Positions 1 through 64,000 of a stretch of DNA of 64,000 nucleotides are shown piece by piece. Source of the stretch: Chelativorans intermedius (GTDB taxonomy: Bacteria > Pseudomonadota > Alphaproteobacteria > Rhizobiales > Rhizobiaceae). The position numbers and the translations under genes were made by a program. Location: the NCBI RefSeq assembly GCF_025398255.1, contig NZ_JAODNW010000018.1, forward strand, positions 62,001 through 126,000. The letters run 5' to 3'. How positions within the stretch are numbered: the first letter of the stretch is position 1; every line of letters begins with the position of its first letter. Below the pieces are notes generated by a model. That model had not been told where the DNA came from. It ran no database searches and worked only from the letters and a program-made list of their open reading frames with translations.

Positions 1-401
1 ATCCCGGCTGGGCCGAGCAGGCGCTGCAGGACTGGTGGAAGGCCCTTCTTGCCGCGGGCCGGAGGGCCGTGGAGCAGGCCGGATGCCGTGACCGTGACGT
101 CGCCGCCATGTCGGTCGCCGCCACCGTCTCAACCATGGTGGCATGCCGGGCCGATGGCACGCTTCTCTATCCCGCCTCTTTGGCCTCGACGCGGTCGGCC
201 ATCATGCCCTTTGAGAGCCGGGCCGCCTTAAGCCAGGCATCCGCCTGCTTGCGATCAGGCTTTGAAAGCCAGACCCGGGAGAGTGAGGCCGGATCACCTC
301 CGCGCGCGCTTTGTTACCCAGGCCAGCGCCGTCCGGCCGAAGGTTCGAGCCTAGGCCATCCGAGACCTGCCTTTCAGACAATCAAGCGCGCGGCGAACTA
401 A
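1..401 (+). pseudogene. Decayed FGGY carbohydrate kinase, N-terminal fragment
   Basis: The frame starting at base 3 is open from the window edge and reads GWAEQALQDWWKALLAAG, then DVAAMSVAATVSTMV and DGTLLYPA. This is the typical N-terminal domain pattern of FGGY kinases (GWAEQ-x-x-x-DWW, then the A-I-S-V-x-A-T and D-G-x-L-x-P-A strands). The similarity stops near base 180: the expected LW-x-D-x-R segment is only half readable in another frame, and the frame then runs without recognisable domain to a stop at 399-401. No FGGY C-terminal domain follows, because an intact protease gene begins at 491. The true start lies left of the window. I infer a truncated, frameshifted remnant; it could instead be the broken end of a gene intact up to this point. 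Confidence 0.5.
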
Positions 402-490
402 TTCCGATACCCTTTTGCCGGCCATCTGAAACATGCGGGATGTCGAGCATTTCCTGTTCGCGGCGCAAGGGTGTGCTATATGCTGAAGCC

Positions 491-1921
491 ATGACGGCTT
501 TACGGCAGATTGCCCGGCCTTTCCTTGTTGCGCCCGCCCTGGTGCGCGCGGTGCGGGCGTTGTTTCTGGTTCTGGCGGGCCTGGCCGGTCTTGCGGCGCC
601 GTTGTCTTCGCAGGAAGGGGGCAGGGCGCTGCTTCTACGGCTGGAAGGCGCGGTGAGCCCGGCGACGGCCGACTATGTGCAACGCGGACTTCGCGAGGCT
701 GCCCGGCGCGGGGCCGCCCTTGTGATCCTGCAGATGGACACGCCCGGCGGGCTTGATTCGTCGATGCGCGACATCATTCGCGCCATTCTGGCCTCGCCGG
801 TGCCGGTGGCGGGCTTCGTGGCGCCATCGGGGGCGCGCGCGGCAAGCGCCGGCACCTACATCCTTTATGCTGCGCATGTGGCGGCCATGGCGCCGGGCAC
901 CAATCTCGGGGCTGCGACCCCGATTGCCATCGGCGGGGGTGGCTTTCCCTTCGGCGGCGCGCAGGAGGACGAGCCGGCGGAGGAGGAAGGCGAAGCCCCG
1001 GCTGGCCCGCGCAATGCCGCGGAAGCCAAGGCGATCAACGATGCCGTTGCCTATATCCGCGGCCTTGCGGAGCTGCGCGGCCGCAACGCGGCGTGGGCCG
1101 AGAAGGCGGTGCGCGAGGCGGCGAGCCTCACCTCCTTGGCGGCAAGCGAGGAAGGCGTGATCGACTTTGTGGCTCCCGATGTCGAGGCCCTGCTTGCCAA
1201 GGCCGACGGGCGCACGGTGCGCCTTGGCGAGACGGAAACGAGGCTCAGCACGGCGGGGCTCGCCGTCGAGGCGATGGAGCCCGACTGGCGCACGCGGCTG
1301 CTTTCGGTCGTCACCGACCCCAATGTGGCGCTCATTCTCCTGATGATCGGGATTTACGGGCTCATCTTCGAGTTCCTCAACCCCGGTGCGCTGGTGCCGG
1401 GCACCATCGGCGCCGTCTGCCTTCTCACCGGTCTCTATGCGCTGGCGGTGCTGCCGGTCAGCTATGCCGGGGCGGGACTGATGCTTTTGGGTGCGGCGCT
1501 GATCGTGGCGGAGGCCTTTGCGCCTTCCTTCGGCATTCTTGGCCTCGGCGGCACGCTTGCGCTGGTGCTTGGCGCCACGATCCTCTTTGATCCCCAGGTG
1601 CCGGGATTCGAGCTTTCCTGGCAGGTGGTGGGTGCAGTGGCGTTGGCGAGCCTGGGGTTGACGCTTGTCATCATGCGCCTTGCCTGGAGCTCGCACAGCC
1701 GTGCCGTCGTGACCGGCAGGCGGGGCCTGATCGGCGCCGGCGGCGTGGTGCAGAGCTGGCAGGGGAATGCAGGCTATGTGCTCGTTCAGGGCGAACGGTG
1801 GAAGGCTGTTTCGGCTGCACCTCTCGAAGCGGGGCAGGCAGTGCGCGTCACCGGCCTCAAGGGGCTTACCCTCGAGGTTTCCGGTGACGCAACACGCAGC
1901 ATGACGGGAGAAGAAACATGA
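491..1921 (+). CDS. nfeD: NfeD family membrane-bound serine protease (ClpP class)
   Basis: A 476-residue membrane protease of the long NfeD type, a family that cleaves membrane or stomatin-type partners. A hydrophobic signal segment lies at about residues 12-36. The ClpP-like domain follows, with candidate nucleophile Ser119 in the ASAGTY motif and candidate base Lys180 in EAKAIND. Three to four transmembrane helices occupy about residues 280-410, and a C-terminal OB-fold NfeD domain ([17 protein letters not shown]) ends the protein. I chose the ATG at 491 because it directly precedes the signal segment; in-frame ATGs at 311 and 440 would add unrelated residues. Its stop overlaps the start of the slipin gene in ATGA, so the two are co-translated, as is usual for nfeD-stomatin pairs. 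Confidence 0.88.
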
Positions 1922-2694
1922 ATCTGTTCGACGGTCTTACCTTCTATGCCGTCCTGATCGTCATCCTGATCGCCTTTCTAAGCTCGGCGATCAAGATCCT
2001 GAGAGAGTATGAGCGCGGCGTGGTCTTTACCCTCGGCCGGTTCACGTCGGTCAAGGGGCCGGGGCTGATCCTGCTCATCCCTTTCATCCAGCAGATGGTG
2101 CGCACCGACCTGCGCACCCTTGTGCTCGACGTGCCGAGCCAGGACGTGATCTCGCGCGACAATGTTTCGGTGCGTGTCAATGCGGTGCTCTACTTCCGCG
2201 TCGTCGACCCCGAAAGGGCGACGATCCAGGTCGAGGACTTCATGGCGGCCACCAGCCAGCTTGCCCAGACGACGTTGCGATCCGTGCTCGGCAAGCACGA
2301 TCTCGACGAGATGCTGGCCGAGCGCGACAAGCTCAACAACGACATTCAGGAAATTCTCGACGTGCAGACGGAAGCCTGGGGCATCAAGGTGGCCAATGTC
2401 GAGATCAAGCATGTCGATATCAACGAATCCATGATCCGGGCCATTGCCCGACAGGCGGAGGCCGAGCGCGAGCGGCGCGCCAAGATCATCAATGCGGAGG
2501 GCGAGCAGCAGGCCGCCCAGAAGCTCCTTGAGGCTGCCGAGATCCTGGCCGGGAGACCGGAGGCAATGCAGCTTCGCTATCTGGGCACGCTGAGCGTGGT
2601 GGCCAGCGAGCGCAGTTCCACCATCGTCTTTCCCTTCCCCATGGAGCTTGCCAGCCTGGTGCCGGGCATGACGAAGGACAAGACGAAGGAATAG
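1918..2694 (+). CDS. Slipin / stomatin-like SPFH (band 7) protein
   Basis: 258 residues with one N-terminal transmembrane helix (about residues 8-28), then an SPFH/band 7 domain starting [14 protein letters not shown] and a charged coiled-coil-forming region rich in [12 protein letters not shown]. Slipins form oligomeric membrane scaffolds and are the customary partners and substrates of NfeD proteases; the 4-bp overlap with nfeD supports that pairing here. The length is normal for bacterial slipins. It ends in a short charged tail (TKDKTKE). The assignment rests on domain pattern and context; which membrane process it organises cannot be told from sequence. Confidence 0.9.
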
Positions 2695-2738
2695 AAGGGC
2701 CCGCCGCCCGGCGCGGCCCGAGGGAGGGGTGACTGCCC

Positions 2739-3722
2739 ATGCATGTGATGGTGATCGGAGCGGCCGGAATGGTGGGCCGCAAGCTGGTCGAGCGGCTGGC
2801 TGTGCAAGAGGGCGCGCTTGGTGCGACGCTCAGCCGCCTGTCGCTCGTCGACGTGGCGGAGCCGCCGGTGCCTGCGGCACTGGCCGCCATCGCATCGTCT
2901 CGGACCCTCGATCTTTCGGCGCCCGGCGCCGCCGGGACGCTTGCCGCCGCCCGCCCCGATTTCATCTTCCATCTGGCCGCGGTCGTCTCGGGCGAGGCGG
3001 AGGCCGATTTCGAGAAGGGCTACCGCGTCAATCTCGACGGCACGCGCGCGCTGTTCGAAGCCATTCGCCTGGAGGCGCTGAACGCGCCCTATCGGCCGCG
3101 TCTGATCTTTGCCTCCTCCATCGCCGTTTTCGGCGCGCCATTCCCAGCGAGGATCGACGACACCTTCTTTGCCACGCCCCTGACGAGCTACGGCACCCAG
3201 AAGGCGATCTCGGAGCTTCTTCTGGCCGATTATTCGAGACGCGGTTTTTTCGACGGGATCGGGCTCAGGCTGCCCACGATCTGCATTCGCCCCGGCAAGC
3301 CGAACAAGGCGGCGTCGGGCTTCTTCTCCAACATCCTGCGCGAGCCGCTGGCGGGAAAGGAGGCGGTGCTGCCCGTGGAGGAGGACGTGCGCCACTGGTT
3401 TGCCAGCCCGCGGGCCGCGGTGGGGTTCTTTCTGCATGCGGCGAGGCTCGACCTTGCGCAGGTGGGCGTGCGGCGCAACCTCACCATGCCGGGCCTTTCG
3501 GCGCGGGTTGGCGAACAGATCGAGGCGCTGAGGCGCGTGGCGGGGGACAAGGCGGTCCGCCTGATCCGCCGCGAACCGGACCCTGCAATCCGCGAGATCG
3601 TCGCCGGCTGGCCGGCCGACTTCGATGCCAGCCGCGCCAGGGCGCTGGGCTTCAGGGCGGAGGCGAGCTTCGACGAGATCATCCGTGTTCACATCGAAGA
3701 CGAACTCGGTGGCAGGCTTTAA
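2739..3722 (+). CDS. denD: D-erythronate dehydrogenase-like NAD-dependent epimerase/dehydratase
   Basis: 327 residues, an extended short-chain dehydrogenase with a Rossmann start (VIGAAGMVGRKLVERL), a catalytic-serine strand (FASSIAVFG) and the YxxxK pair Tyr151/Lys155 in YGTQK. The pattern ICIRPGKPNKAASGFFSNI and the RHWFASPRAAV segment are typical of DenD, which oxidises the C2 hydroxyl of D-erythronate with NAD in four-carbon acid catabolism. The DenA/DenC partners that complete that pathway are not in the window, so the physiological substrate is inferred. It lies 44 bp after the slipin gene and is convergent with the kinase gene to its right. Confidence 0.75.
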   Translation: MHVMVIGAAGMVGRKLVERLAVQEGALGATLSRLSLVDVAEPPVPAALAAIASSRTLDLSAPGAAGTLAAARPDFIFHLAAVVSGEAEADFEKGYRVNLDGTRALFEAIRLEALNAPYRPRLIFASSIAVFGAPFPARIDDTFFATPLTSYGTQKAISELLLADYSRRGFFDGIGLRLPTICIRPGKPNKAASGFFSNILREPLAGKEAVLPVEEDVRHWFASPRAAVGFFLHAARLDLAQVGVRRNLTMPGLSARVGEQIEALRRVAGDKAVRLIRREPDPAIREIVAGWPADFDASRARALGFRAEASFDEIIRVHIEDELGGRL

Positions 3723-3798
3723 AGGCTCCAGAATTTTGCAGCCGAAAGGAATCATTTGGCATCGCAAAAATGCTTCAAAAACAAATAGATGAATCGGT

Positions 3799-5274
3799 CT
3801 AAGGCGCGAGCGCAAGGCTCCTGGCGCGCTCGTAACGCGCTCTTCGCTCGCTGAGCAGGGCTGCGAGCGTGTCCTCGGGGTGAACCTCCAGCTCCGGTTC
3901 CGGCTCGCCAGCGAGGATGCCCATCGGATCGCCGCCATGGTACGCGGTCATGGCAAGCCGTGCTGCGCCGATGGCGGCGGCATGTTGCCGGTTCCCGGGC
4001 AGGCTGAGGGGCACGCCGAACAGTGTGGAGATCAGGCGAGGCCAGAGGGCGGAGCGCGCCCCGCCACCCACCAATTGCAGGCGCTTGCAGGCAATGCCGT
4101 GGGCACGCTGCGTCTCGACGATCTCGGCAAAGTGGAAGGCCACGCCCTCGAAGAGGGACCAGGCAAGGTCCTGCCGTGTGGTGGAAAGCGACAAGGCGCT
4201 CGCCAGGCCGCGCAGGCCGGCATTGCGGTGGGGGGTGCGCACGCCGTCGAGATAGGGCGCGATGGCCGGCGCGGCGGCGATGCGTGCCCGTCCCTCCCGC
4301 GTGACAAGCAGGCTGGTTGCCTCGCCATCCAGGGTGGCGGGATCGGTTCCCAGGAGGTTTGCCAGCCAGTTGAGTGCGCTTGTGGCGCTCATGACCACGC
4401 CCTGGGAAGAGAATTGGCCGGGTGCTGCGTGCGGCGGCGTCTGCACCCCCTTGCCGGGAATGGGAAGGAAGCCCGCCGTGGCCACGCACAGAACGCCGGA
4501 CGTGCCGATGGTGAGCGCTCCCCGCCCGGGCTCGGCAGCACCCACGCCCAGCATGCAGGCAAGGTTGTCGCCAGCCCCGCCGGCCACCACCACGGGCTGT
4601 TTGATGCCCCAGCGTTGACGCAACGGGCTGCGCAGCGTGCCGGCGGCCTCCCAGGCGTTGACGAGCGGCGGCAGCTTCTCCATCGCGAAGCCTGCTGCTG
4701 CAACCAGATCCGGCGCGAAGGCCATCTTCCGGTTGTCGAACAGCAAGGTGCCGCTGGCATCGCTCGGCTCGCTTGCGCGCTCTCCGGTGAGCTTCAGGCG
4801 CACATAGTCCTTGGGCAGAAGCAGGCAGTCGGCATCCTCGATGACCTTCGGCTCGTGACGCTTGAGCCACATCAGCTTGGGGGCGCCGAAACCCGGATCG
4901 GGATCGATGCATCCGCGAAGGGCAAGGTCGGGCACGGCCCTGCCGAGCGCATCGGCCTCCTCAAGGGCCCGTCCGTCATTCCACAGAAGGGCGGGCCGCA
5001 AAGGCAGGTTCTGCCGGTCGATGAGAACGGTGCCCAGCATCTGCCCCGAAAGACCGATGGCCTTCAATGCGGCCAGAAGGTGCGGATGGCGGGCGGCCAG
5101 TTCGTCGAAGGCGTCGCAGAACGCCTCCCACCAGGCATCGGGGTGTTGCTCGCTCCATCCATCCCGCGGCCGGCTGACGGCAAGCGGACGCGTCGCTGCG
5201 GCCAGGATCTGTTGGTTCTCGTCGACCAGGACAGCCTTGAGGCCCGATGTGCCGATGTCGACGCCCGCGAACAT
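3799..5274 (-). CDS. xylB: Xylulokinase-like FGGY sugar kinase
   Basis: 491 residues, the usual FGGY length. It opens with the phosphate-binding motif AGVDIGTSGLKAVLVD, continues with GWSEQHPDAWW and ALLWNDGRA, and has the catalytic Asp in GGAGDNLACMLG plus the C-terminal ATP-binding LVGGGARS. These are xylulokinase-type features. One oddity: the substrate-loop motif normally written SGQMHG reads SGQMLG (Leu80 in place of His), so the sugar may not be D-xylulose. The start is set at the ATG at 5274, five bases after the SorC stop, because an upstream extension would run through that regulator. It is the last gene of the leftward transporter operon. Confidence 0.78.
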   Translation of the reverse strand: MFAGVDIGTSGLKAVLVDENQQILAAATRPLAVSRPRDGWSEQHPDAWWEAFCDAFDELAARHPHLLAALKAIGLSGQMLGTVLIDRQNLPLRPALLWNDGRALEEADALGRAVPDLALRGCIDPDPGFGAPKLMWLKRHEPKVIEDADCLLLPKDYVRLKLTGERASEPSDASGTLLFDNRKMAFAPDLVAAAGFAMEKLPPLVNAWEAAGTLRSPLRQRWGIKQPVVVAGGAGDNLACMLGVGAAEPGRGALTIGTSGVLCVATAGFLPIPGKGVQTPPHAAPGQFSSQGVVMSATSALNWLANLLGTDPATLDGEATSLLVTREGRARIAAAPAIAPYLDGVRTPHRNAGLRGLASALSLSTTRQDLAWSLFEGVAFHFAEIVETQRAHGIACKRLQLVGGGARSALWPRLISTLFGVPLSLPGNRQHAAAIGAARLAMTAYHGGDPMGILAGEPEPELEVHPEDTLAALLSERRARYERARSLALAP

Positions 5275-5279
5275 GGCTG

Positions 5280-6266
5280 CTATGCCGCGGCGGCGTCGCG
5301 CGCCAGAACGGCCGCCGCCGTCTGCTCGTCGGTGACGAGACGGCGGAAGGCGCCGGTGCGCAACGCGGCACAAATGATGGGCACCTTGCCGGGACCGCCC
5401 GCCGCCAGGATCGTGCCCTTGAGATTTGCCACATCGAGAACGCCGATACCGATGGCGCGCTCGTTGATCTCGTGGTCCACGAGCCTGCCTTCGGCATCCA
5501 GGAACTGGCCCTGGATGTCGCCTACTGCTCCTGCGGCAACGAGCTCGGCCACATCCACATCGGAGGGGACGGCATGGCGGATGAGCAGAGAATCGGTGGA
5601 CATGTCGCCCGCACCGATCACGCAGGCATCCACCGAGCGGATGCGCTCGAAGACATCGTCGAAGAATTCGGTGTCGAGAATGGCGTCGCGGGTGGCCCTT
5701 GAGGGGGCGTAGATGGGGGCCGTGAAGTAGGTGCGCTGGGCTTCGCACTGGGTGGCGAAAGCCTTGACGATATCAAAGGAATTGACGTCCGATCCTTGCG
5801 CGATGCCGCCCAGAAGCGACACGAATTCGAGGTCCGGCCTCAGGGTGGGGCGCAGAAAGCGGGAGGCGTGGTAGATGGTCATTCCCCAGGTCAGGCCGAA
5901 GCGCTTGATCGAGGAATCGGCGATGAGCGGGGAGATTTCCATGGCGAGCGCCGCGCCCACCGTGGTCTGCACCTTTCGCGGATCCTGGGGGCTCGGCACG
6001 ATGCGCACGCGCTCCAGACCGAAGCGCCTGCGCATCTCGGCTTCGAGCTCGACAGAGCGCAGGAAGGGGGACTCGATGGTGATGCGCACGATTCCCTCCC
6101 GGCGGGCATCGCGCAGCGCCTGATTGATCCTCAGCCGGTTGGTGGCAAGCCGGTCGGCCACCTCCTGCTGGTTGATCCCTTCCACATAGTAGTGCCAGGC
6201 CACCCTGGCCAGAAAATGCGCTTCCTCGTCGATCCGCTCATCTGGCGACAGCGCCGTCTCGGTCAT
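5280..6266 (-). CDS. SorC family transcriptional regulator
   Basis: 328 residues. The N-terminus holds a helix-turn-helix (NQQEVADRLATNRLRINQAL, residues about 34-53). The rest is a SorC/DeoR sugar-binding domain related to phosphosugar isomerases, with the LTWGMTIYHA, LLGGIAQ and YFTAPIYAPS segments. Such proteins sense a phosphorylated sugar or polyol and control adjacent transport operons. It overlaps the upstream phosphatase gene by 4 bp (ATGA) and precedes the kinase by five bases, so it is co-transcribed with the genes it probably controls. The palindrome at 10362-10375 is a plausible target. Confidence 0.9.
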   Translation of the reverse strand: MTETALSPDERIDEEAHFLARVAWHYYVEGINQQEVADRLATNRLRINQALRDARREGIVRITIESPFLRSVELEAEMRRRFGLERVRIVPSPQDPRKVQTTVGAALAMEISPLIADSSIKRFGLTWGMTIYHASRFLRPTLRPDLEFVSLLGGIAQGSDVNSFDIVKAFATQCEAQRTYFTAPIYAPSRATRDAILDTEFFDDVFERIRSVDACVIGAGDMSTDSLLIRHAVPSDVDVAELVAAGAVGDIQGQFLDAEGRLVDHEINERAIGIGVLDVANLKGTILAAGGPGKVPIICAALRTGAFRRLVTDEQTAAAVLARDAAAA

Positions 6267-7063
6267 CCGCGGGCCTCCAGCAAAAGTTCCGCGACCTCGC
6301 AGAAGCCGGCCGCGCTTTCGGCGTTGGTAATCCAGTGCGGCGGGCTTTCCAAGCGGTAGGCGCGAATGTTGGCCACGCCAATGCCGTTCTCGAAGAAGGC
6401 AAACATCGGCTGGTCGTTGGGACTGTCGCCGACGAAGACGGCGGCGGCGTTCACGGCCGGGTCGGCGATGTCTGCGCCGAAATTTTCCAGCAGGCAGAGG
6501 CGCGCCATGGACAGCTTGTCGTAATCGCCGAACCAGCCATTGACATGGATCGAGGAAACCTTCGCCGTCGCGCCTTCCTCGGCGAACAGCGCCACGATGC
6601 GCTCCACCGCCGCAGGATCGAGGGGCGGCACGTCCTCCCGGTAGTCGATGGCAAGATCGGCGATGCGATAGTCCTGGTCGGAGGCCACGCCGGCACCCGG
6701 CACCTCCCTGAGGATGCGCGCGCGCAGGCGCTCCAGCCGCTGCCGGTCGGCCAGCCTTTCCTCGGCCGTCTTGGCATAGCCGCTTCGCATCTTGCGCCGT
6801 TCCCGGTCATAGGCGAACCAGAAGGCGCCGTTCTCTCCCACCACGGCATCGACAGGCCACATGCGGGCGATGTGGTCGCACCAGCCGGCCGGTCGGCCGG
6901 TGACGGGAACAACCTTCAGCCCGGCGGCCGAGAGCGCCTCCATCGCCGCAAGGCTCGTCGAGGGCAGCCTGCCATCGTGCGTCAGCGTGTCGTCGATGTC
7001 GGTCAGCACGAAACCTATCGCTGCACGCCTTTCGGGCGGAAAGTCCCTCAGCGGCCGCATCAT
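6263..7063 (-). CDS. HAD superfamily phosphatase (sucrose/mannosylglycerate phosphatase-like)
   Basis: 266 residues. Motif I is DIDDT (Asp22, Asp24), followed by a VVPVTGRPAGW motif II segment and a motif IV FVGDSPNDQPMF. The cap is of the type IIB, Cof or sucrose-phosphatase class. It should hydrolyse a sugar phosphate, but the substrate cannot be read from sequence. The ATG at 7063 overlaps the permease stop (ATGA) and the gene's own stop overlaps the SorC start, so it is embedded in the operon. A phosphatase encoded with a sugar kinase is unexpected in a simple catabolic route; it may drain an inhibitory sugar phosphate or act in a different step. Confidence 0.8.
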   Translation of the reverse strand: MMRPLRDFPPERRAAIGFVLTDIDDTLTHDGRLPSTSLAAMEALSAAGLKVVPVTGRPAGWCDHIARMWPVDAVVGENGAFWFAYDRERRKMRSGYAKTAEERLADRQRLERLRARILREVPGAGVASDQDYRIADLAIDYREDVPPLDPAAVERIVALFAEEGATAKVSSIHVNGWFGDYDKLSMARLCLLENFGADIADPAVNAAAVFVGDSPNDQPMFAFFENGIGVANIRAYRLESPPHWITNAESAAGFCEVAELLLEARG

Positions 7064-7890
7064 TTCACGGCGCCCATGGTCAGCCCGCGCACGAGCTGCT
7101 TGGAGGCGATCAGGGCAAAGATGATGACGGGCACGACGATGAGCGTGGAGGTTGCCATGATCTTGCCATAGGGCAGCGAGTAGCCCTCCATGAAGGAGAC
7201 GGCCATGGCGGGTGCGGTCTTTGCCTGATTGCGCGTGAGAACAAGCGCATACATCAGCTCGTTCCAGGAGAATATGAAGGAGAAGATGGCAGACACCGCA
7301 AGGCCGGGCGCGGCAAGAGGCAGACAGAGGGAACGGAAGATGCGCCACTGGGAGGCGCCTTCCAGCACCGCTGCCTCGTCGATCTCTCGCGGGATGGAAC
7401 GGAACTGATCGGTGCAGATCCAGATCACGATCGGCAGGTTGAACGTGAGGTAGATGAGAATCAGCACGATGTGCGTGTCAAGCATGCCGAAGCTGCGCAC
7501 GATCAGGAAGAAGGGAAGCGCCAGCACGATGGGGCTGACCATGCGGTTGGTGATGAACCAGAACCACAGTTCCTTCTTGCCCCGGAACTCGAAGCGGGCG
7601 AGCGCGTAGGCCGCCGGTGCGCCAAGGAGCAGGGCGAAGGCCGTGGTGACAACCGCGATGATGAGCGAATTGACGAGGCTGCGCCCCACATTGTTGTCGA
7701 ACAGCACCTCCGTATAGTTCGAGAAGGTGACATCGAAGATCCACGCCGGCGGCGTCTGCAGCGCCACGAGCTGGCTCTTCAGGCTGGTCAGCACCATCCA
7801 GTAGAAGGGAAAAAGGCAGAAGACGATGATGGCTGCCAGGAGAAGCACCTGTGCGGCGAGCGAGGGTGTGGATGTGGTGCGGTCCCGCAT
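7060..7890 (-). CDS. Carbohydrate ABC transporter permease (MalG type)
   Basis: 276 residues with six predicted membrane helices and the binding-protein-dependent permease EAA loop (EAAVLEGASQWRIFRSLCLP) that docks to the ATPase. It is a CUT1-family inner-membrane subunit. It lies one base from the first permease gene and overlaps the phosphatase by four. Together with the second permease, the binding protein at 8964-10310 and the ATPase at 10486-11583 it forms one importer. Confidence 0.92.
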   Translation of the reverse strand: MRDRTTSTPSLAAQVLLLAAIIVFCLFPFYWMVLTSLKSQLVALQTPPAWIFDVTFSNYTEVLFDNNVGRSLVNSLIIAVVTTAFALLLGAPAAYALARFEFRGKKELWFWFITNRMVSPIVLALPFFLIVRSFGMLDTHIVLILIYLTFNLPIVIWICTDQFRSIPREIDEAAVLEGASQWRIFRSLCLPLAAPGLAVSAIFSFIFSWNELMYALVLTRNQAKTAPAMAVSFMEGYSLPYGKIMATSTLIVVPVIIFALIASKQLVRGLTMGAVK

Positions 7891-7891
7891 G

Positions 7892-8848
7892 TCAGACCTC
7901 CCGGTAGAAGATGCGGATATAGAGCCGGCTGAGGACGATGGTGATGACGAGCAGCACCACGGCCTGGGCCGATGCCAGTCCCTGATCGAAGGCGCGGAAG
8001 CCGATGCGCTGGATGAGCAGGCTGATGAGCTCGGTGGAGGAACCCGGCCCGCCGCGCGTCATGGTGAAGACCATGTCGAACTGCTTCAGCGTGTCGGCGG
8101 TGCGCAGGATGAGCACGGCCGTCAGTCCCGGTACGAGGAAGGGAAGCTGGATGTGACGGAGCACCGTCCACCAGCTTTTCGTCTCCAGCCGTGCTGCCTC
8201 CTCGATCTCCATGGGCACGGTGGTCAGGCCCGCCAGGAAGACCAGCGCACAGAATGGCGTCCATTGCCAGATGTCCCAGAAGATGATGGTGGCGAAGGCA
8301 TAGGCCGGCACGCCCAGCCAGTTGACGGCATCGATGCCGATGAAGCCCAGGAGCTGATTCACGACGCCATATTTGAGGTTGAACATCACCTGGCCGAGGA
8401 GCCCGACCACCGCATAGGTGGTGGCCATGGGAATGACCAGCGACAGCCGCGCCAGGGTCTTGAGGAAGCCAAGCCCCGGCTGATGCAGAAGAAGGGCGAT
8501 GCCCATTCCGAGGGCGATCTGCACCGGCAGGGCGATGACGAGCATGGTGAAGGTGCGCCCCATTGCCTGCCAGAAGACGGGATCGGTGAAGACGGCCGCA
8601 TAATTGCCAAGGCCGATGAAGCGCATGTTGGCGAGCTTGGTGAGATTGTAGTTGTAGAGCGATGTCCAGATGGCGAAGATGAGCGGCGCCAGGCCGATGG
8701 CCGCAAGGGCGAACACGGCAGGCCCCAGAAAACCAAGCTTTGTTCCGGCACGCACTCTGTTGACGTCGATGATGGCCTCTTCCGCTGCTGGCCGGCCGCC
8801 CCGCTGCAGCGCGGCCGCGTTGCGGCCAATGTCCTGCGTTGCTTGCAT
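7892..8848 (-). CDS. Carbohydrate ABC transporter permease (MalF type)
   Basis: 318 residues. A cytoplasmic N-terminal extension of about 35 residues precedes six membrane helices, and the EAA loop reads EEAARLETKSWWTVLRHIQ. This is the partner permease of the CUT1 importer. The gene begins 115 bases after the binding-protein gene, beyond a strong stem-loop (8926-8956) that probably lowers its expression relative to the binding protein. One base separates it from the second permease. Confidence 0.92.
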   Translation of the reverse strand: MQATQDIGRNAAALQRGGRPAAEEAIIDVNRVRAGTKLGFLGPAVFALAAIGLAPLIFAIWTSLYNYNLTKLANMRFIGLGNYAAVFTDPVFWQAMGRTFTMLVIALPVQIALGMGIALLLHQPGLGFLKTLARLSLVIPMATTYAVVGLLGQVMFNLKYGVVNQLLGFIGIDAVNWLGVPAYAFATIIFWDIWQWTPFCALVFLAGLTTVPMEIEEAARLETKSWWTVLRHIQLPFLVPGLTAVLILRTADTLKQFDMVFTMTRGGPGSSTELISLLIQRIGFRAFDQGLASAQAVVLLVITIVLSRLYIRIFYREV

Positions 8849-8925
8849 CGCTTCCCGTGCGCCTCCCTTGCGCGACCTGCGGCAGCCCTCGCTCCCCGCG
8901 CCTTTTCGTCCGTAAGCAAGGAACG

Positions 8926-8956
8926 GCCTGCCCGCGCCAAGAGCGCGCGGGCAGGC
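8926..8956 (-). other. Stem-loop between binding-protein and permease genes
   Basis: GCCTGCCCGCGC (8926-8937) pairs perfectly over 12 bases with GCGCGGGCAGGC (8945-8956), leaving a 7-base loop. It sits just downstream of the binding-protein stop. There is no T-run after it on the minus strand, so it is more likely an mRNA-stabilising or partial-termination hairpin than a full terminator. Such hairpins commonly raise binding-protein levels above permease levels. Confidence 0.6.
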
Positions 8957-8963
8957 TCCAGCC

Positions 8964-10310
8964 TTACTGGATCAGCGGCTTGTTGCCGCTATAGTAACCG
9001 GCCTCCTCGAGCACGGCTTCCATGCGTTCGCCGATCTCGCGGGCTCCTTCCTCCGTGGAGACCTCGCCCAGCATCATCTTGGTGCCCCACTCCTGCACGA
9101 TCTCGGTGATCTGCGGCCATTCGGCAAAGCGGGGGCGGAACTCCGGCACGCCCTCCTGCCAGCTTTCCACCAGTGCCGGCACGAAGGGGTGTTCTTCGGC
9201 GACACCCTCCATCTGATAGACGGACTGGCGGGCCGGCACGCCGCCCAGATCGAGGTAGCGCTTGGCGTTTTCCTTCGAGGTGATCCACTGGATGAAGAGC
9301 CAGGCGGCCGCCTGTTCGTTCTCGTCGGCCTGCGCGGCGACGGCCAGCGAGAAGCCGCCGAGCGCCGGCTTGCGGCCTGCCGGCCCCGCAGGCTCCGGTG
9401 CCACGCCGAGACAGTCGACGATGGCCGAGGTCTGCGGATTGGCAAGGGTCGGATAGAAGGACGACCACTCGGTGATCATGGCCACGTCGCCCTGGGCGAG
9501 CGCGTTGACGGTCTCGGCGTGGTCATAGGCGACGATGCCTTCCGGCATGTATTGCATCAGCTCCTGGCGGAACTTGAGCCCGGCCTGGCTTTCCTCCGAA
9601 AGGAGATTGGAGCGGAAGTTCTCGTCCAGGAAGGAGCCGCCGAAGGGCCACAGCACACGGGCAAAGGAGTCGGCGGACTGGGTTTCGTTGCGCTTCGACT
9701 GAAGCGCGAAGGCGTATTTTCCATCCTTCGTCAAGGCCGGGCCGTAAACATCCTTCAGCTCTGTCCAGGTTTCCGGCGGACCGTCGAAGCCTGCCTCTTC
9801 CAGCATGCAGCGATTGTAGAACAGAAGGCCCGAATAGTTGTCGAAAGGCAGGCCGTAGACGGTTCCGTCCCAGGCGCCGAAGGCGTTGAGCACGAGCGGA
9901 AAGAAGTCGTCCAGATCGAGATCGGGATCGGCAAGCTGCGGATCGTTGATGAACTTGTCGGCCGGCACGATCCAGCCATTCTCGGCGAAGTTGCCGATCC
10001 ATACGAGGTCGATCAGCGCGATGTCGAGATCGCCGCCTGCCACGAAGTCGCGCACCTGCTCGCCAAGGGCATTCTCATAGGGCATCTCGGTGATGTTGAC
10101 CGTAATGCCCGTCTTCTCCTCGAACTCCGGCAACATCTGCTTGGCGGCTTCGTAGCCGGGTCTGAGCAGGAAGACCACGTCCACCGTGGTGCCTGCATAG
10201 GGCTTTGCCGCCTCTTCGAGCGACCATGCCGAAGCGCCCGCGGGTGCAAGTGCAAGGGACATGGCGGCGCTGGCGGCGAGCGCCGTAAGGGTCGATCTGA
10301 TGGTCATCAT
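8964..10310 (-). CDS. Sugar ABC transporter substrate-binding protein
   Basis: 448 residues with a clear Sec signal ([20 protein letters not shown], predicted cleavage after AGASA). The remainder is a family 1 extracellular solute-binding fold ([43 protein letters not shown]-like segments). It is the periplasmic receptor of the CUT1 importer encoded downstream and the first gene of the leftward operon. Upstream lies the shared regulatory region with the divergent ATPase gene. The ligand is probably a sugar alcohol or monosaccharide, inferred only from the enzymes nearby. Confidence 0.92.
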
Positions 10311-10341
10311 TTCCTCCCAAGGAGCATCGTAACCGATGGTC

Positions 10342-10375
10342 TTTACATTTTCATTCTTTCATTTACATTTGTAAA
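10342..10375. promoter_or_regulatory. Putative SorC operator pair in divergent promoter region
   Basis: TTTACATTTGTAAA (10362-10375) is a 14-base palindrome with 6-base arms. A second TTTACATTT starts exactly 20 bases earlier (10342-10350), about two helical turns. Both are AT-rich islands in a GC-rich 175-bp gap between the divergent binding-protein and ATPase genes. The adjacent SorC gene makes its product the likely ligand; that link is inference. Confidence 0.55.
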
Positions 10376-10485
10376 AGTCAATCGTGAAGGCCGCATTGCC
10401 GGATGACGGGCCGGGACGCTTGAGGCGAGCAGGCCGGCCTGCAGGTGTGGAACGCGCTTGAGGAACCAACAGGGAGGAGCGACGG

Positions 10486-11583
10486 GTGGCTGCCGTAAAG
10501 CTGCGAAACATCAGTAAGTTCTATGGAGACTTTCAAGCGCTGAGAAACATCGATCTCGATGTCGCGGATGGCGAGTTCGTGGTCTTTGTCGGACCTTCCG
10601 GCTGCGGGAAATCAACCCTGCTTCGCACGATTGCCGGGCTGGAGGGCAGCTATAGCGGGCTCATTGAGATTGGCGGACGGGATGTCAGCCGTGCCGCTCC
10701 GTCCGAACGCGGCGTGGCCATGGTGTTCCAGTCCTATGCGCTCTATCCGCACATGAGTGTGCGCGACAACATGGACTTCGGAATGCGCGTCAACGGCGTG
10801 GAAAAGAGCGAGCGTGACCGCCGCATTGCCGAAGCCGCCCGCATTCTGCAGCTCGAACCCTATCTCGACCGCAAGCCGGCGCACCTTTCGGGCGGCCAGC
10901 GCCAGCGTGTGGCGATCGGCCGGGCGATCTTGCGCGAGCCTCAGGTCTTCCTCTTCGACGAGCCGCTGTCCAATCTCGATGCCAAACTGCGGGTGGCCAT
11001 GCGCATCGAGCTGGAGAGCCTGCACCGTCAGCTTCGCGCCACCATGATCTATGTCACACACGACCAAGTGGAGGCGATGACCATGGCTGACAAGATCGTC
11101 GTTCTGAATGGCGGGCGCATCGAGCAGGTGGGCGCGCCGATGGATCTCTATCACCGGCCGGCAAGCCGTTTCGTGGCCGATTTCATCGGCTCGCCCTCCA
11201 TGAACTTCCTTGCCGTTGCCGTCGAACAGGAAGGCGGGCAGGGCGCTGTGGCGCGCTATGGCGATGCGCGGCTGATGCTGCCGCCGCTTGCGGCCCCTGT
11301 CGAGGGGCGGCTTACACTGGGAGTGCGGCCGGAGCATCTGCGGATCGGCGAACAGGCAGGTGAGGGGATGGCCGGCACGATCGAGGGGCGCATCGCCGTG
11401 AAGGAAACCCTGGGCGGCGAGACCATCCTGCACATCGACACCCGGGATGGCGACCGGGTCACCGTCAAGACGGATGGAGAAAGCACGGTCCGACCGGACG
11501 AGCACATCAGCCTTGCCGTGCCGAAAGAGCGCATTCATCTCTTCGCTGCCGATGGCGCGGCGATTGCCCGGCGCGAGCCCTGA
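10486..11583 (+). CDS. ABC transporter ATPase, MalK/UgpC type
   Basis: 365 residues with a canonical Walker A (GPSGCGKST), Q-loop, signature LSGGQRQRVAIGRA, Walker B (VFLFDEPLSNLD) and H-loop (YVTHDQVEAMTMAD), followed by a C-terminal TOBE domain from about residue 235. It energises the CUT1 importer whose membrane and binding subunits are transcribed in the opposite direction. The start is a GTG, preceded by AGGGAGGAG at a normal distance. It is the first gene of the rightward unit with the AraM-like, SIS and SDR genes; the AraM-like gene begins two bases after its stop. Confidence 0.95.
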   Translation: MAAVKLRNISKFYGDFQALRNIDLDVADGEFVVFVGPSGCGKSTLLRTIAGLEGSYSGLIEIGGRDVSRAAPSERGVAMVFQSYALYPHMSVRDNMDFGMRVNGVEKSERDRRIAEAARILQLEPYLDRKPAHLSGGQRQRVAIGRAILREPQVFLFDEPLSNLDAKLRVAMRIELESLHRQLRATMIYVTHDQVEAMTMADKIVVLNGGRIEQVGAPMDLYHRPASRFVADFIGSPSMNFLAVAVEQEGGQGAVARYGDARLMLPPLAAPVEGRLTLGVRPEHLRIGEQAGEGMAGTIEGRIAVKETLGGETILHIDTRDGDRVTVKTDGESTVRPDEHISLAVPKERIHLFAADGAAIARREP

Positions 11584-11585
11584 CC

Positions 11586-12980
11586 ATGGCGAGCGGACGC
11601 AACATGGCGGGCAAGGCGCAGGGCGCCCTCCACACGGTACCGGGTATCGAGCGCTCGGCGGCCATCGACAGGCTTGTGGTCGGGCGCGGCGTGCTGCGCC
11701 AGGCAGCCGCGCTGTTTCGCGAGACCTTCGGCGATGCGCCGGTGCTTCTCGTCGCGGACGGGACAACCTTCGAGGCTGCCGGCGAGGCCGTGCGTTCCGT
11801 CTTCCGTGATGCTGGAGCGGAGCCGCATCTGCACGTCATGCCGGCCCGCCCCAGACTCGCGCCGGACCGCGCGCGCGGCGATGCCATTGCCGCGCTCATC
11901 AGGCAGATTGCCGCCGACAGTGGGGGGGGGCTGCCGGTGCCGCTTGCCATCGGCTCCGGCGTCGTCAACGATCTGACGCGCTATGCGGCATTTGAGGCCG
12001 GCACGCCCTTCATGAGCGTGCCGACGGCGGCCTCCATGGATGGCTATACGAGCGCCGGTGCACCCCTCAACGACGATGGCTTCAAGATCACCATCCAGTG
12101 CGCGCCGCCGCGCGTCATCCTCGCCGATCTCGACGTGATTGCGGCCGCGCCCGCCGCCATGACCGGCTGGGGCTATGGAGACCTTGCCGGCAAGATGCCG
12201 GCCGGCGGCGACTGGCTGGTGGCGGATGCGCTGGGGCTTGAACCGCTCGACGAGATCGCCTGGCCCCTGGTGCAGGACAATCTGCGCCAGTGGCTTGCCG
12301 ATCCCGAGGGAGTCGGGCGCGGCGAGCCTGCCGCCGTGGCCGGGCTGTTCTCGGGCCTTGCGGCAACGGGCGTGGCGATGGAGCTTTATGGCAGCTCGCG
12401 GCCCGCCTCCGGAGCCGATCATCAGATTGCCCACATCTGGGAGATGGAGAACCTGACCCATGGGGGCGAAAAGGTTTCGCACGGGGCCTGTGTGGCGATC
12501 GGCTGCCTGACGGTGCTTGCGCTTTTCGACTGGCTGCTCTCCCAGGACCTCACACGGCTTGATCCCCCGACCGTGGCGCGGAACGCGCCGGACTGGCCGA
12601 CGGTGGAACGCGCCATTGCGGCGGGCTTCGAGGATGCCGTGGTCGCCGAGCGGACGCGACAGGAGCTCAGGGAGAAGTGGGTGGAGGGTGCTGCCCTTGC
12701 CGAGCGCCTCGAAAGGCTGAAAGATGTGTGGCCGGCCCTGCGCGCCCGGCTTTCGTCGCACTTGATGCGCGAGGGCGAGATGCGGCGCCTGCTGGCGGCG
12801 GCAGGCGCGCCGGTGCGGGTGCGTGACATCGGACTGACCCTGCAGCAACACCGCCAGACGGTGCTCAAGGCGCGGTGGATCCGGCGTCGCTATACGGTGC
12901 TGGATCTGCTGGACGAGGCGGGGCTTCTCTATCAGGCTGTCGCCGAGGGGCTGCATGAGACGCATCCGCTTTATGCCTGA
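11586..12980 (+). CDS. AraM/glycerol-1-phosphate dehydrogenase-like protein
   Basis: 464 residues of the iron-containing alcohol dehydrogenase superfamily, closest in pattern to AraM-type sn-glycerol-1-phosphate dehydrogenases. The NAD-binding segment IGSGVVNDLTRYAA and the loop PTAASMDGYTSAG are present. Candidate metal ligands are Asp199, His279 and His299; their spacings of 80 and 20 residues match what I recall for AraM. It should reduce a dihydroxyacetone-phosphate-like ketone or oxidise a polyol phosphate with NAD(H). The C-terminal extension (about residues 400-464) is longer than in archaeal enzymes. In a sugar-transport operon the substrate is likelier a sugar phosphate than a lipid precursor, but that is inference. 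Confidence 0.8.
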   Translation: MASGRNMAGKAQGALHTVPGIERSAAIDRLVVGRGVLRQAAALFRETFGDAPVLLVADGTTFEAAGEAVRSVFRDAGAEPHLHVMPARPRLAPDRARGDAIAALIRQIAADSGGGLPVPLAIGSGVVNDLTRYAAFEAGTPFMSVPTAASMDGYTSAGAPLNDDGFKITIQCAPPRVILADLDVIAAAPAAMTGWGYGDLAGKMPAGGDWLVADALGLEPLDEIAWPLVQDNLRQWLADPEGVGRGEPAAVAGLFSGLAATGVAMELYGSSRPASGADHQIAHIWEMENLTHGGEKVSHGACVAIGCLTVLALFDWLLSQDLTRLDPPTVARNAPDWPTVERAIAAGFEDAVVAERTRQELREKWVEGAALAERLERLKDVWPALRARLSSHLMREGEMRRLLAAAGAPVRVRDIGLTLQQHRQTVLKARWIRRRYTVLDLLDEAGLLYQAVAEGLHETHPLYA

Positions 12981-13004
12981 GAAGCGGCAAGGGAGGACGG
13001 GAAA

Positions 13005-13574
13005 TTGAGCGACTTTTCGCAGATGGGCGCACGGGCCGCCGGCGAGATCGCCGAGGTGCTGGCCCGCGTCGACCCGCAGCATGTGCGCCGTGCGGTGGAC
13101 ATGATCTGCAGCGCGCGGCGGATCGCCCTTTACGGCGTCGGCCGGGAGGGGCTGATGATGAAGGGGCTGGCGATGCGCCTCTTCCATCTGGGGCTTGATG
13201 CCCATGTGGTGGGCGAGATGACGACGCCGCCGCTTGGCGCCGGCGATCTGCTCATCGTGAGCGCCGGACCGGGCGGTTTTTCCACGGTTACGGCGCTTCT
13301 CGGCGTGGCGCGCAATGCCGGTGCGCACACGCTTTGCGTGACCGCCAGACCCGAGGGAGAGAGCGCGCGGGCCGCCGAGGCCGTGCTGCGCCTTCCCGCC
13401 CAGACCATGGCCGACGATCTGCCGGACGGCACGCGCAGTGTTTCGGTGCTGCCCATGGGCAGCCTGTTCGAGGGAGTTCAGTATGTCGCCTTCGAGCTTC
13501 TGGTGCTGGCGCTTAGGGACCGATTGGGCGAAACCGCACAGACCATGCGCGATCGCCACACCAATCTGGAATAG
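13005..13574 (+). CDS. SIS domain sugar-phosphate isomerase (HxlB-like)
   Basis: 189 residues, a single SIS domain with the sugar-phosphate loop [20 protein letters not shown] and [10 protein letters not shown]. Length and pattern fit the 6-phospho-3-hexuloisomerase family, which interconverts ketose phosphates. No hexulose-phosphate synthase accompanies it, so another ketose phosphate is likely. The start is taken as TTG at 13005 because GGGAGGA lies at the right distance; an ATG at 13023 is the alternative. It follows the AraM-like gene by 24 bases. Confidence 0.75.
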
Positions 13575-13600
13575 GCGACAGGCGGCGGGGAGGAGAACCG

Positions 13601-14371
13601 ATGGACAGATGGCAGGAGCGCTTTTCCATCGCCGGCCGCAAGGCATTGATCAGCGGCGGGACGAAGGGCATCGGCGCGGAGATCGTGCGTGTCTTTCTCG
13701 ATGCCGGGGCGGATGTGGCGGCCATCGGCCGCGACAGCGCCGGGTTTGCGGCGGGTCGCGAGGCCGCTGCTGCGGCTGGCCGGGACTTCATCGGCATCGA
13801 GGCTGATCTTGCCACCGCCGAGGGGCCGGTCGAGGCGGCCAACAGGGCGTTGGCCCATTTCGGGCGTATCGACATCCTGGTCAACAGCGCTGGCGTGGCG
13901 CTGGTCGATCCGCTTCTCGAGGCCTCCGTCGAAGACTGGGACAGGACCATGGCCGTCAATCTGCGCGCGCCCTTTCTGCTGGCGCGCACGGTGGCGCCGG
14001 GCATGATCGAGCGGCGGGCCGGCAAGATCGTGAACATCTCCTCCCAGACGGGCGTTATCGCCTTGCCCGACCATGCTGCCTATGCCAGCTCCAAGGCAGC
14101 GCTCAATGCACTTACAAAATCCATGACGGTGGAGTGGGCGCGCTACAACATTCAGATCAACGCCATCTGCCCCACCGTGGTCATGACGCCGATGGGGCGC
14201 AAGCTATGGAGTCCGCCGGAAAAGCGCGACCCCATGCTGGCGAGGACGCCCGCCGGCCGTTTCGGCGAGCCGGTGGAGATTGCCGATTGCGCGCTCTATC
14301 TCGCCTCGCCCGCATCGGATCTGATGAACGGCGCCATCGTCATGCTCGAGGGCGGCTACACCTCCCTTTGA
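13601..14371 (+). CDS. SDR family polyol/sugar dehydrogenase
   Basis: 256 residues, a classical short-chain dehydrogenase. The cofactor motif is SGGTKGIG, followed by NSAGVALVDP, the NISSQTG serine strand and YASSK as the catalytic Tyr/Lys pair. The acidic residue that would favour NAD over NADP is not obvious. Position at the end of the transporter unit suggests oxidation of the imported polyol to a ketose for the kinase at 3799-5274. It starts 26 bases after the SIS gene behind GGGGAGGA. Confidence 0.85.
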   Translation: MDRWQERFSIAGRKALISGGTKGIGAEIVRVFLDAGADVAAIGRDSAGFAAGREAAAAAGRDFIGIEADLATAEGPVEAANRALAHFGRIDILVNSAGVALVDPLLEASVEDWDRTMAVNLRAPFLLARTVAPGMIERRAGKIVNISSQTGVIALPDHAAYASSKAALNALTKSMTVEWARYNIQINAICPTVVMTPMGRKLWSPPEKRDPMLARTPAGRFGEPVEIADCALYLASPASDLMNGAIVMLEGGYTSL

Positions 14372-14510
14372 TCGCCGGCGGGCCGCTCGGGCAACGCTCC
14401 CCGCGGATGGAGCGGTGAACTGTGCCCTGCGGGGTGCGAAACGTGGCATATTGAACCGGCAGCCTTTTTCGGCGATTGCCGGGGGACCGGATGATTGAAG
14501 AGGTTTCGAC

Positions 14511-15869
14511 ATGAGCCACCTGCCCAACTCCCTGGAGGCGCGCGACGTCGCCTATCAGCTCCACTCCTATACGGATGCACGCCGCCATGAGGAGGCAGGC
14601 CCGCTCGTCATCGAACGGGGGGAGGGCGTCTACGTCTACGATACCAGTGGCAAGCGCTATATCGAGGGCATGGCCGGCCTTTGGAGCGTGGCATTGGGTT
14701 TCGGCGAGAAACGCCTGGCTGCCGCTGCCGCGCGCCAGATGGAGAAGCTTCCCTACTACCACACCTTCGCCCACAAGTCCCACGCGCCCTCGGTGGAACT
14801 GGCCGAGAAGCTGGTGGCCATGGCGCCGGTGCCGATGTCCAAGGCGTATTTCACCAACTCCGGCTCGGAGGCCAACGACACCGCCATCAAGATGATCTGG
14901 TATCGCTCCAACGCGCTGGGTCAGCCGGAGCGCAAGAAGATCATCTCTCGGGTAAAGGGCTATCACGGTGTCACGATCGCCTCGGCCAGCCTGACGGGCC
15001 TGCCAAACAATCACCGTTCCTTCGACCTGCCGATCGACAAGGTTCTGCACACCACCTGCCCGCATTATCGGACCATGGCAAGGCCCGGCGAAAGCGAGGC
15101 CGATTTCGCCCGGCGCTGTGCGCAGGATCTGGAGGAACTGATCCTGAAGGAAGGTCCGGAGACCGTCGCCGCCTTCTTTGCCGAGCCGGTGATGGGGGCC
15201 GGCGGTGTCATCGTGCCGCCGCAGGGCTATTGGGAGGCCATCCAGCCGGTCCTGAAGAAATATGACATCCTGTTCGTGGCCGACGAGGTGATCTGCGGAT
15301 TCGGGCGCACGGGCGATGCCTTCGGCTCGACGACCTACGGCCTTGAGCCGGACATGATGACGCTTTCCAAACAGCTTTCCTCCTCCTATCTGCCGATCTC
15401 GGCGCTGCTTGTGAACGAAAAGGTCTATGCGCCGATTGCCGACGAGTCCCATGCCATCGGCACCTGGGGCCACGGCTTTACCGGCAGCGGCCACCCGGTG
15501 GCGGCGGCGGTGGCGCTCGAGAATCTCAAGATCATGGAAGAGCGTGACGTGCTTGGCCACGTGCGGCAGGTGGCGCCGCATTTCCAGGCGCGTCTGCGGG
15601 CGCTCGCCCGCCACCCGCTGGCGGTGGAGGCGCGCGGCATCGGCATGCTCGGCGCTGTCGAATTCTCCCATGAGATGTTGCGCGACAAGCCGGGCGCCCT
15701 CGGCGGCCGCATCTTTGCCGCCATGCAGGAGAAGGGCCTCATCGCCCGCAATCTGTATGACACGGTCGCCTTCTGCCCGCCCCTCATCATCTCCGAGGAT
15801 GAGATCGACGCGATGTTCGACATGGCCGAGGCCGCCGTGGCGGAGGTGGCCAAGGAAACGGGCGTGTAG
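14511..15869 (+). CDS. Class III PLP-dependent aminotransferase (omega-transaminase type)
   Basis: 452 residues, fold type I class III aminotransferase. Visible hallmarks are the FTNSGSEANDTAIK cofactor-phosphate loop, FAEPVMGAGG, the VADEVICGFGRTG aspartate motif and the PLP lysine in LSKQLSSSY. Family members transfer amino groups between amines or beta/omega amino acids and pyruvate or 2-oxoglutarate. The substrate is not evident. It is separated from the SDR gene by 139 bases and has no obvious partner. Its last 445 bases lie antisense to the 3' extension of the GNAT gene. Confidence 0.9.
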   Translation: MSHLPNSLEARDVAYQLHSYTDARRHEEAGPLVIERGEGVYVYDTSGKRYIEGMAGLWSVALGFGEKRLAAAAARQMEKLPYYHTFAHKSHAPSVELAEKLVAMAPVPMSKAYFTNSGSEANDTAIKMIWYRSNALGQPERKKIISRVKGYHGVTIASASLTGLPNNHRSFDLPIDKVLHTTCPHYRTMARPGESEADFARRCAQDLEELILKEGPETVAAFFAEPVMGAGGVIVPPQGYWEAIQPVLKKYDILFVADEVICGFGRTGDAFGSTTYGLEPDMMTLSKQLSSSYLPISALLVNEKVYAPIADESHAIGTWGHGFTGSGHPVAAAVALENLKIMEERDVLGHVRQVAPHFQARLRALARHPLAVEARGIGMLGAVEFSHEMLRDKPGALGGRIFAAMQEKGLIARNLYDTVAFCPPLIISEDEIDAMFDMAEAAVAEVAKETGV

Positions 15870-16321
15870 CCCCCGGCATAGATCCCGGGTTCGGAGTCGG
15901 GGATCTCGATGGCCGGACAGTGGCGGCGGTAGAAGTCTGCGGGACCGGCGCCGCCGATGATGGCATAGCCGTAACCGGCCTCGCGCATGGCGTGGAGCGC
16001 CGCAAGCAGCAGGCGGCGGCCAAGCCCCTTTCCGCGCGCCGCCTCGATGACACCGGTGGGGCCGAAGAAGCCGCGTGCGGTGGCATCGTAGCAGGCAAAA
16101 CCCAGAAGCCGTTCGCCCTCTGCCACGAGAAAGACACCCGGCGGCCGGGCCGCCATCGCCACCGCGCATTCGCTCGCCCAGCCCCGGTCGAAATGCGTTT
16201 CGGCAAAATCGCACGCCGCATGCATTTCCAGAGCAAGCGCGCGGCGCACTGCAACGCCGTTTTCCAGTCCCGTGCCGCGTTCCGGCGACAGGCTGTAGAG
16301 AGGGACGGGAAGATCGGGCAT
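15425..16321 (-). CDS. GNAT family acetyltransferase with antisense-encoded C-terminal extension
   Basis: The first 150 residues are a GNAT N-acetyltransferase: VFLVAEGERLLGFACYD beta strands, the acetyl-CoA loop ARGKGLGRRLLLAAL and the closing IIGGAGPADFYRRH. Homologues of this shape end shortly after the P-G-I-Y segment, near base 15870. Here no stop occurs until 15425, so about 148 further residues are encoded by the complement of the aminotransferase 3' end. The extension has no recognisable fold. I infer loss of the original stop, giving either a read-through tail or an unstable product. The acceptor substrate is unknown. Confidence 0.7.
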   Translation of the reverse strand: MPDLPVPLYSLSPERGTGLENGVAVRRALALEMHAACDFAETHFDRGWASECAVAMAARPPGVFLVAEGERLLGFACYDATARGFFGPTGVIEAARGKGLGRRLLLAALHAMREAGYGYAIIGGAGPADFYRRHCPAIEIPDSEPGIYAGGYTPVSLATSATAASAMSNIASISSSEMMRGGQKATVSYRLRAMRPFSCMAAKMRPPRAPGLSRNISWENSTAPSMPMPRASTASGWRASARRRAWKCGATCRTWPSTSRSSMILRFSSATAAATGWPLPVKPWPQVPMAWDSSAIGA

Positions 16322-16342
16322 GGTGTCTTCCGTTCGTGGCCG

Positions 16343-17410
16343 TCACCGAGGCGATGCCGGAAGCGCGGCGCGCCATTGTTCCAGAAAGATTTCCCGCTTT
16401 GCGCCGTCGAGGCCGACGAGCAATGCTGGCGTCATGGCAATGGGGCGCAGCGTCTGCGGATCGGCGGTTCCGTCCTCCGCCAGGGCTTCCAGCCGCTCGG
16501 CACCGTCGACGGGCGAAAGAAGCGCCATGTCGGTGGACAGGATCTCACGGCCTTCGGGGGAGAGCATGAAGGTGATGAACGCCTCGGCAAGCGCCGGCTG
16601 CCGCGCGGCGCGCGCCACAAAGGCGGCGCGCGCCATCACCAGCGTATAGTCGGAGGGAAGCACGATGCCGAGCCGCGGGTCGTGCGCGGCGTGCTCGAAC
16701 GCGTAGGAACCCAGCACGTTGTAGCCGATCAGCAGGCGGCCATCGGCCACCCGGTTCAGGATCTCCGCCGTGCAGCAGAAGAGACGGGCGCGGTTGCGCC
16801 CCAGGCTTTCCACCAGGCGCCCCCATGTGCTGGCCTGCAGGGCGTCCTGGAAGGCGAACAGATAGCCCACGCCAGAGCTTTCGATGTCGTAGGTACCGAT
16901 CCTGCCCACGAAATCCTGGCTCTCGCGCAGAAGGTCGATGAGCTCGAAGCGGCTTCGCGGCGGCGGGCGGCGCGAAAAATAGGCTCGGTTGAAGACGGTC
17001 ACCGCCGGCTCGAAGGTCAGCCCCACCAGCTCTTCCCGCCAGCGCGCCCAGTCCGGCAGGCCGGCATGTGCCTGCGCCCCGAGCGGCAGGCCACAGCCGT
17101 CATTGACGAGCTTCAGCTGTTGGTCGATGGAGGAGGAGATGACGACATCGGCCACGAAGCGCTCCTCCTCGCAGGCTGCCGTCACATGCGCCGCCAGCTC
17201 GTTGGTGGTCAGCTCCCGGTAGATGATGGCAAGGTCGGGATGGCGCTGCTGGAAGGCCAGCAGAACGGGCTCGAAGATCACGAAATCGGTCGTGCTCTCG
17301 ATCACCAGTTGCGCCTGTGCCTCGCCTTCCCTCGGTGGCAGGCGCGTTTCCGCCGCATCCGCAGGCTGCAGCGCAAGCAGGGCGAGGAAGAAGAGGCCGA
17401 AGCGTCTCAT
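16343..17410 (-). CDS. Periplasmic iron/anion-type ABC substrate-binding protein, sensor accessory
   Basis: 355 residues with a short signal peptide (MRRFGLFFLALLALQPADA) and a family 1 extracellular binding fold (LVIESTTDFVIFEPVLLAFQ, LIGYNVLGSYAFEHA). No permease or ATPase is encoded nearby. The start overlaps the stop of the histidine kinase gene (ATGA), and the order regulator-kinase-binding protein is one transcription unit. This suggests a periplasmic ligand receptor that modulates the sensor kinase rather than a transporter subunit. That role is inference from gene order. Confidence 0.82.
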   Translation of the reverse strand: MRRFGLFFLALLALQPADAAETRLPPREGEAQAQLVIESTTDFVIFEPVLLAFQQRHPDLAIIYRELTTNELAAHVTAACEEERFVADVVISSSIDQQLKLVNDGCGLPLGAQAHAGLPDWARWREELVGLTFEPAVTVFNRAYFSRRPPPRSRFELIDLLRESQDFVGRIGTYDIESSGVGYLFAFQDALQASTWGRLVESLGRNRARLFCCTAEILNRVADGRLLIGYNVLGSYAFEHAAHDPRLGIVLPSDYTLVMARAAFVARAARQPALAEAFITFMLSPEGREILSTDMALLSPVDGAERLEALAEDGTADPQTLRPIAMTPALLVGLDGAKREIFLEQWRAALPASPR

Positions 17411-18780
17411 GACCGTATCATCGGGATTTCGAGGCCGATGGCAAAGCCCTCGGCGTCCTTTCGATGAACGAGGCGCGCTCCGTGCATGGCCGCCACCGAG
17501 GCGACGATGGAAAGCCCGAGGCCGGCGCTGTCGGGGCTGATGCCATCGGATGTGAAGCGCTCGCCGATCCGCGCGGCAAGCGCCTCCGGGATGCCCGAGC
17601 CCCGGTCGCACACCATGATGGCGGCATGATGCTCCCGCCGTTCCACCTGCACGCGGACAGGTGCCGCCCCGTGCCGCACGGCGTTGTTCAGGAGGTTCTT
17701 CACCGCCTCGCGCAGGCTCACCGCATCGCCTTCCACCCACACCTCCTCGTCCGGCAGATCGACATTGATGGCCTGGTCCGAGACTGCCCGCGTCTCGCGT
17801 TCGGCTTCGAGCGCCACCCGCCTGAGATCGATCCTCTCGCGCAGCGCGGTATCGGCGCGGTGGGCGATCAGGGCGCGGCTGAGGAGTTGATCGGCAAGCC
17901 GGCCGAGGCCGACGCTGCGGGCATAGAGCCGCCGGTGCAGCCGTTCAAGGCGTTCGGGGTCCTTTTCCTCCAGCGCGAGCTGCGCTTGTGCCCGCAGGGC
18001 CGTGATTGGCGTGCGGATCTGATGGGCGGCATCGGCGACGAAGTTCTGCATGGCCTCGATGCGGTTTTCGAGCCGCCCCATGAAGCGGTTGATCGCCGCC
18101 ACCAGCACCGCGACCTCCTGCGGTGCCGGCACATCGATGGGCGACAGATCGTTGGCTTCGCGCGCAAGGATGGCGCGCTCGACGCGCGCCAGGGGCTTCA
18201 GCGCCACACGCAGGACGAGAAGTGCCAGGAAGAGAAGCAGCACGCCCGCAGCGGCGATGATCAGCACCGCATTGGTGGCGATGCTGCCGGCAAGCGCAGC
18301 GCGTTCGCGCGTCGTCTGCGCGACCACGATGATGACCTGACCGCTCATGGAGCGTTCGGCCAGAAGCCGTGTCAGCTTGACGGCGCGGATCCCGGTGTTC
18401 TTGTAACGGGCATCGTAGATGGCATCCGCGCCGGCATTGCTGCGCGGCAGCGGCAGATCTTCATAGCCCGTCATGGTCTGCCCGTCCGGCCCGATGATGC
18501 GATAGAAGACCCGGTCGGATCGGGCAAGCGACAGAAGCTCGAAAGCAGACACCGGCAGGTCGACCACCACCCGGCCATCATTCACCGAGATGCGTTCGGC
18601 GATCTGCAGGGCGGCACCCCTGAGCAGGCGATCGAAGGTCTCGTCGCTGGCCGTCTGGCCGAAACGCGTGGCGGCGACGATGCTTGCCAGAACCACCATC
18701 ACCAGGATGAGCACCATGGCCACACCCAGCCGGTAGGCGATCGACTGGCCGCGCGCCGTCTCCGGGGCGAGCGTGCTCAT
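17407..18780 (-). CDS. tctE: Sensor histidine kinase, TctE type
   Basis: 457 residues. Transmembrane helices lie at about 19-38 and 168-190 and flank a periplasmic domain of roughly 130 residues typical of TctE (2CSK_N). A HAMP-like linker leads to the H-box (NFVADAAHQIRTPITAL, phospho-acceptor His253). N-box NLLNNAVRHG, G1 CDRGSGIP and G2 SAGLGLSI complete the ATPase domain. It pairs with the response regulator upstream and probably senses a carboxylate imported by the divergent TctCBA system. It overlaps the binding-protein gene by four bases. Confidence 0.92.
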   Translation of the reverse strand: MSTLAPETARGQSIAYRLGVAMVLILVMVVLASIVAATRFGQTASDETFDRLLRGAALQIAERISVNDGRVVVDLPVSAFELLSLARSDRVFYRIIGPDGQTMTGYEDLPLPRSNAGADAIYDARYKNTGIRAVKLTRLLAERSMSGQVIIVVAQTTRERAALAGSIATNAVLIIAAAGVLLLFLALLVLRVALKPLARVERAILAREANDLSPIDVPAPQEVAVLVAAINRFMGRLENRIEAMQNFVADAAHQIRTPITALRAQAQLALEEKDPERLERLHRRLYARSVGLGRLADQLLSRALIAHRADTALRERIDLRRVALEAERETRAVSDQAINVDLPDEEVWVEGDAVSLREAVKNLLNNAVRHGAAPVRVQVERREHHAAIMVCDRGSGIPEALAARIGERFTSDGISPDSAGLGLSIVASVAAMHGARLVHRKDAEGFAIGLEIPMIRS

Positions 18781-18826
18781 GCCGGAAGAATCCCGCGCGC
18801 CCGTGGCGCAGCATCGACAGCCTGGT

Positions 18827-19513
18827 TCACGGCGTGCGCGTCCTTTCCCGTGGCACGGCCTGGTAGCCGAGCCCGCGCAGGGTTCTGATTTCCAGATCCG
18901 CGCCTTCCAGCTTTCGGCGCAGGCGGGCGATATAGACTTCCACCGCGTTGAGGCCGGCCTCGCCGGTCAGCCCGTAAAGCCGGGAATAAAGCTCGTCCTT
19001 CTCCAGCACCCGGTTCAGATTTCCCATGAAGGCTTCGAGCAGGATGAACTCCCGCCGCGTCAGCTCCACCTCGCGGCCGTCGATGGTCACGGAGCGCGCG
19101 GCAAGGTCGCAGCACAGGTTTCCGGTCTCCACCGCGGCCTGCACAGCGCCGTGCCGGCGCCGACTGACGGCGCGGGCACGCGCCTCAAGCTCGCGCAGGT
19201 CGAAGGGTTTGACGAGATAGTCGTCGGCGCCGACGTCCAGCGCGTCGATCTTGTCCTCCACATGCATGCGGGCGGTCAGCACCAGGACGGGCACCGCGTT
19301 GCGGGCGGCGCGCAGTTCCTTCAAGAGTTCGAGCCCGGAGCCATCGGGCAGGTTGAGATCGAGGATGACGAGATCATAGGGCTCGGCAAGGGCGATGAAA
19401 TGTGCCGCGTCCTCGCGACATTCCGCATGGTCGCACACATGGCCCTGGCGCTGGAAATGCGCCAGGATCGCCTCGGCCACGTCCTCCGTGTCCTCCACCA
19501 CAAGAACGCGCAC
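18827..19513 (-). CDS. tctD: OmpR-family response regulator, TctD type
   Basis: 228 residues. The receiver domain has acidic pocket ED (7-8), phospho-acceptor Asp52 in VILDLNLPDG, Thr80 and Lys102 in YLVKPF. The winged-helix DNA-binding domain spans about 125-220 (ELTRREFILLEAF, VYIARLRRKLEG). It is the first gene of the leftward unit with tctE and the binding protein, divergent from tctC. The tandem repeat at 19536-19555 is its likely binding site. Confidence 0.93.
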   Translation of the reverse strand: MRVLVVEDTEDVAEAILAHFQRQGHVCDHAECREDAAHFIALAEPYDLVILDLNLPDGSGLELLKELRAARNAVPVLVLTARMHVEDKIDALDVGADDYLVKPFDLRELEARARAVSRRRHGAVQAAVETGNLCCDLAARSVTIDGREVELTRREFILLEAFMGNLNRVLEKDELYSRLYGLTGEAGLNAVEVYIARLRRKLEGADLEIRTLRGLGYQAVPRERTRTP

Positions 19514-19535
19514 TGCTTGGGTTCCCCTTACAAAA

Positions 19536-19555
19536 TGACAGCTTTCTGACAGCTT
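19536..19555. promoter_or_regulatory. Tandem direct repeat, putative TctD binding site
   Basis: TGACAGCTT occurs at 19536-19544 and again at 19547-19555, an 11-base period (one helical turn). That is the usual layout for OmpR/PhoB-family dimers binding head to tail. It lies between tctD (start 19513, minus) and tctC (start 19621, plus), so binding here could both activate tctC and set autoregulation of tctD. Confidence 0.6.
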
Positions 19556-19620
19556 GCGAGCCTATTCTCCCCGAACCTTCGCACGAAACGCGTGCGGCAG
19601 GAACAAGGGAGGATTTCCTC

Positions 19621-20601
19621 ATGAAGAAACTGATCGCGGCGGCGGCCGCAACCCTTTTTGCAACCTTCGCGCCGGCGGGCGCCATGGCCTTCGAGCCGGG
19701 CAATACGGAATGTATCGCGCCGGCCAATGCCGGCGGCGGCTGGGACTTCACCTGCCGTCAGGTCGGCAAGGCGCTCTATGACCTGAAAATCGTGCCGAAC
19801 CCGGTGCAGGTGACGAACCTTGCCGGCGGCGGCGGCGGCGTGGCCTTTGCCGAAGTGGTTTCCAAGCGCAACGGCGACGACAACCTGATCGTCGCCGCCT
19901 CCTCGGCAACCACCACCCGGCTGGCCCAGGGCGCCTTTCCCGGCGCCAGCAAGGATCAGGTGCGCTGGCTCGGCACCATCGGTGCTGACTACGGCGTGAT
20001 CGCCGTGGCCAAGGATTCGCCCATCAGCACGCTGCCCGAACTGTTCGAGGCGGTGAAGGAAAACCCGAGCGCCGTCTCCTTCGCCGGCGGTTCGGCGGTG
20101 GGTGGCTGGGACCATCTGAAGGTGCTGATTGCCGCCAAGGCGGCCGGTTTCAACGATGCGCGCGCCATCAAGTACGTTGCCTTCGAAGGCGGCGGCGAGG
20201 CCGTCACCCAGCTTCTTGGCGGCCATGTGCAGGCCTTTTCCGGCGATATCTCCGAGGCCAAGGGCTTCGTCGATTCGGGTGATCTGAAGGTGCTGGCCGT
20301 GCTGGCCGAGGAGCGCCTGCCCGGTGAGTTCGACCGTTTCCCCACGGCCAAGGAGCAGGGGATCGACGCGGTGGGCGCCAATTGGCGGGGCTTTTATGCG
20401 CCGGGCGGAATGAGCGACGAGGCCTATGATTTCTGGGTCGAGGCCATCAAGACCGTCTATGAGAGCGACACCTGGAAGGAGGTGATGGCCGCCAACGGGC
20501 TGATGCCGCTTTCCCGCTTCGGTGGCGATTTCGAGGCTTTCGTCGACCAGCAGATTGCCGACACCGAAGAGCTGAGCCGCGAGATCGGCCTTCTGCAATA
20601 G
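19621..20601 (+). CDS. tctC: Tripartite tricarboxylate transporter substrate-binding protein
   Basis: 326 residues with a Sec signal (MKKLIAAAAATLFATFAPAG, cut after AMA). The mature part is a TctC/Bug periplasmic receptor (CIAPANAGGGWDFTCRQ, VTNLAGGGGGVAF, VSFAGGSAVGGWDHLK). It delivers a carboxylate to the TctAB membrane pair. The ATG at 19621 has GGGAGGA upstream and begins the signal peptide, so longer in-frame readings are rejected. It is transcribed away from tctDE and separated from tctB by 190 bases containing two structured elements. Confidence 0.93.
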   Translation: MKKLIAAAAATLFATFAPAGAMAFEPGNTECIAPANAGGGWDFTCRQVGKALYDLKIVPNPVQVTNLAGGGGGVAFAEVVSKRNGDDNLIVAASSATTTRLAQGAFPGASKDQVRWLGTIGADYGVIAVAKDSPISTLPELFEAVKENPSAVSFAGGSAVGGWDHLKVLIAAKAAGFNDARAIKYVAFEGGGEAVTQLLGGHVQAFSGDISEAKGFVDSGDLKVLAVLAEERLPGEFDRFPTAKEQGIDAVGANWRGFYAPGGMSDEAYDFWVEAIKTVYESDTWKEVMAANGLMPLSRFGGDFEAFVDQQIADTEELSREIGLLQ

Positions 20602-20615
20602 CGCCAATGCGCAAG

Positions 20616-20650
20616 GGGCGGGCCGCCGCACCGCAGGCGGCGGGCCGCCC
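20616..20650 (+). other. GC-rich stem-loop after tctC
   Basis: GGGCGGGCCGCCGC (20616-20629) pairs with the region ending CGGGCCGCCC (20650) with one mismatch and a six- to seven-base loop. No T-run follows, so full termination is unlikely. It probably protects the tctC message from 3' decay and so raises binding-protein dosage over tctBA. Confidence 0.55.
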
Positions 20651-20677
20651 GATGAACGCTGGTGGTCTGACCGAAAC

Positions 20678-20761
20678 AGATGGTACCCGTCCGTTTCGAC
20701 AAGTCAGCCCACAGGCTGTTGATCTGTTGGGGCGATTTCTCCCGACAGATGGGTACCATCT
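20678..20761. promoter_or_regulatory. Inverted repeat built on GGTACC palindromes between tctC and tctB
   Basis: AGATGGTACCC (20678-20688) and GGGTACCATCT (20751-20761) are perfect 11-base inverted repeats 62 bases apart. The right copy is also a palindrome by itself (GATGG-GTA-CCATC). The pair could be two operator half-sites for a looping repressor, the arms of a larger RNA hairpin, or the ends of a tiny decayed element. The sequence alone does not decide. Confidence 0.4.
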
Positions 20762-20791
20762 ATCGGGATCGCACCACTAGGGGAGGATGCC

Positions 20792-21223
20792 ATGAGCGAC
20801 CGGGTCCTGGGCGGCACATGCCTGCTGCTTTCGCTGCTCTACATCTATTTTTCCACGCAGATCCGGGTCGGGTTCATTTCCGATCCCATGGGGCCGAAGG
20901 CATTTCCCATCGCCATCGGCGTGGTTCTGGGGCTTGGTGCGCTCTACACGCTCGTCAGGCCCGACCCCGAGCCCGTCTGGCCGCGGCTCGGGCGCATGGG
21001 CGAGATTGTCTTTGCCGTGCTCGTCATGGTGGCCTACACCTACGCGCTGCCGGAATTCGGTTTCACCCTTTCCACCGCCGTGGCAGCGGGGCTCTTGAGC
21101 TGGCGGCTGGGAGCCGGGCCGATCGCGGCAACCATTGCCGGCGTTTCAATCGCGGTGGGCATCTTCGTCATTTTCAGGCAGGTGCTGGGGCTGTCCCTCG
21201 CCCTCGGTCCATGGGGATTCTGA
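20792..21223 (+). CDS. tctB: Tripartite tricarboxylate transporter small membrane subunit
   Basis: 143 residues with four predicted helices and the TctB-type opening (two helices around residues 5-22 and 38-52, then a charged loop). This small subunit pairs with TctA to form the secondary carboxylate importer fed by TctC. The start follows GGGGAGGA. Two bases separate its stop codon from the start of tctA. Confidence 0.88.
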   Translation: MSDRVLGGTCLLLSLLYIYFSTQIRVGFISDPMGPKAFPIAIGVVLGLGALYTLVRPDPEPVWPRLGRMGEIVFAVLVMVAYTYALPEFGFTLSTAVAAGLLSWRLGAGPIAATIAGVSIAVGIFVIFRQVLGLSLALGPWGF

Positions 21224-21224
21224 G

Positions 21225-22745
21225 ATGGATGTCTTTTCCAACCTTGCCGATGGTTTCGCCGTTGCGCTTACCTGGCAGAACCTGGCCCTGGCGCTGATCG
21301 GCTGCTTTCTGGGCACCATCATCGGGGCGCTGCCGGGGCTCGGCCCTTCCAACGGCGTGGCCATCCTCATTCCGCTCGCGTTCACGCTTGGCCTGCCGGC
21401 GACACCGGCGCTCATCCTGCTCACCTCGGTCTATTACGGGGCGATGTATGGCGGGCGCATCTCCTCGATCCTGCTCAACATCCCGGGCGACGAACCGGCG
21501 CTGATGACGACGCTCGACGGCTATCCGATGACGAAGAACGGACAGGCCGGAGAGGCACTGGCGCTGTCGGGCATCGCCTCCTTCGTCGGCGCCTTCTTCG
21601 CCACCTGGGGTCTCGTCTTTCTGGCGCCGCAGCTCGTCAAGGTGGCGCTGCTCTTCGGACCGGCGGAATATTTCGCGCTGTTCACGCTTGCCTTTGCCAC
21701 GCTCGGCGGCATCGCGGCGCGCAATCAGGCCAAGGCCGTCATTGCCGCCGCGCTCGGTCTCGGCATCGCGATGATCGGCGTCGACCACCAGACCGGCGTG
21801 CCGCGCCTGACCTTCGGCGAGATCCACCTCTATGAGGGGATTCACTTCCTGGTCGCCATCGTCGGCCTGTTTGCCATCTCCGAGGTGCTGCTTTTCCTCG
21901 AACATGCCAATGGCGAGGCGCCGGAAGCGGGAACGACACGGCTCAACCGCATCACCGCGCCCCTGTCCATGGTGGCGCGCACGGCAGGCTCCATGGCAAG
22001 AAGCACGATTCTCGGCTTTGTCGCGGGCGTGCTGCCGGGCGCCGGCGCCTCGCTCGGCTCCTTCGTGGCCTATACCTTCGAGAAGCGGTTGAAGGACAAG
22101 GAGGGCACCTTTGGCAAGGGCGATCCGCGCGGCGTTGCCGCGCCGGAGGCCGGCAACAATGCGGCGGCCGGCGGCGCGCTGGTGCCCATGCTGGCGCTCG
22201 GCGTGCCGGGCTCGGGCACCACGGCCGTTCTGCTCGCCATGCTGATGGCGCTCAACATCACGCCGGGTCCGCTGCTCTTCACCCAGCAGCCGGATGTGGT
22301 GTGGGGTCTGATTGCCGCGCTGTTCATCGGCAATGTCATGCTGCTCCTGCTCAACGTCCCGATGGTCGGCATCTTCGTGCGCGTCCTGCAGGTGCCCACG
22401 AAATATCTGATGCCGGCGGTTGCCATGGTCTCGTTCGTCGGCATCTACGGCCTTTCGGGATCGACCTTCGACCTCCTGGTCATGATCGCCTTCGGCGTCA
22501 TGGGCTATCTGCTGCGCAAGCTCGACGTGCCGCTGGTTCCCGTCATTCTGGGCATTCTGCTCGGCAACGAGATGGAGAAGAACCTGCGCCGAGCGCTGAC
22601 GATTTCCGACGGCGATCTGTCGATCCTGTGGGGCTCGCCCATAGCAATCGGCATCTGGCTGCTGGCCATTCTGGGCTTCATCGCCCCGCTGCTGTTCGGG
22701 CGTCTCATCCGACGCAAGAAGGCGGAGGTGACGGTGGCGCGTTGA
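21225..22745 (+). CDS. tctA: Tripartite tricarboxylate transporter large membrane subunit
   Basis: 506 residues with about twelve helices. The family's conserved glycine-rich loop GALPGLGPSNGVAIL is near residue 30, and the second repeat, GFVAGVLPGAGASLGSFVAY, is near residue 270. It is the large membrane subunit that translocates the carboxylate bound by TctC. The ATG at 21225 directly follows tctB; a longer in-frame reading would run through the tctB end. It is convergent with the acylphosphatase gene, 13 bases away. Confidence 0.95.
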   Translation: MDVFSNLADGFAVALTWQNLALALIGCFLGTIIGALPGLGPSNGVAILIPLAFTLGLPATPALILLTSVYYGAMYGGRISSILLNIPGDEPALMTTLDGYPMTKNGQAGEALALSGIASFVGAFFATWGLVFLAPQLVKVALLFGPAEYFALFTLAFATLGGIAARNQAKAVIAAALGLGIAMIGVDHQTGVPRLTFGEIHLYEGIHFLVAIVGLFAISEVLLFLEHANGEAPEAGTTRLNRITAPLSMVARTAGSMARSTILGFVAGVLPGAGASLGSFVAYTFEKRLKDKEGTFGKGDPRGVAAPEAGNNAAAGGALVPMLALGVPGSGTTAVLLAMLMALNITPGPLLFTQQPDVVWGLIAALFIGNVMLLLLNVPMVGIFVRVLQVPTKYLMPAVAMVSFVGIYGLSGSTFDLLVMIAFGVMGYLLRKLDVPLVPVILGILLGNEMEKNLRRALTISDGDLSILWGSPIAIGIWLLAILGFIAPLLFGRLIRRKKAEVTVAR

Positions 22746-22758
22746 GGCGAGGGACTGT

Positions 22759-23043
22759 TCAGCGCCGGATGGCGAAGCCGTCCGGCACGTTGGAGGGATC
22801 GGTTTCCTCGACGGCAATCCCGGCGACCGAGGCGGCGGGCGGGCCGGAGCGCAAGCGCTCAAGCATGGTGGCGACCGCCGATCCGGGCCCGGCGATGACG
22901 GCCGCCACGGCGCCGTCGGGCTCGTTGCGCACCCAGCCGCGCAGGTCCAGCTCCTCGGCCTGCGCCTTTGTCCAGGCGCGAAAGTTGACGCCCTGCACGC
23001 GGCCGGTGATGCGCAGGCGCTTTGCCTGGGTCTCGTTGCGCAT
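22759..23043 (-). CDS. acyP: Acylphosphatase
   Basis: 94 residues, the normal size. The signature GRVQGVNFRAWTKAQAEEL carries the catalytic Arg22, and GWVRNEPDG carries catalytic Asn40. It hydrolyses acyl phosphates such as 1,3-bisphosphoglycerate or carbamoyl phosphate in the cytoplasm. The ATG at 23043 is preceded by AGGAGG at six bases, which rules out the longer in-frame reading. It stands alone between two transport clusters. Confidence 0.93.
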   Translation of the reverse strand: MRNETQAKRLRITGRVQGVNFRAWTKAQAEELDLRGWVRNEPDGAVAAVIAGPGSAVATMLERLRSGPPAASVAGIAVEETDPSNVPDGFAIRR

Positions 23044-23130
23044 TTCAGCCTCCTGCTTGCCCCATGGTGCACGCTGAGGGTCGAGGCTCATTATCGGTCC
23101 GCCGGTTGGCCTGCGCAAGGCGGCGGGGCG

Positions 23131-24504
23131 CTATGGCGTCTGCGCCACGGCGGCGCGCCACGCGGCAGCATAGGCCTGCCATGCCTCGCCCGGATCACCA
23201 ACGGGGGACGCTTCCTGCTGGGCAGTGTGCGGTGTACCGGCAGCCAGCAATGCGGCACCGATTGCCGTACCGGTGCTGTCGGCGGGTGCGACCAGCACGT
23301 CCCGTCCGGTGGCCGCAGCCAGCATGCGGGTAAACAGCGTGTTGCCGGCGAAGGGGCCTTCCACCACCGTTGGGCCTTGCGCGGCGACGAGATCGAGGCA
23401 GGTCGCCGTCATCATCGCCAGATAGAAACAGGCGGCCGCGTATCTGGTGCCGGCGGTGGCGGGCATTTGCGACCAGGACGATCGGCGCGCCGGGTAGGGA
23501 CCGCAACCCGGCTGCACCGAGGGCAGAAGCAGAAGCCGACCGGCAAGGACAGTCCGCATCTCCTCCTCCGTACAGCCATCGAGCCCCTGTGTGAGCGTGG
23601 CAAACTCGCGCCCACCCATGAACCGGGCAGAGGGCACCGGATCGCCGAAGACGTTCACATTCACGAGCGTGTCGCGCTCCGGGTCGAGTTTCGGGCTGCC
23701 ACCGCCCACAGCCATCGTCACCACCCAGGTGCCGGTGGAAACCACGCTGAAGGGAGGGCGGCGGGCGAGGAGATGCGGCAGAAGCGAAGCGTTGGAATCA
23801 TGCACGCCGCAAAGGACGGGCGTAGCAGGGTCGAGCGCGGCGGCGTGCGCCACCTCCGGCAGGACAGGCCCCAGACGGGCACTGGCAGCGGCAAGCGGCG
23901 GCATGAGTGACCGCCAGCCCATGGCAAGGACGAGGCTTGAAAAGTCACGTGCGGCAGGTGACCAGAGGTCCGTGTGGCAGCCGAGCGAGGTCACTTCGCT
24001 TGCCGCAACGCCGCTGAGCCGCCAAGCCCAATATTGCGGATAGGGCAGGATGGCGGCGGTCCTGGCAAAGGCGTCGGGAAAGGCCGACTGCTGCCAGAAG
24101 ATCTGGGCGCCGAGATTGAGCCCGCCGGGAAGGCGTGGCGAACCGGTTTCCGAGAAGGAGGGGCGCAGGGCCTCGTAGCGCGCGGCGGTGCCTTGCGGAC
24201 CCTCATGCTCGTAATCGAGCACCGGCAGGGCAAGACCCCCGTGCCTGTCGAGCAACGCAGCCGTCGCCCCATGCGTTGTGACACTGATGGCGGAGAGCGG
24301 ATGTCGACGGGCAAATGTCGCGAGGCTGTCGAGGATGAAACGCCACAGGCTCTCGACGTCGTAATGGGGGTAGGGGCCGTCGGCGCGCGCCTTGTTGGGT
24401 GTGCGCCGCTGGTCGATTTCTGCGCGATGCTCAAGATCGACCAACGCCAGCTTGGCGTTGGTCTTCCCGATGTCGACGACGGCGACATGGCGAGGTCCAC
24501 TCAT
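23131..24504 (-). CDS. rhaK: FGGY kinase of the rhamnose operon
   Basis: 457 residues. The N-terminal phosphate loop is VVDIGKTNAKLALVD; the catalytic-Asp loop is LCGVHDSNASLLPHL, with VVSTGTWVV following and a C-terminal FAGNTLFTRMLA. This matches the RhaK kinase of Rhizobium leguminosarum, which phosphorylates the ketose (L-rhamnulose) and is also needed for the ABC importer to work there. It is the last gene of the rhaRSTPQ unit and overlaps rhaQ by four bases. The rhaU mutarotase gene that lies between Q and K in that species is missing. Confidence 0.85.
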   Translation of the reverse strand: MSGPRHVAVVDIGKTNAKLALVDLEHRAEIDQRRTPNKARADGPYPHYDVESLWRFILDSLATFARRHPLSAISVTTHGATAALLDRHGGLALPVLDYEHEGPQGTAARYEALRPSFSETGSPRLPGGLNLGAQIFWQQSAFPDAFARTAAILPYPQYWAWRLSGVAASEVTSLGCHTDLWSPAARDFSSLVLAMGWRSLMPPLAAASARLGPVLPEVAHAAALDPATPVLCGVHDSNASLLPHLLARRPPFSVVSTGTWVVTMAVGGGSPKLDPERDTLVNVNVFGDPVPSARFMGGREFATLTQGLDGCTEEEMRTVLAGRLLLLPSVQPGCGPYPARRSSWSQMPATAGTRYAAACFYLAMMTATCLDLVAAQGPTVVEGPFAGNTLFTRMLAAATGRDVLVAPADSTGTAIGAALLAAGTPHTAQQEASPVGDPGEAWQAYAAAWRAAVAQTP

Positions 24505-25502
24505 GGCAATGTTTTCTCTCCGCGCAGCCGGTGCCAGAGGATGGGCGCGCCGATGACGGCTATGAGCAGCAGCCCGGTGAAGATCGACATGACGATGCCC
24601 GGAACATTGGCCAAGCCGAAACCGAAGGTGACGAGCCCCATGATGATCGCCGCGATGAAGACGCCGGGAATGCTGCCAGAGCCACCGAGGATGTTGACGC
24701 CGCCGAGCACGACCATGGTGACGACTTCGAGCTCCCAGGCAAAGGCGATGGAAGGTCGCGTCGAGCCGAGCCTGGCCGTCAGGCAGATGGCGGCAAGACC
24801 GGACATGAGCCCGGTCATCAGGAAGAGAACGAACTTGACGCGTGCCACCCTGACGCCGGAGAACAGGGCCCCCGTGGGATTGTTGCCGATGGCGTAGACC
24901 TGCCGGCCGAAGCCAGTGCAGTGCAGCAGGACGCCGAAGAAAAGGGCGACGAGGGCAAACAGCACCAGCTCAAAGGAGATTACCCACCACACATAGCCCT
25001 GGCCGAACCACGCGAAATCCGCAGGATAACCGGTAAATGCCTGATCCCCCAGGATGATGTAGGCAATGCCACGGAACAGGCTCATCGTGCCGATGGTAAC
25101 GACGATGGAGGGCAGACCGAACCCCGTCACCAGCCAGCCATTGAAGGCACCGCAGGCCAGCCCCACGAAAAGCCCGACGAGCACGAGCTCGGGCGTGCCG
25201 GCGCCATACTGCAGCGCCAGCCCCATGGCCGTGGAGGCCAGCGCGATGATGGCGGCCACCGACAGGTCGATCTCGCCGGCGATGATGAGCAGCGCCATGG
25301 CCATGGCGATCATCGCTTTTTCGGTGAAGTTGAAGGTGGCGTCCGACAGGTTCCAGGCATTGAGGAAATATGGCGAGGAGAGCGCGTTGACGACGAAAAC
25401 GAACACCGCCACGGCGACGAGCAGCGTCTCCCAGCTTTTCAGGAGCGACGTCCAGCGGCTTTCCAGCCGGTCGGGGATGAAGCGTTGGGTCGTCTCGCTC
25501 AT
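24501..25502 (-). CDS. rhaQ: Rhamnose ABC transporter permease RhaQ
   Basis: 333 residues, a CUT2-type (RbsC-like) permease with about ten helices and the family segments GEIDLSVAAIIALAST and IGTMSLFRGIAYIILG. It forms the membrane channel with RhaP. Both ends overlap neighbours in ATGA (rhaP upstream, rhaK downstream), so translation is tightly coupled. The start is fixed at 25502 by that overlap. Confidence 0.92.
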   Translation of the reverse strand: MSETTQRFIPDRLESRWTSLLKSWETLLVAVAVFVFVVNALSSPYFLNAWNLSDATFNFTEKAMIAMAMALLIIAGEIDLSVAAIIALASTAMGLALQYGAGTPELVLVGLFVGLACGAFNGWLVTGFGLPSIVVTIGTMSLFRGIAYIILGDQAFTGYPADFAWFGQGYVWWVISFELVLFALVALFFGVLLHCTGFGRQVYAIGNNPTGALFSGVRVARVKFVLFLMTGLMSGLAAICLTARLGSTRPSIAFAWELEVVTMVVLGGVNILGGSGSIPGVFIAAIIMGLVTFGFGLANVPGIVMSIFTGLLLIAVIGAPILWHRLRGEKTLP

Positions 25503-26488
25503 GTTGCCGCCTCGCGGTTGCGCAGGATGAGCCGGCCCTGCCGCCGTTCGGCGCGGGCATTGAAGGCGACGGCCAGGATGATGGCGCTGCCCGAGATGGC
25601 GAGCTGCCAGAAGGGCGAGATGTCGATGACGGGCAGCGCGTTCTTGACGACGCCGAAGAACAGCGCGCCGAGCACCGCGCCCCCCACCGAGCCGATGCCA
25701 CCGGCAATGGAGATGCCGCCGATGACACAGGCTGCGATGATGTCGAGCTCGAAACCGCCGGCGATGTCCACATAGGCGACCGCATAGCGCGATACCCACA
25801 GATAGCCCGACAGGCCCGCCAGCGCCCCGGCCAGGGTGAAGGCGAGAAAGCGTGTGCGCCCGACATCGATGCCGGTGTAGACGGCGGCGGTGGGATTGCC
25901 GCCTACCGCATAGAAGGCGCGGCCGAGCGGCGTGCGCGTGATGAACAGCGCCATGAGAGCGATGGCGGCCAACGCGATCCAGGAGAGCATCGGCAGGCCG
26001 AGAAGAGGCGCGCGCGGCAGGGCCTTGAAGGCGGCGCTCATCTGGTGCGCGTTCACCCATTCGCCGCCGGAGATCACGAAGATGATGCCGCGGAAGATGG
26101 TCAGCGTGCCGAGCGTGACCACGATGGGCGGGATCTCCACCTTCCATACCAGAATGCCGTTGAAAGCGCCAAGAAGGGCGCCGACGCCAATGCCGAAGAG
26201 AATGAGAAGCGGAATGGGAATGCCCGGCACGGTCGCGTTGAGCATGGCCACCACCATGCCGCAAAGGGCCAGATTGGCAGCCATCGAGAGATCGATGCAG
26301 CGGGTGAGGATCACCATCATCTGGCCGAGCGCCAGGATGATGAGGATGGCCGTGTCGTTGAAGACATTGGCGAGATTGGCCGGACGCACGAAGCCGGGAA
26401 AGCGCCATGCGATGGCGGCAAGCAGCACCAGAATCGCGGCGGCCAGAAGAATCTCGCGGGATTTGAGGAGCCTCATCATGTCTCTCAT
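25499..26488 (-). CDS. rhaP: Rhamnose ABC transporter permease RhaP
   Basis: 329 residues, the second CUT2-type permease (TRCIDLSMAANLALCGMV, LGTLTIFRGIIFVISGG), with about ten helices. The ATG at 26488 overlaps the rhaT stop; internal ATGs at 26479 and 26476 would shorten the product by three or four residues. It heterodimerises with RhaQ. Confidence 0.92.
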   Translation of the reverse strand: MRDMMRLLKSREILLAAAILVLLAAIAWRFPGFVRPANLANVFNDTAILIILALGQMMVILTRCIDLSMAANLALCGMVVAMLNATVPGIPIPLLILFGIGVGALLGAFNGILVWKVEIPPIVVTLGTLTIFRGIIFVISGGEWVNAHQMSAAFKALPRAPLLGLPMLSWIALAAIALMALFITRTPLGRAFYAVGGNPTAAVYTGIDVGRTRFLAFTLAGALAGLSGYLWVSRYAVAYVDIAGGFELDIIAACVIGGISIAGGIGSVGGAVLGALFFGVVKNALPVIDISPFWQLAISGSAIILAVAFNARAERRQGRLILRNREAAT

Positions 26489-28095
26489 GGCCCTTGAAGG
26501 GGGGCGGGGGTGGAAGCATCCGGCATGGGGGGCATTTCCCCTGCAATGCCAGCGGCGGCACGCACCAGGGTTTCGGCGTCCAGCCCCTCGCGTGCGAATT
26601 CGGCGGCGATGCGCCCTTCGCGCATGACGATCACGCGGTCGGACATGCCCAGGATCTCGGGGATCTCGGAGGAGACCATGATGATGCTGAGTCCGGCCGC
26701 AACCAGCTCGCTCATGAAGGCGTGCACCGCCGCCTTGGAGCCGATGTCGATGCCCTTGGTGGGCTCGTCGAGGATGATGACCTTGGGTGCGGTGGCGAGC
26801 CACTTGGCGATGACCACCTTCTGCTGGTTTCCGCCCGAGAGGGTGCCCACATCCTGGTCGAGGCTCGCGGCGCGAAGATCCAGGCGTGAGGTGTATTCGC
26901 GGGCGAGCTTGAACTCCTCCGCCAGGCGCAGGAAACCGTGGCGCGTGGTGCGCGACAGCGAAGGCAGGGTGACGTTCTGAAAGATCGGCAGCCCGGCAAT
27001 CGCCCCCTGCCTGCCGCGTTCCTCCGGCACATAGACGATGCCGCGGCGGATTGCCTCGGCCGGGCTGCGGATGACCGCCACCTCGCCGTCGATCCTCACG
27101 GCTCCCCGCGATGGCTTTGTGATGCCGAACAGCGCCTGCATCAGTTCGCTGCGCCCGGCACCGACAAGGCCGTAGAAGCCGAGGATTTCCCCGCGGCGAA
27201 GCTCAAAGCCGATGTCGGCGAACTCGGTTGGGTGGCTGTAACCGGAAACGGTGAGCACGGCGGGGCCGATCTCTGCCTTTCGTTTGGGGAAGATCTGGCC
27301 CACCGGGCGGCCTACCATGAGGCGCACCAGCGCATCGTGGTTGGTTTTGGAGATCAGTCCGGCGCCCACGCATTCGCCGTCGCGGAAGACGGTGTAGCGG
27401 TCGGCGATGCGGAAGATCTCGTCGAACTTGTGGGAGATGAAGAGGATTGCCTTGCCTTCCGCCTTGAGGCGCTCGATGAGCTCGTAGAGTTCCTCGATTT
27501 CCTTGTGGGAGAGGGCGGCGGTGGGCTCGTCCATGATGACGATGCGCGCATCGACCGACAGTGCCCGTGCAATGGCCACCAGGTGCTTGCTGGCAATACC
27601 GAGGTCGCGCAGTCGCGCCTGCGGGTCGATGGCCGCGCCGATGCGCTCCAGCACGGTGCCGGCCTCGCGGTTCATGCGTGCCCGGTCGATGAGGCCCAGG
27701 CGGGTGCGCGGTGCGTGGCCGAGGAAAATGTTCTCCGCTACGGAAAGTTCGTCGAACAGCACCGTTTCCTGGTGAATAGCGGTGATGCCCGCGCGATGGG
27801 CGTCATAGGCAGTGGCAAAGAAAACCTCTCTCCCGCCCAGCCGGATCGTGCCCTCATCCGGCTGATAGATGCCGGTGAGGATCTTCACCAACGTCGATTT
27901 TCCGGCACCGTTCTCGCCGATGAGGGCCGTGACCGTGCCGGGATAGAGCTCCAGCGAGACGTCGGAAAGCGCGCGCACGCCGGGAAAGCTCTTGCAGATG
28001 CCGGCAAGCGTCAGCACCAGCTGTCCGCTCGGGGCCTGCGGCGTATCCGCGTTTTCTGTCCTGGCTTTCTGGAGCATGGGAAGCGGCTCTGCCAC
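26485..28095 (-). CDS. rhaT: Rhamnose ABC transporter ATPase RhaT
   Basis: 536 residues with two fused ATPase domains, as in RbsA-type CUT2 transporters. The first domain has Walker A GENGAGKSTLV and Walker B VIMDEPTAAL. The second has the degenerate Walker A GLVGAGRSELM and an intact signature LSGGNQQKVVIAKW. It powers rhamnose uptake through RhaPQ. The ATG at 28095 is the longer of two options; a second in-frame ATG lies at 28077. Confidence 0.94.
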   Translation of the reverse strand: MAEPLPMLQKARTENADTPQAPSGQLVLTLAGICKSFPGVRALSDVSLELYPGTVTALIGENGAGKSTLVKILTGIYQPDEGTIRLGGREVFFATAYDAHRAGITAIHQETVLFDELSVAENIFLGHAPRTRLGLIDRARMNREAGTVLERIGAAIDPQARLRDLGIASKHLVAIARALSVDARIVIMDEPTAALSHKEIEELYELIERLKAEGKAILFISHKFDEIFRIADRYTVFRDGECVGAGLISKTNHDALVRLMVGRPVGQIFPKRKAEIGPAVLTVSGYSHPTEFADIGFELRRGEILGFYGLVGAGRSELMQALFGITKPSRGAVRIDGEVAVIRSPAEAIRRGIVYVPEERGRQGAIAGLPIFQNVTLPSLSRTTRHGFLRLAEEFKLAREYTSRLDLRAASLDQDVGTLSGGNQQKVVIAKWLATAPKVIILDEPTKGIDIGSKAAVHAFMSELVAAGLSIIMVSSEIPEILGMSDRVIVMREGRIAAEFAREGLDAETLVRAAAGIAGEMPPMPDASTPAPLQGP

Positions 28096-28127
28096 GATTG
28101 CCTGACTGCTCTTCTGCGACGGGCGGC

Positions 28128-28157
28128 CCTCCCTTTCGGCGCCGGAGCACCGGGAGG
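28128..28157 (-). other. Short inverted repeat between rhaS and rhaT
   Basis: CCTCCC (28128-28133) and GGGAGG (28152-28157) can pair around an 18-base GC-rich loop in the 87-bp gap after rhaS. It may be a weak hairpin that stabilises the binding-protein transcript. One arm on the minus strand also resembles a ribosome-binding motif, so the pairing may be incidental. Confidence 0.3.
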
Positions 28158-28182
28158 ACCGCTCCTGCCCTCGCCGAACGTC

Positions 28183-29184
28183 TCAGAAGATATCCTTGAA
28201 CCTGTCGATGTTCGAGGCATCGTAGACGAAGGGCTCGGCCATCGCGCCCTCGCGGTTCTCGTCGAGCGTGACGGTGCCGACGCGCCCCATGTCGATCTCG
28301 GCGCCCGGCTCGGCGGTCGCCTGGCCCGTGGCCAGATTATAGGCGATCATGGTAGCGGCATAGCCGAGATCGATCGGGTTCCAGATGGCGAAGCTCTTGG
28401 ACGCGCCGGATTTCACATGGCCAGCCATTTCGGAGGGCAGGCCAAGTCCGGTGACATTGATCTCGCCGATCTTGCCGGCGTCAGTCACCGCCTGGGCTGC
28501 TGCCACGATGCCCACCGAGGTGGGGGCGATGATGGCCTTGAGATTCGGATAGCTCTGGATGAGACCTTGGGCTTCGCGGTACGACTTGTCGGCAAGATCA
28601 TCGCCATAGACGGTGGTGACCAGGTTCACGCCCGGATAGTCGGGCAGCACCTTCTTCATCTCGGCGATCCAGTTGTTCTGGTTGGTGTGGGTGGCCGAGG
28701 CTGAGAGAATGGCCACGTCACCACCGCCTTCCGGCAAATGGTCCGCTGCCATTTTCACGCACATCTCTCCAATGAGCTGGTTCGAGGAGGGGTTGAGGTG
28801 CATCTGCCGGCCTTCCGGCGCGACACCCGAATCCCAGGAGATGACGGTGATGCCGCGGTCCATGGCCCGCTTGAGCGTCGGCACCAGCGCATCGGTATCG
28901 TTGGCCGAGACGGCGATGGCGTCGACATTTTGGGCGATCAGGGAATTGATGACCTCGATCTGGCCTTCGGCGGTGGTGTCTGTCGGCCCGGTATAGATGA
29001 CCTCGACATTGCCCAGCTCCTTCGCCGCCTCCTGAGCGCCTTCGTGGGCGGCCTCGAAGAAGCCGATGCCGAGCGCCTTGACGACGAGCGCGATGCGCAC
29101 ATTGTCCTGCGCTTGCGCCTGGGCTGCGGCGAGGGTGAAGGCGGCGGTGGCCGCCGCTGCCAGAAGTTTCCTTGCAATGCTCAT
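28183..29184 (-). CDS. rhaS: Rhamnose ABC transporter substrate-binding protein RhaS
   Basis: 333 residues with a Sec signal (MSIARKLLAAAATAAFTLAA, cut after AQA). It has a periplasmic-binding-protein-like sugar-binding fold of the RbsB class (VISWDSGVAPEGRQMHLNPS, ADHLPEGGGDVAILSASATH). It is the receptor of the CUT2 importer RhaPQT. The start at 29184 begins the signal and has GGGAGGAAA before it, which excludes the longer in-frame reading. It is the second gene of the leftward rha unit. Confidence 0.93.
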   Translation of the reverse strand: MSIARKLLAAAATAAFTLAAAQAQAQDNVRIALVVKALGIGFFEAAHEGAQEAAKELGNVEVIYTGPTDTTAEGQIEVINSLIAQNVDAIAVSANDTDALVPTLKRAMDRGITVISWDSGVAPEGRQMHLNPSSNQLIGEMCVKMAADHLPEGGGDVAILSASATHTNQNNWIAEMKKVLPDYPGVNLVTTVYGDDLADKSYREAQGLIQSYPNLKAIIAPTSVGIVAAAQAVTDAGKIGEINVTGLGLPSEMAGHVKSGASKSFAIWNPIDLGYAATMIAYNLATGQATAEPGAEIDMGRVGTVTLDENREGAMAEPFVYDASNIDRFKDIF

Positions 29185-29225
29185 CGTTTCCTCCCTTGAG
29201 CGTTTGCGTCGTCGTCCCCGCCGGC

Positions 29226-30035
29226 TCACGCAGGCAGGGAAGTCTCCTCTCGGGCCTGGCCGGGGCTGCTGGCCACGATCAGGCGCACGCCCGCCGCCTC
29301 CAGCATCTTCGCTTCCCGATCGGTCACGCCCTCGTCGGTAATCACCGTGGCGATGCGCTCCAGCCGGCACAGGATGAGGCTTGAGCGCTGGCGGAACTTG
29401 CTGGAATCGGCCAGCACCACCAGCTCCTCGGCCTGATTGATCAGCTTCTGCTCGGCCTGGATCAGCAGGGGATCGCCTTCCATCAGGCCGAGGGGGCCGA
29501 GACCGCGGGCGCCCATGAACATGCGCCGCGCGTAGAAATTGGCCGTCACGTCGTTGTCGAACGGCGAGAGCACGATGTTCTGCTCGCGATAGACAGTGCC
29601 GCCGGGCAGAACCACCGTGTTCTTCGAATGCTTCAGAAGGTGCTCGGCGATGACAAAGGAATTGGTGAGGATGGGCATCCGCCGGCTGGCAAGGAAATGC
29701 ACCATCTGGAAGGTGGTGGTGCCGCCATTGATGATGATCGGCTCGCCGTCGCTGCACAGTGCCACGGCCTCGCGCGCAATGGCCCGCTTCTTGTCAGCGT
29801 TGAGCGCCTCGTTGACCTTGAACGGCCTGCCGGCAAGCCCGATGAACTGCGGCGGTGTCATGGCCTCAGCCCCGCCGCGCACGCGCCTCAGCTTCTGCTG
29901 CATGTGCAGGGCGGCGATGTCACGCCGAATCGTGGCCTCCGAGGCGCCGGTCAGGTCCACCATTTCCTGCACGGTGACGACAGGCTTTTCCTGAACGGCT
30001 GACAGGATGATGCGATGGCGCTCTTTCTCGTGCAT
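29226..30035 (-). CDS. rhaR: DeoR family repressor of rhamnose genes
   Basis: 269 residues: an N-terminal DeoR helix-turn-helix (VTVQEMVDLTGASEATIRRD) and a C-terminal DeoR sugar-phosphate-sensing domain (INGGTTTFQMVHFLASRRM). In R. leguminosarum the DeoR-type RhaR represses the divergent rhamnose transcripts. Here it heads the leftward unit and faces rhaD across 185 bases that hold inverted repeats. Confidence 0.9.
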   Translation of the reverse strand: MHEKERHRIILSAVQEKPVVTVQEMVDLTGASEATIRRDIAALHMQQKLRRVRGGAEAMTPPQFIGLAGRPFKVNEALNADKKRAIAREAVALCSDGEPIIINGGTTTFQMVHFLASRRMPILTNSFVIAEHLLKHSKNTVVLPGGTVYREQNIVLSPFDNDVTANFYARRMFMGARGLGPLGLMEGDPLLIQAEQKLINQAEELVVLADSSKFRQRSSLILCRLERIATVITDEGVTDREAKMLEAAGVRLIVASSPGQAREETSLPA

Positions 30036-30078
30036 GGGTCCTCCCTCGATCGCGAATTAACGCATCGGAATCGCGCAG

Positions 30079-30151
30079 TGTCAATCATATTCCGTCAAAA
30101 TCTTTATTGTTGCAGCGCAATATGATCGAAATTGAGTGATATTGATTGACA
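30079..30151. promoter_or_regulatory. Putative RhaR operators and divergent promoters
   Basis: TGTCAATCATAT (30079-30090) is mirrored by ATATTGATTGACA (30139-30151), and CAATAT at 30118-30123 pairs with ATATTG at 30139-30144. TTGACA motifs lie inside the outer arms on each strand. The leftward one is followed after 18 bases by TTAATT, a credible -10. An AT-rich gap with operator arms overlapping -35 boxes fits repression of both rhaR and rhaD by RhaR. Confidence 0.55.
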
Positions 30152-30220
30152 GAGGGAGGGCCTTTTGCCACTTTTGAACCATGCCAGATGCACCCGGCGG
30201 TGCAGCGAGGGAGGACTTCC

Positions 30221-32323
30221 ATGCTTGAAACACGCGGTGGAACACGGCTCGCCGATCTTTGGGATGAGACGAGGGCCGCCACCATGAGCGAGCCGGAGCG
30301 CCTGCTTTATCGCTCCAACCTTCTGGGCTCGGACAAGCGCATCACAAATTATGGGGGCGGCAACACCTCGGCCAAAGTGACGCAGGCCGATCCGTTCACG
30401 GGTGAACCGGTGGAGGTCCTGTGGGTCAAGGGCTCGGGCGGCGATGTCGGAACCATCAAACTTGACGGCTTCGCCACGCTTTACATGGACAAGCTGCACG
30501 GGCTGAAGAAGCTTTATCGCGGCGTTGACCATGAGGACGAGATGGTGGGGTATCTGCCCCACTGCACTTTCAACCTCAATCCGCGTGCCGCCTCCATCGA
30601 CACGCCGCTTCATGCCTATGTTCCATACCGGCATGTTGACCATATGCACCCGGATGCGGTGATCGCCATTGCGGCGGCGCAAAACAGCAAGACGCTGACG
30701 GAGACGATCTATGGCGGCGAGATCGGCTGGCTGCCTTGGAAACGGCCAGGCTTCGAGCTCGGCCTCTGGTTGGAGGCGTTCTGCCGCGATAACCCGGACG
30801 CCAAGGGCGTGGTGCTGGCTGGTCATGGGCTCTTTACATGGGGCGACACGGCACGCGAATGCTACGAGACCACCATCCGTATCATCAACCGCGCCATCGC
30901 GTGGTTCGAGGAGGAGGCGGCGGACAAGCCTGCTTTTGGCGGTGCTGTGCGGCCCGTTCTGGGCCCTGAGGAGCGGCGCCGGGTGGCCGAACGGCTGATG
31001 CCGGCGATCCGCGGCCTGATTTCCGATGCGCAGCGCAAGGTCGGCCATTTCGACGACAGCGAAGCGGTGCTCGAGTTCACGGCCGGGCGGGATATGGAGA
31101 CGCTTGCAGCACTGGGCACGAGTTGCCCGGACCATTTTCTGCGCACCAAGCGAACGCCGCTCGTGGTCGATTTCGATCCGGCCCGGCCCGACCTCGACAG
31201 AACGCTCGGGAGCCTGCCGGCCGCCATCGCGGCATATCGCGAGGAGCACGCTGCCTATTACGAGCGGTGCAAGCGGCCTGACAGCCCGCCCATGCGCGAT
31301 CCCAATGCGGTGGTATATCTGGTGCCGGGCGTGGGAATGATTACCTTTGCCAAGGACAAGGCGACGGCCCGCGTTTCGGCCGAGTTCTATGTTAACGCGA
31401 TCAACGTGATGCGCGGGGCCTCCAGCGTCTCCAGCTATGTGGGCTTGGCCGAGCAGGAAGCGTTCGACATCGAGTACTGGGTGCTGGAGGAGGCGAAGCT
31501 TCAGCGCCTGCCAAGGCCCCGGCCGCTGGCCGGAAAGATTGCGCTGATCACCGGCGGAGCAGGGGGCATTGGCAAGGCCACGGCCGAGCGCCTTCTCCAG
31601 GATGGCGCCTGTGTCGTGCTGGCCGACATCGACGAAAAGGCGCTTGCCCTGGCGGAGGAGGAGTTGGCCGGTCGGTATACGGCCGACTGTGTGCGCCGCG
31701 TCAGACTGGACGTGACGGCGGAGGACGAGGCCGCCGCCGCCTTTGCCCATGCGGTACGCGAATATGGCGGGCTCGACATTTTGGTCTCAAATGCCGGCAT
31801 CTCCTCGGCAGCACCCGTGGACGAGACCGATCTTTCCACATGGAATCGCAACATGGATATTCTTTCCACCGGATATTTCCTGGTGGCGCGGGAGGCCTTC
31901 CGTCTGATGAAGCGTCAGGGCACTGGCGGCGAGATCGTCTTCGTTGCCTCAAAGAACGGTCTTGCGGCCTCGCCCAACGCCGCCGCCTATTGCACGGCCA
32001 AGGCTGCCGAGATCCATCTGGCCCGCTGCCTGGCGCTGGAAGGGGCGGAATTCGGCATCCGCGTGAACACGGTGAACCCGGACGCGGTGCTGCGCGGATC
32101 GCGCATCTGGTCGGGTGCCTGGCGCGAGCAGCGCGCCGCTGCCTACAACATGCGCCCGGACGAACTGGAGGAGCACTATCGCAAGCGCTCGCTTCTGAAG
32201 CTCAGCGTGTATCCCGAGGATGTGGCCGAGGCGATCTATTTCTTCGTCTCCGACATGTCGGCCAAGTCGACTGGAAACATTCTCAACGTCGATGCCGGCA
32301 ACGCGCAGAGTTTCACGCGCTAA
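30221..32323 (+). CDS. rhaD: Bifunctional rhamnulose-1-phosphate aldolase / L-lactaldehyde dehydrogenase
   Basis: 700 residues in two parts. Residues 1 to about 430 are a class II aldolase/adducin domain (ITNYGGGNTSAKV, YVPYRHVDHMHPDAVIA with clustered metal-binding His). Residues 440-700 are a short-chain dehydrogenase (ITGGAGGIGKATAERL, catalytic YCTAKAA). The fusion cleaves L-rhamnulose 1-phosphate to dihydroxyacetone phosphate and L-lactaldehyde and then oxidises or reduces the lactaldehyde. The ATG at 30221 follows AGGGAGGA; longer in-frame readings enter the operator region. It is followed 30 bases later by rhaI. Confidence 0.93.
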   Translation: MLETRGGTRLADLWDETRAATMSEPERLLYRSNLLGSDKRITNYGGGNTSAKVTQADPFTGEPVEVLWVKGSGGDVGTIKLDGFATLYMDKLHGLKKLYRGVDHEDEMVGYLPHCTFNLNPRAASIDTPLHAYVPYRHVDHMHPDAVIAIAAAQNSKTLTETIYGGEIGWLPWKRPGFELGLWLEAFCRDNPDAKGVVLAGHGLFTWGDTARECYETTIRIINRAIAWFEEEAADKPAFGGAVRPVLGPEERRRVAERLMPAIRGLISDAQRKVGHFDDSEAVLEFTAGRDMETLAALGTSCPDHFLRTKRTPLVVDFDPARPDLDRTLGSLPAAIAAYREEHAAYYERCKRPDSPPMRDPNAVVYLVPGVGMITFAKDKATARVSAEFYVNAINVMRGASSVSSYVGLAEQEAFDIEYWVLEEAKLQRLPRPRPLAGKIALITGGAGGIGKATAERLLQDGACVVLADIDEKALALAEEELAGRYTADCVRRVRLDVTAEDEAAAAFAHAVREYGGLDILVSNAGISSAAPVDETDLSTWNRNMDILSTGYFLVAREAFRLMKRQGTGGEIVFVASKNGLAASPNAAAYCTAKAAEIHLARCLALEGAEFGIRVNTVNPDAVLRGSRIWSGAWREQRAAAYNMRPDELEEHYRKRSLLKLSVYPEDVAEAIYFFVSDMSAKSTGNILNVDAGNAQSFTR

Positions 32324-32353
32324 AGCCGCTCACCGGAAAGCAGGGAGGAGGCC

Positions 32354-33646
32354 ATGAGCGAACAACCGATCGACACCGATCTCGTCGCGCGCGAGAATGC
32401 AGCCCGACAATCGGCACTCGAACGGGATTACGAGGCGCTCGGCGAACAGCTCGACCGCCGCGGCATCCCCATTGATGCCATCCGCGACAAGGTGGCTGCC
32501 TTCGCCGTTGCCATTCCCTCCTGGGGTGTAGGTACGGGCGGAACACGCTTTGCCCGTTTCCCCGGCCCTGGCGAGCCTCGGGACATCTTCGACAAGATCG
32601 AGGACTGCGCGGTGATCCACCAACTGACCCGCGCCACGCCAACCATTTCGCTCCACATTCCATGGGACAGGGCTGAACCGGCCCTGCTCAAGGAGGCAGC
32701 GGCGCGCCGTGGCCTGGCCTTCGATGCCATGAACTCCAACACCTTCCAGGACCACCCCGGCCAGCACCACTCCTACAAGTTCGGTTCGCTCTCGCACACA
32801 GACGCCGCCACGCGCGCCCAAGCGGTGGAGCATAATCTGGAATGCATCGAGATCGGCAGGGCCATAGGCTCCAAGGCGTTGACGGTGTGGATCGGCGATG
32901 GCTCCAACTTTCCGGGGCAGAGCGACTTTGCCCGCGCCTTCGAGCGCTATCTGGACTCGATGAAACAGATCTACGCGGCGCTGCCGGAAGACTGGCGTCT
33001 TTTCACCGAGCACAAGATATACGAGCCGGCCTTCTATTCCACCGTCGTGCAGGACTGGGGCACCAACTACCTGATCGCACGGGAACTGGGGGAGAAGGCT
33101 TTCTGCCTGGTCGATCTTGGCCACCACGCGCCGAATGTGAACATCGAGATGATCGTCTCGCGCCTGATCCAGTTCGGCAAGCTTGGTGGCTTCCACTTCA
33201 ACGATTCGAAATATGGCGACGACGATCTGGATGCCGGCGTCATCGACCCCTATCGGCTGTTCCTCATCTTCAACGAGCTGGTGGCGGCGGAGCGGCGGGC
33301 TGTTCCGGGCTTTGCGCCCGCCCACATGCTCGACCAGAGCCACAATGTCACCGATCCCATCGAGAGCCTGATGCTCTCGGCGGTGGAGGTGACACGCGCC
33401 TATGCCCAGGCGCTGCTGGTGGACCGCACGGCGCTTGACGCCTTTCAGGAAGAAAACGACGCGTTGATGGCGAGCGAGACTCTGAAGACTGCCTTCCGCA
33501 CCGATGTCGGGCCGGTTCTCGCCATGGCGCGGCTGCGGTCGGGCGGCGCCGTAGATCCGGTAGCCGCGTATCGCGCCAGCGGCTATCGCCGGAAGGTGGC
33601 GGACGAGCGTCCGGCAGCTCGCGGCACGGGCGGCGGCATCGTATAG
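32354..33646 (+). CDS. rhaI: L-rhamnose isomerase (RhaI type)
   Basis: 430 residues, a TIM-barrel sugar isomerase of the alternative rhamnose-catabolism class found in rhizobia rather than E. coli RhaA. Metal-site strands are visible: TEHKIYEPAFYSTV, DLGHHAPNVNIEM and FHFNDSKYGDDDLDAG. It converts L-rhamnose to L-rhamnulose, feeding RhaK and RhaD. GGGAGG precedes the start. Its last 64 bases overlap, tail to tail, the CAP-domain gene on the other strand. Confidence 0.93.
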   Translation: MSEQPIDTDLVARENAARQSALERDYEALGEQLDRRGIPIDAIRDKVAAFAVAIPSWGVGTGGTRFARFPGPGEPRDIFDKIEDCAVIHQLTRATPTISLHIPWDRAEPALLKEAAARRGLAFDAMNSNTFQDHPGQHHSYKFGSLSHTDAATRAQAVEHNLECIEIGRAIGSKALTVWIGDGSNFPGQSDFARAFERYLDSMKQIYAALPEDWRLFTEHKIYEPAFYSTVVQDWGTNYLIARELGEKAFCLVDLGHHAPNVNIEMIVSRLIQFGKLGGFHFNDSKYGDDDLDAGVIDPYRLFLIFNELVAAERRAVPGFAPAHMLDQSHNVTDPIESLMLSAVEVTRAYAQALLVDRTALDAFQEENDALMASETLKTAFRTDVGPVLAMARLRSGGAVDPVAAYRASGYRRKVADERPAARGTGGGIV

Positions 33647-34179
33647 GCGTCGCGGCGCTCGGTCACGAAAGCCTGCACGGCATAGAGCCGGCCGCCGGCC
33701 GCGGCGATGCCGAAGCCGAAATCCTGAAGCCGGGGATCGAGAATGTTGCGGCGGTGGCCCGGACTTTCCATCCATCGGGCATGGAAGGTGCGAAGCTGCT
33801 CGCGCGGTATCTGGCAGGCGATGCAGCTTGCGATGTTCTCCGCCACGATGGCCCACAGTCCGCCACCATGGGCGCGGTATCGGTCGGCCACATCGCGGCC
33901 TTCCGGCGAGCGATGGTCGTAGAAGTCGCGCCGCGCCATGTCCTCGGCATGGGCCTGGGCGGCGGCGGTGATGGGGGCGGTCGCGCGCAGCGCGGGCAGG
34001 CCGTGGCGGGCGCGCTCCCCGTTGACAAGGGCAAGGGCGCTCCTGCGCAGGGATTGCAGGTCGCCGACCGGCTCCAGCGGCCTGTCGGGGCGCGCGGCAG
34101 CGCAGGCCGTGCAGGCGATGACGAGCAGCATCAGGCACGCCGCCCGTCCCGGGCCGGCTATGGCGGTCCATCGAATCAT
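33583..34179 (-). CDS. CAP/SCP domain secreted protein
   Basis: 198 residues. A hydrophobic signal ends in LLVIACTACAA, possibly a lipobox. The rest is a CAP (SCP/PR1) domain (LVNGERARHGLPAL, AQAHAEDMARRDFYDHRSP, SPGHRRNILDPRLQDFGFGI) with the expected His and Glu residues. Bacterial members are exported proteins of mostly unknown function. The gene overlaps the end of rhaI by 64 bases in the antisense direction and follows the isomerase gene by 45 bases, so it may be read with the leftward catabolic unit without being part of it. Confidence 0.85.
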   Translation of the reverse strand: MIRWTAIAGPGRAACLMLLVIACTACAAARPDRPLEPVGDLQSLRRSALALVNGERARHGLPALRATAPITAAAQAHAEDMARRDFYDHRSPEGRDVADRYRAHGGGLWAIVAENIASCIACQIPREQLRTFHARWMESPGHRRNILDPRLQDFGFGIAAAGGRLYAVQAFVTERRDAYTMPPPVPRAAGRSSATFRR

Positions 34180-34224
34180 GGAGGTCTGGCTAGCACGCGA
34201 TTGTGGCCGCGCCAGCCCCTTGCG

Positions 34225-35052
34225 TCAGCAGGCGGTGTTGAAGCGTTCCACGCAGGTGGCCAGCACCTCGTCACCGGGGCGCTTCCACCAGTCGTCGCGC
34301 GAGAAGATCTCCACTTCCTGCGGACCGTGGAAGCCTGCCTCCTCGATCATGCGACGAATGGCGGGCAGGTCGATCACCCCGTCGCCCATCATGCCGCGGT
34401 CCAGAAGAAGGTCCCTGGTGGGCACCAGCCAGTCGCAGATATGGTGAGCGAGAATGGCGCCCATCTGCCCGGCGCGGGCGATCTGAGTGGCAAGCTCGGG
34501 ATCCCACCAGACGTGGTAGACGTCGATGGCCACGCCGATTCCCTCGCCCAGTTCCACGCACAGATCGAGCGCCTGGGAAAGCGTGTTCACGCAGGCCCGG
34601 TCGGCGGCATACATGGGATGCAGCGGTTCGATGGCCAGGGGCATTCCAACGGAGCGGGCATGCGGCAGGATGGCGGCCAGACCCTCGGCCACCTGGCGGC
34701 GGGCCTCCGGCATGTCCTTCGAGGAACCGGGAAGTCCTCCCACCACCAGCACCAGGCAGTCGGCGTTGAGAGCCTTGGCCTCGTCGATGGCCCGCCTGTT
34801 GTCGTCGATATTGGCCTGCCTGCCGGCTGCGTCCTGCGCAGGAAACATGCCGCCGCGGCACAGCCCCGTCACCCTCAGCCCGTTTGCCTCGACGATGCGT
34901 GCAGCCTCCTTGAGCCCGATCGCTTCCACCTGGTCGCGCCAGGGGGCAATGGCCGTGATCCCGTGGCGCAGGCAACCCTCCACCGCCTCGGCGAAGCCCC
35001 AGCTTCCGCGCGTGGTGGCGAGATTGATCGACAGGCGGCCTTCAAGGCTCAT
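34225..35052 (-). CDS. TIM-barrel sugar (phosphate) isomerase/epimerase
   Basis: 275 residues of the AP-endonuclease-2 / xylose isomerase-like superfamily: LSINLATTRG, AIAPWRDQVEAIG, LAIEPLHPMYAADRACVNT, IDVYHVWWDPEL and PQEVEIFSRDDWW supply metal-binding Glu, Asp and His. Such proteins isomerise or epimerise free keto sugars or act as dehydratases. It is the fourth gene of the leftward unit that starts at 38814, 15 bases downstream of the enolase-like gene. The exact reaction is unknown. Confidence 0.8.
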   Translation of the reverse strand: MSLEGRLSINLATTRGSWGFAEAVEGCLRHGITAIAPWRDQVEAIGLKEAARIVEANGLRVTGLCRGGMFPAQDAAGRQANIDDNRRAIDEAKALNADCLVLVVGGLPGSSKDMPEARRQVAEGLAAILPHARSVGMPLAIEPLHPMYAADRACVNTLSQALDLCVELGEGIGVAIDVYHVWWDPELATQIARAGQMGAILAHHICDWLVPTRDLLLDRGMMGDGVIDLPAIRRMIEEAGFHGPQEVEIFSRDDWWKRPGDEVLATCVERFNTAC

Positions 35053-35067
35053 GGCTTGGTTCCTTCC

Positions 35068-36483
35068 TCAGAACAGGGGCTGCATGGCGGACCAGTCGGG
35101 TTCGACCGCCGAGCCGAGGCCGGGCGCGGCTGCGATGGAGGCAAGCGACAGGCTGCCCTCGCGGATCGCAAGGCGTGCCCGCCCGCCGACGTTTCGATAG
35201 AGATCGCCATGGGCGGCGAGATAGGCGCGCATCTCCTCGGCCGGCGCGCCGGCCATGCCGTCGACGAAATGGTGGCCGTTGCGTTCGACATGTTCGGCGC
35301 CGATCAAGCCAGCCAGCACGAGGTCCTGCTGGATGGCGATGCCGGCCTGGGTGGTCAGGTCTTCCGCCGACATAAAGCAGTGAGCTTCACCGGCCTGCCC
35401 GTTCCACCGTGCCACGCGCGCTCGGTTGAGAAGCGCGCGGTAGAAGCCCTTGCAGGATTTCGAGGAGATGCCGGTGTAGCCAAGGCGCCTTGCGACGACG
35501 AAGGCTTCCATATCGGCGTCGGACTCGTCGATTTCCACGGCAATGCGGGCGGCAAGGCGGGTGACGGGGCGGGCAAGCGCCCGGGCGCGCGCGATGGGCT
35601 GTTCCAGAAACAGGATGCGCTCGCGCAGGCGGGCAAGAGCCGGCTCGGCCTCGATGGCATCGAGCAGTTCCAGCACATGCGCCTCGTCCTCATACTGCTC
35701 GTTGCCATCGAGCGTCGCCCGGTAGTCGGGCTGAAGTCGGTCGAGCACGGCGGCGATGCGGGTGAGTCGTGCGACATCCTTCTTCACGTCGCCGGCAATC
35801 TTCAGTTTGAATAAGCGGTGCCCATAGGCGGCGATCGCATCCTCCAGCGTTTCCGGCAGGCCGTCGTCGAGGCGGGAGGCGCTTTCATCCGCGCTCAGCG
35901 CATCGCCGAGACCCACCGTGTGCCGCACGGCAAGACTGGCGGGCAGCGTCAGGCCGGCGAGGAAGCTGTCAAGGTCGAAGCCTGCCAGATCCGGCGCCGT
36001 GGTGGTGTCGATGCCAAGCCTGTTCCCGTTCACGAGCCTTTGCGCCGGAACCCCCTCCAGCCGCGCGAGCGCGTCGATGACCGCGCGGTCGACGAGGGCG
36101 AGGCCGAAGGAGGCGATCAGCCCGTTGAGGCCCGCCTGCGCGCAGGCGGTGCGATGAGCGGGTTCGACGCCCGCATGGAGCGCGAAGGCGCTGCCGGAGC
36201 CGGCAGCCATCATGGCCTGCGCGGCCATCCGCAGGGCGGTCCTGAGCTGTTGGGTGTTCTCTTCGGGCGAAAGGCCGGGGTCCTTGTCGAACCATTTCGG
36301 CATCATCATTTCCGCCGACCAGCCGATGGCCTCGCGGCCCGTCTCGTCGGCGATCCGCACGCGCAGGAACGCCTGCGCGGCCGCCTTCACCTCGGCGGCA
36401 CCGAAGCGGAAGGCGAAGCGGAACGGCACCTGCCGCTCGAAAGCGGCGGCCTCGACGATGCTTATACGGGGGAGCGATGCCAT
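35068..36483 (-). CDS. Enolase-superfamily (mandelate racemase-like) protein of unknown specificity
   Basis: 471 residues, longer than the usual 370-430. The C-terminal barrel shows K226-x-K228 (LFKLKIAG), metal ligands Asp259 (TLDGNEQYE), Glu294 (FLEQPI) and Asp319/Glu320 (VEIDESD), then Lys342 or Lys345. Enolase-superfamily enzymes abstract a proton next to a carboxylate, giving acid-sugar dehydratases, racemases or cycloisomerases. The N-terminal capping domain (1 to about 150) has an unusual GWSAEMMMPKWFDK segment. Context between an aldolase-like and an isomerase-like gene favours a sugar-acid dehydratase, as inference. It does not resemble L-fuconate dehydratase closely. Confidence 0.72.
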   Translation of the reverse strand: MASLPRISIVEAAAFERQVPFRFAFRFGAAEVKAAAQAFLRVRIADETGREAIGWSAEMMMPKWFDKDPGLSPEENTQQLRTALRMAAQAMMAAGSGSAFALHAGVEPAHRTACAQAGLNGLIASFGLALVDRAVIDALARLEGVPAQRLVNGNRLGIDTTTAPDLAGFDLDSFLAGLTLPASLAVRHTVGLGDALSADESASRLDDGLPETLEDAIAAYGHRLFKLKIAGDVKKDVARLTRIAAVLDRLQPDYRATLDGNEQYEDEAHVLELLDAIEAEPALARLRERILFLEQPIARARALARPVTRLAARIAVEIDESDADMEAFVVARRLGYTGISSKSCKGFYRALLNRARVARWNGQAGEAHCFMSAEDLTTQAGIAIQQDLVLAGLIGAEHVERNGHHFVDGMAGAPAEEMRAYLAAHGDLYRNVGGRARLAIREGSLSLASIAAAPGLGSAVEPDWSAMQPLF

Positions 36484-36486
36484 CGC

Positions 36487-37653
36487 TCAGGACTGGGGCA
36501 CGCCGCGCACGGCCATCACCTGGCGCATGCGCGCTTCCGCAAGCTCCGGGTCGATGAGCACGCGCGCCTCGTCCGCCAGCCGGAAGAGGTCCGCCAGATG
36601 CAGGGTGGAGCGCGCCGATTCCTGACCGCCGATCATGGTGAAGTGATCCTGCAACCCGTTCAGATAGGCGAGGAAGACGACGCCGGTCTTGTAGAAGCGT
36701 GTCGGCGCCTTGAAGATGTGGCGCGACAGCGGCACCGTCGGGGCGAGCAGCTCGAAGAACCTTTTTTCATCGCCTGCACCAAGGGCGGCAAGCGCGGCGG
36801 ACGCCGCAGGCGCGATGGCATCGAAGATGCCGAGCAGGGCGTCGGAATGGCCTTCGCTGTCTCCGGCAATAAGCTCGGCATAGTTGAAGTCGTCGCCCGT
36901 ATACATGCGCACGCCTTTGGCCAGGCGGCGGCGCATGACGATTTCCTTCTCCTTGGAGAGGAGCGAGATCTTGATGCCGTCCACCTTGTCGGCATGGGCG
37001 GCGATGATGTCGAGTGCCACCTCCATGGCGTCCATGTGGTCGGGCCGGCCCCAATATCCCTCAAGCGCGGGGTCGAACATTTCGCCGAGCCAATGGATGA
37101 TCACCGGCTCCTTCACGCCGGAGAGAATGCGGTCATAGACGCGCGCATAGTCGTCGGGACCCTTCGCGGCTGCCGCCAGTGCCCGGCTCGCCATCAGGAT
37201 GATGCGTCCGCCATGCGCCTCGATGGCCTCGATCTGCTCCTCATAGGCCGCGATGATATGCTCGATGGTCACGTCGGGGCCGGGGGCCAGGTGATCGGTG
37301 CCGGCACCGCAGGCGATCAGTGCGCCGGGGCGGCCTTTTGCTTCCCGCAGGGCCCGGGCGATCAGCTCGCGGGCCTGCGTCCAGCCCAGGCCCATGCCGC
37401 GCTGTGCCGTGTCCATGGCTTCTGCCACGCCAAGCCCTAGGTCCCACAGATGGTGGCGGAAGGCCATCGTCCTGTCCCAGTCGATGGCCGGGGCGAGCCA
37501 GGGGTCGTTGTCGGCCAGCGTGTCGGCCACCACATGCGCGGCGGCGTAGGCGATGCGATTGAAGGAAGCGGCATCGCGCTTGCCGGCCTCGATCGGCCGG
37601 TTCTTCACCGTGTAGGTGGAGACGGAACGGTCGGCATTGGGCAGGTTGAGCAT
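36487..37653 (-). CDS. DUF993 / dihydrodipicolinate synthase-family protein
   Basis: 388 residues of the DUF993 group, a TIM-barrel family annotated near dihydrodipicolinate synthase (class I aldolases). Visible segments include ALIACGAGTDHL, YDRILSGVKEPVIIHWLGEM, VDGIKISLLSKEKE (candidate Schiff-base lysines) and VRMYTGDDFNYAEL. If it behaves like its relatives it should form or cleave a carbon-carbon bond next to a 2-keto acid or ketose. It is the second gene of the leftward unit, ten bases after the dehydrogenase. Biochemical function in this family is, to my knowledge, not established. Confidence 0.75.
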   Translation of the reverse strand: MLNLPNADRSVSTYTVKNRPIEAGKRDAASFNRIAYAAAHVVADTLADNDPWLAPAIDWDRTMAFRHHLWDLGLGVAEAMDTAQRGMGLGWTQARELIARALREAKGRPGALIACGAGTDHLAPGPDVTIEHIIAAYEEQIEAIEAHGGRIILMASRALAAAAKGPDDYARVYDRILSGVKEPVIIHWLGEMFDPALEGYWGRPDHMDAMEVALDIIAAHADKVDGIKISLLSKEKEIVMRRRLAKGVRMYTGDDFNYAELIAGDSEGHSDALLGIFDAIAPAASAALAALGAGDEKRFFELLAPTVPLSRHIFKAPTRFYKTGVVFLAYLNGLQDHFTMIGGQESARSTLHLADLFRLADEARVLIDPELAEARMRQVMAVRGVPQS

Positions 37654-37662
37654 CGGTCACTC

Positions 37663-38814
37663 CTAGAACTGCAGGTTTGGGACGTCGAGCCATCGCCGCT
37701 CGGCCCAGGACTTGAGCCCCAGTTCGGCAAGCTGCACGCCCTTGGCACCTTCCTCAAGACCGTAGCTCCAGGGCGCATCCTCGGCCACATGGCGCAGGAA
37801 CTCCTCCCACTGCACCTTGAAGCCGTTGTCGACAGGCCAGTTGTCCGGCACTTCCTCCCAATCGTCGAAGAAGTTCATGGTCTGCGGCTGGTCGGGATTC
37901 CACACGGGCTTGGGCGTGTTGACGCGGTGCTGTGTCCAGCATCTGTGGAGCCCGGCTACGGCGGAGCCCAGCGTGCCGTCCACCTGGAAGGTGACGAGAT
38001 CGTCGCGGCGCACCCGCACCGCCCAGCTCGAATTGATGTGGGCGACGATGCCGCCCTCCAGCTCAAAGGTGGCGTAGGCCGCGTCATCCGCATCCGCCTT
38101 GTAGGGCTTGCCCTGCTCGTCCACGCGCTCGGGAATGTGCGTGGCACCGAGGCAGGAGACGGCCTTGACGGGTGCGAAGGTGTTGTCGAGCACGTAGCGC
38201 CAGTGGCACAGCATGTCGATGATGATGCCGCCGCCATCGGCCTTGCGATAGTTCCACGAAGGGCGCTGCGCCTTCTGCCAGTCGCCCTCGAACACCCAGT
38301 AGCCGAATTCGCCGCGCACCGAGAGAATGCGGCCGAAGAAGCCGGAGTCGCGCAGCATTCGCAGCTTCATGAGGCCCGGCAGGAACAGCTTGTCCTGCAC
38401 CACGCCATGCTTGCGGCCGGAGGCGCGCGCTTTCCGGGCAATGTCGACGGCCACCGAAAGGTCGTCCGAGGTCGGCTTTTCGCAGTAGACGTGCTTTCCG
38501 GCAGCCAGTGCCTTTTCCAGAAGACCGGCGCGGATCTTGGTGGCGCCGGCGTCGAAGAAGATCTCGTCATCCGGGTTGGCAAGCGCGGCGTCGAGATCGT
38601 CGGTAAAGCGCGCCACATTGTGGCGTTTGGCGATTGCCTCCACCTTCTCCAGACTGCGGCCGACGAGAATCGGGTCGACCGTCAAGCGGTCGCCGTCGGA
38701 AAGAACTATGCCCCCCTGGTCGCGGATGGCCAAGACCGACCTGACGAGATGCTGGTTGTAGCCCATCCGCCCGGTAATCCCGTGCATGATGATGCCGATG
38801 CGCCGCTGGGCCAT
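37663..38814 (-). CDS. Gfo/Idh/MocA family oxidoreductase
   Basis: 383 residues: an N-terminal Rossmann fold (RIGIIMHGITGRMGYNQH) with the family's AGKHVYCEKP motif, then the C-terminal alpha/beta domain (GGGIIIDMLCHWRYV supplies the catalytic His region). It oxidises or reduces a hydroxyl of a sugar, inositol or sugar acid using NAD(P). It is the first gene of a four-enzyme leftward unit and faces the TetR-type operator at 38841-38856. The nucleotide loop differs slightly from the usual GxGxxG. Confidence 0.87.
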   Translation of the reverse strand: MAQRRIGIIMHGITGRMGYNQHLVRSVLAIRDQGGIVLSDGDRLTVDPILVGRSLEKVEAIAKRHNVARFTDDLDAALANPDDEIFFDAGATKIRAGLLEKALAAGKHVYCEKPTSDDLSVAVDIARKARASGRKHGVVQDKLFLPGLMKLRMLRDSGFFGRILSVRGEFGYWVFEGDWQKAQRPSWNYRKADGGGIIIDMLCHWRYVLDNTFAPVKAVSCLGATHIPERVDEQGKPYKADADDAAYATFELEGGIVAHINSSWAVRVRRDDLVTFQVDGTLGSAVAGLHRCWTQHRVNTPKPVWNPDQPQTMNFFDDWEEVPDNWPVDNGFKVQWEEFLRHVAEDAPWSYGLEEGAKGVQLAELGLKSWAERRWLDVPNLQF

Positions 38815-38840
38815 AAATCCTCCCTGGAAGCTTCATATTT

Positions 38841-38856
38841 GTAACTACCCAGTTAC
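38841..38856. promoter_or_regulatory. TetR-type operator, copy 1
   Basis: GTAACTACCCAGTTAC has perfect 6-base arms around a 4-base centre, a shape common for TetR-family operators. It lies 27 bases upstream of the Gfo/Idh start (38814, minus) and between it and the divergent TIM-barrel gene (38981, plus). The 14-base stretch CCAGTTACTTACTT beginning inside it is repeated at the second site near 39842. Two TetR genes lie at the end of the rightward unit. Confidence 0.65.
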
Positions 38857-38980
38857 TTACTTGCCGGCACGGAATGTGTCAAGCAGGAGTGCTGCGCCGC
38901 CGTCGACCGGGTTGACAGGAGATTGAAAGCGGCGCGCAGTTGTGCGTGTGAGCCATCGAGGAAGACGGGGAGGCAAGGCG

Positions 38981-39841
38981 ATGCGGATCGTGCTGTGCAA
39001 CGAGGTGCTGCGGCCGATGCCGCTTGCCGCGCAGTGTGCCTTTGCCAGGCAGGCGGGGTATGATGGGCTGGAGATTGCACCCTTTACGCTGGCCGACGAT
39101 CCAACCCGCCTGACGGCGGACGAGATCACGGAGTTGCGGCGCGCCATCGCCGCACAGGGTCTTGCCGTTGCCAGCCTGCACTGGCTGACCATGGCGCCTG
39201 AGGGCCTGGACCTGACCTCACTGGATGCCGAGATTGGCAGCAGGACGCGGCAGGCGCTGTTGCGGCTGGTGGACCTTGCTGCCGGGCTTGGTGCCGGTGT
39301 CATCGTGCACGGCTCGCCGGCGCAGCGGCGCTTGGGCGCACAAGCAAAGGACCAGCGGGCTGTCGCCATGGCGCATATCGAGGCAGCGGCGCGGCGCGCT
39401 GGCGAACACGGCATTGCCTATTGTCTGGAAGCCATCAATCGCCGGGAGTGCAACTTTCTGAACACGCTGGCCGAGGCAGAGGCGATGATTGCCGAGATCG
39501 GTGCGCCGGCGCTGCGGCTGATGCTGGACGTGTGCCACGCCGCGCAGGAGGAGCAGGATAGCCTCGCTGTCCTTGCTGCTCGATATTGCCGGCAGGGCAA
39601 GCTTGCCCATGTACAGCTCAACGCAGCAAACCGGCGCGGGCCGGGGCAGGGCGATCATGCGGGCGGACCGGACGCCATTGCGCCCTTGCTGCGCGCGCTG
39701 ACCGAAAGCGGCTATGGGGGCGATCTGGCGGTGGAACCTTTCGATTATGTGCCGGACGGGCCAGCCTGTGCAGCGCGCGCCATCGGCTATGTGCGCGGGG
39801 TTCTGGACGGGCTTGAGAAAGATGCAGTCGATAAGAACTAA
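38981..39841 (+). CDS. TIM-barrel sugar (phosphate) isomerase/epimerase
   Basis: 286 residues of the xylose isomerase-like superfamily (RIVLCNEVLRPMPLAAQ, GYDGLEIAPFTL, YCLEAINRRECNFLNT, LMLDVCHAA, LAVEPFDYVPDG), with Glu/Asp/His metal ligands on successive strands. It resembles hydroxypyruvate isomerase and keto-sugar epimerase relatives. The ATG at 38981 has GGGGAGG upstream. It is divergent from the Gfo/Idh unit and precedes the tctC-type gene, whose promoter overlaps its last bases. Confidence 0.8.
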   Translation: MRIVLCNEVLRPMPLAAQCAFARQAGYDGLEIAPFTLADDPTRLTADEITELRRAIAAQGLAVASLHWLTMAPEGLDLTSLDAEIGSRTRQALLRLVDLAAGLGAGVIVHGSPAQRRLGAQAKDQRAVAMAHIEAAARRAGEHGIAYCLEAINRRECNFLNTLAEAEAMIAEIGAPALRLMLDVCHAAQEEQDSLAVLAARYCRQGKLAHVQLNAANRRGPGQGDHAGGPDAIAPLLRALTESGYGGDLAVEPFDYVPDGPACAARAIGYVRGVLDGLEKDAVDKN

Positions 39842-39850
39842 CCAGTTACT
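39835..39850. promoter_or_regulatory. TetR-type operator, copy 2, at the tctCBA promoter
   Basis: GAACTAACCAGTTACT shares CCAGTTACTTACTT with copy 1 and has AACT/AGTT arms around a 4-base centre. It overlaps the stop of the upstream gene. A TTGACA follows at 39858-39863, so a bound repressor would sit just upstream of or over a -35 box driving the transporter genes. Conservation of the right half is stronger than the left. Confidence 0.6.
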
Positions 39851-39950
39851 TACTTCTTGACAGCCTGCCGCGCTGTCTTCACAGTTCCTTTCCACGCCGG
39901 GACCGGAGAGAGGGCCATGGCGTAACAAGGACAATTCAAGGGAGGAAAAT

Positions 39951-40979
39951 ATGGGTTCCTTGACCAAGGCCGCGTTTGGCGCGGCTGCATCCGCATTGGC
40001 GCTGTCCGCCACATCGGCGCTTGCCCAGGAATGGGAGCCGGAGCGGCCGATCAACATCATCGTGCCGTGGGGTGCGGGCGGCTCCACAGACCAAGTGACG
40101 CGTGTTACCGCACCGATCATCTCCGAGGCGCTCGGGCAGACGGTGGTGGTGGTCAATCAGCCGGGCGCATCTGGCGCCGTGGGCACGCAGGAAGTGCTGA
40201 ACGCGCCGAAAGACGGCTATACCTGGACGGCCAATGCCATTGCCAACAACGCCACCTACACGGTGACGGGAATGATCCCGGACACCAGCATCGACGACTG
40301 GCACATCTATCTTTCGGTCGCCAACGTTCCTGTCGTCTCGGTGCCTGCCGACAGCCCGTTTCAGGATTTCGGTGCGTTGCTGCAGGCCTTCAAGGAGCGC
40401 GGCAGCGAGATCACGGTGGCGACGGCCGGCGTGACCTCCTCGGGCGGCATGGCGATTGCCGGTCTGGGGACCGAGGGCGATTTCGACTACCGCATGGTGA
40501 CCTATGACGGCGGCGGGCCGGCCGCCATCGCCACGGCTGCCGGCGAGGCGATGGTTACCACCCAGCTCGCCGTCGAACAGGCCGAGCTGATTCGTGGCGG
40601 CCGCCTGCGCCCGCTTGCCGTCTTGAGCGACGAGGCGCTGACCATCGAAGGCGTGGATCCCATCCCGCCCATCACCGAATGGCTGCCCGACTTTCCCATC
40701 GCGCCGGACTATTTCGGCATCTTCATTCCCCGCGGTGTGCCTGATGAGGTGATCGCGACGATGGACCGCATCTGGGAAGAGAAGGTGATGAATTCCGAGG
40801 CGCTGAAGGAATATGCGCAAACCAATGGCGCCGTCTTTGCCCCTTCCTACGGCGAAGAGGCCCGCGCCCGTGCCATGCCCGTGGTGATCGAGGAGGCCTG
40901 TGCTGCCGAAGAGCGCGGCCTTGAGGTCAACGACCCCTCCACCATTGGCATTGACTGCGAGACGAAAAGCGAGATGTAG
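39951..40979 (+). CDS. tctC: Tripartite tricarboxylate transporter substrate-binding protein (second system)
   Basis: 342 residues with a Sec signal (GSLTKAAFGAAASALALSAT, cut after ALA). It has the Bug/TctC fold opening INIIVPWGAGGSTDQVTR, then VVVVNQPGASGAVGT. The glycine-rich loop contacts the ligand carboxylate in this family, so the cargo is probably an acid. It is preceded by GGGAGG and by a TetR-type operator about 100 bases upstream. It belongs with the catabolic genes at 34-40 kb. Confidence 0.92.
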   Translation: MGSLTKAAFGAAASALALSATSALAQEWEPERPINIIVPWGAGGSTDQVTRVTAPIISEALGQTVVVVNQPGASGAVGTQEVLNAPKDGYTWTANAIANNATYTVTGMIPDTSIDDWHIYLSVANVPVVSVPADSPFQDFGALLQAFKERGSEITVATAGVTSSGGMAIAGLGTEGDFDYRMVTYDGGGPAAIATAAGEAMVTTQLAVEQAELIRGGRLRPLAVLSDEALTIEGVDPIPPITEWLPDFPIAPDYFGIFIPRGVPDEVIATMDRIWEEKVMNSEALKEYAQTNGAVFAPSYGEEARARAMPVVIEEACAAEERGLEVNDPSTIGIDCETKSEM

Positions 40980-41050
40980 CCCGCGCAGGGGCAAGCGCCT
41001 GGCCGGCACTTGCGACGGGTGCCGGCCGGTGCCACGTGTGGGAGGCAAGC

Positions 41051-41572
41051 ATGGACGACCCTCGGGTGCAACGCCGCATGAACCGCGCCGATCTCGTGAC
41101 CGGCTGCGTGCTTGCCGGTCTGGGACTTGCGATCGTCTACGTGTCCTGGACCATGCCGCGGCTCGAAGTGCGCGGCATTCACCCCGCCACGGTGCCCGGT
41201 CTTGTTCCGGGTCTTCTGGGCCTCATCCTCGCCTTCTGCGGGGCAGCCCTTGCCATCAAGGCCTTTCGCGAAGGGCGGGGGGAAGGCGGTTGGGTCGATT
41301 TCTTTTCGCTCCTGCGCTCCGCCGAGATGGGGCGCCTTGCGGTCGTCGGGGGCTTGGCGCTCGTCTATGCGCTTCTCCTGGTGGGCCTGCTGCCGTTCTG
41401 GCTTGCCACGGCGCTTTTCGTTTTCGTCTTCATCGTCGTTTTCGAGACCTGGCTTTCGCCCAGCCCAAAACCGCTCCCGCGCTCCCTCCTCTGGGCGGGG
41501 GTTCAGGCGGTGCTGGTGGGCATCGTCGTCACGCTCGTGTTTCAAAACGGCTTTCTCGTCCGTCTGCCCTAG
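41051..41572 (+). CDS. tctB: Tripartite tricarboxylate transporter small membrane subunit (second system)
   Basis: 173 residues with four predicted helices: residues about 13-30, 45-66, 95-110 and 115-140. This is the TctB type. The ATG at 41051 is preceded by GGAGG; an in-frame GTG at 41036 is less well placed. It lies 71 bases after tctC and 18 bases before tctA. Confidence 0.85.
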   Translation: MDDPRVQRRMNRADLVTGCVLAGLGLAIVYVSWTMPRLEVRGIHPATVPGLVPGLLGLILAFCGAALAIKAFREGRGEGGWVDFFSLLRSAEMGRLAVVGGLALVYALLLVGLLPFWLATALFVFVFIVVFETWLSPSPKPLPRSLLWAGVQAVLVGIVVTLVFQNGFLVRLP

Positions 41573-41590
41573 CCCGACAGGTTCAGTCCA

Positions 41591-43114
41591 ATGCTTGAAG
41601 GTCTCTTGCTGCTCGGCCAAGGCATCGCCCATTTTCTCACCTGGGGAGCCCTCTTCAATCTGGCCTGGGCAAGCCTGCTTGGCATCGTCATCGGCGCCCT
41701 GCCGGGGCTGACGGCCACCATGGGCGTGGCGCTGCTTGTCACGCTCACCTACAAGATGCCGCCCGACCAGGCGATTTTGTGCCTGATGGCGCTCTATGTG
41801 GGCGCCATTTATGGCGGCAGCCGCTCGGCCATCCTGCTTGCCATCCCGGGCACACCGGCAAGCGCTGCCACCGCGCTGGACGGCTTCCCCCTGGCCCGCG
41901 CCGGCAAGGCGGGGCTGGCGATGGGGATCGCCACCACCTCCTCCGCGCTTGGCACGCTCGTGGGCATTTTCTTCCTGGCGCTGATCGCGCCGTGGCTGGC
42001 CGAGTTTGCGCTGCGTTTCGGCTCCTATGAGTTCTTCTGGCTGGCGCTCTTCGGTGTGCTCATTTCCGGGCGGCTGACGGCGATCGACAATCCGCTCAAG
42101 GGCTACATCGCGGGCATTCTGGGCCTACTTGCGGCCATGATCGGCATGGAGGGCCTGCACGCCTATCAGCGCTTCACCTTTGGTATCGGCGCGCTGGGTG
42201 GCGGGGTGGATCTGATTCCGGCCATGGTGGGTGCGTTCGGCTTTGCCGAGATCCTGAGCGTCATGAAGCAACGCTTCACCGCCGAGATGGCGACCAGCGA
42301 CGACCGGGTGCTGCCGCGGCTTGCCGACATTACGCGCTACTGGCGCACCACCATCCGTTCCGGGGTGCTGGGCACCATTGCCGGCATCATTCCTGGTGTG
42401 GGCGAAGACATCGGCGCCTGGGCTTCCTATGCTGCGGCGCGCCGCAAGAGCAAGGAGGCGGACCGTTTCGGCAAGGGCTCCATCGAGGGGCTGGTGGCGG
42501 CCGAGACCGGCAACTCGGCGGTGATCCCGGGGGCCATGATTCCCACGCTCACACTAGCCCTGCCGGGCTCGGCAGCGGCGGCGGTGCTGATTGCTGCAAT
42601 GTTCATCCATGGAATCCGGCCCGGCCCGCTCTTGATGACCGAAAACCCGCAGTTTCTGTATCAGATCGTCGGCATCCTGTTTCTAACCACGATCGCCATC
42701 ACCATCTATGGCCTGTCGCTGACCAAGCTTCTGGTGCGCGTTCTCCTCGTCCCGCGCGAGAAGCTGATGCCGGTGGTCTATGTGTTGTGCGTGGTGGGCT
42801 CCTTCGCCATCACGCAGCGCATGTTCGACGTCTATGTGATGGTCGCCTTCGGTTTGATCGGCTTCGTGCTGCGCGAGATGCGCTATCCAATGGCGCCCCT
42901 GGTGCTCGGCATCGTTCTGGGGGAGCTTCTCGACGTCAATCTGCGCCGCGGCCTGCTGTTGTCCGACGGCGATGTAACCCCTTTCTTCACACGCCCGATC
43001 AGCGCGGTGCTCGTCACCGTCATCGCGGTGACGATCCTCATGAGCATGCCCATGGTGAGCAGACGTGTCACGCAGATCTTCAAGCGTCTTGACCCGCAGG
43101 GCCGTACCGGCTGA
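41591..43114 (+). CDS. tctA: Tripartite tricarboxylate transporter large membrane subunit (second system)
   Basis: 507 residues, about twelve helices, with the TctA loop GALPGLTATMGVALLVTLT near residue 37 and GIIPGVGEDIGAWASYAA near residue 270. It differs clearly from the first TctA in the window (ATMG in place of GPSNG), which suggests a different substrate. Its 3' end overlaps the start of the tetR gene by up to 50 bases, tying the regulator to the transporter unit. Confidence 0.94.
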   Translation: MLEGLLLLGQGIAHFLTWGALFNLAWASLLGIVIGALPGLTATMGVALLVTLTYKMPPDQAILCLMALYVGAIYGGSRSAILLAIPGTPASAATALDGFPLARAGKAGLAMGIATTSSALGTLVGIFFLALIAPWLAEFALRFGSYEFFWLALFGVLISGRLTAIDNPLKGYIAGILGLLAAMIGMEGLHAYQRFTFGIGALGGGVDLIPAMVGAFGFAEILSVMKQRFTAEMATSDDRVLPRLADITRYWRTTIRSGVLGTIAGIIPGVGEDIGAWASYAAARRKSKEADRFGKGSIEGLVAAETGNSAVIPGAMIPTLTLALPGSAAAAVLIAAMFIHGIRPGPLLMTENPQFLYQIVGILFLTTIAITIYGLSLTKLLVRVLLVPREKLMPVVYVLCVVGSFAITQRMFDVYVMVAFGLIGFVLREMRYPMAPLVLGIVLGELLDVNLRRGLLLSDGDVTPFFTRPISAVLVTVIAVTILMSMPMVSRRVTQIFKRLDPQGRTG

Positions 43115-43751
43115 GGCGCGGCTGGCGGCACGCGCCCGCGATCCGGCCCGCACGCGGGCGGCGATTCTTGCTGCAGCGCGCGCCGAGTTCTCCGAACACG
43201 GACTCGAAGGGGCGCGCATCGACGCCATTGCCCGCCGGGCAGCCACCAACAAGCGCATGCTCTACCACTATTTCGGCAACAAGGAGGGGCTCTATTGCGC
43301 CGTGCTCGCCGAGGCCTATCGCGAGATCCGCCAGGGCGAGCGGGCGCTCCAGCTTGACCAGTATGACCCGGTGGAAGCGATGGCGCGGCTGGTGCGTTTC
43401 ACCTTCCGGCATTTTCTGGAGTGTCCCTGGTTCATTGCGCTGTTGACCAACGAGAACCTGATGCGCGCGCGTTATCTGCGCACCTTGCCGGAAATGCACG
43501 GGCTGCATTCGCCGCTTGTCGATCAGATCAGAAAGCTCATCCGCCGTGGCGCGCAAAGCGGCATCTTCCGCGACGATGTCGATCCGGTGCAGCTCTACAT
43601 CTCGATCGCCGCCCTAGGCTATTTCTACGTTTCGAACAACGCCACACTCTCGGTGATCTTCGATACCGACCTTTCAAGCAGCAGGCATGTCGCCGCGCGC
43701 GAGGCCCATGCGGTGGAGATGGTGCTCGACCATCTGCGGCTCACGGCCTGA
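43065..43751 (+). CDS. TetR family regulator, paralogue A
   Basis: 228 residues. The TetR helix-turn-helix reads ARIDAIARRAATNKRMLYHY with FGNKEGLYCAV following; the ligand-binding half is of the TetR_C_41 or RutR-like length. The start is GTG at 43065 or TTG at 43089, both inside tctA. As the last gene of the operated unit it is the best candidate for the protein that binds the two GTAACT/AGTTAC operators. Its 3' end overlaps paralogue B by 11 bases, tail to tail. Confidence 0.88.
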   Translation: MSRRSSSVLTRRAVPAEARLAARARDPARTRAAILAAARAEFSEHGLEGARIDAIARRAATNKRMLYHYFGNKEGLYCAVLAEAYREIRQGERALQLDQYDPVEAMARLVRFTFRHFLECPWFIALLTNENLMRARYLRTLPEMHGLHSPLVDQIRKLIRRGAQSGIFRDDVDPVQLYISIAALGYFYVSNNATLSVIFDTDLSSSRHVAAREAHAVEMVLDHLRLTA

Positions 43752-44406
43752 CGGCGGCAAGCACCGTCCTGACCACATGGGCTTCCCAATCGGCCAGCCG
43801 GGCGGGGTCAGCGAGATCCCGGTCGAAGATGGCCGAAAGGGTGTGCCGATTGGACAGATAGAAATATCCGAGAGCGGCGATCGTGATGTAGACGTTGATG
43901 GGGTCGATGCCGGCGCGGAAGACCCCGGCCTCGGCGCCGCGCTTCAGCACCTCCGCCAGCTCCGTGACGAAGTGGGAGTGCATCTCCATCAGTTTCCGGG
44001 AACCCTTCATATGCCGTGCCTTGTGCAGGTTCTCCGTGTTCAGAAGGCTGATGAACTCGGGATGCTCAAGAAAATAATGCCAGGTGAAGCGCGTCAGCTC
44101 GCACAGCGCCTCCTCCGGTGCCTTGTGCGCCAGGTCCAGCCCGCGCTCGGCCGAGCGGATGGCCCCGTAGGCGGCTTCCAGAACAGCGACGTAGAGGCCG
44201 GCCTTGTCGCCGAAATAATGGTAGAGCATGCGCTTGTTGGTGCCGGCGCGCTCGGCGATCATGTCGACACGGGCTCCGCCGATACCCTTTTCGGCAAATT
44301 CTGCGGTCGCGGCCTTCAGGATGGCGGCCTGCGTGCGCTCCGGGTCGCGGCTCGCCTTCTGCAGGCGGCCCGCTCGTGCCGGTTTCTCCCTGATGTCGCT
44401 GCCCAA
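43741..44406 (-). CDS. TetR family regulator, paralogue B
   Basis: 221 residues, clearly related to paralogue A across its whole length: both share KRMLYHYFG-x-K-x-GLY, AALGYFY-x-SN and IFD-x-DL. The helix-turn-helix is ARVDMIAERAGTNKRMLYHY. The two genes are convergent, so this pair looks like an inverted duplication that has diverged. Which of the two binds the operators at 38.8 and 39.8 kb is not decided by sequence. No operator-like site is seen before its own start. Confidence 0.88.
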   Translation of the reverse strand: MGSDIREKPARAGRLQKASRDPERTQAAILKAATAEFAEKGIGGARVDMIAERAGTNKRMLYHYFGDKAGLYVAVLEAAYGAIRSAERGLDLAHKAPEEALCELTRFTWHYFLEHPEFISLLNTENLHKARHMKGSRKLMEMHSHFVTELAEVLKRGAEAGVFRAGIDPINVYITIAALGYFYLSNRHTLSAIFDRDLADPARLADWEAHVVRTVLAAVRP

Positions 44407-44522
44407 CCGAGCCCCTCCTCTTTGTGCGCGCCCACGTTATAGCCGACAGCCGGCGAAGGGCTCAATCGCGCGCATCCAAAAGGCTGCTTGACTGGCCCGG
44501 CCCCTGCGGCAGGATGAGAGCC

Positions 44523-45194
44523 ATGTTCGGCAGGACACCGGAATTTCACGACCGCGCGGAGGCCGGGCGGCGCCTCGGCGATGCGCTGGAGCATCTGCGT
44601 GGGCAGGCGCCGGTGGTGCTCGCGCTGCCGCGCGGCGGCGTGCCGGTTGCCTTCGAGGTCGCAAGGGTGCTGCGGGCTCCGCTGGATCTGGTGATGGTGC
44701 GCAAGCTGGGGGCGCCGGGACAGCCGGAATTCGGCATCGGCGCCGTGGTGAATGGCGATGATCCGCAGCTTGTGCTCAATGACGAAGCCATGGAGATGGT
44801 CAACCCACCGCCGGGCTATGTCGAGGCCGAGATGCAGCGGCAGCTTCTGGAAATCGACAGGCGGCGCCGGTCGTATCTTGCCGGCCGCGCGCCGATACCG
44901 CTTGCCGGGCGCACGACCATTCTGGTGGACGATGGCATAGCCACCGGCGGCACGGTGCGCGCAGCACTGAAGGCGCTGCGCCTCGCCGGGGCGGGGCGTG
45001 TCGTGCTGGCTGTTCCCGTTGCGGCACCCGATACACTCAAGGTTCTGCAAAGGGAGGCTGACGAGGTGATCTGCCTTGCGGCGCCAGAGAGCTTCCGCGC
45101 CGTCGGCCTGCATTACGAGAACTTCGATCAGACGGAGGATGCACAGGTGGTGCGGCTTCTCGATGAAGCGCGCCAGTGGCTGCCGCGCGCGTGA
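44523..45194 (+). CDS. Phosphoribosyltransferase family protein
   Basis: 223 residues with a PRTase fold and the PRPP-binding motif ILVDDGIATGGTVRAAL. The N-terminal VVLALPRGGVPVAFEVA and MVRKLGAPGQPEFGIGAV segments match the stand-alone group often annotated as phosphoribosyltransferase and found near stress or dienelactone-hydrolase genes. The base substrate is not known. ATGs at 44523 and 44514 are both possible; I prefer 44523, with AGGATGAG ahead of it. It has no operon partner; the 236 bases after it hold no gene I can support. Confidence 0.82.
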   Translation: MFGRTPEFHDRAEAGRRLGDALEHLRGQAPVVLALPRGGVPVAFEVARVLRAPLDLVMVRKLGAPGQPEFGIGAVVNGDDPQLVLNDEAMEMVNPPPGYVEAEMQRQLLEIDRRRRSYLAGRAPIPLAGRTTILVDDGIATGGTVRAALKALRLAGAGRVVLAVPVAAPDTLKVLQREADEVICLAAPESFRAVGLHYENFDQTEDAQVVRLLDEARQWLPRA

Positions 45195-45430
45195 GAGCGT
45201 TCGGCCGCGCAATCGCCAATGCTCGATGACATGGTACCGGGTCAGCCCAAGGCGGCTGTGGACGAGCGCAAAGGCATCAAAGGCAACACGGATCGGCCCG
45301 ACCGGATGCATGGCGACGGGCCTGGCGCCTTAGAAGAAGATCATGCGCGGCATGAAGCGCCGGACCGGCCGCAGCCCGCGCCCTTCCATCGCTGCACCGA
45401 GCGCCCGGTGGAGGCCGTCGGCCGCTCTCG

Positions 45431-46162
45431 TCAGGTGGTCCAGCCGCCGTCGATGGCATAGGCCTGGCCGGTGGTGTAGGTGGCGCCGGCCAGATGCACG
45501 GCAAGATCGGCAATCTCTTCCGGCGTGCCGAGCCGTCCCATGGGCTGGCGGGCGATGAAGGCCTTGCGGGCTGCCTCATAGTCGCCGGTGGCCTTCAGCC
45601 GCTCCTGAAGCGAAGGGCTTTCGACCGTGCCGGGGCAGATGGCATTGCAGCGCACGCCCTGGGCAACATAGTCGGCGGCCACGGCCTTGGTCAGGCCGAT
45701 GACAGCGGCCTTGGTGATGCCGTAGGCACAGCGGTTGGGAACGCCTTTCACGCTGGAGGCGACCGACGCCATGTTGATGATGGCGCCACCACCGCGCTCG
45801 ATCATGCCGGGCAGCACGGCGCGAATGGTGCGCACCATCGCCTTGACGTTGAGATCGAAGGCGAAGTCGAGATCCTCGTCCTTCATCTCCAGGACGGAAC
45901 CGGCATGCACCACACCGGCGCAGTTGAAGAGGATGTCGACCGCGCCGATCTCGGTCACCAGGGCCTTGATCGCCTCCTCGTCGAGCACGTCGAGCCGGCG
46001 TGCGACGATGCCCATTTGGCCATCGAGCGCCTTGAGCGTCCTTTCGTTGATGTCCGTGGCAAACACATGGGCGCCGGCTTGCGCGAAGGCCAGCGCGCTG
46101 GCGCGGCCGATGCCTTGGGCGGCGGCGGTGATGAGAGCGGTCTTCCCTGCGAGACTGGTCAT
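45431..46162 (-). CDS. SDR, 2-keto-3-deoxy-L-fuconate dehydrogenase-like
   Basis: 243 residues. The cofactor loop is AAAQGIGRASALAFA, ATDIN carries the Asp that favours NAD, NMASVASSVKGVPN holds the catalytic Ser and YGITK the Tyr/Lys pair; ICPGTVESPSL is typical of the 2-keto-3-deoxy-L-fuconate dehydrogenase group (related to animal DHRS6). That enzyme oxidises the 2-keto-3-deoxy acid in the non-phosphorylated L-fucose route. The start at 46162 was chosen because it begins the Rossmann fold. Facing it is a broken IclR gene and a lactonase of the same route. Confidence 0.82.
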   Translation of the reverse strand: MTSLAGKTALITAAAQGIGRASALAFAQAGAHVFATDINERTLKALDGQMGIVARRLDVLDEEAIKALVTEIGAVDILFNCAGVVHAGSVLEMKDEDLDFAFDLNVKAMVRTIRAVLPGMIERGGGAIINMASVASSVKGVPNRCAYGITKAAVIGLTKAVAADYVAQGVRCNAICPGTVESPSLQERLKATGDYEAARKAFIARQPMGRLGTPEEIADLAVHLAGATYTTGQAYAIDGGWTT

Positions 46163-46328
46163 GGCGGACTCCGAACGAACAGCAAACGGTAAAAAGCGAA
46201 TGGAGCGTAGTGAACAGCGCGTGCGAGCGCCAAGCAAGACGCGGCCAGATCGACGGCTTCACGGGTTCCGATGACGCGTCCCCCGAAAGGCGAGCGCACC
46301 GGGCCCTGTCGGAGCGGCGGTGCAATTC

Positions 46329-46342
46329 TCTCATAAATGAGA
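46329..46342. promoter_or_regulatory. Palindromic operator in the SDR / IclR gap
   Basis: TCTCATAAATGAGA is a palindrome with perfect 6-base arms around AA, followed by a partial copy TCATAAAAGA near 46350. It sits in the 210-base gap between the divergent SDR and the IclR remnant. This is the place and shape expected for an IclR-family site controlling both directions. Confidence 0.5.
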
Positions 46343-46372
46343 AACTGATTCATAAAAGAGCATCTGCTTTGT

Positions 46373-46687
46373 TTGTTGGTCAAGGATCAAGCCGCTTTGC
46401 GCCCGCAAGTGCTTTGCGTATATGAAGCGAGCGCTTCATTGAAGAAGGCTTTGAAAGACAAACAGAACGAGCGCTATCGCGCCCCCGCGTTGGACAAGCG
46501 GCTTGACATCCTGGAGCTTCTGGCCGGCGTGGATGGCGGGCTCAGCCAGGCCGAGATCGCCAAGCGGCTGGGCCGCAGCCCGAACGAATTCTACCGGATG
46601 CTCGACCGCCCGGAAGCTTTCGCAACTGGCCGGTTCGGAGGTCGTGCCGGCGTCGCGCGAGGCCGAATCTGCTTGAACGCCGGCTGA
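46373..46687 (+). pseudogene. Internally deleted IclR family regulator
   Basis: Residues from about position 40 of this frame read as an intact IclR helix-turn-helix (LDILELLAGVDGGLSQAEIA, RLGRSPNEFYRMLDR). IclR proteins are about 250 residues, but the homology stops dead after MLDR near base 46608. Immediately afterwards, in another frame, the sequence reads RKLSQLAGSEVVPAS and then a stop (46674-46676), which looks like the extreme C-terminus of an IclR protein. An internal deletion of roughly 180 residues with a frameshift explains both. The product, if made, would be a DNA-binding domain without its effector domain. The most credible start is TTG at 46439. Confidence 0.65.
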
Positions 46688-46730
46688 GGCGTGAGAGTAT
46701 GTGCGGGAGGAGCAAGGGAGGAGACCGCGC

Positions 46731-47570
46731 ATGATCGTCGACACTCATCTGCATGTCATCGACCAGGCAGCGCTGACCTATCCGTGGCTTTCTGGCGTAC
46801 CGGCGCTCAATCGCACCTTTTCCTACGAGGAATATGCACGCGACGCGAGGCGCGTGGGCATCGAGGCGGCCTTGCACATGGAAGTCGACGTGGCCGAGGC
46901 GCAGATGGAAACCGAGACGGCCTATGTGGCGGGCCTTGCCGGGCGCCGCAACAGCCTCATCGTCGGCGCCATTGCCGCCTGCCGGCCGGAAGGCGAGGGC
47001 TTTGCCGCCTATCTGGAGCGCCAGCGGGATAACCCGCTCGTCAAGGGGTTTCGCCGCGTGCTGCATGTGATGCCCGACGAGCTTTCGGAGGGCCAGCGCT
47101 TTCGCGCAAACATCAAGCGGCTTGCCGGCACCCGCTTCACCTTCGATCTGTGCGTGCTGCCGCATCAGCTTCCGAAGGCCATGGCGCTTGCCGATCTGGC
47201 GCCGGATGTGCAGTTCATTCTCGACCATTGCGGTGTGCCCGACATCAAGGGCGAAGTCTTTGAACCATGGCGAAGCCACATGGCGGAGATTGCCAGAAGG
47301 CCGAATGTTGCCGCCAAGATTTCGGGCGTCGTCGCCTACGCTGATCCTGAAAGCTGGACCTTGGAAAGCTTGCGCCCGTGGGTGGAGCACACGGTTGAAT
47401 GTTTCGGCTGGGACCGGGTGGTGTGGGGCAGCGATTGGCCTGTGTGCACGCTGGGCGGCGGGTTGTCCACCTGGGTGGCGGCCACTCGGGCCCTTTTCGG
47501 AAGCTGCTCCGAGGCCGAACGGGCCAAGCTTTTCAGCGGGAACGCAAGAAAGATGTGGGCCCTCGGCTAG
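46731..47570 (+). CDS. Amidohydrolase-family sugar lactonase (L-fuconolactonase-like)
   Basis: 279 residues of the Amidohydro_2 family: DTHLHVIDQAALTYPWL at the N-terminus (metal His pair), FILDHCGVPDIKGEV in the middle and VVWGSDWPVCTLGGG near the C-terminus (catalytic Asp). This arrangement is typical of L-fucono- and L-rhamnono-lactonases that open the aldonolactone formed by a sugar dehydrogenase. The ATG at 46731 follows GGGAGGAG. It lies 43 bases after the regulator remnant and matches the pathway of the divergent SDR. Confidence 0.83.
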   Translation: MIVDTHLHVIDQAALTYPWLSGVPALNRTFSYEEYARDARRVGIEAALHMEVDVAEAQMETETAYVAGLAGRRNSLIVGAIAACRPEGEGFAAYLERQRDNPLVKGFRRVLHVMPDELSEGQRFRANIKRLAGTRFTFDLCVLPHQLPKAMALADLAPDVQFILDHCGVPDIKGEVFEPWRSHMAEIARRPNVAAKISGVVAYADPESWTLESLRPWVEHTVECFGWDRVVWGSDWPVCTLGGGLSTWVAATRALFGSCSEAERAKLFSGNARKMWALG

Positions 47571-47813
47571 GTGCAGGCTTGCCTTGGTCGTTCGATCTTG
47601 CCGCCCCTGCGCCAGGTTCCGCCGGGTCTTCTCTCACGAGAAGGGTTTTCACAGAGGTGACACAAGGCGGGAGACGGATGAACGTGCCGCTTGCGCATGA
47701 TGCGGTGGCGTCAGCCATCCCGGCTGCGGGATTTCTGGACAGTTTCAAGCCTGGACGCTAAAAGGCGGCAATCTTCTTCCCGTCAGGCGCGGGTTTCTCG
47801 CAAAGGCAAAAAC

Positions 47814-50477
<2,664 letters not shown>

Positions 50478-50546
50478 AAAGCGGCCTCAGCCCGTGTATC
50501 TCTCCATGGAGATGATAGCGGCAAAACGTCGCCGAACGCGGATTTG

Positions 50547-51161
50547 TCAGTGCTCGGGTTCTTCGGCGCGGCGGCTGTGGAGCATGGCGCGGCGCAGCTG
50601 CCAGCCGAGCAGAAGCGTCACCGCCACGGCCCCGACGAGCCAGCCGAGATTGGCAAGGAAATCGGCAAGCCCTGCGATCGAGCGGCTGAAGCCGTAGCCA
50701 AGCGCGGCATAGCCGGCGATCCAGATGCTTTCGCCCGTGACGTCCCAGAACAGGAAGCGCGGCCAGGAATAGCGGGCAATCCCGCTCGTGATGTTGATCC
50801 AGGGACCCAACGGGCTTACCAGCCATCGGCTGAAGAAGATGCCGAGGCTGCCCCAGCGGGCTGACAGCGCTTCGGCCTGGCCGAGCCCGGAGCGGCCCCA
50901 ACGTTGCGGCATGAGGCGTTCAAGGGCTGCCCGACCGCCGAAGCGTCCCAGCGCATAGCCTGCCTGATCGCCTGTCACCGCGCCGGCCAGCGCCCACAGA
51001 AACAGCGCCAGGGGCGAGATGTCGCCATCCGCGGCAAGGGCGCCGGCGCTCATCAGCAGGATCGATGTCGGCAGGGGCACGCCGAACTGGCCCGCCGCCA
51101 GGACGGCAAACATGCCGGGCAGGCCGTAGACGGCGAAGAGGGCGAGCACGCTCTCGCTCAC
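50547..51161 (-). CDS. DedA family membrane protein
   Basis: 204 residues with the SNARE-associated/DedA architecture: five to six hydrophobic segments, the VPLPTSILLMSAGALA motif, GAVTGDQAGYALGRFGG and a basic FFSRWLVSPLGPWINITSG re-entrant region. DedA proteins are inner-membrane proteins linked to lipid-carrier or proton-dependent transport. The start is a GTG at 51161 that overlaps the upstream stop in GTGA, so it is translationally coupled to the small gene before it. Confidence 0.85.
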   Translation of the reverse strand: MSESVLALFAVYGLPGMFAVLAAGQFGVPLPTSILLMSAGALAADGDISPLALFLWALAGAVTGDQAGYALGRFGGRAALERLMPQRWGRSGLGQAEALSARWGSLGIFFSRWLVSPLGPWINITSGIARYSWPRFLFWDVTGESIWIAGYAALGYGFSRSIAGLADFLANLGWLVGAVAVTLLLGWQLRRAMLHSRRAEEPEH

Positions 51162-51508
51162 CGCTCCTCCTCCTGCCTTTGCGCGGCAGCCAGCGCCGTT
51201 TCGATTTCCGCGACAAGCACCTCGACAGGGACACCCTTGTCGCGGGCGATCTGGGCGATGCTTCTGCGGTCCCGCACCTGAAGCGGCAGGCCGAGTGCCT
51301 CTCGCAACGCGGTCGGTGAAACCTCCCAGGAGCGGGCGACATAGCCGACCGTCATCCAGGGTTCCACGGGCACCGCACGATGATTGGCCCAGTAGACGTA
51401 AAACGCGGTCGTGCGGACGGCGAGAAGGAGCGTTATTCCCGCCGCCGCGAGAAATGCGACCGTCAAAAGGCGGTGGCGCCGCCACATCAGGCCAAGGGTG
51501 CGGCGCAT
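51158..51508 (-). CDS. Conserved-looking small membrane-anchored protein of unknown function
   Basis: 116 residues, not recognised. One transmembrane helix (about residues 13-33) is followed by a soluble C-terminal part with two short helix-turn-helix-like repeats (VGYVARSWEVSPTALREALG and IAQIARDKGVPVEVLVAEIE). These look like DNA- or peptide-binding modules on the periplasmic or cytoplasmic face; orientation is uncertain because basic residues precede the helix (MRRTLGLMWRRHR), favouring an external C-terminus. Overlap with the DedA start implies a linked function. Confidence 0.65.
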   Translation of the reverse strand: MRRTLGLMWRRHRLLTVAFLAAAGITLLLAVRTTAFYVYWANHRAVPVEPWMTVGYVARSWEVSPTALREALGLPLQVRDRRSIAQIARDKGVPVEVLVAEIETALAAAQRQEEER

Positions 51509-51604
51509 GGTATCCTCCCGCGCGGGGTCAAGCCTTCACGCCTCGTCTTTTGCCGCTTTGCGTGCGGCGTGTCGAGGCGCAAGACCGGGCGGGGTTTCGT
51601 TATG

Positions 51605-52816
51605 TCACGACATTGCCTTCTGCAGGTTCTCGTCGATCTTGTCGAGGAAGCCGGTGGTGGACAGCCAGGGCTGGTCGGGGCCGATCAGAAGCGCCAGGTC
51701 CTTGGTCATGAAGCCCGACTCCACCGTCTCGATGCAGACGCGCTCCAGCGTTTCGGCGAAGGTCTTCAGCGCCGCGTTGTTGTCGAGCTTGGCCCTGTGG
51801 GCAAGCCCGCGTGTCCAGGCAAAGATGGAGGCGATGGAATTGGTGGAGGTTTCCTCGCCGCGCTGGTGCTGGCGGTAGTGTCGGGTAACGGTGCCGTGGG
51901 CGGCCTCCGCCTCCACCGTCTTGCCGTCCGGCGTCATCAGCACCGAGGTCATGAGCCCCAGCGAGCCGAAGCCCTGGGCCACCGTGTCGGACTGGACGTC
52001 GCCATCATAGTTCTTGCAGGCCCAGACATAGCCGCCGGACCATTTGAGCGAGGCCGCCACCATGTCGTCGATGAGGCGGTGCTCGTACCAGATCTTGGCT
52101 TCCTTGAACTTTTCCTCGAACTCGCTCTCGTAGATCTCCTGGAAGATATCCTTGAAGCGGCCGTCATAGGCTTTGAGGATGGTGTTCTTGGTGGAGAGGT
52201 AGCACGGCACCTTGCGCATCAGCGCGTAGTTCATGGAGGCGCGCGCGAAGTCGCGGATCGACTCGTCGAGATTGTACATGGCCATGGCAACACCCGAACC
52301 GGGCGCGTCGAACACCTCGTGCTCGATCGTCTCGCCATCTTCGCCGACGAACCTGATCGTCAGCTTGCCCTTGCCGGGGAAGCGGAAGTCGGTGGCGCGA
52401 TACTGATCGCCGAAGGCGTGGCGGCCGACGATGATGGGCTTGGTCCAGCCGGGCACGAGGCGCGGCACGTTCTTGCAGATGATGGGCTCGCGGAAGATGA
52501 CGCCGCCCAGAATGTTGCGGATGGTGCCGTTGGGCGAACGGTACATGCGCTTGAGACCAAACTCCTCGACGCGCGCCTCATCCGGCGTGATGGTGGCGCA
52601 TTTCACGCCGACACCGTATTTCTTGATGGCATTGGCGGCGTCCACGGTGATCTGATCGTCCGTAGCATCGCGCGACTGGATGCCGAGGTCGAAATATTTC
52701 AGCTCGATATCGAGATAGGGGTGGATCAGCTTTTCCTTGATGAACTGCCAGATGATGCGGGTCATCTCGTCGCCGTCCAGTTCAACGACGGGATTGTCCA
52801 CCTTGATCTTGCCCAT
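51605..52816 (-). CDS. icd: NADP-dependent isocitrate dehydrogenase
   Basis: 403 residues, the length of the eukaryote-like NADP isocitrate dehydrogenases usual in alphaproteobacteria. Substrate residues lie in [14 protein letters not shown] and [14 protein letters not shown], metal Asp residues in [20 protein letters not shown], and NADP contacts in [15 protein letters not shown]. It converts isocitrate to 2-oxoglutarate in the TCA cycle. The ATG at 52816 begins [20 protein letters not shown]; a longer in-frame reading runs into a pseudogene. A 7-bp inverted repeat lies downstream without a T-run. Confidence 0.97.
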
Positions 52817-52934
52817 GAAAATGCTCCGCGCTCGGATTGCTGAGGAATTGGCCAAAGGCCCCCGCAAGGAGGTCGGCGCCCCTATAGCATCGGCGTGCGA
52901 AAGCGCAAAGCCTCGCACCGGCCGGAGGCGCGCT

Positions 52935-53195
52935 ATTGCACGGCTGGCGGGGCAGGCCGAGCAGGTCCGCCCTTCGAGCATGCCGGCTGCCGCCAGAAGC
53001 TGCGCGCCATGGCAGATGGCCGCCGCCGGCACCGCGGCACCGAAGAAGTGTCGCACCAGCGCGATCTCCCGCCTTCTTGCCGGGGCAGACCGCGTGGAAG
53101 GTCTATCCCACGGCGGCGAGCGCCTGGAAGAGCAGCATGGTCTCGCAGTCCTCGCCGAAATCGCCGCAAATCATGAGAATCCTGCGTCCGCTCAT
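52935..53195 (-). pseudogene. DJ-1/PfpI family protein, disrupted
   Basis: From an ATG at 53195 with GGGAGG before it, the reading is [20 protein letters not shown], then LFQALAAVG, then an in-frame TAG (53103-53105), then [14 protein letters not shown] different frame continues with [20 protein letters not shown] and [16 protein letters not shown]. These are the N-terminus and nucleophile elbow (Cys in AICHGAQ) of a DJ-1/PfpI protein. The roughly 55 residues normally between them and the last 50 residues are missing. One nonsense mutation, a frame-breaking deletion and a 3' truncation make this a clear pseudogene next to icd. Confidence 0.8.
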
Positions 53196-53311
53196 ATCAA
53201 GCCTCCCTTGGATGATGCGGCAGACAGATTGCCACGAGCCGGGCAAGGCGCGGTCTCAGCCCGCTACTGCACGCGCTTTACTGGGCGGCGGGAAGCGGCT
53301 AACAGCAGCCC

Positions 53312-54112
53312 ATGGCAGGCACTGACAGACAACGCGAAATGCTGGCCGAAGGCCCGGCGATCATCCTGGTCGAGCCGCAGCTCGGCGAAAACATCGGCAT
53401 GGTGGCGCGCGCCATGGCCAATTTCGGATTGGCCGAGCTGCGCCTTGTCAATCCGCGCGATGGCTGGCCCAACGAAAAGGCGCGGGCCGCCGCCAGCCGC
53501 GCCGATCATGTGATCGAGGCTGCAAAGGTATATGACAGCCTGGCGGGGGCGATTGCCGACCTCAATTTCGTGCAGGCCACCACGGCGCGCCCGCGCGACA
53601 ATTTCAAGCCGGTCCGTGGGCCGGTGGAGGCGGCGGAGGATCTGCGCATGCGTCATCGGCACGGCCAGAGGACCGGCATCCTGTTCGGCCGCGAGCGCTG
53701 GGGACTGACCAACGAGGAGGTGGGCATGGCCGATGAGATCATCACCTACCCCGTCAATCCCGCCTTCGCCTCGCTCAACCTTGCCCAGGCCGTGCTGCTG
53801 ATGGCGTATGAATGGATGAAGACCGCCCCGCAGGGCGCTGTCGAGCCCGCTGGCCCGCAACTCACCCCGGCCACGAAGCAGCATCTGGAAAGCCTGATGG
53901 GCTATCTTGACCGGGTGCTCTCGGAACGCGGCTATTTTCGCACCGAGGACAAGAAACCGAAGATGATGGACAATTTGCGCGCCCTCTTCACGCGGCCCGG
54001 ATTTACGGTCGAGGAGCTCGCGGTGCTGCGCGGCGTGCTTGTTTCGCTCGAAAGGTTTTCGCCCCGTCGGCCGAAGGGCGCAGGCGGGGCGGAGACCGAG
54101 GAGCGGACCTAG
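53312..54112 (+). CDS. trmJ: tRNA (Cm32/Um32) 2'-O-methyltransferase TrmJ
   Basis: 266 residues of the SPOUT class. The three knot motifs are visible: LVEPQLGENIGMVARAMANF, ILFGRERWGLTNEE and YPVNPAFASLNLAQAVLLMA. A C-terminal helical extension follows from about residue 175. It methylates the ribose at tRNA position 32 using S-adenosylmethionine. Its stop abuts the GTG of murI with no gap, so the two are co-translated. Confidence 0.93.
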   Translation: MAGTDRQREMLAEGPAIILVEPQLGENIGMVARAMANFGLAELRLVNPRDGWPNEKARAAASRADHVIEAAKVYDSLAGAIADLNFVQATTARPRDNFKPVRGPVEAAEDLRMRHRHGQRTGILFGRERWGLTNEEVGMADEIITYPVNPAFASLNLAQAVLLMAYEWMKTAPQGAVEPAGPQLTPATKQHLESLMGYLDRVLSERGYFRTEDKKPKMMDNLRALFTRPGFTVEELAVLRGVLVSLERFSPRRPKGAGGAETEERT

Positions 54113-54910
54113 GTGCGGGACGGCCCGATCCTTTTCTTCGATTCCGGTATTGGCGGCCTCTCGGTCGTCAAGGAGGCACGCGTGCTGCTGCCGGAACATG
54201 GGCACATCTATGTGGCCGACGATGCGGCCTTTCCCTATGGGGCGTGGGAAGAGGAGGCGCTCAAGAGGCGGCTTGTCGCACTATTCGGGCGGCTGATCGA
54301 GCGGTTCCGCCCGGCCATTTCGGTGATTGCCTGCAACACGGCGTCCACCCTTGCCATCGGCGCGTTGCGCGAAGCCTATCCGGGGGAGTTGTTCGTGGGC
54401 ACGGTACCGGCGATCAAGCCGGCTGCCGAGCGGACGCGTTCCGGTCTCGTCTCGGTTCTGGCGACGCCGGGCACCGTCCGGCGGCAGTATACGCGCGACC
54501 TGATCAGCCAGTACGCCGCGCAGTGCCATGTGCGGCTCGTGGGCAGCGAGAATCTGGCGCGGCTTGCCGAGCAATATATGCGCGAGGGATTCGTGGACGA
54601 AGAGGCGGTGCGCGCCGAGATTGCGCCCTGTTTCGTCGAACGGGACGGAAGGCGCACGGACATCGTGGTGCTCGCCTGCACGCACTACCCCTTTCTCGTC
54701 AATCGCATGCGCAAGACCGCGCCATGGCCGGTCGACTGGATCGACACCTCGGAGGCCATTGCGCGGCGCGCCTTGACGCTGGCCAGGGCGTTGCCGCAGC
54801 CAAGCCGGGGGCAGGGGGCGGATGTCGCTCTCTTTACCTCCGGCGCCCCGCCGGCAAATCTGCGCCGTCTTGTCTCGGGTTTTGGATTCAGCGTGCTTGA
54901 GGAGGGCTGA
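54113..54910 (+). CDS. murI: Glutamate racemase
   Basis: 265 residues. [14 protein letters not shown] opens the fold; the two catalytic cysteines are Cys74 (IACNTAST) and Cys189 (LACTHYPF). It supplies D-glutamate for peptidoglycan. The start is a GTG immediately after the trmJ stop. The stop overlaps the ridA start by one base (TGATG). Confidence 0.95.
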
Positions 54911-55299
54911 TGGCGATGCGCAAGATGGTTTCATCGGGCTCGTATCTGGAGCCGGAGATCGGCTTCAGCAGGGCCGTTCGCATCGGAAACCAGATCTCTG
55001 TGGCCGGAACCGCTCCCATCGGAGCGGATGGACGGACGGCGGCAAAGGGCGATGTCTATGGCCAAACCGTCCGCTGCCTGCAGATCATCGAACACGCGCT
55101 GGCCGAGGCCGGTGCCTCGCTGGGCGACGTGATCAGAACGCGCGTCATGCTGACCGACATCGCGGGCTGGAAGGATGCGGCAAGGGCGCATGGGGAGTTC
55201 TTTTCCGACATCCGTCCCGCCTGCACCTTCGTGGAAGTGTCCGCATTCATCGATCCGGATTGGCTGGTCGAGCTTGAAGCGGACGCCGTCCTGGGTTGA
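54910..55299 (+). CDS. RidA family enamine/imine deaminase
   Basis: 129 residues, the normal size. The conserved strand VAGTAPIGADG, the helix IEHALAEAGASLGDVIRTRV and the key Arg102 in IRPACTFVEV are present. RidA proteins hydrolyse reactive enamines such as 2-aminoacrylate. Its position after murI suggests co-expression with PLP-free racemisation only by location. A strong terminator lies 53 bases downstream, ending the trmJ-murI-ridA unit. Confidence 0.92.
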   Translation: MAMRKMVSSGSYLEPEIGFSRAVRIGNQISVAGTAPIGADGRTAAKGDVYGQTVRCLQIIEHALAEAGASLGDVIRTRVMLTDIAGWKDAARAHGEFFSDIRPACTFVEVSAFIDPDWLVELEADAVLG

Positions 55300-55351
55300 A
55301 AATGGCGGAAACGCGTTGACTTTCCCTTTCATCTCGCCTATTTGCCGCCTC

Positions 55352-55385
55352 AGCGCGAGGGTGAGAGCCACCTTCGCGCTTTTTT
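55352..55385 (+). terminator. Rho-independent terminator after ridA
   Basis: AGCGCGAGGGTG (55352-55363) pairs with CACCTTCGCGCT (55369-55380) over 12 bases including one G-T wobble, with a 5-base loop. It runs straight into a stretch of six T residues (55380-55385). It separates trmJ-murI-ridA from rpsD. Confidence 0.88.
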
Positions 55386-55518
55386 GACGTGTCCCGTGGA
55401 GACAGGCGTTGCGTGCGCCGGTCTCCTGTCAGGTCTCGCAAATGGAGGCCAGAGGAGGGCGCGTTTCCTTTGCCTGCGCTCGTTCGGGCGCGGGTGGTGT
55501 TGTCTGAAAGGGAATGCG

Positions 55519-56136
55519 ATGAGCAAACGCCAATCCGCCAAGTACAAGCTTGACCGCCGTATGGGCGAGAATGTCTGGGGGCGCCCGAAGTCCCCGGTCA
55601 ACCGTCGTGAATATGGCCCCGGCCAGCACGGCCAGCGCCGCAAGGGCAAGCTTTCCGACTTCGGCCAACAGCTTCGCGCGAAGCAGAAGCTGAAGGGCCA
55701 CTACGGAGACATCTCCGAAAAGCAGTTCCGCAAGATCTATGACGAGGCCAACCGCCGCAAGGGCGAGACCACGGAGAACCTCATCGGGCTTCTCGAGTCG
55801 CGCCTCGATGCCATCGTCTATCGCGCCAAATTCGTGCCGACCATCTTTGCCGCCCGTCAGTTCGTCAATCATGGCCACGTGAAGGTGAATGGCCGCCGCG
55901 TCAACATTCCCTCCTATCGCTGCAAGCCGGGCGATGTGATCGAGGTGCGCGAGAAGTCGAAGCAGCTCGCTCTGGTGCTCGAGGCCACGCAGCTCGCCGA
56001 GCGCGATGTGCCGGACTATATCGATGTCGACCACAACAAGATGGTGGCGACCTACACCCGCGTTCCCGCGCTCGCCGATGTGCCCTACGCCGTGCACATG
56101 GAGCCGAACCTGGTGATCGAGTTCTACTCGCGCTAA
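55519..56136 (+). CDS. rpsD: 30S ribosomal protein S4
   Basis: 205 residues, standard length. N-terminal [20 protein letters not shown] is the alphaproteobacterial S4 type. The S4 RNA-binding domain spans about residues 95-160 ([37 protein letters not shown]). It nucleates 16S rRNA folding. It stands alone, as is common in this group, between two terminators. The ATG at 55519 matches the conserved N-terminus. Confidence 0.98.
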
Positions 56137-56156
56137 GGCCGCGAAGAGGGTTCCTG

Positions 56157-56187
56157 AAAGGCCGCCCATGTGCGGCCTTTTTCTTTT
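56157..56187 (+). terminator. Rho-independent terminator after rpsD
   Basis: AAAGGCCGC (56157-56165) pairs perfectly with GCGGCCTTT (56172-56180) around a 6-base loop, followed by TTCTTTT. It lies 20 bases after the rpsD stop and ends just before ttcA. Confidence 0.9.
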
Positions 56188-56211
56188 GAGCCTGCGGGGT
56201 TATGCAGGGGC

Positions 56212-57066
56212 ATGATGACGGTCCATCAACAGCCCGATCTGGAAGCCTCGAGCGAGACGGCAAGCCACCCGATGTTTGCCGATGCGCCGGCTTCCGTGGA
56301 GTTCAACAAGCTGCGAAAGCGTCTGCTGCGCCATGTGCGCCAGGCCATCGAAGACTTTTCCATGGTCACACCGGGCGCGCGCTGGCTGGTGGCGCTTTCG
56401 GGCGGCAAGGATTCCTACGGGCTTCTTGCCGTTCTGCTCGACCTCAAATGGCGCGGCCTTTTGCCGGTGGAGCTGATTGCCTGCAATCTCGACCAGGGGC
56501 AGCCGAACTTTCCCAAGCATGTCCTGCCGGACTATCTGGCCCGCCTCGGCGTGCCGCACCGCATCGAATATCAGGACACCTATTCGGTGGTGACGGAAAA
56601 GATTCCCGAAAGCCAGACCTACTGCTCGCTGTGTTCGCGCCTGCGCCGCGGCCATCTCTATCGCATTGCGCGCGAGGAGAGATGCCAGGCTCTCGTGCTG
56701 GGTCATCACCGGGAAGACATACTCGAAACCTTCTTCATGAACCTGTTCCATGGCGGACGGCTTGCGGCCATGCCGCCCAAGCTTCTCAACGACGAGGGCG
56801 ATGTGCTGGTGCTGCGTCCGCTTGCCTATTGCGCGGAAGCGGACCTGGAGAAGCTTGCCCAGGCCATGCGGTTCCCCATCATTCCGTGCGACCTGTGTGG
56901 CAGCCAGGACGGGCTGCAGAGAAATGCCATGAAGGCCATGCTCGCCGAGATCGAGAGGCGGATGCCCGGCCGCAAGGACACGATGATCCGGGCCCTTGCC
57001 AATGCGCGGCCCTCGCATCTGCTCGACCGAAAGCTTTTCGACTTTGCGGGGCTTGAGCCTGTCTGA
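56212..57066 (+). CDS. ttcA: tRNA 2-thiocytidine biosynthesis protein TtcA
   Basis: 284 residues. PP-loop ATP pyrophosphatase motif [16 protein letters not shown]; iron-sulfur ligand cysteines in [10 protein letters not shown] and [24 protein letters not shown] is typical of TtcA. It thiolates cytidine 32 in tRNA, complementing the TrmJ ribose methylation at the same position encoded 2 kb upstream. Two ATGs are adjacent (56212, 56215). Its last 241 bases are antisense to the extended end of the ion-channel gene. Confidence 0.95.
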
Positions 57067-57530
57067 GTTTGGCCGCCCTGTGGCGCCGCGCACATGGGCA
57101 GCCCGTCTACTGCACGATTTCCGCCGATTTTGAAGACCCTGTAGAGGGCGGCGAAGACGAATGCCGTGCTCACACCCAGGAGCATTGCGCCGTTGAACGC
57201 CTCGAGGCTGCTCAACAGCCGCCAATTCGCATCGAGCATGATATCCCGGTAGCCGAGCGTGGTGAAGGTGACGGTCGAGAAGTAGAGCGCCGGCTCCAGC
57301 GCGTTGAACTGGCCGAGTGCCAGACGGAGCAGCGCCCAGGACCACACCTCCACCGTGTGCAGCGCCAGCAGGCTGAGCACGATGCCGATCATGAAGCGTA
57401 TGGCCGCAGCGGGCGTATACCTGTTCTTCAGGCGACCGCGCAGCGGCGAGATGACGGCAACGATCCCGGCGACACGAATGGCGGTGGTTAGCCCGGTCGC
57501 GATGGTGCCGATCAGGAGTTGCACAAGCAT
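56826..57530 (-). CDS. Two-TM potassium-channel-like protein with antisense extension
   Basis: The first 135 residues form a small ion channel of the Ion_trans_2 type: helices at about 3-27 and 44-66, a pore loop [16 protein letters not shown] and a final helix at 110-135. The filter reads TLGYRD where K+ channels have TxGYGD. Related proteins end soon after this helix. Here the frame continues 99 more residues, antisense to ttcA. A one-base shift near 57100 would give EIVQ then stop, so a frameshift probably removed the original terminus. The extension is unlikely to be functional. Confidence 0.65.
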
Positions 57531-57565
57531 GCCGATCGCTCCTGGCAGCCTGCTGCCGATGGTCT

Positions 57566-58804
57566 TTACACCGGCGGATTGACGGCGTGGAACAATCGGC
57601 CCCGTTCACCGATCAGCACCAGGATCAGCCCGGCAACGGAAACGGCGAAATAGCCGCCGGCGAGCGGCGTCAGCGTGCCATCGAACGCCTGACCGATCAA
57701 CGCACCCAGAACGCCGCCGCCGAGCGTGGTGACGAAACCGAGGACGGCGGCCGCCGTGCCCGCCACATGGCCGAGCGGCTCCATGGCGATGGAGTTGAAG
57801 TTGGGTCCAATCCAGCCGAACATGAACATGGAAGCCGAAAACAGCAAGAAGAAGAGCGGGAAGGGCATGGGGCCCATGAGCGAGAGGACGAGCCACAGGG
57901 CGTTGAGGGCAATGAAGGACAGGAGCGCGCCGTGGGAAAGCCGCCGCATGCCCAGCCGACCGACGAGACGGGAGTTGGTGAAGGAGGAGAGCGCCATCAG
58001 CCCCGCCCCGACGGCAAAGAGCAGCGGAAACCAGGTGCCGAGCCCATAGATATCGACATAGATCTGCTGCGCAGAGTTGATGAAGCCGAAAAGCGCTCCA
58101 AAGATCGCCATGGCCGCGAGCATGTAGCAGAAGGCAACCCTGTTGGTGACGACATAGCCGAAACCTTCGGCCACCACGCGGACGGACAGCGCCCGGCGCA
58201 TGGAGGGCGGCAGGGTTTCAGGCAGGCGCAGCCACACCCAGATGGTCACAGCGAGAGCAAGCCCGCCCATCGCCAGGAAGATCTCGGGCCAGCTTCCGAA
58301 GATCATGATGAGCTGGCCGAGGCTGGGCGCCATCACGGGAATGACCATGAAGACCATCATGACCATCGACAGCACCTCCGCCATGCGCCGGCCGCCGAAC
58401 ACATCGCGGATGGCCGAAACGGCGATGACGCGCGTAGCCGCCGCGCCGACGCCCTGCAGGAAGCGCAAGACAAGCAGAAGGGCGAAACTTGGCGCAAAGG
58501 CCGCCGCGATGGCGGCCACCAGGTAGAGGATGAGGCCGGTCATGAGCGGCCCGCGCCGCCCGAAGCGGTCGGAAATCGGCCCGAAAAAGAGCTGCGCGAC
58601 CCCGAGCCCCACCACATAGGCGGTGATGACGAACTGGCGATGGTTCTCCTCGGCCACGCCGAGGGCGGCACCGATCTGCTGCAGGCCCGGCAGCATGATG
58701 TCGATGGCCATCGCATTGAGCGACATCAACGCAGCGGAAAGCGCGATGAACTCGGCCGTGCCGATGGATCGGAGGGGCTCTTCCCGGGCGGCGGTTTCGT
58801 CCAT
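57566..58804 (-). CDS. MFS multidrug exporter, Bcr/CflA type
   Basis: 412 residues with twelve predicted helices. The loop 2-3 motif is GPISDRFGRRGPLM, preceded by the Bcr-type helix 1 (ALMSLNAMAIDIMLPGLQQI), and motif C-like RFLQGVGAAATRVIAVSAIR follows. It should export small drugs or metabolites by proton antiport. The start is the ATG at 58804. A terminator for the upstream grx4 gene lies just before it, so it has its own promoter. Confidence 0.9.
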   Translation of the reverse strand: MDETAAREEPLRSIGTAEFIALSAALMSLNAMAIDIMLPGLQQIGAALGVAEENHRQFVITAYVVGLGVAQLFFGPISDRFGRRGPLMTGLILYLVAAIAAAFAPSFALLLVLRFLQGVGAAATRVIAVSAIRDVFGGRRMAEVLSMVMMVFMVIPVMAPSLGQLIMIFGSWPEIFLAMGGLALAVTIWVWLRLPETLPPSMRRALSVRVVAEGFGYVVTNRVAFCYMLAAMAIFGALFGFINSAQQIYVDIYGLGTWFPLLFAVGAGLMALSSFTNSRLVGRLGMRRLSHGALLSFIALNALWLVLSLMGPMPFPLFFLLFSASMFMFGWIGPNFNSIAMEPLGHVAGTAAAVLGFVTTLGGGVLGALIGQAFDGTLTPLAGGYFAVSVAGLILVLIGERGRLFHAVNPPV

Positions 58805-58895
58805 GATTCGTGCTCCGGCGAATGCGCGGCTTGCGCGCCTGTTTGTCCAAACGGATCCCTGTATTGCCGGCGTAGAATGCAGCCGGGCGGAGAAT

Positions 58896-58929
58896 GTCAA
58901 AAACATGCGTCGGCCGATTGGCCGACGCA
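58896..58929 (-). terminator. Rho-independent terminator after grx4
   Basis: Read on the minus strand, TGCGTCGGCC and GGCCGACGCA (58906-58929) form a perfect 10-bp stem with a 4-base loop. They are followed by TGTTTTTGAC, a five-T tract. It lies 83 bases downstream of the grx4 stop and isolates grx4 from the MFS gene. Confidence 0.88.
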
Positions 58930-59011
58930 CGATCGCTTTCGTTCAAATGCCTGCCGGCCCGGAAAGATCACGTGTTCCGCGATACCTGCCTCGGGCGGCA
59001 ATCCTGTCCGC

Positions 59012-59347
59012 TCAGGCAGCGCCGCGTGCGCTCACGCCCTTCTCGGCAAAAAAGCTCTGCAGCTCGCCCGCCTGGAACATCTCGCGCACGATGTCGCAGC
59101 CGCCCACGAACTCCCCTTTGACATAGAGTTGAGGGATGGTGGGCCAGTTGGAATATTCCTTGATTCCCTGGCGCAGCTCGTCCGAGGTCAACACATTGAT
59201 GCCCTTGTAGTCGACACCGAGATAGTCGAGAATCTGCACCACCTGGCCGGAAAAGCCGCATTGGGGGAAGCCGGGCGTGCCCTTCATGAAGAGCACCACG
59301 TCGTTCGACTTCACCTCATTGTCGATGAATTCGTTGATACCGCTCAT
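59012..59347 (-). CDS. grxD: Monothiol glutaredoxin Grx4/GrxD
   Basis: 111 residues. The CGFS active site is at Cys30 (FPQCGFSGQ), followed by the glutathione-binding WPTIPQLYV and GGCDIV segments. Monothiol glutaredoxins carry and deliver iron-sulfur clusters and work with BolA proteins; bolA is encoded 1 kb away on the same strand. The start at 59347 matches the usual MSGINEFID; a longer reading adds unrelated residues. Confidence 0.96.
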
Positions 59348-59589
59348 CGCCTGTCCTTTCCTTGCCGGGGTCAAGGCCCGGCATTCATAAGCCGTGCTGA
59401 CCATTATCTATTGCACGAACCGGCTCGGCGCAATGCGGTGGAACGGATTCCGCTCAAGATGGGCAGGGGGCGGGCCGCTGCGCAAATAAGGTAGACCCTT
59501 CCAAGCGCCTGTCGAGGAGTGTTTCCGGGCAGCCGGCAAGGCTGATTTCGCGCATTTCATGATTTTGCGATGGGCGTTGCCAATTCGGT

Positions 59590-59790
59590 GATCCCGATTG
59601 CCTCGATTCCCCAACAGCTCCGGCATCCGCTGCCCTTCGTGGAGGATCACCAGCCTGTCTTCGTGGCCGGACAGATAGAGCGCCGCATCGGCCGGCTTCT
59701 CGCGATCCGCCGCGTTCTCAAGGTCGACACAGACGCTCGGCCAGCGTGGTCTTGCCCACCTGGCGCCGCCGTCGTCGAAAAATTCACCGC
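59590..59790 (-). pseudogene. Remnant of an AAA_14 / DUF4143 family ATPase
   Basis: Minus-strand frames give RRQVGKTTLAERLCRP (Walker A, near 59738-59770) and, in a second frame directly after, VDLENAADREKPADAALYLS and GHEDRLVILHEGQRMPELL. This is the start of the AAA_14 ATPases, in which Walker B normally reads VILDEVQRMPEL. Here the Walker B Asp is His, about 20 residues between A and B are deleted, and both flanks are lost. The 511-base gap between grxD and the next gene contains nothing else I can support. Confidence 0.65.
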
Positions 59791-59858
59791 ACGCGACTCC
59801 CCTGGGCTGCACCTCCCGTCGGCCCGTGCGCCGCCGGGAGGTCTCACATGGGCGGGCC

Positions 59859-60299
59859 TCAAAGGCCGAAGAACCGCCGGATCGCCTGGCGCAGCTTTGC
59901 GCGTCTTTCGCCGCTTGCCGCATAGCGGCGCAGGCGCTCGGCGACGGCGGTGCCCGTCATGCGGCCGAGATAGCGGCAGTCGCAAAGCAGCCGGTGCGCA
60001 TCGGAATCATTCATCTCGAAGAATGTCATGGCATCGCCAAGACCGTCGCTTTTCAAGCCTTCCTCGCGCAGCACGGGATCGTTGAAGGCGATGGTGAGCG
60101 GCGTGTTGGGTGCCCTGTAGGCCCGACGGTCGGCAGGAGAAAGATACTCGATCTGCCTCAAGGCGTTGAGCGTTCCGCTGTGGCTTTCCAGCAGGGCCGC
60201 CCACCGTTCGATGCGCTGTCTGCGCGACATGCGGGGTTCTTGCGGTGATGGATAGAGCGTTGCGGCTGCCGCAATTTCCTGCGCAGAGTGATGCTTCAT
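59859..60299 (-). CDS. Hypothetical protein between bolA and grxD
   Basis: 146 residues, not recognised as a named family. It is soluble, with mixed helix, a central YLSPADRRAYRAPNTPLTIA segment and clustered Cys/Asp (LLCDCRYLGRMTG). The last 30 residues are strongly basic (RLRRYAASGERRAKLRQAIR). GGGAGGAAG precedes the ATG at 60299, so it is a good translation unit. It follows bolA by 95 bases on the same strand. Location between bolA and grxD hints at iron or redox homeostasis, but nothing in the sequence proves it. Confidence 0.65.
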   Translation of the reverse strand: MKHHSAQEIAAAATLYPSPQEPRMSRRQRIERWAALLESHSGTLNALRQIEYLSPADRRAYRAPNTPLTIAFNDPVLREEGLKSDGLGDAMTFFEMNDSDAHRLLCDCRYLGRMTGTAVAERLRRYAASGERRAKLRQAIRRFFGL

Positions 60300-60394
60300 G
60301 GCTTCCTCCCTAGATGGCCACTACAGCATCGCAGTTAGAGCGCGCCACCCGGCGCGACAGACCGCAACCGGGCGTCGGGCAATCACAATTTGTG

Positions 60395-60628
60395 TCAGTC
60401 GGGCACGCTCGTTTGCAGCGCCAGGGCGTGCAGCACGCCGCCCATATTGCCTTTCAGCGCGTCATAGACCATCTGGTGCTGCTGAACCCGGGTCTTGCCG
60501 CGGAAGCTCTCGGCCACCACTTCGGCGGCATAGTGGTCGCCATCGCCGGCAAGGTCTCGGATCGTTACCTTGGCGTCGGGAATGGCTTCCTTGATGAGGC
60601 GTTCGATGTCGCCGGCGGTCATGGCCAT
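60395..60628 (-). CDS. bolA: BolA family protein
   Basis: 77 residues, the short alphaproteobacterial BolA type, with the class II KH-like fold pattern (DIERLIKEAIPDAKVTIRDL, HYAAEVVAESFRGKTRV, QQHQMVYDALKG). BolA partners with monothiol glutaredoxin in iron-sulfur handling. It lies 42 bases after purL on the same strand, as in other rhizobial genomes. Confidence 0.93.
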   Translation of the reverse strand: MAMTAGDIERLIKEAIPDAKVTIRDLAGDGDHYAAEVVAESFRGKTRVQQHQMVYDALKGNMGGVLHALALQTSVPD

Positions 60629-60670
60629 GATCGTGTTCTCCCCTGCGCTCCGCCCATTCGCTCTCGGGCT

Positions 60671-62875
<2,205 letters not shown>

Positions 62876-62982
62876 GTGCGGCTGTCGGTTGGCAAAGGCT
62901 CAGGCCGGCTCATAGCGCACCTTGCGCCCTGTTGCACCGCCCTTGTGCGAAAAATCGGGGAAAGCCGCAAGACGCGAAAGCC

Positions 62983-64000
62983 TCAGTCGAGGCTGTCATA
63001 GCCCGCCTCGCCATGATCGAGAAGCCGGCGGACGATGCCCAGCCCGCGCGCCGTTTCCTCGCGGTTGGGTGGGGCGGACGTGCCGAGGCGGACATGGTGG
63101 AAGACCTGGTCGGAGCGGCCGGCCTTGAACTCGTCGGCATCGTCGATGAGCACGCCTTCCTCGGAAGCCGCCTTCTTGAACGTGCCCGAAAGCCAGGGCT
63201 CGGGCAGATTGAGCCAGATGAAGGGAACATTGGGGCTCGACCTGAAATGATGGCCGGCCAGGGCCTTGTGCACCAGCGCGAGCCGCGCGTTGTTTTCCGC
63301 AATGCACCGTGCCCGGATCGCCTCTGCCTCTCCTGAAAGCACGAGCCGCGCCGAAAGCTCGGCCAGGAGGAAGGGCAGGCCGCCGCTCAGCATCCGGTGG
63401 GCCACCCGGATGCGCCGTCCGTAACTGGGCGGACAGGCAATCCATCCGCCGCGCACGCCCGGGGCCACGGATTTCGAGAGGCCGCCAAGGTGGAAGGTGC
63501 GCTCGGGGGCAAGCTCGGCCAGAAGCGGGCCGGGGTCGTCGGTCAGCGCGCCATAGAGATTGTCCTCGATGAGCCAGACATTGTATCGACGGGCAATCTC
63601 GGCGATGGCGGCGCGGCGCCCGGCGGGCATGACAGCCAGTGTGGGGTTCTGCAGGACCGGCATGGCGAACAACAGCCGGGGGTGGCGCTGGGCACAGACG
63701 CGCTCGAACTCCTCCGGGATGAGACCGGACTCGTCGGACCGCACGAGGGCGATGCGCCGGCCCAGCAGGCTGGCGCTGCGTGCGACCTGCGAATAGGTCA
63801 GGTGCTCGAAGGCGATGGAGTCGCCGGGTGAGGTGACGGCGGCAATGACGGCGATTGCCGCGGCGTGCACGCCAAGGGTGGGCACGATATTCTCGGGTCC
63901 AGGCTGGAAGGTGCCGCCTGCGAGCCACTGGCTGCCGGCCTGGGCCCAGTGCTCGGGAAAGCGCCTGGTGTAGTCCATCAACTCGTGCGGATGGTCGCGC
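62983..64000 (-). CDS. MocR-like GntR/aminotransferase regulator or PLP aminotransferase, partial
   Basis: The open frame runs off the right edge. The visible 339 residues are a fold type I aminotransferase domain: substrate helix near GVHAAAIAVIAAVTSPGD, Asn/Asp of the cofactor site in YNVWLIEDNLYGAL and the PLP lysine in GGLSKSVAPGVRGGWI. PDYGR-like loops (CPPSYGRR) resemble MocR regulators, in which this domain follows a GntR helix-turn-helix. That N-terminal part would lie beyond 64000, so a plain aminotransferase is also possible. The first in-window codons (RDHPHELMDYTRRFP) are still inside the domain. Confidence 0.8.
   Translation of the reverse strand, partial: RDHPHELMDYTRRFPEHWAQAGSQWLAGGTFQPGPENIVPTLGVHAAAIAVIAAVTSPGDSIAFEHLTYSQVARSASLLGRRIALVRSDESGLIPEEFERVCAQRHPRLLFAMPVLQNPTLAVMPAGRRAAIAEIARRYNVWLIEDNLYGALTDDPGPLLAELAPERTFHLGGLSKSVAPGVRGGWIACPPSYGRRIRVAHRMLSGGLPFLLAELSARLVLSGEAEAIRARCIAENNARLALVHKALAGHHFRSSPNVPFIWLNLPEPWLSGTFKKAASEEGVLIDDADEFKAGRSDQVFHHVRLGTSAPPNREETARGLGIVRRLLDHGEAGYDSLD

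Follow-up and report, generated by a model that had tools for sequence, protein, structure and literature searches.

A conserved, probably TetR-controlled catabolic gene cluster containing a DUF993 protein in Chelativorans intermedius

The window analyzed here is a 64,000-nt stretch of Chelativorans intermedius DNA, and the region under study (34225–43751) carries nine open reading frames and two operator-like palindromes. A leftward unit of gfo, DUF993, eno and iso1 faces a rightward unit of iso2, tctCBA and tetR, and all nine reading frames (9 of 9) lie where the first-pass annotation had placed them.

34225–35052, minus strand: iso1, xylose-isomerase-like TIM barrel (Pfam AP_endonuc_2, 137 bits)
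35068–36483, minus strand: eno, divergent enolase-superfamily protein (MR_MLE_C, 36.9 bits; cut-off 29.4)
36487–37653, minus strand: DUF993 protein (PF06187, 622.4 bits)
37663–38814, minus strand: gfo, Gfo/Idh/MocA dehydrogenase (Pfam GFO_IDH_MocA, 29.7 bits)
38841–38856, no strand: operator-like palindrome GTAACTACCCAGTTAC with perfect 6-base arms, 26 bases ahead of gfo in the gap between the divergent gfo and iso2
38978–39841, plus strand: iso2, second xylose-isomerase-like TIM barrel (AP_endonuc_2, 118.1 bits)
39834–39849, no strand: second operator-like site AGAACTAACCAGTTAC; one arm carries two mismatches, and the site overlaps the last bases of iso2
39951–40979, plus strand: tctC, binding protein of a tripartite tricarboxylate transporter (Pfam TctC, 81.4 bits)
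41036–41572, plus strand: tctB, small membrane subunit (Pfam TctB, 45.5 bits)
41591–43114, plus strand: tctA, large membrane subunit (Pfam TctA, 462.9 bits)
43065–43751, plus strand: tetR, TetR-family regulator (TetR_N, 56.7 bits; TetR_C_29, 145.1 bits)

In a Pfam profile search, all nine proteins scored above the cut-off of their family, and in an NCBIfam search none of the nine reached any curated cut-off, so that curated families do not name a substrate. The iso2 reading frame is listed from 38942 and may instead start at 38978; with tetR as listed, tctA and tetR overlap by 50 bases. The gaps in the leftward unit measure 15, 3 and 9 bases, against the 4–15 bases given earlier. An island of odd composition was rejected, as the G+C content of the cluster (0.647–0.664 in three 4-kb segments) lies within the 0.632–0.668 found across the window. 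The first-pass observation of this region was confirmed, and its interpretation, taken whole, was partly supported.

Conservation was examined in 80 related loci, with relatives counted within about 10 kb of DUF993. Gfo/Idh relatives were present in 74 of the 80 loci and iso1 relatives in 77; in loci of at least 20 kb, the figures were 61 of 62 for gfo and 62 of 62 for iso1. Relatives of eno (37 loci), tctA (15) and iso2 (10) were also counted near DUF993, and a tetR relative was found in 68 of the 80. Among 289 genomes of the class, 25 (about 9%) contained DUF993 and 21 contained eno; the two occurred together in 17 genomes against an expected 1.8 (Fisher p 4.9e-18, not corrected for kinship), and 11 of these 17 pairs lay within 10 kb by their listed coordinates. 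Four of the 21 eno genomes were without DUF993 and 8 of the 25 DUF993 genomes without eno; in one of the genomes (G148, L114), gfo and iso1 adjoin eno and DUF993 is absent. Of the ten long loci that hold both tctC and tctA, four (L013, L017, L024 and L046) had no eno within reach, indicating that the importer and the enolase part company. A failure of the genes to be conserved together, which the first-pass annotation had named as fatal to its reading, was not seen in the 80 loci and 289 genomes, and the strength of the co-occurrence and conservation rules out chance neighbours.

Both palindromes, GTAACTACCCAGTTAC and AGAACTAACCAGTTAC, are continued by TTAC. When the genome (4.18 Mb) was scanned with AACTANCCAGTTACTTAC, allowing up to 3 mismatches, both cluster sites were perfect matches and a different contig held one further site, with 3 mismatches, compared with 1 per strand for the reversed control. 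The first site, written as GTAAC-N6-GTTAC, occurred in 53 exact copies in 43 of the 80 related loci, compared with a mean of 0.85 and a maximum of 8 for 59 permuted half-sites, and the same half-sites with spacers of 4, 5, 7 or 8 gave no copies in the 80 loci. Of the 53 exact palindromes, 48 lay near the start of a cluster gene. Of 37 chosen genomes, 25 have DUF993 and 12 lack it; the palindrome was present in 20 of the former and 2 of the latter. Whole-genome counts did not exceed the reversed control in many genomes (2 versus 12 in G281; 1 versus 1 in G000), and it is thus the position of the palindromes that carries weight. The exact palindrome was absent from 37 of the 80 loci, including all 14 titled Bradyrhizobium, and was not found in the actinobacteria that may share the regulon. 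Among the genomes with an unlinked eno module, G093 carries the palindrome at both modules, G182 and G044 at just one of them, and G015 at neither.

The claim of two near-identical palindromes at two promoters stands for their existence and for the 38841 site, which lies in the divergent gap before gfo, and falls for the 39834 site, which overlaps the end of iso2 with 101 bases between it and tctC, and hence is not at the start of the rightward unit. Judging from co-occurrence and position, the TetR_C_29-type regulator is likely the reader of these palindromes. Taken together, the conservation of the locus, the co-occurrence of its genes and the recurring palindrome indicate that this gene set is a real, conserved catabolic regulon, probably under TetR control. 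Its five enzymes, with the importer and the repressor, very probably serve to degrade a single sugar-like compound.

DUF993 and iso1 both belong to the core of the gene set. The DUF993 protein passes PF06187 with 622.4 bits over residues 2–385 (curated cut-off 24) and has one related solved structure, 4dnh (E 1.4e-203), which is named ‘Uncharacterized protein’. Its K228, within GIKIS, is kept in at least 98% of 95 aligned sequences and is a candidate catalytic lysine. No match was found between DUF993 and DHDPS-family proteins in an hhalign profile comparison, nor to PF00701 at E 0.001. The description of DUF993 as a DHDPS relative has its basis in public product names. The iso1 protein is close to the structures 3ju2 (SMc04130) and 3qc0 (E 5.6e-142 in the PDB sequence search), and its E142, D177, H204 and E246 are unchanged in at least 98% of an alignment of 94 sequences. 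An adjoining DUF993-iso1 pair was accompanied by a Gfo/Idh protein, by an SDR (mostly with an acyl-CoA dehydrogenase) or, in one record, by a shikimate-dehydrogenase-like protein. The earlier remark that no kinase is present is correct for the nine genes and does not extend to other loci, where a glycerate kinase adjoins DUF993 (L085, L090, L096, L122, L158, L186 and L187); this neighbour hints at a C3 product.

The gfo protein is close to the structure 3oqb (E 3.6e-182). Both its N- and C-domain models are over the cut-off, and K113 (of EKP), D200 and H204 are unchanged in at least 98% of an alignment of 89 sequences; an EKP lysine together with D/H is the motif of the Gfo/Idh/MocA family. 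In eno, K226-x-K228, D259, E294, D319/E320, K342 and K345 were invariant in 28 rows, and the KxK, metal-ligand and second-lysine positions were kept in at least 98% of 56 aligned sequences. These are presumably the catalytic lysines and metal ligands of the muconate cycloisomerase/dipeptide epimerase (MLE) subgroup. By sequence, eno is of the two-lysine, muconate-cycloisomerase type and accessory to the core. Its best profile matches were weak ones to dipeptide epimerases and muconate cycloisomerases; at 471 aa and with very weak profile similarity it departs from the MLE subgroup, and it scored 28.1 bits against the muconate cycloisomerase cut-off of 334.95 (TIGR02534). Sugar-acid dehydration, suggested earlier for the enolase-like protein, is not the natural reading for an enzyme with MLE-type lysines. 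The second TIM barrel, iso2, is nearest to ketose 3-epimerases (L-ribulose 3-epimerase 3vyl, E 2.1e-14) and keeps E151, D184, H211 and E253 in at least 98% of 22 aligned sequences; it scored 81.5 and 76.2 bits against the 300-bit cut-offs for 5-keto-L-gluconate epimerase IolO and D-psicose 3-epimerase.

TctC, TctB and TctA are each over their Pfam cut-off, as in a tripartite tricarboxylate transporter, and tctC matches TctC/Bug proteins in the PDB (best E 2e-25). Elsewhere, the core also adjoins CUT1 sugar ABC or NMT1/Tau-type ABC importer genes. Because tctCBA is not tied to the core, a carboxylate substrate need not hold; naming the substrate by transporter type fails, since all three importer types accompany the same core.

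In agreement with the first-pass statement that no characterized pathway is known to have exactly this set, no published assignment was found in the literature searched, which contained nothing on DUF993 and nothing relevant for PF06187 or related PDB codes, including 7vpf. The Sinorhizobium meliloti counterpart appeared there, under its SMc locus tags, only in tables and lists. In strain Ak57 (L082), tetR, gfo, DUF993, eno (60%) and iso1 form one unit, which by gene order probably matches SMc04129–SMc04140. It has the palindrome before gfo, and the structure of SMc04130 is solved (3ju2); it differs in having a CUT1 sugar ABC importer, plus three additional Gfo/Idh genes, where the present cluster has tctCBA and iso2. 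In Table 2 of PMC12542648, the SMc04132, 04133, 04135, 04138 and 04139 proteins are down 1.07–3.65 log2 in phbC phaR versus phbC in TY medium and are listed as not detected in low P.

With moderate confidence, we propose that the cluster is a substrate-inducible catabolic regulon whose substrate is polyhydroxylated and probably belongs to the sugar acids, uronides or cyclitol-like acids. When the compound is absent, TetR would occupy the two sites and silence both divergent units. TctCBA would import the compound, and the Gfo/Idh enzyme would oxidize a hydroxyl to a ketone. The predicted metal-dependent iso1 and iso2, with the two-lysine eno, may then shift protons beside this ketone, giving epimerization, isomerization, or ring opening or closure through beta-elimination. 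DUF993 would break the carbon skeleton as a putative aldolase, possibly via a Schiff base on K228, and a C3 fragment may pass through hydroxypyruvate or tartronate semialdehyde to glycerate. We infer the order of these steps.

A different use of the same enzyme types would be a 3-oxidative glycoside or uronide route, in which Gfo/Idh oxidizes C3, one TIM barrel eliminates the leaving group, the second hydrates and the freed sugar is processed. Levoglucosan breakdown, whose LgdA is a Gfo/Idh enzyme, offers the model. The LgdA-LgdB1-LgdB2-LgdC levoglucosan pathway, as given in an excerpt of PMC7676230, combines comparable enzyme types, a dehydrogenase with proteins annotated as sugar phosphate isomerases, and that excerpt includes neither DUF993 nor an enolase-type enzyme. 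The rhizobial core adjoins CUT1 sugar importers and extra Gfo/Idh genes, and in an actinobacterial region (L096) gfo-DUF993-iso-glycerate kinase is joined by an eno relative and a DUF2264 gene; DUF2264 is presumably GH154. An excerpt of PMC12269599 argues that GH154 is a uronate dehydratase. However, gfo reaches 48.1 of the 650 bits required for levoglucosan dehydrogenase (NF052479), a glycosidase is absent among the nine genes, and DUF993 and the enolase are left unexplained. We consider this route rather unlikely.

Another alternative is degradation of a quinate- or cyclitol-like carbocyclic polyol acid, in which a ring hydroxyl would be oxidized and the ring opened by DUF993 and iso1. It draws on a Paraburkholderia locus (L084), where the gene before DUF993 is shikimate/quinate-dehydrogenase-like, although that neighbour occurs in one record, and on the best NCBIfam match of gfo, inositol 2-dehydrogenase (TIGR04380), which is far below cut-off at 55.4 of 355 bits. 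Other DUF993-iso1 pairs accompany acyl-CoA dehydrogenase, ETF, CoA transferase or enoyl-CoA hydratase genes, but DUF993 relatives in those contexts are just 54–63% identical and may act on another substrate. Three such loci (L085, L186 and L187; DUF993 about 54–56% identical) share the DUF993-iso1 pair and differ by an SDR, acyl-CoA dehydrogenase, ETF, CoA transferase and glycerate kinase, with neither Gfo/Idh nor eno annotated in the stretches shown; of the three, L085 was scanned for the palindrome and holds an exact copy, as do the kindred L089 and L092. We regard this explanation as improbable. Still more so, to the point of being very improbable, is a known uronate or aldarate route (uronate dehydrogenase, lactone cycloisomerase, keto-deoxy-aldarate dehydratase) disguised by divergent enzymes. 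In its favour, related clusters elsewhere encode a TctCBA importer, an MLE-type enzyme, and NAD-epimerase-family and DHDPS-family proteins, the latter with a best NCBIfam match of the 5-dehydro-4-deoxyglucarate dehydratase type (24.9 bits). All such matches fall far short of the curated cut-offs, among solved structures no uronate dehydrogenase turned up for the NAD-epimerase-like protein at E 0.01, and the second DHDPS-family and NAD-epimerase-like proteins were unmatched in the cluster's own genome in searches run without a positive control.

A bolder and doubtful extension of the proposed inducible regulon is that DUF993 and its TIM-barrel partner may be a new C-C-cleaving pair central to a TetR-controlled general route, shared by many proteobacteria and some actinobacteria, into which different dehydrogenases and importers feed polyhydroxylated rings or sugar acids, with a new two-lysine enolase-type reaction in one branch. 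DUF993 is a curated family without a function despite a solved structure, and the conserved gene set and operator turn this anonymous domain into a testable pathway. It can be approached through its importer, through a repressor whose site is predicted, through three enzymes whose relatives have solved structures, and in a laboratory rhizobium, S. meliloti, which has a counterpart. Resolving the pathway would give names to several protein families together and reveal a nutrient of soil and root bacteria.

All nine genes that the first-pass annotation had placed in window 34225-43751 were found there, each above the Pfam cut-off for its own family. The leftward unit, starting at 38814, comprises a Gfo/Idh/MocA dehydrogenase (gfo), DUF993, an enolase-superfamily protein (eno) and a xylose-isomerase-like TIM barrel (iso1), separated by 9, 3 and 15 bases; the rightward unit runs iso2 (a second such barrel), tctC, tctB, tctA, tetR. 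The two near-identical palindromes reported earlier likewise exist in the window:

Operator-like sites in the window
38841-38856: site 1, 26 bases before gfo, perfect 6-base arms
39834-39849: site 2, overlapping the iso2 end, 101 bases before tctC, one arm with two mismatches

In locus L003, iso2 lies between the two sites, as in the window. In locus L002, where iso2 was not found, the pair of sites falls between tctC and gfo, indicating that the order tctC-site-site-gfo also exists without iso2.

We scanned the DUF993 protein against species-representative genomes and kept as loci the best 80 of at least 592 confirmed stretches; the closest among the matches listed were from two Chelativorans (87% identity). 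With a relative defined by identity of at least 35% and coverage of at least 40% of the query, these best 80, which are mutually related so that the counts are not independent, contained iso1 (77/80), gfo (74/80), tetR (68/80), eno (37/80), tctC (16/80), tctB and tctA (15/80 each) and iso2 (10/80). Several misses fall at contig ends: when only loci of 20 kb or more are counted (62), gfo was present in 61 and iso1 in all 62. These counts define gfo-DUF993-iso1 as the core, with eno, iso2 and tctCBA as accessory genes. All six long loci bearing iso2 also have eno, and four of the ten that carry both tctC and tctA are without it.

Whether the genes are conserved together, a check suggested with the first-pass annotation, was examined in a sample of 289 genomes of the class, the own genome among them, with eno called by a profile of eno proteins (A1, E ≤1e-30). 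We found eno in 21 genomes, DUF993 in 25 and both in 17, against 1.8 expected by chance (Fisher p 4.9e-18, or 4.5e-17 excluding the own genome, uncorrected for kinship). Going by the coordinates listed, eno and DUF993 share a contig and sit no more than 10 kb apart in 11 of the 17 genomes; the other six pairs do not, and two of these (G087, G200) have eno on contigs shorter than 8 kb. DUF993 was absent from 4 of the 21 eno genomes (G066, G071, G148, G280), and in G148 gfo and iso1 still adjoin eno; eno was absent from 8 of the 25 DUF993 genomes. A phylum-wide draw contained DUF993 in 24 of 299 genomes.

Exact copies of the palindrome GTAAC-N6-GTTAC numbered 53 across the 80 loci (1.56 Mb in total), spread over 43 of them. 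As controls, permuting the five half-site letters in the 59 other ways gave a mean of 0.85 copies (maximum 8), and 319 other half-sites of equal G+C a mean of 0.93 (maximum 20); half-sites spaced 4, 5, 7 or 8 gave zero copies in these loci. Several G+C-rich half-sites have counts comparable to or above that of the palindrome, as expected for such genomes. Forty-eight of the 53 copies sit between 109 bases inside and 291 bases before the start of a cluster gene (longest ORF), 30 of them at gfo. With one mismatch allowed, the palindrome was present in 39 of 74 gfo upstream regions, versus 0 or 1 for four controls. Exact copies also occur at DUF993 loci with different dehydrogenases (L085, L089, L092). 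Among 37 chosen genomes, it was found in 20 of 25 with DUF993 and 2 of 12 without. Against the palindrome as operator, whole-genome counts were often no higher than those of the reversed control; thus, position is the informative part. Also against it, no exact copy was found in any of the 14 loci titled Bradyrhizobium, and four loci with Bradyrhizobium-type gene order (L052, L056, L066, L076) had none even at one mismatch. In genomes with separate modules, the palindrome was at both in G093, at the DUF993 module only in G182 and G044, and at neither in G015. We infer that TetR binds the palindrome. In genome G287, 28 places carry GTAACATGAGGGTTAC or its complement; because many of them are some 20 bases away from the beginning of a contig, these copies are probably part of a repeated element with no relation to the operator.

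Residue conservation was taken from alignments of the loci sequences, identical ones merged, a position being kept if present in at least 98% of sequences. Kept positions were K113 (the EKP lysine) and D200/H204 of gfo (89 sequences), the four metal-ligand positions of their fold in iso1 (94) and iso2 (22), K228 of the GIKIS motif of DUF993 (95), and K226-x-K228, D259, E294, D319/E320, K342 and K345 of eno (56). Against solved structures, the eno profile weakly matched dipeptide epimerases and muconate cycloisomerases (best E 3e-05). Enolase-superfamily proteins of the two-lysine type catalyse epimerisation, cycloisomerisation or elimination reactions; dehydratases of sugar acids fall in other subgroups. 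Since eno is by sequence of the two-lysine type, the proposal that it dehydrates sugar acids does not follow. The putative dihydrodipicolinate synthase (DHDPS) relation of DUF993 originates from public product names; a Pfam search gave no PF00701 match, and hhalign gave none to any of 18 DHDPS-family proteins encoded at neighbouring loci. Solved structures of relatives carry generic names (DUF993, 4dnh; gfo, 3oqb; iso1, 3ju2 and 3qc0); the 3ju2 record gives the name SMc04130, and 4dnh is presumably SMc04132.

In rhizobial loci the core adjoins a CUT1 sugar importer and further Gfo/Idh genes, and in others an NMT1/Tau-type ABC importer, often with a second DHDPS-family gene. Companions of eno in some loci are iso2, another Gfo/Idh, an NAD-epimerase-family protein, a GNAT protein and tctCBA. 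One stretch of L096 (the actinobacterium Glaciihabitans) carries an eno relative (34%), Gfo/Idh and TIM-barrel genes, a 2-hydroxyacid dehydrogenase, a CUT1 importer, a DUF2264 gene and gfo-DUF993-iso-glycerate kinase. Six further loci (L085, L090, L122, L158, L186 and L187) likewise have glycerate kinase in the vicinity of DUF993. In several DUF993 loci gfo is replaced by an SDR, mostly with acyl-CoA dehydrogenase, and in one record by a shikimate-dehydrogenase-like protein. The swapped dehydrogenases and nearby glycerate kinase suggest that the dehydrogenase of each locus, whatever its type, may supply the ketone on which DUF993 and iso1 act, with a C3 unit perhaps leaving as glycerate. The own genome gave no match at E 1e-5 to the second DHDPS-family or NAD-epimerase-like protein, in a search without positive control, where an empty result carries little weight; the cluster in the window would therefore seem to be a smaller gene set.

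A second type of DUF993-iso1 locus, in which SDR and acyl-CoA dehydrogenase genes are present, is represented by L085, L089, L092, L186 and L187; most add ETF, CoA transferase, enoyl-CoA hydratase or glycerate kinase. On a Streptomyces plasmid (L088:8001-9191), the neighbours of a DUF993 gene (43% identity) encode an SDR, an FAD monooxygenase and a type I polyketide synthase, a hint that its role there may be biosynthetic. A haloarchaeal plasmid (L095) has an eno relative (36%) among heparinase II/III, acetylxylan esterase, aminotransferase, GNAT and Gfo/Idh genes, and phage record MT835659.1 (labelled Bacteriophage sp., human faeces) has a DUF993 relative at 7149-8258 (44.5% identity).

Beside the cluster in the window is an L-rhamnose gene group:

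L-rhamnose gene group, window 28183-33646
RhaS binding protein: 481 bits, cut-off 342
DeoR-type regulator: below named cut-offs
RhaD aldolase/dehydrogenase: 1204 bits, cut-off 634
Rhizobial L-rhamnose isomerase: 843 bits, cut-off 647

The protein at 46701-47570 best matches L-fucono-1,5-lactonase, far under the cut-off (106 of 400 bits), and could act on a sugar lactone; it had no tblastn match in the 80 loci (best 80 of at least 592).

In the literature searched, which leaves most subscription papers outside it, we found no paper on DUF993 (PF06187), and those members of the Sinorhizobium meliloti counterpart cluster (SMc04129-04140) that were found occur only in a table of proteins and in a computed network. 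In the table, five cluster proteins were down 1.07 to 3.65 log2 units in phbC phaR versus phbC in TY medium (PMC12542648), which shows that the counterpart cluster is expressed but not what its function is. PMC11387232 names SMc04134 as part of the computed network. The logic of the levoglucosan route (PMC7676230) is the basis of the first rival explanation, and GH154 proteins are argued to be uronate dehydratases (PMC12269599), as repeated in PMC13260240.

Taken together, the initial observation is confirmed and strengthened, and its interpretation is partly supported. The cluster is built from known enzyme superfamilies, its parts ordinary in kind. It is a genuine, conserved regulon, probably under TetR control, around the DUF993 family, and it merits a bench test.
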